A DNA stretch of 64,000 nt from Panopea generosa (taxonomy: Eukaryota > Mollusca > Bivalvia > Adapedonta > Hiatellidae). The translations under genes and the position numbers were made by a program. Positions 1 to 64,000 of this stretch are shown here, in pieces (positions within the stretch are counted from its first letter, which is position 1; every line of letters starts with the position of its first letter). Under the pieces are notes generated by a model. That model had not been told where the DNA came from and ran no database searches. It saw only the letters and a program-made list of their open reading frames with translations. The stretch spans positions 49,478,412 to 49,542,411 of the forward strand of contig CM055909.1 in NCBI GenBank assembly GCA_029582155.1. Reading direction: 5' to 3'.

Positions 1-1103
<1,103 letters not shown>

Positions 1104-1239
1104 TTACAAAGCCTAATCAGCGACCTTAGCTGAGGGCTAAGTGAATATGCTGACAAATTCACCACAAAAACAAGCTTATGTAATTTAAACTTCTAATAAT
1201 TTGTATCAACAAAGAAATAATAAAAACTGTTAAGCAGAT

Positions 1240-2880
1240 GAACATAATGTTAGATAGACAGACTGTGGGACAGACAGATGAACACAATGTTGGATAGACA
1301 GCCTGTGTGACAGACAGATGTTGGATAGACAGACTGTGGGACAGACAGATGAACACAATGTTGGATAGACAGCCTGTGTGACAGACAGGTGTTGGATAGA
1401 CAGACTGTGTGACAGACAGGTGGACACAGTGTTGGTTAGACAAGACTGTGGGACAGATGGGTGAACACAATGTTGGATAGACAGACTGTGGGACAGACAG
1501 AGGGACACAATGTTGGATAGACAGACTGTGGGACAGACAGAGGGACACAAGACTGTTGGACAGAAGGGTGAACACAATGTTGGATAGACAGACTGTTGGA
1601 CAGACAGAGGGACACAATGTTGGATAGACAGATTGTGAGACAGACAGGTGAACACAATGTAGAACAGACAGATGAACACAATGTTGGATAGACAGCCTGT
1701 GTGACAGACAGGTGTTGGATAGACAGACTGTGGGACAGATAGATGAACACAATGTTGGACAGACAGCCTGTGGGACAGACAGGTGTTGGATAGACAGACT
1801 GTGTGACAGACAGGTGGACACAGTGTTGGTTAGACAAGACTGGAGCAGATGGGTGAACACAATGTTGGATAGACAGACTGTGGGACAGACAGATGAACAC
1901 AATGTTGGATAGACAGCCTGTGTGACAGACAGGTGTTGGATAGACAGACTGTGTGACAGACAGGTGGACACAGTGTTGGTTAGACAAGACTGTGGGACAG
2001 ATGGGTGAACACAATGTTGGTTAGACAGCCTGTGGGACAGACAAGTGTTGGATAGACAGAGTGTGGGACAGGCAGAGGGACACAGTATTGGTTAGACAAC
2101 CTGTTGGACAGACAGAGGGACACAATGTTGGTCAGACAGACTGTGGGACAGACAGAGGGACACAGTATTGGTTAGACAGCCTGTTGGACAGACAGAGGGA
2201 CACAATGTTGGATAGACAGACTATAGGACAGACAGACAGACACAATGTTGGATAGACAGACTGTGGGACAGACAGAGGGACACAAGACTGTGGGACAGAT
2301 TGGTGAACACAATATTGGATAGACAGACTGTTGGACAGACAGAGGGACACAATGTTGGATAGACAGACTGTTGGACAGACAGAGGGACACAATGTTGGAT
2401 AGACAGATTGTGAGACAGACAGGTGAACACAATGTAGGACAGACAGATGAACACAATGTTAGATAAACAGACTGTGGGACAGACAGGTGAACACCATGTT
2501 GGACAGACAAGTGAACACAATGTTGGATAAACAGACAGTAGGACAGACAGATGAACTCAATGTTGGGTAAACAGACTGTGGGACAGACAGGTGAACACAA
2601 TGTTGGATAAACATACTGTGAGACAGCCAGATGAAAACAATGTAGGTCAGATAGATGGACACAATGTTGGATAAACATACTGTGAGACAGACAGATGAAC
2701 ATACCGTTGGGTAAAAAGACTGAGCCAGACAAGTAAACACAATGTTTGGAGGGGAAGATGGACTGTAGGACAGACAGATGAACAACACAATGTTGGCTAG
2801 GCAGACGGGGGACAGGTAAGTGAACACAACCTTGGGGATGGGGAGACAGACTGTGGGACACGGGTAAACAGAATGATTGC
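1240..2880. repeat. ~40 bp GACAGACAG-rich minisatellite in secernin intron 1
   Basis: About 40 variant units contain TGTTGGATAGACAGACTGTG and GGACAGACAGATGAACACAA. Some blocks recur as larger groups; for example, the stretch near 1320-1460 resembles that near 1770-1850 and 1910-1990. This suggests duplication of multi-unit segments. Long open frames on both strands here are artefacts of the repeat. Confidence 0.95.
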
Positions 2881-3180
2881 TAGAAAGACAGAACTATTAT
2901 CTACATGGAGATGTGTAGATCAGTGTGAGAAAGCTGTGATAGAGTTCAGGGTCAAGGGAAGCTACCTGAAAGTTCATAATTAGGAGCTGGAGATTGAGTA
3001 AACAAATGCATATCCAAAAGAGTGACAGACAGAAGAAAGGTAGCAAAATTTAAAGTAACCAGAAAAAGAATACCAAAATATTCACTATGCACGACCCCTA
3101 TAAAACAACGCACGACGTATAGATCTATAATACATTATCCGCAATACATAAACGAACAATGCACACCATTCTGATACACA
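2881..3180. other. Gene-free flank of the secernin minisatellite
   Basis: AT-rich sequence between the 40 bp array and the candidate secernin first exon. It would be part of the first intron on the minus strand. No further exon or motif is supported. Confidence 0.5.
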
Positions 3181-3189
3181 CTTACTCAC

Positions 3190-3350
3190 CATTTGCGCAG
3201 TTAATATTCGAATGTTACTCTTCACGGAAGGAAGTATGCACAAGTAGATCTAGTCCCGTAAAAAGTTATCTTTATTTACAACACAGCCTAAACAATGGCC
3301 TTTGCCGAGTTCTGCGAATGTCAATGTCACTGGAAGCCACGTGAGTCACT
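3190..3350 (-). promoter_or_regulatory. Probable noncoding first exon and promoter of the secernin gene
   Basis: On the minus strand a strong splice donor (GCAAATG|GTGAGT, donor at 3189-3184) would end an exon lying just above 3190. The segment at 3338-3348 holds an E-box (CACGTG, 3338-3343) overlapping an AP-1-type site (TGAGTCA, 3342-3348). This fits a promoter about 2.2 kb upstream of the secernin coding exon, with the 40 bp minisatellite inside the first intron. No transcript evidence is available. A plus-strand reading (ATG at 3294, MAFAEFCECQCHWKP, then a GTGAGT donor) is also possible, so the region could be bidirectional. Confidence 0.4.
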
Positions 3351-3589
3351 AGAGCGGATCGATTATGTTAATGTCGTCTGTAAAGAATAGAAGAGAAAAT
3401 CTAAAACATTACACATTTTTTACTTTCTGTCAATAACAGGCATACATAAATAATAACACACAATGTAAACGGCTACCAAATTGAACTGAATCGATGGCTG
3501 GCGCTGCAGAAGAAAAAAAAAACAGTTTGATTGTCTGCTTCATTTATGTTTACATTGATTTAAATACACAAAGCGGAGAGCCAAGAAAT

Positions 3590-4060
3590 ACACCAAGGGC
3601 GGATCCAGTTTAGGAGGCGAGGCGCACATAAAGTGGCGCATCACAGAATCTAAACGGGCACACATGTTTTTCAGCACATATTCAGTGGATTTTTATAAAA
3701 TATGAGAGTTAAGTGGGCGCGAGCCAGGTTTTTTTAAGAGCAGCTCAGACCTGCTGAACGGAATATAGGTCTCAACGGTCGCACCCCCCTCACCCACTCC
3801 ACACACACACCTTTACTCCATATCGTATTCAAAATGCACTATCCAGAATTTGAGTTTAGAGGAGGCGTACTTAAGTGGGCGCAACATAAAATCTGAACGC
3901 GCACACCTGTTTTCCAGCAGAAATATAGTAAAGGGGTGTGGGAGGGGAAGGGCTAAAGAGGAGATCAGTCATTGTTTCTACTGAAAAACAGATTTTGTGT
4001 TGAGCATCCTACGTCCGTCTCCCTAAACTAAAATCCTGGATCTGGCCCTGGTAGGCTTAT
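3590..4060. repeat. Interspersed repeat with purine-rich GGATCCAG-type end
   Basis: The segment begins near GGGCGGATCCAGTTTAGGAGG, contains an internal second copy of the GGAGGCG...AAGTGGGCGC motif, and ends near AAATCCTGGATCTGGCCCTGG. The opposite-end sequence recurs near 45815-45855 (AAATCCTGGATCTGCCCCTG), so this is a dispersed family. No protein is encoded and the class is unknown. Confidence 0.6.
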
Positions 4061-4635
4061 CGCATTTCTTGATTTGTCAAAAATAGCTCTTTTTGAACAC
4101 TAGAGATAATTTTTGCATTGTTTGCTATCTGATACTTAGTCTTATACATTTGTTTCGTAGAAGAAAAAGGTTTCATTAATTTTAATTATTTATACCTGGG
4201 CAAATTTGGCTAGGTTTAGCAGTCGCATTTCTAAGACTGTTAGGATAGATGTTGTATAAACTCACCGAAAGTCAATCACCAAAGAAGTACAAATGTAGTA
4301 CAGCAGTTGATTTCTGGGAATCGTCTATAATCCTAATTCATGATGAGATTTAGACTCAGACTCAAAATAATCAGAACTGTAAGTCTAAAGATTCATATAA
4401 CAATTATAAATTACTATAAATTATATTTGTAAAAAAAACAGTTTGAATGACTAGTTCTTAATTCAGAGATCTTTGAACTATTTTGGTACCTTCCTTCTCT
4501 TTTTTATATTATTTGATTAATTACTCATTATGTTATTCATTTACCTGACTGAGTCGCGATCCTAGTTCCTATGCTAAGGCAACTTCGTTTTTTGTGCTGG
4601 TGGTTAGAGAGTGAATGTCTTGGTGGTGGTGGTAG

Positions 4636-4648
4636 GGGAGAGGGGTGT

Positions 4649-4679
<31 letters not shown>

Positions 4680-4680
4680 G
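4636..4680. repeat. (GT)n followed by a 20-base G run
   Basis: A GT dinucleotide tract runs directly into an uninterrupted poly-G tract ending at 4680. Such a tract can form G-quadruplex structures on the plus strand and is likely to be length-polymorphic. Confidence 0.9.
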
Positions 4681-4884
4681 CATTTCACTAGCAATTCTAT
4701 GTTTATCCTACAGTACTCCATGCTCTACTATCCTATCAAAAACAGATTAAGTTCCAACAAAACGAAACAAAAACGATTCGTCAATGTTTGCATTTACAAA
4801 TGTATATATTTACATATATCTGGTAATCGTGCTTTGTTATCTTTTATATTCATGTGATTCACTTAGTAGACTGAACTAATTGAC

Positions 4885-5600
4885 AAAATTGTTGACTGGA
4901 CAAGGCACTAACCGAGCAAAGCGATGACAGGACAAGGCACTAACAAACACAATTTCTGAGATGACAAGGCACTAAGTGTCACATTTGGTGGCAGAACAAG
5001 GCACATACTTATACAATTGCTGGCTGGACCAGGCACGAACTAACACACCAGGTGGCGGGACAAGGCACGAACTAACACAACTGCTGGCAGGACAAGGCAC
5101 GGACTAACACAATTGCTGACAGGACAAGGTACGTAATAACACAATTGCTTGCATGAACTAACACAATTGCTGACAGGACAAGGTACGGACTTACACAACA
5201 GGTGGCAGGACAAGGCACGGCAAGGTACGAACTAACACAACAGGTGGCAGGACAAGGCACAACCTAACACAAATGGTGGCAGGACAAGGCATGAACTAAC
5301 ACAACAGGTGGCAGGGCAAGGCACGAACTAACACAACAGGAGGCAGGACAAGGCACGAACAAGCACAATAGGGGACAGGGCAAGGCACGAACTAACACAA
5401 CAGGTGGCAGGACACGGCTACGAACTGACACAACAGGTGGCAGGACAAGGCAATAACTAACACAATTGCCGACAGGACAAGGCACGAAATAACACAATTG
5501 CTTGTATGAAGTAACACGATTGCTGGCAGGACAAGGCACGAAATAACACAATTGCTGGCAGGACAAGGCACGAACTAACAAAACTGGTGGCAGTAAAATG
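4885..5600. repeat. ~32-36 bp minisatellite (ACAAGGCACGAACTAACAC)
   Basis: Roughly 20 units alternate between an AACAGGTGGCAGG type and an AATTGCTGGCAGG type, each followed by ACAAGGCACGAACTAACAC. Some units are truncated. Open frames on the minus strand here are repeat artefacts. Confidence 0.95.
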
Positions 5601-5609
5601 CACTAACAG

Positions 5610-8510
5610 ATAAAATTGATGCCAACATAATGAATGTAATGTCGAACAAATACTAATTATTAATGAATATGTGTATTTAGGCTGGCAGAACTATTTTATT
5701 ATACACAAGTATTTATAAATATTAAATTTATTTTACTACGTTGTTTTTGAAAAACCAGATTTATTTATCAATGTGTGACGGTTCAACTACTGTTACATAT
5801 TGAGCGATTAGCAATGCATTTTAATGCAATAGTATAATTACATACCAGTTATGTTGCGTGTGATATAATAATAACAATTGTTTAATAATTTTCTTGAAAA
5901 CTTTAAATATCGGAACTTGTAAAATACATATTTAGTATCACATAGCTGGTCTATAAAACATAGATATTTTTTTTCATTTTAATCTCATCAGGGTTAATAC
6001 ACAATATACTTTATAAAAAGTATTATATTTAACAAATAACCATACCATTCTTTAAAGAATTATAAGAGACTATGTTTAACATATAGCAATACTTATTTAT
6101 TCTAATCAATTTATCTCACACTTATATCACATTACCGCTTATATACGTGCATGTTTGCTGATAAACTTGCAGAATAGCATACATAACAAAACAAGTTTTA
6201 ACAACTCAGTGTATACACCGTAAAAAAATGAAAGACCGGTGCTAATGTTGACATATAGTCTAAAATTATAAGGGTATATGGGATAACGATGTGAAGAGAA
6301 AGAGAAATGCAAACGCAACTGCTACTCGAAGCTTAAAAAGCATCAGTGTTTTTCAAAAATCAAATATCATTCCAGATCAGATCTAAAGTGAACTTATAAG
6401 CACCGACTTCTCACTACAATATTAAAATAAACATATGATAGACCCTTCTTGTAAATTGCTGACCCCACAAACAAGCGATTAAAATTTAAAAAATAAAAAA
6501 TAAAAACAAACCTGATACTTATTTCAGTTAAATTGATGACCAAAATTACTAGCGTATCCGATTTTTTAAAAACATTTTTAAGCTTTGGGTAGCAGTTGCA
6601 TTAACAATTCTTTTTCTCCTCACATCTGGTTACGACCGCATATTATTTAGAAGCCGTAGAATGCTTCTGAAGATATTATTTGAATTTTGAAAGTTATTGT
6701 AACTCTGCCCTCCATATGAAACATACTCACGACCCTTATATCAAGCAACACAGACTGGTTACATGTCATTTGAGGATATATGAGTTTGTACCAACTAAAC
6801 AAGATAACTTATTACAATGTACATTGAAAAAAGAAAAAAATGTGTATTATTTATACGGCTTCTAAATACTATGTGGTCGTAACCAGATTACGATTAAAAT
6901 TCCCGTGAAGTTGCCTTTGGCAATGGATTATAAATGGTATATATATATATATATATATATATCCTTTTCATTTAAAAAAACAAAACCCCGAATATAATGT
7001 CCCTTTATCTTTAAATAAACAAATAGGTCAAATAGATATAATGGTAAAATTCAAATTGCCGAAAATATTACAAAATATTTATAGCATTTATTCATTTATA
7101 TACAGACATAATAAAATAATTGTTATCAATTTATATTCATGTTATGCAAAATTTTGTAATAGGATAAACGTTTTATCTTAGGTATACACAATACCTAAAA
7201 TACATTTGCTTATCGCTATTTCATATTGCCGGCGTTTACCAATTAGGTGATTAGCAATTATTTGAAATCCGCATTCATGGGGTCAACCCACCCATAGTTG
7301 TACTGTTACAATTGCTTGATAACCGGTCGTGGAGGATTTCCTACCGTCTTACTTATTTGTTATCTAATCACTACCAAATTCCTTTACACTCTTGCTTCAT
7401 ATTTGTTTTTGTTTTTATTTCAATACTTGCTATATTACTTCGTTTCCATTCTTATCTTTTTTTCTTACAAACTTGCATCGTTCCTGTTTATTCCTTTCCA
7501 CCATTTATTCATTCTTGCTATCTTTTTTTTTATTTCCATACTAAGACTTCTTTTCCATACTTCATTACTGTTATCTTTGTTTACTTTATTCTTGTTAAAT
7601 TTTTAGAATTATTTAAAATGCATACATCTGGATAATGGATTGGAATGGAAAAATATGAATATAAATAGACCTTCTGGGAGATTGATTGAATATATATATA
7701 TATTTTGAAATATAATTCAACTTAAAGATTGAATTTCTTTATTTTCATTCTTTTTTTTTAATTTTATACTTGCGTTGTCAATTGAAAGAACTTGGATACT
7801 TTTCTTTTAATAATAAATAACTCAATTCTATGACTAAACTTTTGCTTTAGATCGTCTTGGAACTCTTGTTTAAAAATAAAAACACAAATGTAAACTTGAA
7901 GATTAAATGTTATGTATACATAATATGTAGACCATCTTGGCGATATAAACTTTTTTTAATTCATACAAATGTCTATTACTCGGAAATAGAACTGTAAAAT
8001 ATAATTTTAACATTTTACATTCTTAATAAACGTTAGTTATAATAGTATAGCATCTTGTCTTATGTATTGTGTTGTACCCATACAATGAACAATAGTTTTG
8101 TAAATACAGAAGTAACTTATTCTAAATCACTTTCAATCAGTATGCTTATATAATTATTCGGACTAAATCTGACAAAAGCTTTATTTTTTCCGTTTTTACT
8201 TGACCATTGTTTGCCCAGGTTTAAGTACTTGAGGTACTTTGATTTTTATCATTTTTATTTATTCTTAATAATTAGAAACTCATTTAAATTTATGATTTTA
8301 AAAGCATTTCCCGTTTTAATTAACAGAACAGAACATACAAAACATACTTTAATTCAGACTTAAAACTATTAATTTGCCGGTAAATATTCATGAGTATCTT
8401 ATTATGTGTGTCCCATAAGTCATTACTGGCTAGATGTTAAAACTCATCATGTTTTTAAGTATGTTGTTTTAAAACATGTGACATGTTAAAAATAAATTAT
8501 TATTTTTTAT
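5610..8510. other. AT-rich gene-free stretch
   Basis: There is no supportable exon on either strand. The stretch holds a short (AT)n tract near 6938-6961 and pyrimidine-rich tracts at 7380-7600 that produce hydrophobic spurious frames. Confidence 0.6.
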
Positions 8511-8559
8511 TATTATTATTCATATGTTTCTAAAACAATTGAAAAATCGCCTCATGAGA

Positions 8560-8608
8560 GAGACAGATAGACATAGACATAGACAGACAGACAGACAGAC
8601 AGACATCC

Positions 8609-8681
<73 letters not shown>

Positions 8682-8682
8682 G
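8560..8682. repeat. (GACA)n microsatellite
   Basis: Nearly perfect AGAC tetranucleotide repeats of about 25-30 copies, broken once by a CATC interruption near 8605. Both strands read open because the 12 bp super-period is a multiple of three. Confidence 0.97.
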
Positions 8683-8689
8683 TATGATT

Positions 8690-9500
8690 CCTTTTGATGA
8701 AGTATGGTAAAAAAGGAATACAATTTCAAGGGAGGTAATAAAATAAAAAGTAAAAGTTTCAACGTTAAACAATGGAAAGGGGCGTAAAAATTTCGGCATT
8801 TTACTATATAAACGCATCGCAAAAATGCTGACTGTTCAAAATGTGTGCTTTTTTCTCGTAGTATTTACCTCCCTTCCTTCGTATGCAATTGGACTACCTC
8901 GGCGAAATTCGTTTATCACCATGTATCACGGACATTAAAGAGAATGTTCGATTAAGACAAATATAATTACTTTGAGTTAACGATATATATTTGTAATGTA
9001 GATCTACTGTTTTTATGAATTATTCACAACAAGATTAATAATTAAATTATTTTAAAAATGCACGAAGAGGCGATATGTGCTTAACGTTTATATAGACGAA
9101 CTTTAACGGTTCCGTTAATTGTATACATGAAGAAGTCATAATGGTGACATATCTTATATATCTAGCACGTGCATGGCGTGTTCTTCCACGACAAAAATCG
9201 TTATACTTTGTGATTTATGGACATCGGCGAGATTTGAGAAAGGGAGGTAATTGGTGGGGGAAAATCAAAATAATTGATCAGTCATTATCTTGGTAACGCA
9301 TTCCCCCTCCCAACCACCCACACAGACATTCACGTATTAAGAATATGCTAGATACATTCTCACAAGAAATGTCTTGAATCTCTATTCGAGAGAGAGGGTG
9401 AGGGAGATAGAGAGTGCTGTTCCTTACGTTTCAATACAGAGTAATGCTGCATATATATTGAACAGTTACATAAACATTCACAAAATCTTTATAGTCAACT
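8690..9500. other. Gene-free stretch upstream of the palindromic repeat
   Basis: AT-rich sequence with several GGGAGGTAA or TTACCTCCC motifs (near 8732, 8867 and 9242) and a GAGA-rich patch near 9388-9413. No exon or promoter can be assigned with confidence. Confidence 0.5.
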
Positions 9501-9502
9501 AC

Positions 9503-9690
9503 AACGTTGAAAAGTCGAAACTAAGATGGTGAAAAGTCAAAACTAAGATGGTGAAAAGTCGAAATAACAATGGCGAAAAGTCTAAATAACGATGGTGAAA
9601 AGTATTTTCGCCATCGTAGTATCGTTGTTTCGACTTTTCACCATCGTTGTTTCGACTTTTCACCATCGTAGTTTCGTTGTTTCGACTTTA
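9503..9690. repeat. Large imperfect palindrome of the GATGGTGAAAAGTCGAAA repeat
   Basis: The left arm (about 9505-9600) has several tandem units of GATGGTGAAAAGTC. The right arm (about 9602-9690) carries the reverse complement, GACTTTTCACCATCGT, in tandem. The centre is near 9600-9605, so the whole block can fold into a long hairpin. It ends about 280 bp before the start codon of the homeobox gene. Confidence 0.9.
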
Positions 9691-9967
9691 CCTAATTTAA
9701 TTAATAATTATTAAATATGCCACGATGACTCCAATGGGACACCCTAAACATAACTCAGTTTGTTTTGACTTCATGGACTTTGTCCTTGTACGTATTTAAA
9801 TTTGGGAAAGGCGGCCAAGGTTAAATGACGCAAAAATTTCCATCTCACCTCAAAAGGTATGTAATAATTGACAGGGCGCGAAACATTGCAACCAACACGA
9901 AGGTCAGCATAATTTTCAACGCTATTTACTTTAAAAAAAGCTTAAAAATTGATAAATAAAGTTTGAA

Positions 9968-10177
9968 ATGGCTTCCGATAGCAAAAAAGAGATTTGTTTT
10001 ACTGAAAACCGGGAAAATGAAGAAATACAGAAGGACGACAGAGAGCAATATGAATATTCTCAGACAAATACCTCCCGACAATTGGAAAATTCGGTAGAAA
10101 ATAGAAAATTGCTGGTGGAGTTTTTGAATTTTAAGATGAACGCGGGGCAGTATGACGAAATTATAGAAATTTTGAAG
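9968..10177 (+). CDS. ANHX-like gene exon 1 (start codon, start of SIX-like region)
   Basis: The ATG has G at -3 and G at +4, with an in-frame TAA 15 bases upstream. The first 45 residues are charged (MASDSKKEICFTENRENEEI). Then ENRKLLVEFLNFKMNAGQYD and EIIEILK match the helix of a SIX domain in which a short hairpin precedes the ILE/ILK motif. The exon ends in phase 0 at AAG|GTATGA. If the start is correct, the first helices of the usual ~110-residue SIX domain are missing. Confidence 0.8.
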
Positions 10178-13100
10178 GTATGATTTGTGTTGCATTTTTT
10201 TTTATATTTTTTCCCCCGTTTCAATATTGTTTTAACAGTGACATAAATTACGATGTGAGCAAACGTGTTTATTTTATGTTTTGGACAAAAATTATGTTTA
10301 TTATAAAAAATTCTTTGATCGATACTGTTTTAGTGTATACTCATTTATTTGAGCTCGATTATGAAGACACGTATATGAACCGCTCCCGAGTCCGCTGTTT
10401 GGCCAGAACCAGTACTGAGAACTGTTTTTTAGAGGTATCGGGTCGTGCTGGGGATCAAACCCGCAACCTATCGAGTGAACTACCAACTATCTATTAACTA
10501 TACTACATATGCAGTTAAATTAAAGGAAGTAGCCATATATCAGAAAAAAAAGCAGTAAATGTCTTAAAAAAAATTACTGTATTTATTGATAATTGAAAAA
10601 ATTAAACTATTTTTAAAATGGATAAAAAGCATCTCATTATCATCAATGAATATATTCCAAATGGTTTGGTATATCAAATCCAAGAAAAAACGTGACAAAT
10701 ATAATGTTTCAATCAGAGTGGGTAAACTTGAAATAAATTCCCCATTCATATAATAAAATTAATAAATAAAATCCGAATGGTTTGGTATGTCAAATCCGCC
10801 ATATCCATCAAGCATTACCTTGCCCTTCCTCACTTAAACTCACCAAATATATATCCCATTTAACCCTATCCTGCCCTTCCTCACTCCAACTCACCAAATA
10901 TATATCCCATGAAACCTTACCCTGTCCTCCCTCACTCCAAACACATACATATACCATCAAACCCTACCCTTCGCTTCCTTACTCCAACTCACCAAATATT
11001 TATCCAATCAAACCCTACCCTGCCCTATCTTACTCCAACTCACCAAATATATATCCCATCAAACTATATCCTGTCCTTCCTCACTCAAACTCACCAAATA
11101 TATATATATCCAAACAACCCTATCCTGCCCTTCCTCACTCAAACTCATAAAATATATATCCAAACAACCCAATCCTGCCCATCCACACTCAAACTCTCAA
11201 AATATATATCCAAACAACCCTATCCTGTCCTTCCTCACTCAAACTCACCAAATATATATCCAAACAACCCTATCCTGCCTTTCCTCACTCAAACTCACAA
11301 AATATATATCCAAACAACCCTATCCTGCCTTTCCTCACTCAAACTCACAAAATATATATCCAAACAACCCTATCCTGCCTTTCCTCATTCAAACTCACCA
11401 AATATATATCCAAACAACCCTATCCTGCCTTTCCTCACTCAAACTCACCAAATATATATCCAAACAAGCCTATCCTGCCTTTCCTCACTCAAACTCACCA
11501 AATATATATCCAAACAACCCTATCCTGCCCTTCCTCACTCAAACTCATAAAATATATATCCAAACAACCCTATCCTGCCTTTCCTCACTCAAACTCACCA
11601 AATATATATCCAAACAACCCTATCCTGCCCATCCTCACTCAAACTCACCAAATATATATCCAAACAACCCTATCCTGCCTTTCCTCACTCAAACTCACCA
11701 AATATATATCCCATCAAACTATATCCTGCCTTTCCTCACTCAAACTCATAAAATATATATCCAAACAACCCTATCCTGCCTTTCCTCACTCAAACTCACC
11801 AAATATATATCCAAACAACCCTATCCTGCCCTTCCTCACTCAAACTCACCAAATATATATCCAAATAACCCTATCCTGCCTTTACTCATTCAAACTCACC
11901 AAATATATATCCAAACAACCCTATCCTGCCTTTCCTCACTCAAACTCACCAAATATATATTCAAACAACCCTTTCCTGCCCATCCTCACCAAATATATAT
12001 CCAAACAACCCTATCCTGCCCATCCTCACTCAAACTCACAAAATATATATCCAAACAACCCTATCCTGCCTTTCCTCACTCAAACTCACAAAATATATAT
12101 CCAAACAACCCAATCCTGCCCATCCACACTCAAACTCACCAAATATATATCCAAACAACCCTATCCTGCCTTTCCTCACTCAGACTCACCAAATATATAT
12201 CCAAACAACCCTATCCTGCCCTTCCTCACTCAAACTCACAAAATATATATCCAAACTACTCTATCCTGCCTTTCCTCACTCAAACTCATAAAATATATAT
12301 CCAAACAACCCTATCCTGCCCATCCTTACTCAAACTCACCAAATATATATCCAAACAACCCTATCCTGCCCTTCCTCACTCAAACTCACCAAATATATAT
12401 CCAAACAACCCTACCCTGCCCTTCCTCACTCAAACTCACCAAATATATATCCAAACAACCCTATCCTGCTCTTCCTCACTCAAACTCACCAAATATATAT
12501 CCAAACAACCCTATACTGCCCTTCCTCACTCAAACTCACAAAATATATATCCAAACAACCCTATCCTGCCTTTCCTCTTTCAAACTCACCAAATATATAT
12601 CAAACCAACCCTATCCTGCCCATCCTCACTCAAACTCACCAAATATATATCCCACCAAACTATATTCTGTCCTTCCTCACTCAAACTCACCAAATATATA
12701 TCCAAACAACCCTAACCTGCCTTTCCTCACTCAAACTCACCAAATATATATCAAATCAACCCTATCCTGCCCATCCTCACTCAAACTCACCAAATATATA
12801 TCCAAACAACCCTATCCTGCCCTTCCTCACTCAAACTCACCAAATATATATCCAAACAACCCTTACCTGCCCTTCCTCACTCAAACTCACCAAATATATA
12901 TCCAAACAACCCTATTCTGCCCTTCCTCACTCAAACTCACCAAATATATATAAAAAAAAAACCTATCCTGCCCTTCCTCACTCCAAACCAACAAATACAT
13001 ATCCCACCAAACCTTACCATGCTTTTCCTGTCTCGAACCAAACAAATACATATCCCATCAAACCTTACCATGCCCTTCCTCACTCCAACCAACAAATACA

Positions 13101-16100
13101 TATCTCATCAAATGTTACCATGCCCTTCCTCATGTCAACCCACCAAATACATATCCCACCAAACCTTACCATGCCCTTCCTCGCTCCAACCAAACAAATA
13201 CATAACCCACAAAACCTTACCATGCCCTTCCTCACTACAACCAAACAAGTACATATCTCATCAAATGTTACCATGCCCTTCCTCACGTCAACCCACCAAA
13301 TATATATCCCACCAAACCTTACCATGCCCTTCCTCACTCCAACCCAACAAATACATATCCCATCAAACCCTAACCTGCCTTTCCTTTTTTCTCCAATCCA
13401 ACAAATATATATCCCATCAAACCCTATCCTGCCCTTCCTCACTTAAACTCACCAAATATATATCCCATCAAGCCCTATCCTGCCCTTCCTAACTCCAATT
13501 TACTAAATATATATCCCATCAAACCCTATTCTGCCCTTCCTCAATCCAACTTACCAAATATATATCCCATCAAACCCCTTTCCTGCCCTTCCTTACTCCA
13601 ACCCACCAAATATATATCCCATCAAGCCCTTTCCTGCCTGTCCTCACTCCAACTCACCAAATACATATCCCATCAAACCCTAACCTGCCTTTCCTTTTCT
13701 CCAACCCAACAAATATATATCCCATCAAGCCCTATCCTGCCCTTCCTCACTTAAACTTACCAAATATATATCCCATCAAGCCATATCCTGCCCTTCCTAA
13801 CTTAAACTCACCAAATATATATCCCATCAAACCCTATTCTGCCCTTCCTCAATCCAACTTACCAAATATATATCCCATCAAACCCCTTTCCTGCCCTTCC
13901 TCACTCCAACCCACCAAATATATATCTCATCAAGCCCTATCCTGCCTGTCCTCACTCCAACTCACCAAATACATATCCCATCAAACCCTAACCTGCCTTT
14001 CCTCTTCTCCAACCGTACAAATATAATATCCGATCAAACCCTATTCTGCCCTTCCTCAAACCAACTTACCAAATATATATCCCATCAAACCCCTTTCCTG
14101 CCCTTCCTCACTCCAACCCACCAAATATATATCCCATCAAATCCTATCCTGCTCTTCCTCACTCTAACTCACCAAATATATATCCAATCAAACCCCTTTC
14201 TTTTCCTTCCTTACTCCAACTCACCAAAGATATATCCCATCAAACCCTATCTTGCCCTTCCTTACTCCAACCCACCAAATACATATCCCATCAAACCCTA
14301 ACCTGCCTTTCCTCTTCTCCAACCCAACAAATATAATATCCGATCAAACCCTATTCTGCCCTTCCTCAATCCAACTTACCAAATATATATCCCATCAAAC
14401 CCCTTTCCTGCCCTTCCTCACTCCAACCCACAAAATATATATCCCATCAAATCCTATCCTGCTCTTCCTCACTCCAACTCACCAAATATATATCCCATCA
14501 AACCCCTTTCTTGTCCTTCCTTACTCCAACTCACCAAATATATATCCCATCGAACCCTATCTTGCCCTTCCTTACTCCAACCCAACAAATAATATCCCAT
14601 CAAATCCCTTTCCTGTCCTTCCTTACTCCAACAAACCAAATACATATCCCATCAAACCCTATTCTGCACTTCCTCACTCCAACTTACCAAATACATATCC
14701 CATCAAACCCCTTTCCTGTCCTTCCTTACTCCAACCCACCAAATACATATCCCATCAACCCCTATTCTGCCCTTCCTCACACAAACCCAACAAATACATA
14801 TTCCATTAACTCCTATTCTGCCCTTCCACACTCCAACCCAACAAATATATATCCCATCAAACCCTATTCTGCCCTTCCTTACACCAACCCAACAAAAATA
14901 TATCCCATCAAACCCCTTTCATGTCCTTCCTTACTCCAACTCACCAAATACATATCCCATCAAACCGTATTCTGCCCTTCCTCACTCCAACCCAACAAAT
15001 ACATATCCCATCAAACCCTTTCCTGTCCTTCCTCACTCCAAGCCAGCAAATATATACCCCATCAAACCTTACCATGCCCTTCCTCACTCCAACCCAACAA
15101 ATACATATCCCATCAAACCTTACCATGCCCTTCCTTACTCCAACCCAACAAATACATATCCCACCAAACCCTACCCTGCCCTTCCTCACTCCAACCAAAT
15201 AAAAACATAGCCCACCAAACCTTACCATACCCTTCCTCACTCCAACAAAACAAATATATATCCCATCAAACCTTTCCCTGCCCTTCTTCACTCCAACTAA
15301 ACAAATATATATCCCATCAAACCTTTCCCTGCCCTTCCTCACTCCAACAAAACAAATTTATAGTCCACCAAACCCTACCATGCCCTTCCTCACTCCAACT
15401 CACCAAATACATATCCCATCAAATCTTACCCTGCCCTTCCTCACCCAAACCCAACAAATACATATCCCGTCAAACACTACGCTGCAATCTTCACTCCAAC
15501 TCACCAAATACATATCCCATCAAACCATACGGTGCCCTTCCTCACCCTAACCCAACAAATACATATCCCATCAAACCCTACCCTACCCTTCCTCATACCA
15601 ACCCAACAAATACATATCACACCAAACCTTACCATGCCCTTTCTTACCACATCCATGATATTTTATTGCACCCTGGTCCCAATATATATCCCATCAAACA
15701 CTACCCTAATAACCTATCACACCCAGAACCTATACAGGATGTTAAACTGTTATATACCAAAATGAACACCACCCAGCACTACCAAATCAAAGCCTACCAA
15801 AACAATGATGACATATACCTACGATGGTGATATTTTTGTAGTATACATGTAGTTGTTTTATCAATTCCAGCAAGTAGAGCTTGCAACCGAGGCAATATTT
15901 CTGAAAATATGGGACGAGGCTCACTACAAAGTATTCCAACAGAAATTTTCCGTAAAAAAGCTGACCTCATGTCATAGATTCAGGATCAGGAAAAGGTATC
16001 ATGTTTTATGAAAACATTTAATTACTGGGTTCTAATTATCAGGGGCCAGTTCCATTAATATTTGTTAGTTTATGCTGAGCCCGATTAGCTCAGTCGGCAA

Positions 16101-16370
16101 CACGTCTGACTAACAATCCAGGGGCTGTGAGTTTGAATCCCTGCCTGGCAACAGCCACCTTTATGATTGATATATGACATTGTGTCTTATTATCATTCGT
16201 CTCTCACTGCTGATTCAAGTGGGAAAGTAATCAGTTACTTGCGGAGATGGGGTGTGCTAGACCATGGTTTAACCATTCAGGATCCCAGAAAACAATGGTT
16301 GGTTAAATGATCGTTTGTTAGTCCTCGTTGGCATAAATATGATGCTGAATATTCAGTCAGTCAATCAATC

Positions 16371-16407
<37 letters not shown>

Positions 16408-19400
16408 GTCAATCGTAAATTTACTTCTTCTAACTTCTAAGTGTAAAATTACTAAAAAAGTTACTAAAAAAATAAGGAAATTCATTTAGTGTTTCGCTTA
16501 AATCATTTTAAGAACTTTTTGGGGTGGCATATAGTAATCTCAGTGTCTGTCCATCCATCTGTCCATCACTCGGTCTATCCTTCCGTCCAGTATTTCATTT
16601 TCCGGCCTGTAACTTTGTCATGCATAAATGGATTTTACTGATACTTGCTACAAATGATCGCCATGTCGCTAGTAAGACCAACACCCGTAACTCAAAGATC
16701 AAGGTCACTATTTGAGATTGTTTGACAACACTTCGAGTTTGTGTGAGATTTCTTGTCCGGCCTGTAACTTTGTCATGCATTGATGTATTTTATAAATACT
16801 TGCTACAAATGATCAACACAACATGATGACGTGTCACAAGTAAGACCCACACCTGTACCTCAAAGGTCAAATTTGAGTTTGTTAAATAACACTTTGAGTC
16901 TGATTTTGTGTCCGGCCTGTAACTTTGTCATACATAGATGGATTTTAATGATACTTGCTACAATTGATCAACATAACATGACGACATGTTGTGAGTAAGA
17001 CCCACACCCAGAACTCAAAGTTCAAGGTCACTATTTGAGTTTGTTTGACAACACTTCAAGTTTGTGTGAGATTTTGTGTCTGGCCTGTAACTTTGTCATG
17101 CATAGATGGATTTTAAAAATACTTGCTACAAATGATCAGCATAACATGACAAAGTGTCCTGAGTAAGACTCACACCTGTACCTCAAAGGTCAAGGTAACA
17201 ATTTGAGTTTGTTTAACAACACTTTGAGTTTGTGAGATTTTGTGTCCGGCCTGTAACTTTGTCATGCATAGATGGATTTTAAATAAACTTGCTACAATTG
17301 ATCAACATAACATTACAACGTGTCATGAGTAAGACCCACACTCGTACCTCAAAGGTCAAGGTCACAATTTGAGTTTGACAATATTTTGAGTCTGTGTGAG
17401 ATTTCGTGTCTGGCCTGCAACTTTGTCATGCATAGATGGGTTTTTATAAATACTTGTTATAAATGATCAACATAACATGACAACATGTTGCACTTAATAC
17501 TCTAACTCCCACTTGAAAGGTCAAGGTCACAATTTAACTTTGTTTGACAACATTTTCAGTCATTTTGACATTACTTGTCCGATCTGTTATCTATGGATAA
17601 ATTTTAAAAACACTTGGCTCAGTTGATCAACATGACATAATTGATTGTCACATGTAAGACCCAGAACCTTTCCTCAAAGGTCAAGGTCACACTTTCAATT
17701 TGTTTGATATTGTATGTCTGGTCTGTAACTTTGCCTTTAACTCGGCTCAATTTATCAAGATGACATGACGACGTGTCATAAGTAAGACCTAGACCCATAC
17801 CTCAAAGGTCAAGGTCACACTTTTAGTATGTATGACAACACTTTGAATCTGTTTGAGATTTCAAGTCCGTCCTTTAACTTTATCATACATGGAAGGATTT
17901 CAAAAACATTTGGCTCAATTTATTAACAATTGATCTGTAACTTTGTCTTACATTTAGGGATTTTAAAGTAGCTTGACACAAGTGATTAGCATGTCATGAT
18001 GATGTTTCAGCAGCATTTAACTGTTGAAATACCTAGACCATTACATCAGATGTCAAGGTCAAGTTTTCACAAAGGTCAAGGTCATGCTTTAATGTAAAAA
18101 AACATGAATTTGCATGTCTAGTCTGAAACCTCAGTCCATTACTCTTTATATTCATGGATACATCGTTACCTATTATAACATAACTATATTGTAATTTTCA
18201 ATGACCATTTGTGGGGTATGTGACACTTACCTGTGACATTTCTTGTTTTTTTATAAATTGGAAAAAAAATGCGCAAATGAAGCAAATATGTTTGTATGAA
18301 AGTCTAAAAAATTGACAAAAGTTAGTGAAACAGGCCCTAGGGTTGCCTGTATGATTAAAACTAGACAAAATTATCTACTGCAACAAGTATGTCTACTGCA
18401 ACCCTAGATGTCTGCAACCAGTATGTCTGCAACCAAAGATGTCTGCAAACAGTATGTCTGCAACCCTAGATGTCTGCAACCAGTATGTCTGCAACCCTAG
18501 ATGTCTGCAACCAGTATGTCTGCAACCAGTATGTCTGCAACCCTAGATGTCAGCAACCAGTATGTCTGCAACCAGTATGTCTGCAACCCTAGATGTCTGC
18601 AACCAGTATGTCTGCAACTAGTATGTCTGCAACCCTAGATATCTGCAACCAGTATGTCTACAACCAGTATGTCTGCAACCAGTATGTCTGCAACCCTAGA
18701 TGTCAGCAACCAGTATGTCTGCAACCCTAGATGTCTGCAACCAGTATGTCTGCAACCCTAGATATCTGCAATCAGTATGTCTGCAACCAGTATGTCTGCA
18801 ACCCTAGATGTCTGCAACCAGTTTGTCTGCAACCAGTATGTCTGCAACCCTAGATGTCTGCAATCAGTATGTCTGCAACCAGTATGTCTGCAACCAGTAT
18901 GTCTGCAACCCCTAGATATCTGCAACCAGTATGTCTGCAACCCTAGATGTCTGCAACCAGTATGTCTGCAACCCTAGATGTCTGCAACCAGTATGTCTGC
19001 AACCCTAGATGTCTGCAACCAGTATGTCTGCAACCCTAGATGTCTGCAATCTGTATGTCTGCAACCAGTATGTCTGCAACCCTAGATGTATGCAACCAGT
19101 ATATCTGCAACCCAAGATGTATGCAACGAGTATGTCTGCAACCTTATATATCTGCAACCAGTATGTCTGCAACCCTAGATGTCTGCAACCAGTATGTCAG
19201 CAACCAGTATGTCTGCAATCAGTATGTCTGCAACCAGTATGTCTGCAGCCCTAGATGTCTGCCACCTTATATGTCTGCAACCAGTTTGTCTGAAACCAGT
19301 ATGTCTGCAACCCAAGATGTATGCAACCAGTATGTCTGCAACCCTATATATCTGCAACCAGTATGTCTGCAACCCTAGATGTCTGCAACCAGTATGTCAA

Positions 19401-22400
19401 CAACCAGTATGTCAGCAACCAGTATGTCTGCAACCCTAGATGTCTGCAACCAGTATGTCTGCAACCCTAGATATCTGCAACCCTAGATGTTTGCAACCAG
19501 TATGTCTGCAACCCTAGATGTATACAACCAGTATGTCTGCAACCCTAGATGTATGCAACCAGTATGTCTGCAACCAGTATGTCTGCAACCCTAGATGTCT
19601 GCAACCAGTATGTCTGCAACCAGTATGTCTGCAACCCAAGATGTCTGCAACCAGTATGTCTGCAACCAGTATGTCTGCAACCCTTTATATCTGCAACCAG
19701 TATGTCAGCAACCAGTATGTTAGCAACCAGTATGTCTGCAACCAGTATGTCTGCAATCCTAGATGTATGCAACCAGTATGTCTGCAACCAGTATTTCTGC
19801 AACCCTAGATGTATGCAACCAGTATGTCTGCAACAAGTATGTCTGCAACTAGTATGTCTGCAACCAGTATGTCTGCAACCAGTATGTCTGCAACCCAAGA
19901 TGTCTGCAACCATCATGTCTGCAACCCAAGATGTCTGCCACCCTAGATATCTGCAACCAATATGTCTGCAACCCTTGATGTCTGCAAGGCTGCGTTTCAC
20001 AAAATAATTCGCCATATGTCAATTTGACAATTTCTCTGATGTTTCTTCAAATTTTGATCAATGTTAAATGATATCATATTTTACACAGTTTGAGCAAAAT
20101 TTGTGTTCATTTGGATAAATATTAAAAAATATTATGTTGGTTTATGTTTATGACATTTTTGTCATAATTTTTTTTCAAGAATTTCATACAAGCAAATTGT
20201 GAGAACGTTTCATTTTCATACTCTTTATAAGGCTTACAAAAGATCGTAAAATAAGAAAGTGTCATTCTTCCTTGAGGTTTTTGTTGTGTGCACTCTAGCA
20301 CCTCTCAGAAAAGTTGTTGAACTGTCCAAATCATAATTATTATTTATGTCAGAGTAATGACCCTCGAAACATTAAAAAGAATGCTTTATTTGACCATGTG
20401 TGCACTTTAGTACTTGCATTTTTTTTCATTTGATTCTTACACAATTGCTAAGTATCATATATATATTTCATAGCTGCTATAAAATACATGTACAATTTTT
20501 ATCTAACAAAGCATCTATTAACAATTTCATATTATGTTATTACTGTGTTTATCATATACCTTTGAAATACTGATAAACTGTTGTATGTATTGCCACTGCA
20601 TTTACAATGTCATTGATTTCCACCCACTACTCTACCCTGTTGTGACGCTGGAACTATTGATGATGTGGCGTATTAAATCATATGGCGTAATATATCTAAT
20701 TTGATGACTTAAAAGCCATCGTGGTAAATATATAATAATAATAATATAAATTAACATAAGAATACAATGTGTTTGGTATGCAAGAAAAATAATCTTATGT
20801 AACAGAATAACAGAATGTACAATAATCATAGACATTTTGTCATACGCCAAAATGTTGAAAGGATCAGCTACATATTCAATCATTGACAAATGCGCCCTTC
20901 TACAGCAATCTGTTCAGTCTGTTCATCAGTCAGTAAACATCACAGGACGTTTGTAAACCTTTTTCAATCCTGAACAGAAAAACTTACATGGCTTTTTTCG
21001 GTGTAGATAGAAAATTCTGTCCCTTGGGATATCTGTTTTTGCGGGAACTTGGCAGTCTTGTACCTGTCTTGTACCTGCCAGAAATGTTATCCCTCGGGAC
21101 AAAATTTTCTATTTGAACCTAAAACCTATGCAAGATTCTCGTACTCCTACTACTACATGAATGAAAACTATCCAGTATTAACAGAATTCACAAACATAAC
21201 CGCATACAAAAATGTTTCTGGATTGTTTGAAAATGTGGTTCTAATGCAAAAATATTTACAAATATACAGTGTTATATGTTTTATGATTATTAAGGCATCC
21301 ACCTCCATCTGGGATATGTCAGAGACCAGTGAAACCAAGCTTAGATGGATATTTCATACTAAAGAAATGGTTCGAAAAAAATATAAATCACTTGTACCCA
21401 TCAAGGCAAATGAAACAGAATTTGGCGATACAAACTGGCAAAACCTATATGCAGGTAAAGTATTGTTAGGTATTATACCTCATTTTCATATTTCTTTCTT
21501 TGTTCAGAGTAATATTATCATGTCAATATAGACTGGTCGGACCAAGTCCAGTATAAAATCATTGTTGGTATCATCCAGTGCAATATTCAAAATGATAACA
21601 AATAATATAATTATTATGTTTCAGTTGAAATGCAAGTTTAAATCCAGACTAGGCAGTAGGATCTAGAAAATTATATGGATTGAAACGATGTAAAACTGTG
21701 TGACTGCCCATCCATGGAACTCGATATTCATGTATTATATTATTTTGTTAAACATATCATGAAGATAAGGGTGTTGTCTAAATATTGGAATCATAACTCC
21801 TAAACCAACCAACAAATTTTTCTGATTTTGGTATCAAGTTAAAGGGCTTGGTTGTAATTTTTAGGGGTAAACTTCTCTTTTTTAAATTTAAAGAAATTCT
21901 GATATTTATATGCTTACAGTTATATTACTCATTTTTAGCCCACTTTTAAAGTAAAAAGTAAGAAAATCTTCTTTTAATAATAATATCATTTTATTTTTCA
22001 CCTGTGGATATTTAACTTGTTCATTTCTATAATGTGTTTTTAAAATGTATTTGTTAATGCGATAACTCATCATTTTTTGTTAAAATAATAAATATTTCAT
22101 AAAAATTTCAATATTTTTCGTTTTCAACTTGTATTTATTTGAAATCAGAATAAAAATATTAATAACTGATTATTAGAAGTGGTCAACATTTTTTCAGCTT
22201 TACTTCAGTACAAAAGTTATCAAATTCAGACACAAGTTTAAAGACTAATTAAATAAAGGCCAAAGATGCCACCCGAAATTTCAGTCATTTGTATTGAATT
22301 TATATTAGCCAGCATAAAGTCACCGCAGATACTTGTGATAGATGTGACTTCCATATATTGTAGGTCAGTAATTGGTTTGCTAATGCTCGCCGAAAAAGAC

Positions 22401-25400
22401 GAATATTACAGAATAAACAAAATGAGACAAGCGGACACCACTACAAATCAGTCCAAGTCCAGACACCTGTTATTAAACACGAGAATTATCATGGTGAGGC
22501 TTCCGAAAATGGTGAAGATATTATTGAAGAAAACGAAAATGCTGATCAGGAATGTCATTTGACTTTTAAAGCATTATTTGTAGCTAACAATTTGAAGGAT
22601 GTCAAAATATCTAGGTCCAAGGAATACTGTAACAATGTGATAGAACAGGCTAGTATTACAAGTGAACAAAATGGCGACCTTCCACAGACTGACAATGCTT
22701 CAAATGTAAGAGAAGATACCAAATCAGAGACAAATGAACAAAATGGCGAACTTTCACAGACTGACAATGCTTCAAATGTAAGAGAAGATACCAAACCAGA
22801 GACAAACGAACAAAATGGCAAACTTTCACAGACTGACAATGCTTCAAATGTAAGAGAAGATACCAGACTAGAGACAAATGAACAAAATGTTGACCTTCCA
22901 CCGACTGACAATGCTTCAAATGTAAGAGAAGATACCAGACCAGAGACAAATGAACAAAATGGCAACCTTCTACAGACTGACAATGCTTCAAATGTAAGAG
23001 AAGATACCAGACTAGAGACAAGTGAACAAAATGTTGACCTTCCACAGACTGACAATGCTACAAATGTAAGAGAAGATACCAGACCAGAGACAAGTGAACA
23101 AAATGTCGACCTTCTACAGACTGACAAGGCTTCAAATGTAAGAGAAGATACCAGACTGGAGACAAGTGAACAAAATGGCAACCTTCCACAGACTGACAAT
23201 GCTTCAAATGTAAGAGAAGATACCAAACCAGAGACAAATGAACAAAATGGCAACCTTCCACTGACTGACAATGCTTCAAATGTAAGAGAAGATGCAAGAC
23301 TAGAGACAAGTGAACAAAATGGCGACCTTCCACAGACTGACAATGCTTCAAATGTAAGAGAAGATACCAAACCAGAGATAAGTGAACAAAATGGCGACCT
23401 TCCACAGACTGACAATGCTTCAAATGTAAAAGAAGATGCAAGACTAGAGACAAGTGAACAAAATGTCGACCTTCAACAGACTAGTGATGCATCAAATGTA
23501 GGAGAAGATACCAGACTGGCGACAAGTGAACAAAATGGCAACCTTCCACAGATTGACATTGCATCAAATGTAAGAGAAGATACCAGACCAGAGAAAAGTG
23601 AACAAAATGACTATGTTGCAACTGATGTCACTTGTGAGTTAAAAAATCTGCCAGTGACTGTTACCACACCTGTTGAAAAACAAAAAAATGACTTCAAATC
23701 GAATCCTGGGATCCCTTTTAAACCACGCCATTCACTTATCAATTCTCAACAAGGGATTGCATTTGATTCTGTAAGAGAAAAGAAATTAAATGATTGTTTA
23801 TTTAACAAAACAAACAAGAAATATCAGGTTTGCAAATTTAAAAGGAATGAAAATATGGGAGATGTTCAAATAAAGAAAAAACAAAAACTGCTACCTACAG
23901 TTTTCTTTGACAGATCAGAAAATGCTAAGGAAATTGATGCCATTAATTTTCTTAAATCCAAGAGAGAAAAGTTTTCTACCAGACAAAGATTAAGCAGCAT
24001 AAAGTCTGCATGGAAACTTAGACAAAAATTAAAAGAGAAAAAGAGAAAAGAAAATGAGTTACAGTCTAAGTATATTGATATGTCCAACGTCGAAATTCAC
24101 GATGCTGGCAAAAGTTTACAAGCTCTCCAAAAATTGTGTGATGATGTGGAAAACACAACCACTTTACTTGTAGATTTCGACACAGAGGATGATGATAGCG
24201 ACACACTGAAGATTGTAAGTGATGAAGAGACTGATACATGTGACTCAGCAGATGATGAGTTGATTACTGCTGATGATGAAATCTTCAATAAACAAAATCT
24301 GATGCAGAATGAACTTGAAGATACTGGTAGCAGGTATTTCAACGCTTTGGTCGTCACTTCAAGGTCACATGGAGGCAGTAACAACAGACAATTGCAAGAT
24401 AGTGGAAGTAGATATTCTGATACAAGCAATCAACAATTAGGACCAGTTGGATTCCCTCTTAGCTATGAACCGGTCAGCCCAATGGGTGCAGCTAATGCAG
24501 ATCGCGTCACCCCAGTACAGCTGTATAAAAGGAGCTACCCAAAACATGTTGCAGGTAAATTTAACTTGATATGTTACTCAAAACAATAAGATCAGTCATT
24601 GCACTGGTGTTTTGTTAGCATCAAGAACAATTTTAAGTGGGGCGATATGGGTAGTGGAAGAAATGTTGGCCGCTTACGCTAGAGGTTGTGGGTTTGTTCC
24701 TCAGTCAAACTAGATGCCTCTCAAAAAAAATAACACACTCAGTACTGGTTCTATCCAGGAAACGGACTTGAGAGTGGCTCATATAAGTTTTGAGCTTTCT
24801 TTGCAACAAACTATTAGAAATAATCTATACTGAATGGAACAGCTAACACACCACCTGACATTTTATGTACCTGACACATATATGTATTTTCTCAAAACGT
24901 ATCAAAGCAATTTCTTTGAAATTTGAACTTGAATAAGAAAGAACATTTATGTATAATCAATACATACCACATTGTCTGTTAATGTTTTATATACGTATTT
25001 AATAACGCTACTCAGTATTTTGACGAAGATGTTAGAAATACAAAAGTGGTGGATTAGCGTTCAGTATAGTTTACATGGCATTTTTACCTTATTTTACAGT
25101 CCAATATTTGGCTATTTGAGTTACGTGGGTTAGGCCATTATGAATTAATTGCTAGACTATCATCTAAATTTTTCTTAAAAAAAAGGAGGGTGGGACGATT
25201 TTATTTTTTATTTTTATTGTTAAAATTTTTGATGTTTTTTTTTTAATAAAAAAAATAATTTAAAAAAAAATTATGAAAATAAAAAGAGCCGGGGCGGCAT
25301 GAAAATGAGGGGGCGGGTAGGGATGATAATCTAGCAATTAATTTATTATGGTCTTACTGGTATTTAATTTATTCCAGCAGATTATACTATGTATGAAATA

Positions 25401-28400
25401 TATTAGAAATTAAATAATCAAATGAATATCATTTTCCAATAAAAATGTTTGACTTGATTTTTTTGTTTATTTCTAAACATGAATCAAATTCAGTTGTCAT
25501 AAAAGGTTAAAAAATTTACCATCTTTCCTTCCCTGCTTGAAATAGACAGCAGCAAAAATGCAAATTTTATATGTTTTAATGAAGTCACAAGCTTATTTCC
25601 AACTGTTTACGATAGATTTAAATGCATCACCTGTATAAACCGATACTATTATGGCAAATTAAGTCGAAAAAAAAAAATTCAACATAGATATGGCTTGAAC
25701 TCACGATATCTGGGTTGACAGTTCAAACCATTACCACTATGTTATCAGGACAGACAGAAGTACAACACACTTAATATTGATATCTAGTTTATTTTATAGA
25801 TTATGTAACAGATACGTCTGCTATCATACTACAATCAGCCCTAATACGGAAGTTTCCATCTAAAAATAAAATGATGTAGTTTCAAAATAGCTGATTCAGT
25901 TTATACCTTTCTGTTCAGTAAATAATGGAAAGTTTATTGAATGACAAAGAGGAAGGTCCCATTCGAAGGTAATGGTTGATTCTGTCCTTGTAGTTAATTT
26001 TATTTATAAGATCATAATAAACATGTCGGCATCTCCGTTTTTATTCGTCAATGATTTAGCGTAACCTGATAATGGCCAATGAGTCATTTTATTGTGGGCC
26101 ACGATTTAGTATTTGGTCAAAGATATTACAGATTTTTACACTACAGAGACAAAATACAATATAGATTATTGAACAGAATATTCATAATATATGATGTTTG
26201 ATATAAATGTGCAGTTTTACTAAGATCGAAAATATAACGGCGACATAGGTGAGGCCTCTTTAAGCTTTAATATCTAGGTCAATAATCTGAACTGAAACAC
26301 GCAGCCAAAGCCCTTGAACTTTTGAGAGGTTGGCCCAAGTTGGTCTTCATCTCAATGGGTTCTTCACTTGGAAGTAACTTCAATACAAAGCTATACATGT
26401 GTATATACTCCATCTTAATTGAAGGTGGGTCAGAAGTCATGCCACCATATATACAGAAGGTACCATGGCTGCCAGGAAAACGTATGACAGAAGACATAAA
26501 TGTACCTGTGAGATGGGATACAGGTAAATATCAACCATTTGTTGATTTGTCCATCGCAGTTTTGTATCCTGGCCTCGAGGTTATAAGATATTTTTCATGC
26601 TCAACTCAAATTCATACTCAAAACACAATTTCTAGGAGTCACATACAAACACAATTTAAAGTGCAAACGCTTGAATAGGTCTCGAATTTTAGAGTATTAA
26701 TGCAGATTTGAGGTGGAAAATTATTCGTATTTACGTTTATTTTCTTATAATGAGCTGAGTCATCTTTGAGTTGAACATGAAATCTTGAGTTGAGTATGGA
26801 AAAAATATTTATAACCTCGGACCCAGGCTGTATCTTTGCATGAATTTAGTTTTGTATCTTTGCATGAATTCTAGTTTTGTATCTTTGCATGAATTCTAGC
26901 TTTGTATCTTTGCATGAATTCTAGTTTTGTATTTTTGCATGAATTCTAGCTTTGTATCTTTGCATGAATTTTAGTTTTGTATCTTTGCATGAATGCTGGT
27001 GTAATCATTCTAGTTTAAATTTCTATCCAGGCTGTATTTTTGCATGGATACTGATCTATCCGTTCAAGTTTTCTTTCAAGATCTATAAATAGGCTAATGA
27101 CCACTCTAAACAGTCCAACATATATATGTGCACTTGCCCTCAAAATTGTATATGACCTTTACCGGTATTGCCAAGCAACCTGTACGAAAATTTGTCAAAG
27201 ATAAACCACCTCTTTGAATATTGAGATGATCTTCCATCCCAGTTATGTGTACAATCTCTGTGTTTGTTTTACATTAATTTAAGCTACCTTTTTTGTGGAC
27301 ATTTTTTTTGTTCATGTAATTTTTTTAGCAATTTGTCTTGGTATTCTGTACCTTAAAATTTGTGAAGATATTTGGACAGATGTTAATCACATCAATTAAG
27401 CTATTCTTGAAAAAATATAAATTGTTTCTTAACGTATGATTTCTTAACATATTGAGTTATTTTTTATTCCCTTGCCATAAATAGAGGGGAAAGCATATAG
27501 TTATTTACACTTGACAGTATGTAATAATATTTTTTTTTATGTATGTCTGTCCATCCCAATTTCCCTATACATGCATATACATTTTGTGTCTCCCCAACTT
27601 GTCACAGTTCAAGGCATCATATTTATACCAGTGCTGTTCTGATATACTGGTTGATTGTGGTTCGTTCCAAGCAATATGCATATTAAATCAGCAGCATCTG
27701 TGTCGGCCAAACCATGATACAGTGGTAGGTTGTGCTTAATTAAATTCAATTCATAATTCGACATACTTTTAAACAAAATGGATAAGACAGTGTCGATTCC
27801 TTGCATGTTGAATTTCTGTAGTCTATTTATAGATCAGGTAGAGCAAGTATAGCTTCTAGAGGTCGGAATTCACATTTCAATATGTGTATACGAATACAAA
27901 ATTTGCGTTGATAAAACTTCATTTGGCATTCAAACTTTAATTTCAATACTTGTTACTAACCAGCGTATCAGACATTTATATCACAACTGTGTGTCAGTAT
28001 CGCAGTAAATATTGTATCGAAGGTGTCCTGGCAATACTAGCCCAACTTAATACACAGCATAGACACATTCATTTGAACATGAAAGGTTAAAGGTTGTGGA
28101 ATTTTTATGCATTTCATTATATGATGATTAAGACCGCTTTCTCAGTTTAACTTAAAAATGGTAAATCATTTGGTTTTGTGTTTTCACAGCTCCTACATTA
28201 ATTTTATCAAGGGATTACCTTCAAATGAAATACACACAGCTTAAACAACCTTATATCAATTTACACAATAACTATCTATTGATAATATCTCATCTAATCA
28301 TATTTAAATGTTTGAGGTATGGTCCGTGCATTATCAAAAATTGCTTTCTTTGGCATTGTCTTCTCTACCACAGGTGAGCTATTTAAGGCCAGTGGGACCC

Positions 28401-31400
28401 TCTTGTCTTGAAATATAAATGGAGGGACAACATTATTCTGCTTTTGTTATGTCCCAGTTTGTATGTAACCTGCAAGGAGAGAAACATACAGCAGCAGACC
28501 TGCTAGCTTAGTGCAGGTTTAGCATTTATCTCATCACTGAAGAGTCCTGGTTCAAATCCTGGGTTGGATTCATACTTTTCTCATCCCATTACATTTTATA
28601 CTGTGACATAAATGTCTCCTCTCCATAATCTTCCAAAAATAAGCTTTTTCGTATATGTCGAAATTATTTCTTCAGGTAGGAACATGTCTACACCCTTGGC
28701 AACTGAGTTGGATGTTCAGTGTGACACACAGACAGTTACTGAAAATGCTGGCCGGTGCCACATGCAAATAGACTGTGAAACTGTTCATAATGGACAAAGC
28801 CCTGGTTCAGCAGACTGGGTCACCATCGATAATGCGGAGAGTCAAATGGAGATGGACTTTCACGCCATCTATAACAGCGTGGGTGACATGCCAACAGACT
28901 ATGTCACTGTCTATGATGAAACTGGTCACATGCCAGCAGACTGTGATACCGTCTATGATGAAACTGATCACATGCCAACAGACTGTGACACTGCCTATAA
29001 TGAAACGATTCACATGCCAGCTGACTGTGACACTGTTTATGATGCTGTAAGGTATGCATCCACAGACTGGGCCAATGTTAAAGATGGAGGGCAATGTGTA
29101 CCAGCAGACTACTATATAGATTCTGCTGTGGCCAATCCCTACTGGTAAGTAATAAAGCAGCTCTGGTGGTAGAGCCTCATACCCAGAGTGACAGGGTTGT
29201 GGACTCGATCACCACCATGGCCATGTATGGTGTCCTTGAGACAAGAATTGTCATAATCACTTGAAATACATAAAATAATAGGGCACATAGTGTAGTGGTA
29301 GAGCATTGGACCCAGCACCAGAGGGCTGGTTCCATCTTGACCACTACACCTGTGTATTATCTTTATTTACTTTAATAAAATAAATATTCAAGATGGTTAC
29401 AAAAGACACTCAAAGTTTACATGTTTTTGCATCATACACTGAACAAAAAAACAAAAATACGATTTCCATACATATTTTTTTCCGATGTCTAAAATTAATG
29501 TTAGTGAAAATGTATGATGTGCTACATATACACTTGTAATCAGCATTGTAAGTGATGTTAGTGCCTCCAGCTGTGCTGTTAGAAGTCAGACGACGCATCT
29601 TCATTGAGGGGTCCTCCACAGCTAAGTGGTCTGAGGTGCTGTTGTCTAGTGATCACCTACCTCTCACCACTAAGGTCATAGGTTCAAGTTCCACTCAGTC
29701 CAAAAACTTTATTTGAGAAAGTTGCTAGTTACTTGCAGAAGGACGGTGGTTCTACTCAGTCTGATTCAGTTTGAGGTCTTCTTCCACCAGTAAAACTGGA
29801 TATGCCATATATAACCTGAAATGTGTTGAAAATGGAATTAAACTCCAGTAAAAAAAACAACAAACTCTTCAGTAAGCAGAAGGTATTTAAAGACCTGCCG
29901 TGTAGTGGATATCATTGTGTCACAACTCGCGTCTAAGACTACTTTAACAGAAATACCCACATGCAGGATCAGTCTCAGACAGCAACCACAAGTGTTGCTT
30001 ATACACCTGGGGCCCATTTCACTTATGCTTCAGTCACATTTGTGCCGATTTCCGAAAAGGCGCCTGGGCGATGAGTTTCTTGGCCAAAATTGACCAGCAA
30101 GCCGGGGAACCATTAGGACGCTGGGAGATTATCAGCCACTATCTGCCGATTTTTAGGTGCCGCACGGTTGCTGGGAGCTTTTAGCACAGAGATAAAAGTT
30201 GCCGGTGTCTCGCCGATTTTGGTGTTGACTTGTGAGCTTCCTCTATATATAAACCCCATTAAAATGCAAAATATCATAAGGGCTACGTATGTATCCCGTA
30301 CGTATCCTGCCTGTCATACGGCCAGAAGTCGCACGAACATCTTTTGGCTACCGTATGACAGCCCAGCCATCGTCAGAAAGCCTTGCGGTATCCTTGCGAT
30401 ATTCTTATGGGCTCCCTACGGTATCCTTTAGATGTCTTTCGATTTAATCTGGCAAATTGTTTGCGGGAGCCTTGTGGTGCCCGTATCCAATGGCAAATCC
30501 CAGACATGGAAAAAAGTCCCTACTTCTTGAGTACAGTACAGTTATTATCTCGGATACATTACAACCTCTATTTCGAGTACATTACAATTTTTATCTCAGG
30601 TACATTACAATTTTTAACTTGGGTACATTACAACCTGACTGAAGCATTACCTTTGTAAATCATTAAGATTTTTGTACGAAAAAATTGTGACACCAAGGAA
30701 AGTTTCTGTTATGATTATTTTTGCAAATTTCATAAGAATTCTATTTCTAAGTGATGTAAGCAAAACAATAAATGAATTTCCAATTTTTTTTTGGTTACTT
30801 CAAAATTTTCATTAAGAATTTTGTAAACTTATAATGTTAGTGAAACAGGCCCCAGGTACACGTAACAATCGAAACATGAAACCATAGATTAAATGATAAT
30901 TTAAAATATCTACAATCAAATTTATTTTGAACAGTTCTTTTTATGTTCTGGAAGAATGCAAATTGATCAAAATTATTCACTATATTTCATTATAATTGAA
31001 ATACATCAGTAAAAAAGTAAAATATTATCAAATATTGAATTGTACATTCTAAATTCTTACTATATTGTTAAAGAAATGCAAATAATAATTATGGTTTAAA
31101 AGAAATCATATCTGTTTCTTCACAGCAACCAAACACCTGAGGGCAGTGCTTTTGATCTTTGTTGCCATGGATACCATTATTATGCCCAAGAGAACTATCA
31201 AGGCAACACAGTGCAACCTTTATCTCAGGTACATTACAGCCATTATCTCAGGTACATTACAACCTTTATCTCAAATACAGTACAACCTTTATCTCAGGTA
31301 CATTGCAACATTTATCACAGATACATTACAACCTTTATCTCAGGTACATTACAATTTTTTTTTTATCTCAGGTACATTACAACCTTTATCTTGAGTACAT

Positions 31401-33163
31401 TACAACCTTTATCTCAGGTACATTAAAACCTTTATCTCAGGTACATTACAATTTTTTTTTTATCTCAGGTACATTACAACCTTTATCTTGAGTACATTAC
31501 AACCTTTATCTCAGGTACATTAAAACCTTTATCTCAGGTACATTACAACCATTATCTCAGGTACATTACAACCTTTATCTCAGGTACATTACAACCATTA
31601 TCTCAGGTACATTACAACTTTTATCTCGGATATATTACAACCTTTATCTAGAGTACATTACAATTTTTATTTTGGGTACATTACAACCTTTACTTTAGTA
31701 CATTTCAATCTTTATCTCAGATACATTGCAACCTTAATCTCAGGTACATTGCAACCTTTATCTCAGGTACATTACAATCTTTATCTCAGATATATTACAA
31801 CCTTTATCCAGAGTACATTACAATTTTTATCTCAGGTACATGTCAACTTTTATCTCAGGTATATTACAATCTTTATTACAGTTACATTACAACCTTTATC
31901 TCAAAGAATATAACAACCATTATCTCAGGTACATTACAATCTTTATCTCAGGTACATTACAATCTTTATTTCAGGTACATCTCAGGTTCATTACAATTTT
32001 ATTTTAGGTACATTACAATCTTTATCTCAGGTACATTGCAACCTTTATCTCAAGTACATTACAATCTTTATCTCGAGTACAGTAAAGTTTTTATCTCGGA
32101 TACATTAGAATCTTTATTTTGAGTACATTACAATTTTTATCTCAGGTACATTACAATTTTTAACTCGGGTACATTGCAACCTTTATCTTGGGTACATTAC
32201 AATCTTTATCTCAGGTACATTGCAACCTTTATCTCAAGTACATTACAATCTTTATCTCGAATACAGTAAAGTTTTTATCTCGGATAAATTAGAATCTTTA
32301 TTTTGAGTACATTACAATTTTTAACTTGGGTACATTACAACCTTTATCTTGGGTACATTACAATTTTATTTCTGGTACATTACAACCTTTATCTCAGGGT
32401 ATTTAACAATCATTATCTCAGGTACATTACAATCTTTATCTCAGGTACATTACAATCTTTATCTCAGATACATTACAACCTTTTTCTCAGGTACATTACA
32501 ACCTTTATCTCAGGTACATTACAACCTTTATTTCAGGGTATATGACAATCATTATCTAAGGTACATTACAATCTTTATCTCAAAGTATATAACATCCATT
32601 ATTTCAGATACATTACAATCTTTATCTCAGATACATTACAACCTTTATTTCAGGTTCATTACAATTTTTATATCTGGTACATTACAACCTTTATCTTGAG
32701 TATATTACAATCTTTATCTCAGGTACATTGCAACCTTTATCTCAGGTACATGGTAACATTTATCTTTGGACCATTATAATCTTTATCTCAAGTACAGTAC
32801 GATTTTTATCTCAGATATATTACAACCTTTATTTCGAGTACATTACAATTTTTATCTCAAGTACATTACAATTTTTAACTTGGGTACATTACAACCTTTA
32901 TCTTAGGTACATTACAATTTTATTTCTGGTACATTACAACCTTTATCTCAGGTACATTACAATTTTTATATGATTTTCGTCATATGTTTTCTTATTGTTA
33001 TTGTCAAAGTATATTCAATCTATATTTTTTTCAGCAATTTTATGATACAATGGTAGGGGAGGCAATCCAGGGTTTGTTGACTTTGTCTTCTCAGGAATCA
33101 GAAAGCAACAGTTGCAGTTATGAAACATCTACACAAATGGAATCATTGGAAGAATCAATTTAA
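9968..33163 (+). CDS. ANHX-like: SIX-domain/homeodomain transcription factor, anomalous homeobox (ANHX)-like; full gene model
   Basis: The joined exons are 9968-10177, 15871-15995, 21295-21454, 22364-24554, 26305-26523, 28676-29144, 31126-31228 and 33035-33163. All have GT-AG boundaries and compatible phases, giving 1201 codons plus stop. Residues about 47-120 resemble the C-terminal half of a SIX domain, including LKIWDEAHYKVFQQKF and FRIRKRHPPPSGIC. Residues about 122-181 form a homeodomain: LKKWFEKNINHLYPSRQMK, then QVSNWFANARRKRR with W48, F49, N51 and R53 present. The Ala at position 50 (WFAN) separates it from canonical SIX proteins (WFKN). The run of RKR-x-PPP followed by Cys fits the vertebrate ANHX family. 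Residues 266-577 are 13 tandem 24-residue repeats. An acidic region, a 14-residue-repeat exon and a short Ser/Glu-rich C-terminus follow. It is a predicted nuclear DNA-binding protein. The N-terminal helices of a full SIX domain are not seen. Confidence 0.82.
10370..10490 (-). repeat. tRNA-derived SINE-like fragment in intron 1
   Basis: On the minus strand the segment reads as a tRNA-like head with a B-box-like GGTTTGATCC, followed by a body ending GGACTCGGGAGCGG. A related arrangement occurs near 24640-24790 (plus) and 60695-60790 (minus). Confidence 0.55.
10785..12960. repeat. 50 bp satellite, subfamily A, in homeobox intron 1
   Basis: About 43 units of 50 bp contain CTCACCAAATATATATCC then AAACAACCCTATCCTGCC and TTTCCTCACTCAAA. 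Most are nearly identical. A few units at the left end and singletons inside the block carry the CCATCAAA signature of subfamily B, suggesting local conversion. Confidence 0.97.
12961..15660. repeat. 51 bp satellite, subfamily B, in homeobox intron 1
   Basis: About 53 units of 51 bp carry CCCATCAAACC in place of CCAAACAACC. They are more diverged than subfamily A, with some units on an AAATACATATCCC variant. Because 51 is a multiple of three, frames stay open for hundreds of codons (for example about 14511-15830). These are not genes: they have no start context, splice logic or compositional difference from the array. Confidence 0.96.
15871..15995 (+). CDS. ANHX-like gene exon 2 (C-terminal SIX-like region)
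   Basis: The acceptor is TTTTATCAATTCCAG and the donor AAAAG|GTATCA. The 41 codons plus two bases read QVELATEAIFLKIWDEAHYK, then VFQQKFSVKKLTSCHRFRIR and K. The W-x-x-AHY and FRxRKR motifs line up with SIX/ANHX-family proteins (LWYKAHY and KYRVRRK in SIX). It sits about 200 bp after the satellite ends. Confidence 0.85.
16079..16414 (+). repeat. tRNA-derived SINE, family 1 (near full length)
   Basis: The tRNA-like head has an A box (TTAGCTCAGTCGG) and a B-box-like GTTTGAATCCC. The conserved body reads ATTCAAGTGGGAAAGTAATC ... AACCATTCAGGATCCCAG, and the 3' tail is (CAAT)n at about 16360-16414. The acceptor stem does not pair well, so this is not read as a functional tRNA. It lies in homeobox intron 2 and is the only plus-oriented copy of its family here. 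Confidence 0.88.
16520..18125. repeat. ~165 bp tandem repeat carrying TCAAGGTCA half-sites
   Basis: About ten diverged units contain GGCCTGTAACTTTGTCATGC, ACTTGCTACAAATGATCAAC and CCTCAAAGGTCAAGGTCA. The repeat type is common in molluscs, from memory. Most units retain TCAAGGTCA, which matches the extended half-site bound by NR5A/ERR-type nuclear receptors. Whether this has a role is unknown. Confidence 0.9.
18385..19985. repeat. 15/16 bp two-letter minisatellite in homeobox intron 2
   Basis: Over 100 units are of two types: ATGTCTGCAACCAGT (15 bp) and ATGTCTGCAACCCTAG (16 bp), in an irregular order, with rare CCAAG and TATAT variants towards the right. Open frames on either strand are artefacts. 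Confidence 0.97.
19986..20979. other. Intronic AT-rich stretch (homeobox intron 2)
   Basis: No exon, RNA or clear repeat is supported. An (ATA)n tract lies near 20730-20745. TGTGTTTGGTATGCAAGAAA near 20768 recurs just upstream of the inverted-repeat element at 40199, so part of this segment is also repeated. Confidence 0.5.
20980..21139. mobile_element. Foldback/MITE-like element, copy 1
   Basis: The left arm (AGATAGAAAATTCTGTCCC, then TTGGGATA) is inverted in the right arm (CCCTCGGGACAAAATTTTC, then TATTTGAA), making a hairpin of about 160 bp. A second copy lies at 40199-40359. It ends about 155 bp before homeobox exon 3. There is no transposase, and a non-autonomous element is inferred. 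Confidence 0.75.
21295..21454 (+). CDS. ANHX-like gene exon 3 (homeodomain helices 1 and 2)
   Basis: The acceptor is GATTATTAAG and the donor ATGCAG|GTAAAG. Read in the phase dictated by exon 2, it gives HPPPSGICQRPVKPSLDGYF, then ILKKWFEKNINHLYPSRQMK and QNLAIQTGKTYMQ. The more conspicuous open frame across this exon (about 21049-21531) is a different frame. The first base completes an Arg codon with exon 2. The PSRQ-x-K and LA-x-x-TGKT-x-x-Q spacing is that of homeodomain helix 2 leading to the turn. Confidence 0.85.
21540..22263. other. Homeobox intron 3, AT-rich
   Basis: No repeat or exon is recognised apart from A/T-rich low complexity. The following exon begins at 22364 with a clean TTGTAG acceptor. 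Confidence 0.5.
22364..24554 (+). CDS. ANHX-like gene exon 4 (homeodomain helix 3, 24-residue repeats, acidic region)
   Basis: The acceptor is CATATATTGTAG and the donor GTTGCAG|GTAAAT. The first residues, VSNWFANARRKRRILQNKQN, are homeodomain recognition helix 3 with a basic tail. There follow about 80 polar residues, then 13 repeats (22664-23599). A basic helical segment follows (about 23960-24075, KLRQKLKEKKRKENE), and then a strongly acidic stretch (about 24170-24285, DFDTEDDDSD and DSADDELITADDE). At 2191 bp this exon holds 61 percent of the coding sequence. The acidic part could be an activation region, but that is inference. Confidence 0.88.
22664..23599 (+). repeat. Coding tandem repeat, 13 units of exactly 72 bp (24 residues)
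   Basis: Units begin EQNG-[DNKE]-L and contain QTDNASNVREDT. Each codes 24 residues, and the span is exactly 13 x 72 bp with no indel. Variation is mostly at EQN[GV][DNEK]L, at [KR][PLS]ET[NS], and in decayed units at the right end (TSDASNVGED, IDIASNVRED). It is hydrophilic and probably disordered. Confidence 0.97.
24640..24800 (+). repeat. tRNA-derived SINE-like copy in intron 4
   Basis: A tRNA-like head (TGGCCGCTTACGCTAGAGGT, then GTGGGTTTGTTCCTC) is followed by a tail with ACTGGTTCTATCCAGGAAAC. The minus-oriented segments near 10370-10490 and 60695-60790 appear related. Confidence 0.55.
25131..25357. mobile_element. MITE-like element with ~32 bp terminal inverted repeats (intron 4)
   Basis: The left end, CCATTATGAATTAATTGCTA then GACTATCATC, is inverted at the right end as GATGATAATCTAGCAATTAA then TTTATTATGG, with only a few mismatches. 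The core is A-rich low complexity plus a G-rich patch. No open reading frame is present. Confidence 0.78.
25680..25775 (-). repeat. tRNA-like SINE fragment (intron 4)
   Basis: The segment around GGCTTGAACTCACGATATCT and CAGTTCAAACCATTACCACT resembles a reverse-oriented tRNA B box and anticodon region. It is short and degraded. Confidence 0.4.
26305..26523 (+). CDS. ANHX-like gene exon 5
   Basis: The acceptor is ACACGCAG and the donor GATACAG|GTAAAT; it is 219 bp, phase 1 to phase 1. The 73 codons read AKALELLRGWPKLVFISMGS, then further to EVMPPYIQKVPWLPGKRM and a C-terminal PVRWDTG. It is open throughout in the phase required by exon 4 and matches no domain I recognise. A second possible donor (AAG|GTACCA at about 26460) would change the phase to 0. 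Confidence 0.68.
26568..26827. mobile_element. MITE-like element with ~42 bp terminal inverted repeats (intron 5)
   Basis: The left end (CCTGGCCTCGAGGTTATAAG, then ATATTTTTCATGCTCAACTC) is matched in inverted orientation by GAGTTGAGTATGGAAAAAAT, then ATTTATAACCTCGGACCCAGG. The element is about 260 bp, lacks coding capacity and lies 45 bp after homeobox exon 5. Confidence 0.82.
26828..27010. repeat. ~25 bp minisatellite (TTTGTATCTTTGCATGAAT)
   Basis: About seven units of TTTGTATCTTTGCATGAATT plus CTAG directly abut the right end of the inverted-repeat element. The element's left flank also contains TTTGTATCCTGG, so the array may have grown from the target-side sequence. Confidence 0.85.
27608..27724 (+). 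CDS. Candidate alternative (possibly poison) exon of the ANHX-like gene
   Basis: Flanking signals are good (CCAACTTGTCACAG acceptor and ACAGTG|GTAGGT donor), and composition is more GC-rich than the intron. The length of 117 bp is a multiple of three. Only phase 0 is open (FKASYLYQCCSDILVDCGSF, then QAICILNQQHLCRPNHDTV). Exons 5 and 7 meet in phase 1, and in that phase this exon hits TGA after 11 codons. It is therefore left out of the main model. It may be a nonsense-mediated-decay exon, an exon used with the alternative exon 5 donor, or not an exon. Confidence 0.4.
28498..28575 (+). repeat. tRNA-like fragment (intron 6 in the model)
   Basis: CTAGCTTAGTGCAGGTTTAG resembles an A box, and CTGGTTCAAATCCTGGGTTG resembles a B box. 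The acceptor stem is not convincing, so it is read as a SINE head rather than a tRNA gene. Confidence 0.45.
28676..29144 (+). CDS. ANHX-like gene exon 7 (14-residue repeats)
   Basis: The acceptor is ATTTCTTCAG and the donor is very strong (CTACTG|GTAAGT). It is phase 1 to phase 2 and open over 469 bp. It opens RNMSTPLATELDVQCDTQTV and then consists of about eight diverged 14-residue (42 bp) units of the type MPADCDTVYDETDH between about 28760 and 29113. It ends SAVANPY. Asp/Tyr/Cys content is high and no known domain is recognised. Confidence 0.78.
29155..29345 (+). repeat. Two tRNA-like SINE fragments in intron 7
   Basis: The segments around GGTGGTAGAGCCTCATACCC and GTGTAGTGGTAGAGCATTGG each look like an A box followed by a degraded B box (GGACTCGATCACC and GGTTCCATCTTGACC). 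Confidence 0.45.
29607..29868 (+). repeat. tRNA-derived SINE, family 2 (plus copy)
   Basis: The head GGTCCTCCACAGCTAAGTGG, then TCTGAGGTGCTG, has class II (Leu/Ser-like) spacing to GGTTCAAGTTCCACTCAGTC. The body includes GTTACTTGCAGAAGGACGGT and ends in AACCTGAAATGTGTTGAAAA, then TGGAATTAAACTCCAGTAAA. Other copies are at 59459, 45013, 55193, 58977, 62996 and 63640. Confidence 0.8.
30006..30856. mobile_element. Non-autonomous DNA transposon with TACA flanking duplication (intron 7)
   Basis: The left terminus CCTGGGGCCCATTTCACTTA is inverted at the right terminus as TTAGTGAAACAGGCCCCAGG. The 4 bp flanks are identical (TACA at 30002-30005 and 30857-30860), consistent with a target-site duplication. 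No transposase frame is seen in the ~850 bp interior. The interior contains a small block (30535-30650) of the 23 bp repeat that later fills intron 8. A lone end of the same family (TTAGTGAAACAGGCCC) lies near 18320. Confidence 0.82.
30535..30650. repeat. Small block of the 23 bp repeat inside the intron 7 transposon
   Basis: About five units with ACATTACAA-CCTTTATCTC-type sequence lie 480 bp before exon 8. They have the same monomer as the large array that begins at the exon 8 donor. Confidence 0.85.
31126..31228 (+). CDS. ANHX-like gene exon 8 (its 3' end lies in a repeat unit)
   Basis: The acceptor is TGTTTCTTCACAG and the donor TCTCAG|GTACAT. It is phase 2 to phase 0. After the shared Cys it encodes NQTPEGSAFDLCCHGYHYYA, then QENYQGNTVQPLSQ. 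The last 15 bases and the donor are identical to a monomer of the following 23 bp array, so the exact donor used cannot be fixed from sequence alone. The first is chosen because it joins in frame to the terminal exon. Confidence 0.72.
31214..32968. repeat. 23 bp minisatellite with a splice donor-like site in most units (intron 8)
   Basis: About 75 units of 23 bp carry CTTTATCTCAGGTACATTAC. The CAG|GTACAT junction in the consensus is exactly the exon 8 donor. Variants replace CAG with CGG, CGAG or TTGGG. The array fills almost the whole of intron 8, which ends with a TTTTTTTCAG acceptor at 33034. Confidence 0.95.
33035..33163 (+). CDS. ANHX-like gene exon 9 in numbering (terminal coding exon with stop)
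   Basis: The acceptor is TATATTTTTTTCAG, in phase 0. It encodes QFYDTMVGEAIQGLLTLSSQ, then ESESNSCSYETSTQMESLEE and SI, followed by TAA at 33161-33163. The Ser/Glu-rich tail has no recognised domain. A 77-base spacer leads to the first AATAAA (33240-33245), which lies in the first units of the following array. Confidence 0.8.
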   Translation, partial: QFYDTMVGEAIQGLLTLSSQESESNSCSYETSTQMESLEESI

Positions 33164-33194
33164 GTTGCTCAATTTTTTAGTTGTGGTATCTGCT

Positions 33195-35255
33195 AGAGGT
33201 GCTGTAAGTGATATAAACATCAGAAAATAGGCACCTAGAAATAAACATCAAACCAGAGGAGCACTAAGTGATATAAACATCAGAAAATAGGCACCTAGAA
33301 ATAAACATCAAACCAGAGGAGCACTAAGTGATATAAACATCAGAAAATAGGCACCTAGAAATAAACATCTAACTAGAGGAGCTGTGATATAAACATCAGA
33401 AAATAGGCACCTAGAAATAAACATCTAACCAGAGGAACACTAAGTGATATTAACATCAGAAAATAGGCACAAGAAATAAACATCTAACTAAAGGAGAACT
33501 AAGTGATATAAACATCAGAAAATAAGCCCCAGAAATAAACATCTAACTAAAGGAGAACTAAGTGATATAAACATCAGAAAATAGGCACCTTGAAATAAAC
33601 ATCTAACCAGAGGAGAACTAAGTGATATAAACATCAGAAAATAGGCACCAGAAATAAACATCTAACCAGAGGAGAACTAAGTGATATAAACATCAGAAAA
33701 TAGGCACCAGAAATAAACATCTAACTAGAGGAGAACTAAGTGATATAAACATCAGAAAATAGGCACCAGAAATAAACATCTAACCAAAGGAACACTAAGT
33801 GATGTAAACATCAGTAAATAGGCACCAGAAATAAATATCTTACTAGAGGAGCATTAAGTGATGTACACATCAGAAAATAGGCACCTAGAAATAAACATCT
33901 AAATAGAGGAACACTAAGTGATATAAACATCAGAAAATAGGCAAAAGAAATAGACATCTAACTAGAGGAGCACTAAGTGATGTAAACATCAAAAAATAGG
34001 CACCAGAAATAAACATCTAACTAGAGGACCACTAACTGATGTAAACATCAAAAAATAGGCACCAAAAAATAAACATCTTACTAGAGGAGAACTAAGTGAT
34101 ATAAACATTAGAAAACCATCACCTAGAAATAAACATCTAAATAGAGGAGCACTAAGTGATGTAAACATCAGAAAATAGGCACTAGAAATAAAGATCTAAC
34201 CAGAGGAGCACTAAGTAATGTTAACATCAGAAAATAGGCACCAGAAATAAAGATCTAACCAGAGGAGCACAAAGTGATATAAACATAAGAAAATAGGCAC
34301 CAGAAAGAAACATCTAACTAGAGGAGAACTAAGTGATGTAAACATCAGAAAATAGGCACCAGAAATGAAGATCTAACCAGAGGAGCACTAAGTGATATAA
34401 ACATAAGAAAATAGGCACCAGAAAGAAACATCTAACTAGAGGAGAACTAAGTGATGTTAACATCAAAAATAGGCACCAGAAATAAACATCTTACCAGAGG
34501 AGCAAGTACTAAATGATATAAACTTCAGAAGACAGGCACCAGAAATAAACATCTAACCAGAGGAGCAAGTACAAAATGATATAAACATCAGAAGACAGGC
34601 ACCAGAAATAAACATCTAACAAGAGGAGCAAGTACCAAATGATATAAACATCAGAAGACAGGCACCAGAAATAAATATCTTACCAGAAGAGCAAGTTCCA
34701 TATAATATAAACATCAGAAGACAGGCACCAGAAATAAACATCTAACCAGAGGAGCAAGTACTAAATGATATAAACATCAGAAGACAGGCACCAGAAATAA
34801 ACATCTAACCAGAGGAGCAAGTACTAAATGATATAAACATCAGAAGACAGGCACCAGAAATAAACATCTTACCAGAGGAGCAAGTACAAAATGATATAAA
34901 CATCAGAAGACAGGCACCAGAAATAAACATCTAATCAGAGGAGCAAGTACCAAATGATATAAACATCAGAAGACAGGCACCAGAAATAAACATCTAACCA
35001 GAGGAGCAAGTACCAAATGATATGAACATCAGATGACAGGCACCAGAAATAAACATCCAACCAGAGGAGCAAGTACAAAATGATATAAACATCAGAAGAC
35101 AGGCACCAGAAATAAATATCTAACAAGAGGAGCAAGTACCAAATGATATAAACATCAGAAGATGGGCACCAGAAATAAACATCCAACCAGAGGAGCAAGT
35201 ACTAAATGATATAAACATCAGAAGACAGGCACCAGAAATAAACATCTTGGCAAGC
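33195..35255. repeat. ~60 bp minisatellite starting just after the homeobox stop, AATAAA in most units
   Basis: About 34 units of 57-63 bp contain GTGATATAAACATCAGAAAA, GGCACC and AGAAATAAACATCTAACCAG. Two blocks can be told apart: GAAAATAGGCAC before about 34480 and GAAGACAGGCACC after it. Most units carry a canonical polyadenylation hexamer. The array begins within the likely 3' untranslated region. Confidence 0.95.
33240..33245 (+). terminator. First candidate poly(A) signal of the ANHX-like gene (AATAAA)
   Basis: The first AATAAA after the stop codon, 77 bases downstream. Equivalent hexamers repeat about every 60 bases through 35250, so the real cleavage site or sites cannot be chosen from sequence. 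Confidence 0.4.
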
Positions 35256-35854
35256 TGTATAGTTATAATATAAAGCATCTGAAATTTTTTATTCAATATT
35301 GAAAAATAAGCATAAGAAATAAACATGCATTTGAGCAGTAGGAAGTGATACTTGGCCTTTAAAAGGAATTGATCAGGATTTTTCGAAAGTTTAAAACATG
35401 GCTATAAACATTTTCCCCAATATATCATGCCTATATATACTCATTGACCCAACATTGCCAATTCTTTTTAAACATGCCAAATTAATATATTGAAAAGGGG
35501 TTTCCTTACTTGGGCAATGTGCTTAGGTTTGACTATGTTCTGATGTTTTAAATGAGTCGCATGGTTTCATATTTCAGTTTGATCCGTTATACATGTTTAC
35601 ATGTTAAAATGGTTTCATCATAAAAAGAGTCTGAGTGACGATTTGATGGTCATCTAGCAGTATTCAAGCATTGTCTATTTTTAGAATGGGGATTTCGTTT
35701 CAAGTTTACAACTCATATTTAAATAGAGATTTTGGTCACATTTTGGTAGAAATGACCTACTAAGACATTCAGATTTTATCTGTTAATAGTTGCAATGTAT
35801 TTTAATCATTCTAATTTTTTTATTTTTAAGACATTAATAGTGTTTTTTCTGATA

Positions 35855-36365
35855 TACCCATTTTAAAGCTTTATATCAGAATATAGGCTTCATTATTTAA
35901 CCAGTTATAATAGGAATCTATGCACAATACCCCCTTTAAAGCTCTATATCAGAATATAGGCATCATTATTTAACCAGTTATAATAGAAATCTATGCACCA
36001 TTCCCCCTTTAAAGCTCAATATCAGAATAAAGTCTTCATTATTTAACCAGTTATAATAGGAATCTATGCACAATACCCCCTTTTAAAGCTCTATATCAGA
36101 ATATAGGCTTCATGATTGAACCAGTTATAATAGGAATCTATGCACAATACCCCCTTTTAAGCTCAATATCAGAATATAGGCTTCATTATTTAACCAGTTA
36201 TAATAGGAATCTATGCACAATACCCCCCTTTAAAGCTCTATATCAGAATATAGGCTTCATTATTGAACCAGTTATAATAGGAATCTATGCCCAATACCCC
36301 CTTTAAAGCTCTATACCAGAATATAGGCTTCATTATTAAACCAGTTATAATAGGAATCTAGGCAC
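35855..36365. repeat. 73 bp tandem repeat, about 7 units
   Basis: Units contain TTTAAAGCTCTATATCAGAA, TATAGGCTTCATTATTTAAC and CAGTTATAATAGGAATCTAT. They are close copies, with small changes in the C run. It lies in the intergenic region beyond the homeobox gene. Confidence 0.95.
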
Positions 36366-36559
36366 ATTGTTAATTAAAAATATTCTTGCTATATATATTT
36401 TACAATAAAATTTGTGTATTGAACAGTAATTGTCGATGTGAAAAATGCTGGAATCGACTGAATAAAATCATAATGTAAGCAATTAACATATGGATTGGTA
36501 AAAATGTTAAACTCAGTAAAAGTTGGTTTCAACTAATAGATTTTTAATAATTGATCGGA

Positions 36560-37290
36560 TTGGCTTTTCCAAACAATTTCAATCATAGCAGTATGAAGCC
36601 CATTTGGCCATATTTCCAGTCCACCGACTTCTGACTGAGTCAAGGCCCTTTATTTTTAATGGCAAATATGTCACTTATTCTTATAAGCTCTACCCTTCTG
36701 AAACTATTTGATTCATCAGAGAGTATCAGTATGAAGTCATCGCCATGTTTGTCATGTTCAGCTGTTTGGGGAGTTGTGACCATTTAATTATTTTAATGAT
36801 TAATATATATGTATATAATTATATCACACTTCTTTAATTGTCATCTCTACTTCTCTCAAACTTCTGATTTTTTGCCAAAGTTGTTAGCAAGTATCAGTAT
36901 GAAGTCTAGTAAGTTGTGCATATCATTGTGTTTGTCATGTTCAACTTTTGGTGGAGTAATTTATAATGGTAAATTTGTTAGCACTATATTCTTTTTAACC
37001 ATTTTTGTCAAACCTGTTTGCCAGTTTCAGTATAAAATCCAGTTATGCATATTTCCATTGCATTACAGTACATTAATTTTTTTTGTGGAGATACGGGCTT
37101 TTGATAATTTTAATTGTTAATCTTGTCGGCTCTTTTCCAAGACTTTCTCTTGCTTAGGATTATCAGAAAGAGTGCCGTCACATTCCCCGCCATCAACTTT
37201 TGGCACTACTGTCCAATAATATATATGTGGTCCATTGATTTTTGGTTGAGTTGTGGCCAATTAATTATTTTTTATTGTCATTTCTTTCAT
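36560..37290. repeat. Old, diverged tandem duplication (~150-200 bp units)
   Basis: CAGTATGAAG, TTGTCATGTTCA and GAGTTGTGACCATTTAATTA recur near 36590, 36730, 36895, 37025 and 37240 with heavy divergence. No open frame supports a gene. Confidence 0.6.
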
Positions 37291-37757
37291 ATTTGTTTAT
37301 GAGTTGATAATTGTGTATTAGTTATTATTAATCAGAACCGTGCAAAATGATCTAAACATCTATAAATAATTCACATAAGAAATGAACTTCTGCGTGATAA
37401 AGTGATTCTGTAGAATTTTCTCATGTTAAGTGTTTGTCATATAATGTTAACTTTTCAACTGCTGTCAATAATAAAAGGTTTGAAAGAGCAAAACTGTTTG
37501 TTATATTATATAAATTTTATAACAAATTTTCAAATAATGCAAAGCTTGTTATAAAACAATTAATCTTGAATCATCAGTTTTTGTAATCTAACTTAGACTA
37601 AGGGAGAAAGTACATGCATAAAAATTACATATTAAGTGAAGTCATTGTTACTTCACTCACTTTAAAAAAAAAAGACAACTTTTTAATATGTTGAGTTAAT
37701 TCACGATACATGTGCAGGGTACAATTAATCCTGCACCTTGTTAGTAAAAAAAAATGT

Positions 37758-38032
37758 TGGACCTGTAGCTGTAACATGTTAACCTGTAGTTATAACATGT
37801 TAACTTGTAGTTATAACATGTTAACCTGTAGTTATAACATGTTAACCTGTAGCTATAACATGTTAACCTGTAGTTATAACATGTTAACTTGTAGTTATAA
37901 CATGTTAACCTGTAGTTATAACATGTTAACTTGTAGTTATAACATGTTAACCTGTAGTTATAACATGTTAACCTGTAGCTATAACATGTTAACCTGTAGT
38001 TATAATATGTTAACCTGTAGCTATAACATGGG
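37758..38032. repeat. 21 bp minisatellite, about 13 units
   Basis: Units of AACCTGTAGTTATAACATGT plus T differ mainly at AGTTA/AGCTA and ACC/ACT. Each contains the palindromes AACATGTT and GTTAAC. The length is a multiple of three, so both strands read open. Confidence 0.97.
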
Positions 38033-38340
38033 TATTTTATTTTCAGAAAGAACACAAAGTAACTTTGATACATAGAAATCTTAAAAATATGCAAATATTC
38101 AATTTGAGAAAATTGTCCTTCCTTCAACGACTCACTTCTTTACAAACAGGTGTAAAGACTGATTTAATCCTTGAACAAGAGTAATTCATTTCAACACTGG
38201 AATCTGTCCTTTTCAACTGCTGAAAATGAAAAAAAAAGATTTATTTTTTAAGTCCCATCAAAGAACGGTGAAGGAGCATTAAGGGTCGTCCCAGATTATC
38301 TGGACTAAAACTTGGTTTCCAATCAATAACTTCCGATTGA

Positions 38341-38547
38341 TTGATTTAATATTTAGCATCATTTTTATGTCATCGAGGACTAACAGACAACAGTTAACCT
38401 AACCACTAGTTCCTGAGATCCTGATAGGTTAACCAGTACTCGAGCACACCCCATCTCCGAAGGTAACTGATAACTTTCCCACTTGAATTAGCGGTGTCAC
38501 ACAGACAAATGATAACGAAACACAATGTTGCATATCAATCAATAACC
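38341..38547 (-). repeat. SINE family 1, 5'-truncated minus copy
   Basis: The body TTTTTATGTCATCGAGGACT ... GTTAACCAGTACTCGAGCAC is the reverse complement of the copy at 16079. The tRNA head is missing. Confidence 0.82.
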
Positions 38548-40198
38548 TCTGAAGAGGCCTGTATATCTCATCTATACTTCATGTGTACCTGTAGTATCAT
38601 ATCTTTATTATATAATACAGGTAATGTTCAATATTCTATACAAGTTGGAGCCCCTTTTTTACTTGATTTTCAGTAAAAAAAAAGAAGATTTCTGATAAAT
38701 TGGGGGCATTTGTGTTAACAGACACATTCTCATTTTCTTTTTTATTTGAGGATCTCTGAAGAGCAAGTCAAATAAAATGGATGAAGTAAATGAATACACC
38801 AACAAAATGTATAAATAAATGTCTTTATTACATAATAACATAATTAGTTCATAAATTGATTTTTTTATATGAAAATACATAAATATTGCAGGCATATTTT
38901 ATACAAGCCTTTTATCCATCTTTTTTTTTTTTCTACTTTTCTTAATTGAAAATATTTGTTACCATACACAGAACAGATTCATAGCAGACATGTAAGTGGT
39001 TAAAGAGATGTTTTAGCTCCGATGTGTATTTACAGTTTCTACATGCTGCAATAGGACATCTTGAAATGAATATTGTATTGTGTGTCCACGGCTACCAAAA
39101 CATTTTTTTTTATTGAATTTCAAACGAGTTATATATCTATATGATTTCTGTCCATTTTTGTTTAAAACAGCTATAACAAAATAATAAAATGGAAACATAA
39201 AAATATTGCCTAGGCCAAAATTAAAATGTATTTTATTGTGTCTCTATCTGTCCATCAAAAAAGGTGTTTATTCAATAAACAAATCCAATGTTGGAAACAT
39301 TTTTTTAGTTTTTTTCTTGACAATTGCATACATGTATGTGATATTTATTGTATTTTTTGAATGATAATATTTATTGATATTGGAAAAAATATTTTTCCAC
39401 TTACCTACCTAATATTGAAAACAAGGTTTGGAAGACGGCAAACAAACATTTTAATGCTGGCCTTACAATTTACATAAAGAAATTTGTTGGGCTCAGAAAA
39501 CAATTTTTAATAATTGCCATATCAAATGTTTTCTTGCCACTGTAATGCGAGCTTGTGCATTTCTACAGAAAAGAAAAGAATTCTGTTTATGTATTAATTT
39601 AAGAATTATTCCTTGTTATAAAATAAGTCCTCAACAATATTTTTGTATTAGATGTCCAATGTAAGATTTCCATTACATATTTCCAGATATATACTATCAG
39701 GTTAATAGATAGGTAAATCCCCACTGCAATGATAAGTGCAGAGAAGGCCTTGCCTTCATTGCTCGTATCTTGGACCTGAGAGAGGGATTTTGTAATACAG
39801 AACTCGTTGAAGTTAAAATGTATTTTCCCACTTACAAAAGTGTACGATCACTTTAATTAGTCGTAGAATATGTTAAAAATAAAAGAGTTTGATGTAACGC
39901 CAGATCTATGACACCAACATATGACTTTATAATGATTAATTGTCTACGGGAGATGAGTCAGTATGGCAAAGATATTCCTGCAAACCGGATAAGGAAATCT
40001 TTTTACCGGGGCTAGATATTTCTATCTCGCACAAGGGCTGAGATAAAATTCTTGTACGATGACATTATAACCAGTTATGACGTGACATCACAAAACTATA
40101 CAACGTAAATTATATAATTCCACATCCTAAAAGTGATATTGGTTATCTATAATGATGGATTGATTTAAATATATTATTAAATGTGTTTGGTATGCAAG

Positions 40199-40359
40199 AA
40201 AAAGAATCATTCATGGCTTTTTCCGTTCAGATAGAAAAATCCGTCCCCCTGGGATAACTGTTTTCACGGGAACTCAGCAGAGCCTCGTTCCCGCTAAAAC
40301 AGTAATCCCTTTGGATGTAATTTTCTGTTTGTAACTTCAAATCCATGTAAGATTCTTTT
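40199..40359. mobile_element. Foldback/MITE-like element, copy 2
   Basis: AAGAATCATTCATGGCTTTT and GATAGAAAAATCCGTCCCCC then TGGGATAACTGTTTTCACGG are inverted as CCGCTAAAACAGTAATCCCT then TTGGATGTAATTTTCTG and CCATGTAAGATTCTTTT. The arms pair over nearly the whole 160 bp. It is the same family as 20980-21139 and is better preserved. Confidence 0.85.
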
Positions 40360-40837
40360 AAATATCTCACCTAAACCTCCAGTAGGCAAAAAAAAAATGC
40401 AACATCAATACAAATGATGAATTTCTGTTCCATTACACTTTGAATTTGTATAATGGTCATATCTGCATAGTACAGTTGAAAATAAATGCATTTGTTTGTA
40501 ATGCACAACAGAGATGTAAGTCTATGGATAAAAATTGATGTGAAGTATATCTCGAAAGTAATACGGGTACATGTCAGTGATGTAAAATTCAATTGGAAAA
40601 ATCATTGTCATCTTCAAGTACTATTTTGGAATTTGAGCTATTTTTTAATGCAATAGAAGTCCCAGGTTTACAACACATCTGCAATAATAACTCGCCTTAT
40701 CAAATATTGTATATTTTAAGACAACTTTTATAATTTTAATTAGTCCTGCATTTAAATTCGCTAACAAGATTGATTTTTTTCTTCTTTTTGGTTCACTGTC
40801 ACATTTATAACACCTGTAGATAAAAAAACATTTGGCA

Positions 40838-40990
40838 TTATTTTTTGCCATCTAGGGCTAACAGACGATCAGTTAACTAACCACTGTTAACTTTCCCACT
40901 TGAATCAGCACTGAGAGACGAATGATTATGAGACACAATGTTGTATATCAGTCATCATGGAGACTGTTGTTGGGCAGGAATTCGAGACTG
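40838..40990 (-). repeat. SINE family 1, shortened minus copy
   Basis: GCCATCTAGGGCTAACAGAC ... TTTCCCACTTGAATCAGCAC matches the family body but lacks the CCTGGGATCC segment. The head is degraded. Confidence 0.75.
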
Positions 40991-43814
40991 GCAACAGAAG
41001 CCCAGGGGTTCAAACTTGAAAGTTTCTAAATAAAGATTTACCTTTAACTCAAAGACTAATTACCAACGAAGCAAAGGTTTTCTGAGTAACTTCTACATGC
41101 CTAGACTGAAAACCAAGCTTAATGCTTATTTAATAACATTCCTGCATAATATCACTATTTTGTTAAACATAAAATCAAGGACTTGTATAGAGAAGGAAAA
41201 GCAACAGATTACAGTTACATGAACGCTCGCGTATTGACGTAAAACCTTGCAAAATCTCATTTTCAAATGTCCTTTTTTCAATTCGTCTTTCGTTCTTTCT
41301 TTACACAATGGAAATTCTCTACAAAACCAAACCATTCCCAGTAAATTGTTTTTTTTAATTATTTATGTAATTATTATTTGTATACTGCAACTAGAAAATC
41401 AAGAAAAGTACTTGAAATTTTGAATTCAAAATCATTTTGCGTGTTTAAAACATTATTAAACATCAACGGTTACATACAACTTACATTTTATGTAAAAGAA
41501 ATCAGTTGCCTGTAAAAGTTAATTTGGCATATTATCAATCCTTTGCATGCTGTTTTATCAACATTTAGTAGAGAGATGCAAATTTCCTATCGTTTTATAC
41601 AAGTCCTTGATAAAATCAAACTTATTTTCTGTGATAATCAATATTTTATATAATATCTACTATGTTTGACTGGCCTTCCGTAGTTTCAACAACGACATTT
41701 TCTTTCTTAATAAACATACAAATAAACAACAGCACATTTCCGATAAATTGATATAATTTTTTGAAAGATGTATACAAAATAAAATAAGGAAACACCTCTG
41801 AATTCTTTAGAAACAGTAGATTTCAAGAATACCGCTATACAAATTAAATTTTAAACAACTTGTATGAAACAATATCTTTTTTTGTACAAATAATTTGGGC
41901 TTGTTTTTGATCAAGTGTATCTTAGGCTTAAATTATAAACACAATTTTAACAAAACATAACTTTATATAAATCCAGAAATCAGCTGCATATGAAAATTCT
42001 AAATACTGCCACATATTTTTGAATCAAAATGAAATATCTAGAAGCGAAAATTTTTGTATTTAGGAAACTTTTGAAACCACTGATTTTTATTGATAAACGA
42101 TTTTAAAAGCTCAAACACTTTTATTTCTCCTGCTATATAACACATACCATTATACTATTGTTTTTACAATAGCAAATAATATTTTAAATGAACCAAAAAT
42201 ATACGCCCAATTCATCACATATATACAGCAAATACTATACATTTACTTATACTTTACAGAAAATAGAACTGTTCAAAATGTGATTAATAAACACTTTTAA
42301 ACAAATGATTGCACTTTATATAAAAACTGTTAACAAATTCTACATTGTAAATACTTTATCTAATTTGATATATCCCTCACAGGCAGTGGGCTCCATCTCC
42401 AATCACTTACACAGATGTTAAAAATGGCTGTTTCAGAAGATTTTGGCACTAAATTTTCATTTATTTTAACTACCGGTATACTTGCCGACATAAGATCTAA
42501 TGTTCATTAAGGCTTTCTAGCATTTAAAAGACAGCTCTGGGATTGGCTGACATTTTGTCATTACAATGTGACTGGGTGGGGTACCGAGTAATGTGCCTGT
42601 ATCATCGTCAGATCATTGGAATTAGACACTGACTGTGATGCTATACATGGATAAGTGGCACATAAAGGTAAATGTGGCACCTGGTTATCAACCATAACAA
42701 TTCTATGTGAATCTCAGTTTCATTCATTATTACGAGAATGGTGAAAAACAATTGTCTACAGATTGCGAAGCAATATCTGGAACCCACAACCTCTGCGATT
42801 GGCAGTAAACAAGACAGAACCACCATTTTTAGTGGTTGGAGGTAAACACAAGACTACTCGCCAACAGGTCCTTATTATGTTGCCTTGGAGCAAAAAAAAA
42901 TTATCAGATTACTTTTGCCTCGAGGCGACATCATAAAATTATTTAATAAACATATTCTATGTACATGAGCAAATCTTGTTGCACTGAATTTCAATATATT
43001 TACGTACCTGTACTTCTCCAGTTTAGAAGATTATAAAGTTGAATATAAAATTAAACGTACATCCTCCGAGAGGGCCTCATGCTATTTTTACTAACTGGTA
43101 TACATAAACTGTTACTTTAAACATATAATATATAATATTTGTATATTACGAAAACAGTTCTCTGACAATTTTTAGGATAAACAAAAAATGGTACAAGAAG
43201 TTTAAACAATAGCATCTTGAAAACACTTAAATAATTATCATAGATAAATTATAAACATAACTATACAGTATTATATTTATAACTAAAATACCAATTCCAC
43301 ATTGATAAATGAGAAACGTTCAGCTCTTAATTGACCTGATGCAGACTGTCAATCAAACAAGTTGATAATCCTATCAGCGAATGATATTGATCCTACTGCC
43401 ATTTTCCTTATATAAGCTGACGATGTCTAGGTAAACACTACATTGTATTTACTTGGATAAACAATGCCACGTGGCCAGTGGGTGGAGAGATAGTCACTCT
43501 CACATCAGGTCAACTGCAGTACGATATACTACAGGTACACAAATTAATGTTCTTGAATATTTCTTTTAATGATGACAGTCATGACAGGATATAGAATAAC
43601 AAATTAATTAATTTTACACAGAAATGAGAATTCGACCATGATTCCCTATCCGAGGGAATTAATGAAATGCTTTGAAAAATTAATTGAAAAAGTTTCATAA
43701 ATTCCATTTGTACAGGGAAAAAATTGGATTCCAATTTTTCTTCTTTGCTAATGGTTCATATGATACCGCTCAAGGTAAAATTGGAAATACTTTTATATGT
43801 ATGCATGTTTATGT

Positions 43815-44260
43815 ATAATGTTGAGTATGACAACACTAAATGTCACAACCATCCATCTACTGTGTTCTTCTATTCTATTGTATACATTATATGATATATA
43901 TTATACTATCTGGTCTGCAACCACAAAATTTGGCCCCGACTAACATAACATTGGTTACTGTTGGATATGTCCCCACTAAATCTCAACCATTTTACTGAGT
44001 CTGCATCATGTTAAAATCCTGCATTATAAATTATATATTGCAAGGTATGCTACCACTATATGTCACAACTATTTGACCAAGACACAATTTATAATGCTAG
44101 TATGTCATCACTAAATGTTGCAACCATTTAATCCAGACACAATGTATAACACTAGGTATGTCACCACTAAATGTCACAATCATTTGACCCAGGCAACAAT
44201 GTGTTTAAAACTTTTGCGTAAACAATATCAAATACTATGTCACAATTAAATGTAAAAATA
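43815..44260. repeat. Degenerate ~58 bp tandem repeat
   Basis: GTATGTCACCACTAAATGTC, CACAACCATTTGACCCAGAC and ACAATGTATAACACT recur about seven times with mutations. It is older than the other arrays. Confidence 0.75.
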
Positions 44261-45012
44261 TTTAATTACGCTGTAATCTGTAAAACATAATGCATTATGT
44301 TCACTGAGATGTGCAGCTATTTCCTCTCTTGATTACGCATAACTATTACTCTTCCACAGGCAGTTGTCCGGAGTCACCTGCCAAAACCATACCAGTCAGG
44401 AACGTAAATAAGATTTCCTCTTCATGAAACTTTTTTCAACTTTCCATTTTTCCTGCAAAATCAGGCCAAACACCACCTTTGATTCAACCAACCATCTACA
44501 AATTTAACAGACAGATTTACTCCAGTATATGCCCGTACAGTCAATAATTCACTGATCACATGACTATCATGTGATGCAGCTATATTAATTGGCATGGCAG
44601 ACATGATTTTGTATAATCATGATTTAAGATGGCTATTGTGTTACAAAAGGTCACAACCAAATATCAAAAAAACATTCGTTGTTGTGCGACAAAAGGCAAT
44701 TCTGGTGTTACTGGTAAGTGTGGTACTTCACACAAATATCGGCTGTGGTTCATCTTCATTATTTGTGCCAGTGCGTGGCCTTAACAGGTACCTGCAAGAG
44801 AAAGCAGAAAATAATAATAAATATATTTGAATTTTTTTATATATAATACATAATCTGATATTGACTTTTTAACCACGAGTCGAGATACTGCAATGTTCAG
44901 TGTTTGTTTTATAATGCAACATAAAAGATAATGGACTTAAGTAAAATTTATCTACCAACAATTTTGTCCTCTCAAACTTTCCTTTAATAAACTTATCTAT
45001 GTTGTGGAATTG

Positions 45013-45340
45013 TTGTTTTTTTAATGGGATTTAATGCCATTTTAAACACTTTACCAGGTAAACATGACATCCAGTTTTATAGAATGGCTCTGAAGTAGAA
45101 CCACCATCATTCTTCAAATAACTGGCAAATGTTCTCAAACAAATGTTTTGGATCAAACTAGTCTCCATGACCTCCGGGATGAAAGGTTATTGATCTTGAG
45201 ATGGCACCTTGAACAATAAGACCTTTAGGACCAGTTAAAGCTTGGATCCATGACTTCAGGGATGAAAGGTTAATGATCTTGAGATGAACCTTGAACAATA
45301 ACACCTTTAGGACCAGTTTAAGCTCGGATCCATGACCTCA
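45013..45340 (-). repeat. SINE family 2, minus copy with internal duplication
   Basis: TTTTTAATGGGATTTAATGC, then a family body with GTAGAACCACCATCATTCTT and two copies of the CCATGACCTCCGGGATGAAA / CCATGACTTCAGGGATGAAA head region about 90 bp apart. Confidence 0.72.
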
Positions 45341-45689
45341 CCAGTAAGATATCAGATGGACAATTATAACAAGGTTTTCATGTCCATTTTTGGACCCTGT
45401 CATCGGAACTTTATAATCTTCATGAAATGGTAAATTGTAAAAGACACAAAAGTCACTCTGTTTATTTTTTATCAGTATCATTTCCTGCTCTCTAGCAGCA
45501 ACTCTGTATTGAGATCTTTATTTGCATGTGAATGTAAATGTGAGTTATCTAATGCTCAAATATTTATTTTGTGAAACAAGTTATTAGAAAGTGGACAACA
45601 TGCTCCACTGCAGAATATAACTCGAGGTCTTGGTGAAGGTCAAACCCATGACCCTTCAATCGCAAATAACAATGGCAGATCTACTCATT

Positions 45690-45855
45690 GAAAAACCTGG
45701 CATATGCCCCACCCCACTTGAACGCCCATACTTTATTTAAATCCACTTTATTTTTACTGAAAAATGTGTGCCATTAAGTATTAAGCAACACCCCCCCCCC
45801 CCACCCCCTCTTTGCTTGCCCCCTCTAAATTGAAATCCTGGATCTGCCCCTGATA
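45690..45855 (-). repeat. Reverse copy of the 3590-4060 repeat family, with poly-C tract
   Basis: It ends CTCTAAATTGAAATCCTGGA then TCTGCCCCTGA, matching the end of the 3590-4060 element. It contains a C run at about 45789-45801. Confidence 0.6.
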
Positions 45856-45989
45856 TAATTACCCACTCAACTTATAGACAATACATATTACAGTAAACAC
45901 ACTTATATAAAATTTAACATTGTTCTATTGGGTATGATACAAAATTTGTTTAAACAGATTTAAACTACAGTGATTGTTCAACTTGGACA

Positions 45990-46115
45990 AATTGTGGTCT
46001 TCCTTGGTACAACCAGTACTAAGTATAGATAAAATGTCTTGCTCTAGAACACCAAATGTGATTGCGGCAGAGGATCAAATCAAACTCGCACTTCCCTTAT
46101 CCACTGGACCATATG
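45990..46115 (-). repeat. tRNA-like SINE fragment
   Basis: AACCAGTACTAAGTATAGAT, then GAGGATCAAATCAAACTCGC and CTTATCCACTGGACCATATG, resemble a reversed tRNA-derived head with its body. Confidence 0.45.
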
Positions 46116-47804
46116 CTCCACATAGAATAAACTAAGGCTTAATAAGGTGATAAGAAATATGTAAATGGAATAATCTTGTTTTCTAAATGGGAATCATTGA
46201 TAGGTTTGTATTTGTGATTTCTGGAAGTGTTCAGGACAGAATGATAATTGATACTATGTTTACAAGGAGCAGGTTTTACAATTGTCACCTTGACAAAGTA
46301 AAGATCAATGGAAGACTGTGGGGTAGGGGGTGGTTTGAGTGGGGTTAAAGTTATATTAAATATTGTACACAGAGAGGTCTTCTATAACATGTATATTTTA
46401 TTTATATAAATGTCCTTCACATAAAGCCCTATTTTGCCACTGCAAGCGACTTCTTAATACAAGGTGTTTAACCAGGAAACGGACACTAGAAAAATATGGC
46501 TGGATACTACAGGCATGGCAATCACTGCCAGATAAGTTTTTTTATAGAGAAGCGCTGGTACTCAAAATCTATGCATCCAATTAATTATTTCCGGTAATCA
46601 ATAAAACTTCGTGCAATTCTCACTAGCCATGCTTATAAGTTTTATATTCTTTTTACAAAGAGATAAATATCCTGCATTGGGTATAAGTAATATATGTATA
46701 TATGTACATATAAAAAGGTAGGTGAAAATGGCGAGTATATGGAGTTGTATAATATAGTAGATTAAAGGATAGCAAAAAAAGAATACCTTTTATATTTATA
46801 TGTCTTTAAATAAATAGGACAACAAATTGTTAGTAAGCAGTTTTGAGTGAAAGATACACATGTAACAGAAGTTTTCAAATTGTATGGTTTTGAAAATTAT
46901 TTCAAAATTAAATAATTTTTTCTTGAATTTATGCATAAGAACATATTTGTACATGTATACACATCTTGTCACAAGAATTATGAAAGAAAATTCAAAACTA
47001 CAATTTTGGTCATAGCAATAAATTCTTCATAAATTATAAGAATACATATTGAATTGCAATACATATTTTGTAAATATATATATGACACAAGTATAAAAAT
47101 GTTGAAATTTATGTGTATTTATTTGTGTATTTTGCAACAGTAAACAAATATTCAACATCATTTAAACATATTGCAAACATAACAAATATGACACACTAGT
47201 GTACAAATATTAAAGTATCTGAATTTTAAAAATATCTAAAAATATTGGACTGCAGTTCAGTTATTTAATAGTGGTCAGAAAACTTAATCATTGTTCCGGG
47301 TATTTGCTTAGCAGTTAACCAGTATTTTAAACACCTCATTCTTGCAAATCACTGACTACTTTCTCACAAATTCCGATGTAGGAGATTGACATATGGCAGT
47401 AGAACAAAGTTCATGACCAATCATCAGACATTTGTAGTTGAGGGGTGATTCTTACTCACGACTTCTAGATTAACAGACATTACTGAGTCAGCCAGGTCCA
47501 GCAAAAGCAAATACAGTCAAAAACGTTTTAAGAAGCCAGTCAAAGGAAGGAGCAAAAGTGGCCTTTTAAGACAGGTTGTTGCTTAATTAATACAGGTCAA
47601 TTTGCTCTGAAAGCATAGACATGGGGAAATAATAGATGTCCCTGTTCAATAAAGGTGACCACTTACACAGGTTTTACTGTATACTCAACTCTTAAAAAAG
47701 CATATGGGTAAGCAACATATATAATAACATGTATACTATAAAGAAATCTCAATTGTAATAGTTAAATATCAAATTGTACATTGATATTAATATATATATA
47801 GAAA

Positions 47805-47830
47805 TACATTTAATAATATTACTTTATTGC
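47805..47830 (-). terminator. Poly(A) signal of the WH2 gene (AATAAA on the minus strand)
   Basis: TTTATT on the plus strand at about 47823-47828 is AATAAA on the minus strand, roughly 100 bases after the TAG stop at 47932-47930. This supports the stop codon as the true end of the gene. Confidence 0.55.
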
Positions 47831-47929
47831 AAAGAAAAATAACAGCTATATAATGCTATTTGGGAAATATTTTACAATGATCAGTGCATACAAAGGGAGA
47901 AAGGGTTCCATTTTCATGCTTACTTACAT

Positions 47930-49549
47930 CTATAGGCATGTACCCACCTTTTTAAGTCCACCTTTGCCAAAGTTCCTGATGTCCAACATCATTTGTTCCC
48001 GGGGGTCCAACTGTCTTTCAAATTTCTTCTGCTTGGGTTTGGAATATTTTGCATCTGCTTTTGAAGCTTTTGGTTTGGAGGATACGGTGGGAGGCGGTGC
48101 TGGTGCAACAGGGGGTTCTTGAGGGGGTAGCACCTTAATTTGGTTTTGTGGATATGCTTGCACTGGTGAGGGAGCTCGATTTTTTTCACTTTCTTTTGAT
48201 AATGTTTGTACAGTCTGCATAGGAGTTTGAACAGTTGCCATGGGAACTATGGCAGGCTGGGCGAGAGTTTGACTCTGGAATGGTTGAGCGGTGAGAGTGT
48301 TTTGTAATGTAAGAGCCGTCATGCTCTGCTGCAGCTGTAACAACATCTGTTGCTGCATCTGAATTTGTAATTGTAGCTGTTGTAACTGAAGATTTGATTG
48401 GTCATCTGCTCCTGCTGCAGCCATTTGATTGGTTGATGATACATCAGGAGCTGCCTGACTGGCTAAGAGATTTTGATTTTGAATAAGCTGATTTTGCCAC
48501 ATTGTAAACTGTTGTTGTAATTGTTGATAATGTGTCTGCATCAAGTTTTGTGTCTCGAAAGTGTCATCTTTTCTCGGCGAAATATCGCTCTTTAGTGACG
48601 GCGAAGGTGATGATTGTGACAAAGTTATTTGTGTTGATGAAGCATACGTCCGAGACGGATTAATGTTTACATCTTCTGCATGATCACTTTCACTATCATT
48701 ATTTTGTTGAGTTTGTTTCACAGGAGTGCGTTCAGCTGGAAGATTAATCATCGATATCGATTTCTCTTCCAGCACATGTTCTACTTCCCCTTCTGAACTT
48801 GGGGAGAAACTAATATCTGAACACTTGGTTTTAACTCCATTTCTCTCACTATCATCTTCATTATTTTGACTTTCATCAAACACTGGTCCCTGATTTACAT
48901 TACTCACAAACTCCGACTGAATATATTCCTCTTGTGGCTCTTCGTCGAAATTGCACGAACTCCGAAACGCTATTCTGTAATTTACTTTTGGAACATCACT
49001 TGAGACTTTCCTCTCCTTCTTTTGTTCACCTGGCTTATGTGCACTAAAGTCAATGTTCGATAACTCGTCAAGTGATATTACAAACTCTTCTTTTTCTTTC
49101 ACCTTATTTGCCTCCTTCTCTTTCAATTCACTCTCCTCTTCTTGTTTCAAATTTTTAGCATCTTCTCTAGAATTTTTCGGAGTACTATTATCTATTGGAA
49201 TATCACTGTATAATTCACGTGGAGGTAGTGAGAATGTTCGATGCTCTTTCGGGGAGTCTAAGTCTGGAATTCGTCTCGGACTACCCAATTCCATCGTCTC
49301 GGGACGTATTGGTACACTGAAGATTTCTACAATTTCTTCCGTCTCAATAAATTCATCTTCCGACATATGCTCGCCGTGATTCTGAAAATCTGGTGGAACG
49401 GAATCTATTGTAAACTCGTAAGTGATCTCAGAAGATTCGCGGTTTCCTTCAGTGGGTTTTGATTGGCTCATGTCAAAGCTAGCCTCTGATGCTGTATCCT
49501 TTACAACGTCAGTTTCATGGACAATAAATGATGCATCACTATCAGTGCC
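47930..49549 (-). CDS. WH2-motif protein, last exon (540 codons with stop)
   Basis: The acceptor is TTTGATTACAG (ends 49550), in phase 0. The exon opens GTDSDASFIVHETDVVKDTA and continues through Ser/Glu-rich sequence. A Gln-rich helical segment (about 48295-48430, LQLQQLQLQIQMQQQM) is followed by a Pro-rich stretch (PPQEPPVAPAPPP, about 48080-48130). It ends RQLDPREQMMLDIRNFGKGG then LKKV near 47940-48010. The last motif has the WH2 pattern: an amphipathic helix with MLxxIRxF followed by LKKV, an actin-monomer-binding motif. The stop is TAG. AAG|GTGGGT within LKKV looks like a donor, but the nearby poly(A) signal argues that the exon ends here. The family assignment beyond WH2 is unknown; cordon-bleu-like proteins are one possibility. 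Confidence 0.85.
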   Translation of the reverse strand, partial: GTDSDASFIVHETDVVKDTASEASFDMSQSKPTEGNRESSEITYEFTIDSVPPDFQNHGEHMSEDEFIETEEIVEIFSVPIRPETMELGSPRRIPDLDSPKEHRTFSLPPRELYSDIPIDNSTPKNSREDAKNLKQEEESELKEKEANKVKEKEEFVISLDELSNIDFSAHKPGEQKKERKVSSDVPKVNYRIAFRSSCNFDEEPQEEYIQSEFVSNVNQGPVFDESQNNEDDSERNGVKTKCSDISFSPSSEGEVEHVLEEKSISMINLPAERTPVKQTQQNNDSESDHAEDVNINPSRTYASSTQITLSQSSPSPSLKSDISPRKDDTFETQNLMQTHYQQLQQQFTMWQNQLIQNQNLLASQAAPDVSSTNQMAAAGADDQSNLQLQQLQLQIQMQQQMLLQLQQSMTALTLQNTLTAQPFQSQTLAQPAIVPMATVQTPMQTVQTLSKESEKNRAPSPVQAYPQNQIKVLPPQEPPVAPAPPPTVSSKPKASKADAKYSKPKQKKFERQLDPREQMMLDIRNFGKGGLKKVGTCL

Positions 49550-50169
49550 CTGTAATCAAAGTTCAAATATAGGTAACTTGTTTACACTTGCTTCTTTGTT
49601 CATGCAAGTATGCAGGAGTTATTTCCCTTTATATACATTGAATGTATATTTTGACATTGCAAATGGCTACCAATGACAACATTTTAACAGCTAATGTATA
49701 ATAACAATTCTGGTGTGCTTCAAGGTCAGGGTGCAAGGTTAAATTTACAAAAGGCAAGTGGATAACATTGTAATATAATCTGGAATGAATTCTAAGCATA
49801 AGGTACAAATTGAAGAATGAGAAGAAAATGAACTGAGGTTAAATTACAATACAAAAGCTCAAATATGTGTATATTATTTTGTGTCACTGAACTGAATTGC
49901 ACAAACAAAACAATACATGTATTTTAGTAAATGTTTAAGGGTTATTTGTTGTTGAATGTAAGTAAGTGAGTGTTGTATTTATGGTGAGTGTGTTGGTCAA
50001 AATATGTCATACACAGGAGATCCAGACTGTGGGATTTGTGGAGGATTACCTTGGATGTACAATAAATTATTCAACTCTTAAATTTTTTAAGGGTAAAAAA
50101 AATCATATGCAAACAATGTAGACTTGTATGTAGCCTGCCAGTAACTCATCTTTATTTTAATTCAATTGT

Positions 50170-50395
50170 GGAACAAGTTCTTGGAAAAATCACGCTTGAA
50201 GTCTTCCTGTGCTGAGAACCAGCACTAAGCACATGTCTACCTGGGCTGAGAATGAGCACTAAGCAGCTGAGAATCAGCACTAAGCGCATGCTGATAAAGT
50301 ATCTTGCTTAAAGACCAGTAGCTGTGGGGGAAGATTAAACCCACGACCCTCTGATCCTGGGTTTGATGCTCTACCAAGGGACCTTGCACTCCACT
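50170..50395 (-). repeat. tRNA-like SINE with internal 25 bp duplication
   Basis: GAGAACCAGCACTAAGCACA is repeated three times as variants (about 50213, 50248 and 50270). It is followed by AAACCCACGACCCTCTGATC and TGGGTTTGATGCTCTACCAA, a reversed tRNA-like head. It lies in the last intron of the WH2 gene. Confidence 0.55.
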
Positions 50396-51062
50396 CAGTC
50401 TGCTTAGGTATGCATAGATGAACTTCTTTTTACAATGATAATGGAATGATAAAAAAAGAAAGGGATTCAAATAATTCTGACTGAGGTCAAGGTCTTGGTC
50501 TGTATAAGACGACTACTGATTGTTGGTTTTTATTAAAGTAGCGGACTGAGGACTGTACAAAGAGTAAATGTTCATGGTTTATATTTAACAGAGCATTGTT
50601 TATGTTCACAAAAAGAGGTTAGAATCTTATGTTAACCCAGAAATGTGTCCACAGGAAACAGATGCCCTCAACATGTTATAAACTTCACCAAAAATTAAGT
50701 CTAAAAGGGACCATTTACATTCCTGTAAAATTTGACCCGAGAACAAATATACAACTGTTCCTGTATTTGATAACTATACAGCTACATGTCAAATATTAAT
50801 TAAAGTATAGACCCTTTAAGTTTAAAAAGTTATTTATGGGAAACTAATTTTCTCGACAGAGAAATGAATGGACAGATAAATGTACGGACAAGAGTAACAT
50901 GTAATGCCCCCCCACCATTTTTCAAATGATGGGGGTGTAATAAAAAAAGGCATTTCAAATCAATCTGGTATTGTAAAATTTGGTTGTGGGTTTCAAACAA
51001 GTGACACAAGTATAAAACAACACTTTTTTCTGTCACAAGGGACAAGTTCCGCCCCGACTTAC

Positions 51063-51169
51063 CTGTTCTGACTGTTCTGTTCTATTGGAGGAATTTGCTA
51101 CCTCCGCCTCCTCAGATGCAAGTTTCGAAATCTGCTCCTTAAATGCTGGCATGGCCTGTTTTAGCTCAT
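51063..51169 (-). CDS. WH2-motif gene, exon before last
   Basis: The acceptor is CATCTTTTAG and the donor GAACAG|GTAAGT. It is phase 1 to phase 0. It reads ELKQAMPAFKEQISKLASEE, then AEVANSSNRTEQSEQ after a split Asp codon. A helical, coiled-coil-like start is followed by a polar end. Confidence 0.82.
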
Positions 51170-51968
51170 CTAAAAGATGAAAGGAGACCCACATTTACAA
51201 TCCACCCAGTAATTACAAAATCAATGGATTTCAATTAAATTACTTCACAGCTGTCATTTTAGATTTTACAATACGATATTTACCAGACTGCCTTGTCATA
51301 GTTCCTATTGGTTTATATAGCCTTCAATCAGGTTAAGGCCTCATTGACATAAAAAGATCCCTTCAGATCCCTTTGTATCCTTCTTCCTATATATGGGCAA
51401 TTTTAGCTGTGACATATTTTTCTTTACATTTGATTAAACATTAATATTTCAAATAAGCTACCTAAATTCATTCTGTTTTACTTGGATTTCTATTTTTATT
51501 TAACTGTTGGTAATTTACTTCATTAAATATTATATATCAATATTAACTTTAATTTGTGATTCAAAACATAAATTAAGAAACAAGCTTCCAGTTTACTCAG
51601 ATCTCACTCAAGGTGCATTTAGCTTTATGAACATTGTAAGTGTATTTAATAAATAAGCCACCATTTTAAATTAAATTCTTAGTATCTTAAGCCAATTTCA
51701 CTATCATTGAATTTTAGTTCAATTGAAAAGATTTAAACATAATGTAAATGTTGATATACACTTAGATAAATCAAAATAAAATAATAAAATAAATATAAAT
51801 AACAAACACTAGCACTAACTACTATTTATGTAGTAAATCTAGATAAAAAAAGTTCAGATGAAATACTGTGATGAAAGCAGGTACATGTATCTGACTGATG
51901 ACTGTGATTTAGTTTTATCTCATCTTCCAATCTTCATAAATGTGATCATGTTTGTTTGTTTGAATTGG

Positions 51969-52228
51969 TAGAATCATTTTTATGTCATTGAGGGCTAACA
52001 GTTGATCAGTTAACCCAACCACTCTTTCCTGGGATCCTGGAAGGTTCACCATAGCAGTTCTCAATCTCAACTGATAACTTTCACACTTTTGAATCAGTGG
52101 TTAGAGACAAATGACAATGAGACGTAACTTTATATCAATCATCACAGAGACTGTGGTCAAGCAGGGAATCAAACTCACAACCCCTAGACTGACAGTCAGA
52201 CATGCTACTGACTGAGCTATCGGGACCC
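51969..52228 (-). repeat. SINE family 1, minus copy (near full length)
   Basis: The body TTTTTATGTCATTGAGGGCT ... CTTTCCTGGGATCCTGGAAG runs to the tRNA-like head AACTCACAACCCCTAGACTG then GACTGAGCTATCGGGAC. Confidence 0.88.
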
Positions 52229-53894
52229 GGCGATTGTGACCATGGACTAACCACTCCTTAGTTATAAGTCCAATCTACTAGATGAGAACTTAAACTTAAC
52301 CACCTGTTGGATCTGAGTGTCCGAACATGTTGAAGAAACAGTATAAAACGTTATCAATACCAAAAACCTGCAAGTATGAAGTTGTCCATCGGCACGTTTG
52401 TACAATAAGTTGTGCAGGGTTTTGCATAAATTCATTATTAAAAGTATATCAATTGAACTTCAGTTAACTATGACAAAACTGTAAAGCCTACAGTACAGGA
52501 AAATTAAACGAAGGTAAAACTTATTGGACAGTCAAGAGTCCGCACCTGAAGAATTAAAAACCCTGATATAGTTTCGAATCTTTTCATCATGTCAAATGAT
52601 ATGTTTACATAAGTTGTGATTCAGCAGAAACAGATACCCCAAATAGGCCTCTTGATTGTACATTCTAGTCAAAATATAGGAAACTAGATTTTTTTTTCAA
52701 CAATACTATTCAACAGAATGGGTAATATTACGTTGAATATATTATATAAAAAGGAAAAAAAATATTCCAATAAACACTATCATGTACAAGTGTTGAAAAG
52801 ATAAAATAATATAGCATTCTACAAAATTAATATGAGTGTTACATTTCAACATGCTTTTTTTTTTGTTTTAAATGATGCATGCTTGGTTCATACTTAACTA
52901 TGACTCTGCTGCGAATGAGTCGTTACAAAGTAAGTTTTGTGCGGTTTTACTGACTGAGTAGAAAACAGTAGACAAAGGTGTAGTAGTCATAGTCTTAAGA
53001 CAAATGCTAGCTGTTTACTAAATGCTCAGAAAATTGTCAATAAAAATGTCCATATGGAATACAAAGGGAAATTGTCCAAGTTTAAAGTTTGCATACAAAA
53101 GAACATTGTCCACAGTGCCTTTATCATTTCCAGTAGACCTATCAGGTACAATTTATTAAAGTTAAACCTGAATTATACTCTCTCACTCAAAGCATATAAA
53201 ACCAAAGGAATCCATAATTTGATTCAATTCAAAGAGTATTTTGTTTATGTAATACAGCAGTTTTAAATTTAAGCACACTTTATTCATGGACATGCAAACA
53301 TGATTAATAATTGTTCATGCTTTTTTGTAGATGCAGAGATTGTATATAAGCATCATACCTTTATCATATATGTATTTTTTATGTGTTTCATTTTATTGAA
53401 CTACCATGTGACTTTAGATTTCCCACTAGAGAACAAACAGGTGAAGGTCAAGGACATTACAGTTTAGGTTTTAGGAAAAGGTTATTTGCAAAGAAAAATA
53501 AATTTAGGGAAATTCAAATAACTTGGGTTTTGGAAGAGTGTTTGAGTAAAAAGAAGGCTGTCCTTTGGAAATTCAATGTGTATACAGTTTCAGGACATTG
53601 TGGTGAAAACTGAAATTAAAATATAAATTTTATTATAATATAAATACATGTAATGCAATATTATCTTCTTTGTCGACACTGAATTTTCTGATGAAGATGT
53701 CTTTTAATTTTGTGTACATGTTACACAAAAATACTCAGTCACCACACAATTTTGCTCATGGTTGGCTAACATTTGAGGTAATGAATGTTTTATCCCCACA
53801 AAAACATCAAAACTTGAAAGAAATGGCAACAGTATAATTACTAAAACCATTACACAGAGACTGTAGCATGGTTGCAACTCTCTCACTTCATTCT

Positions 53895-54035
53895 GAGATT
53901 TGAGATTTGAGCACAGTGATTGGTCAGTTGCTTCAGGTTGAATGACATCACAGTTTGATAAACATTAGATAGCTATGAATTGTGGGACAGGTGTGGAACT
54001 CCCTGCTTTTTCATTGGGATTGAACAGGCCTGATT
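53895..54035. repeat. Dispersed repeat shared with 56770-56935
   Basis: TGATTGGTCAGTTGCTTCAG, ATAGCTATGAATTGTGGGA and TCATTGGGATTGAACAGGCC recur in the same order and orientation near 56800-56925. A short AAGGACTAATTAA tandem (three to four copies, 54056-54112) follows only this copy. Confidence 0.8.
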
Positions 54036-55192
54036 CAGGAGATAACAACAGCTAGGAAGGACTAATTTTGGAAGGACTAATTAAGAAAGGACTAATTAAG
54101 GAAGGACTAATTAATTTGTAGAGAATTTGGTAAATATTAGTTGAATTGTGGTTGAGATTTTGTTTGAAATCAGTTAGACAAGACAATGTGATGGCTTGAA
54201 TTTTTGGAAATTACAACTATTTTGTCTTTTAAAGGTTAATTTTTTTGTTAGTTAAATTGACACACAATTACCTGTTATATCAATGGTTGAAAAATGGAAT
54301 ATATCCTTTACAAGGCAGAGACAATAATACAAAATAAATGAAGTTCAAATGTTCAAAAGTGTACATAAAAAATCACAACTGTCTGTAATAAATCCAGGTT
54401 GAAAATGACAAAACAAAAATCTGTGTTCAAGGCACTATATAATGTAGATAAAAGAGAGAGTATGTGGTTTAGTTTGTTAGAAGATGATATTAGTAAAGCA
54501 ATCTCCATGCAGTTATATCTACAAGAGAAGAATAATAACCAGTTGATTCTAGGGTGGGATTTACCAACCATTCTTAAGAATGTTCTTAGACTTGAACTCA
54601 AGAATGAATTTTGAAAATATTTACTTAGAAACCATTTTAATATATGGTTATAATCCTCATCGGAGTATAAACAACAGGGTGATTTTGAAGCCAAAACTGG
54701 TGACAAAAAGCTAGTATCCTTTACTTGAATGCAGGCATGAATCGGTTGTTTACTACAGCCGCCATTTTGAAATCCGGACAAAAGTGAAAGATGAATTTTT
54801 TTTTTTGACTAATTACAGAAAAATAAATTCTCACAATTATTTTATCAGTCATGTTCAACAAGGTTGAAATTTGCATTTTAATGAAGTATAAGAACATTCT
54901 CAGGAATGGTTGGTGAATACAAGCCAAGGTGAAGTTAAAACAAACTCCAACCTGTGTTGAGTCATTGTAAACATAATTAAGAAAAAACAACAAAATCACC
55001 AATGATATGTTGTGCTGGTCTAACCAGGTTTTTCCAGGTAAGAACAACTTGATAGGCGAGGCTGCCATCACCAAAGATTCTGCTATTCTCTCAACACAGG
55101 CCGTACTCCATTCTACTTCCCATAAGCTCATCAAAACTTTGCACTTCAGATTGTTCACACACCAGCATTACTTTATCAGTTTGTTTTTTTTG

Positions 55193-55290
55193 TTGTTTTT
55201 TTTAATGGGGTTTAACGCCATTTTCAACACATTTCAGGTTATATAATTATGGCATATCAAGTTTAACTAATGGAGGTAGACCTCCTTTAT
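55193..55290 (-). repeat. SINE family 2, 3' fragment (minus)
   Basis: TTAATGGGGTTTAACGCCAT then TTTCAACACATTTCAGGTTA and TATGGCATATCAAGTTTAAC match the 3' part of family 2. The head is absent. Confidence 0.75.
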
Positions 55291-55897
55291 TAAAATGAAA
55301 CTATTTTAACCAATAATTTGTTACATTTAAGTGCAGATCTAAACAATTTTTACACAAAATACATGAAAATAAGATTGATGCCCACATCTTTAGGTGCACA
55401 TTTAAAGTACATTTTCTTGGCTGCAAAGTTTGACGATTTTACACACTGGTCCGGTATATCTATATAAATATTTGTTCTAAAAATATACTTGGGGATCCAA
55501 AATAAATAGATATATCAATATGTTTAAAATTTCTGAATAGACTTTTAAAATATTAATAATCTCCAGATAAACAACATTGATCTGAACCCCAGGTATTTTT
55601 TTGAAACAATGCTAAAACTAAATTTATGGAAATGCCAAACTCAAGGCCAATGTTGGCCCACACGGATGGACTGGTCAAATCTAAAGCAATCATTAATCAG
55701 AATGAATTAGGAATGTACACATCTTTAAATCTTCTTATCATTTTCATTTATTTTAATAGAGAAATGGTTTATACACTTCTATCACTTTTGGGTGTTTTAC
55801 CCATTAGTTTTAACAAAATATAAAAGTGAAGAGAAAAAATATGTGAACCATTCAAAATTTAATCTGTGTTGAACCAGTCTATCTTCATTCTGGATAC

Positions 55898-56047
55898 CTT
55901 GGACATATTCGCTATAATCATTGTCCAGATCAGAATCTAGACCTAGTGCCTCCTCTCCCATGGCTATTGTTTGTTTGAAGGCGAGACTCAGATCCTCAAG
56001 CGTGTTTACTGATGATGAGCTAGAGCCACTGTCCCGCCTACTGTGTA
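55898..56047 (-). CDS. WH2-motif gene, internal exon (Ser-rich)
   Basis: The acceptor is ACACTTCAACAG and the donor GTCCAAG|GTATCC. It is 150 bp, phase 1 to phase 1. It reads HSRRDSGSSSSSVNTLEDLS, then LAFKQTIAMGEEALGLDSDL and DNDYSEYVQ. RRDSGS is a typical basophilic kinase site pattern. Confidence 0.82.
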
Positions 56048-56394
56048 CTGTTGAAGTGTTTCAATTAATTAATTAAATTAACAAATATCACTAATTGATA
56101 TCTTAGTCAATCCCATGTTTTTGTTAATGTTACAGCTATATTCTAATTTCATTACATTTATGACCCAGGCAAGTATGCAACAAACATGAATTATAAAATA
56201 TATAAATATAACATGACGAGGGTGTGTACTCCCAGGGTTGTCAGTTCCATTATCTGTTACCGCTGGATCAGAAGTGACAACAAGATATTTTGAGCTACTC
56301 CCAGGGAGAGAATGATATATAGGCCAGAACTTGCTTGTTATAGTTTATATTGTATTAATCATTTTATGATTTTGCTCAGTTTGCTTGAATATTT

Positions 56395-56658
56395 AGTGTC
56401 ATGTTTTAGTCATCGAGGGCAAACAGATGATCAGTTAACCACTCTTTCCTGGGATCCTGAAAGTTTAACCAGTACTAAAGCACACCCATCTTCATAAGTA
56501 ACAGGTAACTTTCACACTTGAATCAGCCATGGGAGATGAATGACAATGAGACGTAATGTTGCATATCAATCATCACAGAGACTGTAGCTGGGTGGGGAAT
56601 CAAACTCACAGTTCCTGAATTGATAGTCAGACGCACTTATAACTGAGTAAACTGGGAC
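56395..56658 (-). repeat. SINE family 1, minus copy (near full length)
   Basis: TGTTTTAGTCATCGAGGGCA ... CTTTCCTGGGATCCTGAAAG runs to AACTCACAGTTCCTGAATTG and TGAGTAAACTGGGAC. The head is mutated. Confidence 0.85.
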
Positions 56659-56769
56659 TGGACTCTTCCCAGAGAACAGTATAGCAATTGCTAGCTAACA
56701 GATGTCATATGTCGTACTTAGAAACTGCTCCAAGCTTAAGATAAAAGAACCCATGGGTTTGCTACAAAG

Positions 56770-56935
56770 CAATGAGTTTAAGCACATTGATTGGTCAGTT
56801 GCTTTAGTGAAAGTTGAATGAAGTCACAGTTTGGTTAAGTGTTAAATAGCTATGAATTGTGGGATAGGCATAGAATTCCCTGCTTTTCATTGGGGTTGAA
56901 CAGACCTGATTCGGGAGACATCGAGCACTGAGATA
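56770..56935. repeat. Dispersed repeat, second copy
   Basis: GATTGGTCAGTTGCTTTAGT ... ATAGCTATGAATTGTGGGAT ... CATTGGGGTTGAACAGACCT, the same order as the copy at 53895. Both lie in introns of the WH2 gene. Confidence 0.8.
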
Positions 56936-57119
56936 GACTAACCCCACAACAAAGGACTTCTTGAAAATAAATAGTACAAGACTCTAAATGACTTGTCTTG
57001 AAGCCACAAAACCTCTCACATCTAGTCGGGACTTAAACAAGAAACCCTCAGACCGCCTAGCCAAGAACTTGACCACTGGGCCACAACACCTTCCTCAAAG
57101 ATAGTCAAACTCGTACACT

Positions 57120-58840
57120 TGTCATGCCTTTAACACTGTTCCCAACAGTTACCAATATGCATACTAGTATTCAGCATTTTATTACTTTTATTTTCAAACT
57201 AAGATACCATAAATTTTACAACACCAGCCTGTACATAACTGAAAATTTATCACACAATATAATTATGTTCATTTTCAAGTGAAATGAGCAAACTTTATTA
57301 TCAGAGCCCTTGCTAACATGTTGAATCGTCAGTCATTAAAACAGCAATTTAAAAACGAGAAGATTTTCTCTTGTAATCATTTTATCTTTTTTTAATTTTT
57401 AATTTTTATTTTTTACAACTCGGAAAAAACAAGTGACACCACTTTGAGTCCATTGTCTGATAAATGTGAGCTGTAAACAACTGATAAGTTTATCTGTTTA
57501 TCAGGCCCTTATTTTCCTGCATTACTACATTATTTTATTGTATTCTAAACAACATTATACTTTTGTGTTTTACTTATGTCCCAAATTTCAATCATTTACT
57601 CATAGTATTGTTTGCTCAATTCACTTGGACATTTTGTTGAAAACTCTGATCTTTCGCTTGTCGTTCATTCAATTACTGGCAGAACATCAAAATATTGCTT
57701 CACAGAATTCACCAATTAACTCCAAAGTGGCTAATTGTTAATTATATTAATCAGGAAATAAATGATATTCATGTTTATTTAAATTGAAAACAATTTACGA
57801 ACCCATGATATTAAAGTTATTAATTTTTTTTTAGCAACTTTTTATTCTCACAGAAAACTTTCAATATATTACGACAATTTTTACAATAAAACTATATTTT
57901 CTTAGTTTTGCAAAGAAACAGCAAACTATTTGCCTGAACTGTGACTTAAATTTCTGTGCTTTGTAGCAGGCAATATTTGACAATTTTTCTTCAACAGTTT
58001 CTGGCCATTTTCCTTCAACAGTTTTTGCCATTTTTCTCACCAGATTTTGGCTATTTTCAACTTCCAAGAGATAGATCAGATTAACAATTAAAACAAAAGA
58101 AGCATGCATTATATCTGATTCAGCAGCCATGCAGTTAGTTTTTATTAATGCTGTTAAAACAATACAATATATCTGTTACCATGGTAACATGACCACAATC
58201 ATCGTCTCATTTCATAATATGATTTGTTAGCTAGAAACTGTACAATTATTATTAAATATTCAGTATATATTGTATCCACGGTGCACTGTGGGATAGGATA
58301 AGCATGAATACATAACACTGTGTAATATTTAAATATAAATACATATATATCTATTTATCAAATATATAATATGTATAAAAATATCTCACAGGTTATTCAA
58401 GATGCATTCTATTACCAAGTTTGTAACAAAATGTGACATTTATTAAACTTTTTTACCATTATTAACTTTCTCTCTTGAAAATCTATCATACAAGTAATCA
58501 GCAAAAAATAAAAACAACTTCACTCCCCTGTCTAATTGATAATAATCTAAAATTTGATCTGTCTTGAAAAGTTGTGTGATACAGTCAAAGCTGTCTTCAG
58601 CAGCCGCTTAATTATGGGAAGAGCATATTAGATGACTCCTCTGGGCAGGTGGCTGCTTAATACAGGTGGATTAAAACTAAAATAAAAAAATTGGTAAAAA
58701 GAAAATGAGTCGGGACTGTTGCTCAAAAGAGTTGACCACTAAGACAGCGTTGACTGTATATGACATTAAGAATCATTCAAAATTGCGGATACAGAAAATT
58801 GAAGAGAATAAAGTTGTTGTTTTTTTGGCTGAATAAAATA
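57120..58840. other. Intronic AT-rich stretch of the WH2 gene
   Basis: No exon is supported. A short internal duplication, CAGTTTCTGGCCATTTTCC / CAGTTTTTGCCATTTTTC, lies near 57995-58040. Open frames here lack splice-consistent boundaries. Confidence 0.5.
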
Positions 58841-58976
58841 GTAATTGTTTAATTGGTAATGAGAAATATTATTAAACCTTTTTGTTATACTGCCATGCTG
58901 AATATATTTATAGTTCTAATGGTTCATCATTTTTCATTTCTATTCTGCACAGATGCAATGCAGTGCAGCACATATT

Positions 58977-59290
58977 TTTTTGAATGGGGTTTAGCTCCAT
59001 TTTCAACACATTTCAGGTTATATGATTATGGCATATCCAGTTTTTGGTATAAGAAGACCTCAGAATGAATCTTAGTAGACCACCATTCTTCCACAAGTAA
59101 CTGGCCAACTTTCCCACATAAAGTTTTTGGAGCGTCGAGTGAGACTCAGACCTACAACCTCAGAGGTGAGAAGAGGTAAGCGATCTTGAGACGACACTGT
59201 AGACCACTTAAACCCATGACCTCAGCAGTAAGAGGTAAGTGGTTGTTAGGCGATAGCACCTTATAATCACTCGGCCATGGAGGACCCATA
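58977..59290 (-). repeat. SINE family 2, minus copy (near full length)
   Basis: It runs from TTTGAATGGGGTTTAGCTCC through GACCACCATTCTTCCACAAG to a duplicated head (TACAACCTCAGAGGTGAGAA and CATGACCTCAGCAGTAAGAG). It ends CACTCGGCCATGGAGGACCC, the reverse of a class II tRNA-like start. Confidence 0.85.
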
Positions 59291-59458
59291 TTTTGTCTTA
59301 CATAATAATTTATGTGCGTATATAGCAGGAAATATTCCCATGGTAATAAACATGAAGCAACCTTTAGCAATATGTATAATTCGATTTAATGTTTTATTGC
59401 TCTTTTTAACAACATTTGTAATTTAAACAATTGGTTATTTTTTATAATTGACATAAGG

Positions 59459-59616
59459 GTCCTCCATGTCCGAGTGGTCTCAAGCGCTGTCTTTCAATGA
59501 CCATTTACCTCTCACAGCTGAGGTTGGGGGTTCGAGCCTAACTTTATGCGATAAAGCTTTCCAATTATTTATATAACCCATCATGAGTTAAAAATTGTAT
59601 CAAACTCCATTAAAAA
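59459..59616 (+). repeat. SINE family 2, plus copy (short)
   Basis: The head GGTCCTCCATGTCCGAGTGG, then TCTCAAGCGCTG and GGGGGTTCGAGCC, is the best-preserved class II tRNA-like head in the window (A box and GGTTCGAGCC B box). The tail ends TCAAACTCCATTAAAAAA. Confidence 0.83.
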
Positions 59617-59828
59617 AATAAAAAATAAACATCATTTGAATTTGGTACTATAAACTATTTCTTATAAAACAAAAATTAATAACTTTCAATGACAATTATT
59701 TTGTTATAAATTTGATAAAATAAAATGTTTATTTTCAGCACCTCTGTGGAGACATTTATCAAATTTAATCAACATTTATAAAAAAACACTTATTTTATTT
59801 AGGACAAAATATTTATGAAATTGCTTAC

Positions 59829-59888
59829 TGCTCTTTGGAGAACTCTTGGAACTTCCTGGACCAAGGCTGGTTGTGTCCTCACCCACAC
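59829..59888 (-). CDS. WH2-motif gene, 60 bp internal exon
   Basis: The acceptor is CTTCCCATCCAG and the donor AAAGAGCA|GTAAGC. It is phase 1 to phase 1. It reads VGEDTTSLGPGSSKSSPKS after a split Gly. It is Ser/Pro/Lys-rich and probably disordered. It is small but fits exactly between its neighbours. Confidence 0.78.
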
Positions 59889-60694
59889 CTGGATGGGAAG
59901 ATATGAGTCAATTATACATAATGGTGGGTAAATGGCAGTCAGTGCTACATTATAGCAAGGTGTGGTTCTGCTATAAAATACAAACATAAGGGGATTTGAC
60001 ACAATTTGTAAAATAAGCACGGTAGTCACATTAAAATTTAATAATTAGTGAAAGTTCTTCTTTCTGTCTGGAGTTATGTAGAATCAAGTTAATGTATAAT
60101 ATACATGTATATGGTTTATTTTGTATGATGTTAAGCGTATCATCTTTCAGCAAATTTTCAGTCATATCAAGATGGTGTCTACTTGAGACAGTATTCTGAG
60201 TTCTACCACACAGGAGTATGATGTCACAGACACATGGAATGTTACCCAACCCAGTCACATTATTATACCGACAGGACCAACCAGACCAAAAACTATCCTT
60301 AAAATGCTGAGTGCCAAGTGAGAAAGCTTCTGATAGCATTTTACAAGTGTTTGGTATGATCTGGCTGGAGATCAAACCCATGACTTTCTGTGTGCGGGTT
60401 GGATGCTTTAGAAGTAGACCATCACTTGGGGTGAGCATTGTTAAATTTCTAGGAAATATTTTCGTCCAATTCTGACAGTGTTACCATCGACATCACTGCA
60501 ACCAGTCCATGAAGATGTAGTTTTTGCACTTTTTGGAGAGGGTGACATTGGTAATACACTTCATCCATTCCACCAAAAACATCTAGCCATTCTTAATCTT
60601 TTTTAAAATGCCACTGGTCTGACCAGTCCCTGAACTATTTTCTTAGTTTATACTAATTTATTTTAGCTTGCTCGTTAAAAAATATCAAATTTTA

Positions 60695-60790
60695 TATAAA
60701 CCGCTTTCGAGGACTCTTCCTGGATTGTATTTTTTAGCATCAGCAGGTCGAGTTGGGGATTGAACCCACAACATCTGGCCTGACCAGCCA
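60695..60790 (-). repeat. tRNA-like SINE fragment
   Basis: CCGCTTTCGAGGACTCTTCC ... AGTTGGGGATTGAACCCACA resembles the fragment near 10370 and the reverse of that near 24640. Confidence 0.5.
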
Positions 60791-60877
60791 ACACTTTTTC
60801 TACTACACTATATTTAATAATTCTGTGGATGATTCACATACAGCAGGCGTTCACAATGTGTCCTCCATCATTCTTAC

Positions 60878-61141
60878 CTATATCGATTGTGTCTGCTTGA
60901 TACGTCACAGTAGTTATGTCCACAGGCTCGGAATCATCAGGGGGTGGTTCTAATGGAGGGGGTGGGGCTACGAATGTTGCTGGGGGTCGCTGTCTATGTG
61001 CCACATCAATATCAACATCCTCGCTATTTATTGATGCATCTTCAATCATTCGCATTCCGTCGTCTTCCTCCTCATCGGAATCGTCAATGTTGAACTTCAT
61101 TGTTACTTCTTCCATAGCTTGTAATGCAGCAAATTCTTCAT
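60878..61141 (-). CDS. WH2-motif gene, acidic/proline-rich internal exon
   Basis: The acceptor is TTTTCTTTTATAG and the donor GATATAG|GTAAGA. It is 264 bp, phase 1 to phase 1. After a split Asp it reads EEFAALQAMEEVTMKFNIDD, then SDEEEDDGMRMIED, further to PPATFVAPPPPLEPPPDDSE and DTIDIG. The polyproline run (APPPPLEPPP) could bind profilin, SH3 or EVH1 partners. That fits an actin-regulatory protein with a C-terminal WH2 motif, though this is inference. Confidence 0.85.
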
Positions 61142-61539
61142 CTATAAAAGAAAATTGTAAACCTTCATGAGGCAAATATAAATTTTAAATTCCCCCAGTA
61201 GGTATTCACCTTCTTAATTTTATTCTATTTTGGAAAAGGGCATAACTGTGTTAAATGAGTGAAAAGCATCTTATATAATATATTTGCATCATTTTTAACA
61301 AAATCAATTGATATAAACATCTGGGCTTGACATTAATTTTCTCATAAAAGCTTCTCATCCTTCCTTTCCAAAATTTATTATTAAGTGCTTAAAATCAAAG
61401 AAATTTTAAGGACAGTTTCTTAAATATTACTCGTCCTGACAAAATGTTCACTGGCCATGGCGAGTGGACAAGTGGAATTTTTCAGCCCTAAACATAAATG
61501 TCCCTTTTGACTGACTGTTTGATTTATTGAATATCAAGC

Positions 61540-61807
61540 GTCAATTTTATGAAATTGAGGGCTAACAGACAATCAGTTACCCTAACCACTGTTTCCTGGG
61601 ATCTTTAAAGGTTAACCAGTACTCGAGCACACCCTATCTCTACAAGTAACTGATAACTTTCTCACTTGAATCAGTGGTGAGAGACGAATGATAATGAGAT
61701 GTAATGTCGTATATCAAACATCACGAAAATTGTGGCCACGCGGGAATTAAAACTCACGATCCCTGGATTGACAGTCAGACGCGTTAACGAATGAGCTAAT
61801 CGGTCCC
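61540..61807 (-). repeat. SINE family 1, minus copy (near full length)
   Basis: AATTTTATGAAATTGAGGGC ... TTAACCAGTACTCGAGCACA runs to AAAACTCACGATCCCTGGAT and GAATGAGCTAATCGGTCCC, with the tRNA-like head kept. Confidence 0.88.
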
Positions 61808-62995
61808 TTTTGAAGATGGATGTATAAAAACTGGAGTTCAGCGCAGCCAATATTTGTCTTTAAAATTATTAGCCATAAAGCAATTAGTTGTCTTTAAATC
61901 CAAGCTGGCAATTCTCTGAATATATTTACATGTATATACAAAATATCAAAACAGACTTTTTTTAATACATACTGGTGACTTTGACCTGATTAACCATAAA
62001 AACCATGCAGTCCCAGTCTATCTCTTCCATATTAGGAATCTTGATAAAATATTTGATCCCATTGTCTTAAAGGAAACTAAAGATATTGTGCGAAAAACGT
62101 TTTTCTATTTTAAGTGTCAATGACCTTGAGCCAAGTTATCTTAAAACATATCTGATCTTGAGACAGCGCCTTAGTAGACCACTGTAATAGACATTGCTTT
62201 CAATCAGTCTGATAAGAGTGAAAACATAACACGTCCCTGTTGAAGGTATGAATATAAAAACAACAATAAAGTCTTGTACATAATTATGTGATTGACGAAT
62301 TTTATCCTTTTTTATCAATAAATAATGTATAAAATGAATACTTGCACCATGTCAGATGTTCATGTATCATACTTAAAAGTACTCTAAATGATGCAGTTAT
62401 TTCATAAAATGTGTTGCATGGAGCCCTTATTCCATGGATAGAAAGAGCTATAGTTGTATGTTTCAAGACTGGTTCATGGGCCAGGAAACTTGTTACATGC
62501 ACAGTTAATATTGTAAAATACCTAGAGGTGGGTACTGGGAGAAAAAAAGTACCGTGGTATATCATGTTTTTAGTGAGTACTGTGGTAAATCACGTTTAAG
62601 TGAGTACTGTGGTATGCAGAACTGTATACAATTTCATTTATTCAAGCCAAAATGTCTTAAAACAATAAAATGAAAAAGGGCCATGCTTATTATGAACAAT
62701 TTCCTATTTGTCTGCAATTTTATTTATGCACAATGCGAAGTATCACATTTGATGATTTATTTTCAACATAAAAATATCAAGTAAAAATAGTCTGCTAATG
62801 CGCTACTTTAACACAACTAAATACTTTAAAAAGCCAATATATTACTGTCTTAAGTAAACGGACACAAAAATACAACACCTTTTCACTTTGGTAATTTCCA
62901 TAAATTCCTGGTTAATGAAAATGCAAAAATAAAAGATAGTCTATAATAGTACCAGGGTATGTACTGGTGTAGCTAACAACCGCAGCTCTTTTTTT

Positions 62996-63125
62996 TTATT
63001 GAATGGGGTTTAACTCCATTTTCAACACATTTCAGGTTATATATGGTATATCCAGTTTAACTGGTAGAGGAAGACCTCAGACTGTGTCAGACTGAGTAGA
63101 ACCACCGTCCTTCCACAAGTAACTC
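62996..63125 (-). repeat. SINE family 2, minus copy (3' part)
   Basis: GAATGGGGTTTAACTCCATT, TTCAACACATTTCAGGTTAT and ACCACCGTCCTTCCACAAGT match family 2. It stops before the head, 74 bp from the next exon. Confidence 0.82.
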
Positions 63126-63198
63126 CACAGCTCTAATATTATAACTGTAATCAAGGTTAGTATTTTTTTTAATATCTCACCAAACTGCTCATGCTCAC

Positions 63199-63294
63199 CT
63201 TTGTGTGTTTTGTCTACGTTACGTGTTCCACTCTCCACGCGAGGGCTACCTTGTGCATCTTGGGAGTTATCATTAGAAACTATTATTGAACACA
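63199..63294 (-). CDS. WH2-motif gene, most 5' exon visible
   Basis: The acceptor is GCTTGGTTTTCAG and the donor CACAAAG|GTGAGC. It is 96 bp, phase 1 to phase 1. It reads CSIIVSNDNSQDAQGSPRVE, then SGTRNVDKTHK. Because it enters in phase 1 with no start codon context, further exons are expected beyond 64000. Confidence 0.75.
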
Positions 63295-63639
63295 CTGAAA
63301 ACCAAGCAAAGTCTAATCTAAGAAGAAGCTTTCACCGAAATTCAAAATGGCTACCTCTGCTAAAAATAGAATCTATGAAAATACCTTTCAAATAGTTCAT
63401 AAGATAAAATAAAATTAAAAAAAAAAAATCTAATCATAATTTATAAAAGTTAAATAGATACAACAAAAAAACAAACTTCAATCAGGATTTAAATTTCAGG
63501 TCATACATTGGTCAACCCAATTTGTTAAAACCAGTTTGCATAAGGCACTTCTTCATTAACCCTGTCCTATTTACATAATCCGGGCAGACATATGTGGCAC
63601 AACTTCTTAATATGCTAAAAGATTACAATGTTGTTGTTG

Positions 63640-63900
63640 TTTTTAACACACTTCAGAATTTTGGAGCGTGCGGAACTCAAACCTCTGACTATGAAATATC
63701 TAATTTAGTTTCAGTTACGGTTCCCAGATTCGACATGTACAGGGTTTTGAAGCGAGCGGGGACTCGAACCACAACTATGAAATATCTAATTAAGTTTAAG
63801 TTAAGAGTTCCTGGATTCTACACATTACAGGTTATATAGTAAAGTATCCAGTTTTAACGGTGGAGAAAGACCCCAGAATGAACCTGAGTGGAATCACTGT
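63640..63900 (-). repeat. SINE family 2, minus copy with tandem head duplication
   Basis: CGTGCGGAACTCAAACCTCT and CGAGCGGGGACTCGAACCAC are two head-like segments about 100 bp apart, each followed by TATGAAATATCTAATT. The shared body is CAGAATGAACCTGAGTGGAA. Confidence 0.65.
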
Positions 63901-63954
63901 AACGCAAATGCACGGTAGCCTTTCTCACAATTGCTGGACTTGATTGATTGAATA

Positions 63955-64000
63955 CTTAGATTCATTTTTATGCCTTGAGGGCTAACAGACAACCAGTTAA
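63955..64000 (-). repeat. SINE family 1, copy cut by the window end
   Basis: TTTTTATGCCTTGAGGGCTA then ACAGACAACCAGTTAA is the family 1 body start in minus orientation. Confidence 0.78.

Follow-up and report, generated by a model that had tools for sequence, protein, structure and literature searches.

Splice donors within minisatellites are already known from ABCA7 and IFI6, and the array we describe here, in a predicted homeobox gene of the bivalve Panopea generosa, is a further example. The minisatellite of IFI6 (6-16, G1P3) was reportedly described by Turri, Cuin and Porter in 1995 (NAR 23:1854). Three systems come closest to the Panopea array. In human ABCA7 the 25-bp repeat of the intron-18 VNTR flanks an exon and includes its splice donor, and the donor of the next unit is usable, which retains one unit and shifts the frame; this retention is rare (2 +/- 1%) and unchanged with VNTR length (PMC5954066). 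In IFI6 two downstream repeat units act as donors, and three mRNA species result (PMC4526556), and in human UBC tandem AGGT sites serve both as donor and as acceptor (PMC10809524). Our literature search returned no report of repeat units each carrying a donor at an exon-intron boundary, a result that does not prove absence.

The window, by which we mean the whole stretch of 64,000 nucleotides that was analysed, is C16:49478412-49542411 of the 1.47-Gb, 39-contig assembly of P. generosa, and positions below are counted from its first letter. The mapped part of the gene consists of six predicted exons on the + strand that join in phase into one open frame with a single final stop; the names exon 8 and exon 9 are taken over from an earlier note on this DNA. 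An upstream exon (21295-21454, its start approximate, placed by the joined open frame) encodes the first part of the homeodomain, and a large exon (22364-24554) encodes its helix 3 (VSNWFANARRKRR) together with a 24-aa coding minisatellite, as seen by TRF and Pfam. A small predicted exon follows (26425-26523), which has a weak acceptor (2.43) and is the least certain of the six, and then predicted exon 7 (28676-29144), with a 42-bp (14-aa) coding minisatellite and the strong donor CTG/GTAAGT. Predicted exon 8 (31126-31228, 103 bp) was placed by its splice signals and its phase with the neighbouring exons, and its 3′ end reads GTG CAA CCT TTA TCT CAG (V Q P L S Q). The coding part of predicted exon 9, the last coding exon, covers 33035-33163 and closes with the stop TAA at 33161-33163.

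The joined protein matches Homeobox_KN (PF05920) with 53.9 bits against a curated cut-off of 24 (E=1.6e-14), and its best PDB matches are Meis1/2 and PKNOX1. From this predicted product we assign the host to the TALE-class homeobox genes, a group that has expanded in spiralians, bivalves included (PMC8524836). Pfam gave no match for four open frames left unjoined, and Rfam none at gathering thresholds. One could ask whether the 3′ part of this model is an artefact, with exons 8 and 9 not real and the gene ending at a stop that overlaps the exon 7 donor (TAC TGG TAA). The evidence for the two exons consists of splice signals and open frames, and exon 8 can also be read through in a second frame and, from 31156 on, in the third. 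Against this stand the strength of the exon 7 donor (rank 15 among the 3158 + strand GTs of the window), that of the exon 8 acceptor TTTCTTCACAG/C (rank 9 among its 3315 + strand AGs), both ranked with crude human matrices, and the single frame that runs open through all six exons, and we regard an artefact as very unlikely.

Predicted intron 8 (31229-33034, 1806 bp) is 96% tandem repeat. TRF reports a 23-bp minisatellite of 75.4 copies with the consensus CAACCTTTATCTCAGGTACATTA on the + strand at 31214-32969, which a wrap-around alignment resolves into 75 whole units and one partial unit; only the last 65 bp of the intron (32970-33034) are non-repeat, and they end in the acceptor TATATTTTTTTCAG (score 5.97). 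A 22-base piece of the unit has 56 matches at <=3 mismatches where shuffles expect 0, so the repetition is not due to chance. The predicted junction 31228/31229 falls inside unit 1 (31214-31236), of which 15 bp (31214-31228) close exon 8 with the codons Q-P-L-S-Q and the other 8 bp open the intron. Those 15 exonic bp agree exactly with consensus positions 1-15, and this 15-mer occurs without mismatch in 11 of the 75 units, unit 1 included. The earlier note had claimed that an array of about 75 copies of 23 bp nearly fills the last intron and that the end of exon 8 matches it; both claims are borne out, and the sequence is fairly described by its phrase, a minisatellite multiplying a splice donor.

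No fixed higher-order period was seen in the array, as identity between units is flat at 0.80-0.83 across lags of 1-39 units (all-pairs mean 0.814). Single long duplications do exist, among them a recent one at 31330-31548 in which an exact 122 bp recurs at an offset of 97 bp (31330-31451 = 31427-31548). This duplication, present in the one assembled allele, suggests that the array is labile.

The default donor of exon 8, CAG/GTACAT (31229-31234), is weak, with a score of 5.68 and a U1 duplex energy of -7.2. For the remaining four donors of the model the scores are 7.82, 8.07, 8.07 and 10.83 and the duplex energies -9.6, -8.5, -8.8 and -10.7; all donor scores come from a crude human matrix. 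The exact 9-mer is found in 29 of the 75 units, that of exon 8 included, while dinucleotide shuffles of the array contain it 0.08 times on average and at most once. CAG/GT is present in 34 units, and 60 have GT where the donor would lie, so that the expectation of a donor in most units holds for the GT alone and fails for the exact CAG/GTACAT. Across the window, 180 of the 3158 + strand GTs score at least 5.68, the 29 array copies among them. No GT in 31126-33034 outscores the 9-mer, and thus, by the matrix, only position separates the 29 sites.

Donor-like units are not in themselves special to this array. In a set of 38 strand-arrays (non-overlapping arrays of >=4 copies and period 10-110, 13 from the window and 6 from five random 10-kb pieces of the genome, each taken on both strands), two have a unit whose donor reaches 5.68: the array at 31214-32969 and the minus strand of 10821-15641. 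The latter is a 4.8-kb array of 95 copies of a 51-bp unit, in which the minus-strand unit is strongly donor-like (9.08). The coding minisatellite of the homeobox exon (22658-23609; a 72-bp unit encoding 24 aa, about 13 copies) has a unit donor score of 5.6, and its coding strand carries AATGTAAGA 11 times, so a donor-like repeat in the coding strand does not have to function as a donor.

Compared with ABCA7, the Panopea array likewise lies head to tail beside an exon and holds the predicted donor of that exon within its first unit, but by sequence match it extends over 15 bp of predicted coding exon as well. ABCA7 alleles are reported with about 12 to 427 units, against about 75 in the one assembled Panopea allele, and the reported effect of ABCA7 length is skipping of the next exon, which in Panopea is the last one. 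With IFI6 the array shares the presence of a donor-like site in several sense-strand units, 29 of them exact here, though here their use is predicted. The likeness to UBC would lie in a repeated AGGT at which donor and acceptor potential may coincide; the UBC units are, however, coding, spaced at 228-nt intervals and frame-keeping, whereas the Panopea unit is 23 bp long, intronic and frame-shifting, and a dual use, demonstrated for UBC, would here be hypothetical.

What each donor would mean for the protein can be predicted from the joined frame. Splicing from 31228 would enter exon 9 in frame, from 31251 in a shifted frame, from 31297 in frame with 23 additional aa, from 31343 and 31371 in a shifted frame, and from 31417 in frame with 63 additional aa. 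When exon 8 is extended into the array, the first in-frame stop is a TAA at 31424-31426, and the remaining 23 of the 29 exact donors lie 3′ of it; all of these would give the same truncated protein, as would full retention of the intron. A stop that lies more than 50 nt before the last exon junction is the usual condition for nonsense-mediated decay (NMD), and for 21 of these 23 donors the stop falls more than 50 nt ahead of the last junction. Adding the weaker GTs (score >=0, or any CAG/GT) gives 3 sites in frame, 3 shifted and 50 beyond the stop, 48 of the 50 being NMD-type. The exact donors thus encode at most seven distinct C-termini, on a ladder that spans only the first ~200 bp, and the frame-shifting ladder of C-termini envisaged earlier holds only as far as the sixth exact donor, three of the six being in frame and three shifted, and breaks off past the stop at 31424-31426. 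The consensus unit is free of stops in all three frames, and an open stretch within the array is for that reason no evidence of selection.

On the balance of these data we consider it rather probable that the minisatellite was born locally, at or beside the junction of exon 8 and intron 8, and that the first donor is the one mostly used, with a minority leak to later units. The first unit would then hold the 5′ splice site of the exon, and the spliceosome would mostly take the donor at 31228; the resulting transcript would have an exon of 103 nt, encode the complete C-terminus and retain no repeat. Some leakage to the following units, in a minority of transcripts, is to be expected because five further copies within 200 nt share the 9-nt site, and it would produce up to two longer in-frame and three frame-shifted tails; use of donors beyond the stop at 31424-31426 would give one truncated product, mostly from targets of NMD. 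Array length would be expected to differ among individuals. From the precedent of ABCA7 and IFI6, low-level use of more than one donor is likely, and regulated use of the donor ladder finds no support.

It is possible, though on the whole unlikely, that the array is a passive bystander which happens to start at the junction, exon definition ignoring the weak downstream copies so that only 31228 is used. All exact copies are indeed weak, donor-like and donor-dead units are mixed along the array, tandem arrays are abundant in this window, and even in ABCA7 one unit is retained in only ~2% (PMC5954066). On the other side, the copies close to the exon share all 9 nt with the predicted exon 8 donor, exons of 126, 172, 218 and 246 nt are of ordinary size, and the equivalent donor in the second unit of ABCA7 is used, if rarely (PMC5954066).

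The abundance of arrays also bears on how surprising their meeting with a junction is. TRF arrays cover 27% of the window and 26% of 21295-33164, and in the five random 10-kb genome pieces they cover 23.7, 5.8, 1.0, 27.9 and 3.7%. One of the five donors of the model lies in an array, and none of its six acceptors does; in a window this rich in repeats it is not surprising that an array reaches one of the eleven mapped junctions. The overlap of array and junction is thus within chance, and the unusual feature is how many equal donors there are.

We see no sign in the unit sequences of selection that keeps the extra donors, nor of their removal near the exon. Unit positions 13-16, the core of the donor, are among the most variable, which indicates that the donor copies are not visibly maintained, and they may be passive. 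At positions 13-14 the commonest variants are CA (49 of 75), TG (10) and CG (7), as would fit the decay of a CG pair. Of the first 17 units 13 retain CAG/GT, as do 21 of the 58 later ones (Fisher p=0.005, with a post hoc cut), so the donors near the exon are not visibly purged; their retention is most simply explained by the units there being young.

Several observations point to the exon end as the site of recent growth. Mean identity to the consensus falls from 0.936 in units 1-15 to 0.864 in units 61-75 (Spearman -0.31, p=0.006), and the first 17 units are the most homogeneous of 59 windows of units, with 1 of 10000 permutations as good (again a post hoc cut). As the units near the exon are the most homogeneous and the exact 122-bp repeat lies beside the exon, the recent growth of the array, as judged from its units, sits at the exon end, although the uniformity of the first units may merely mirror recent duplication. 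Growth at the exon end fits an array seeded by the junction, and it also fits an array that overran the junction.

The earlier note had offered two origins, growth of the array from the junction or capture of the donor from the array by the exon. Searched through the whole genome at <=2 mismatches, the unit gave 35 matches, all 35 of them within 2.4 kb at C16:49508996-49511370, against 0 for the control; at <=3 mismatches 45 of 47 matches are at the locus, and the two others are single matches elsewhere, compared with 8 for the reversed control (these genome-wide counts being lower bounds). A scan of viral contigs for the unit gave 0 matches. As the unit is found at this locus only, the arrival of the repeat from elsewhere is unlikely, and a dispersed repeat family captured by the exon was rejected at the sensitivity of the search. 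Of the two origins, capture of the donor from a repeat that existed elsewhere thus appears improbable and local birth of the array is favoured, with the junction or intron DNA close by as candidate seeds: since the 15-mer is common to 11 of the 75 units, the match at the exon end fits seeding by the junction and an overrun of it alike.

The overrun would have been by a local intronic array that crossed an old junction, so that both the donor of the exon and its codons Q-P-L-S-Q would come from the array. We hold this to be unlikely. That an array can expand through boundaries and that the 15-mer of the exon recurs exactly within the array would agree with it, as would a fragment of the array in intron 7, at 30531-30633 on the + strand (4.5 copies; profile E 2.9e-13 to 1.1e-9). 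This fragment, however, is nearest to the far part of the array and not to the junction units: without gaps, 30505-30640 is 82% identical to the array from 32051 and 80% to that from 32766, and it looks like a derived copy. The sequence of exon 8 upstream of 31214 has no resemblance to the unit (Smith-Waterman score 11; mean of shuffles 11.55, with 121 of 200 as high), by which an origin of the whole exon from the array was rejected, and which, like the closer match of the intron 7 fragment to the far part of the array, makes an overrun less probable.

The first 88 bp of exon 8 have one genome match, themselves, and comparison of the protein of exons 7-9 with its own genome, in which 150 of 524 candidates were scored, revealed nothing that could convincingly be called a paralogue of exons 8 and 9. 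The non-self matches of this protein stop by residue 167 of the 232-residue query, with a best E of 2e-4, and lie mainly in the repeat part of exon 7. That repeat is the 42-bp coding minisatellite at 28882-29044 (14 aa, 3.9 copies), which draws weak protein matches across the genome.

We considered two further ideas on what the units could do or have done. In the first, the array is a tandem series of dual-specific sites, each TTTATCTCAG/GTACAT being acceptor and donor at once, by which the intron could be removed stepwise or 23-nt units could be taken in or left out. Each CAG/GT unit has a pyrimidine-rich stretch ending in CAG, as in TTTATCTCAG/GTACAT. The array contains 35 AGGT, a density of 19.9 per kb compared with 3.2 per kb in the rest of the window (shuffles of its dinucleotides give a mean of 11.2 and a maximum of 19). 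The 34 CAGG acceptors have a median score of 6.62, compared with 5.97 for the acceptor of exon 9 and 10.3 for that of exon 8, and a working array of such sites exists in human UBC (PMC10809524). These scores, however, derive from crude human matrices, and single sites of the kind are common: both cut-offs are passed by 54 of 232 + strand AGGT, 30 inside and 24 outside the array, and on the reverse strand, as a control, by 28 of 244. Moreover, the ~21 AG-free nt between successive AGs leave little room for a branch point, and 23 nt, unlike the UBC interval, is not a multiple of 3. We consider dual use improbable; a literature search found no report joining a minisatellite with dual-specific splice sites, which does not prove absence.

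The second and far more speculative idea, to which we give very little credence, is that the minisatellite made intron 8. An exonic TTTATCTCAG/GTACAT would have expanded inside a once-continuous exon 8+9 and would now present 29 equal donors that titrate U1; close relatives would then have exons 8 and 9 fused and intronless. A search with the unit profile found no remnant of the repeat either in the tail of 65 bp or around the acceptor of exon 9, and so gave no support to a derivation of that acceptor from the array. A gapped alignment gave a weak hint of one (score 29; 13 of 600 controls and 9 of 263 AT-matched controls as high, or 27 of 600 and 16 of 263 with stiffer gap costs), and the initial 30 bp of exon 9, taken by themselves, are ordinary (143 of 600 controls as high). 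We also noted an 11-bp word, TCAAAGTATAT, common to an array unit (32580-32590) and to the tail (33004-33014), where 0.11 would be expected, which is a weak hint in the same direction.

Two neighbouring features of the window may be mentioned. A 59-bp array of 33.8 copies lies at 33205-35247, about 40 bp past the predicted stop, and may belong to the 3′ UTR of this gene; the other long arrays of the gene, that is the coding arrays and this one after the stop, span no mapped junction, unlike the array of intron 8. On the minus strand, an open frame of 541 aa (47930-49555), perhaps part of a cordon-bleu-like actin regulator, has a WH2 motif close to its end that stays below threshold (E=0.13).

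The presence of 29 identical 9-nt donors in one intron makes this locus a natural version of the experiment in which 5′ splice sites are set in competition, and the setting is the gene of a developmental transcription factor in a non-model animal. As the unit was found at a single locus only, a comparison with close relatives could date the birth of the array and test whether an exon handed its splice site to a minisatellite. If use of the additional donors were confirmed, the Panopea array would stand beside those of ABCA7 and IFI6 and would suggest that minisatellites spanning a splice donor arise repeatedly, and not only in humans.
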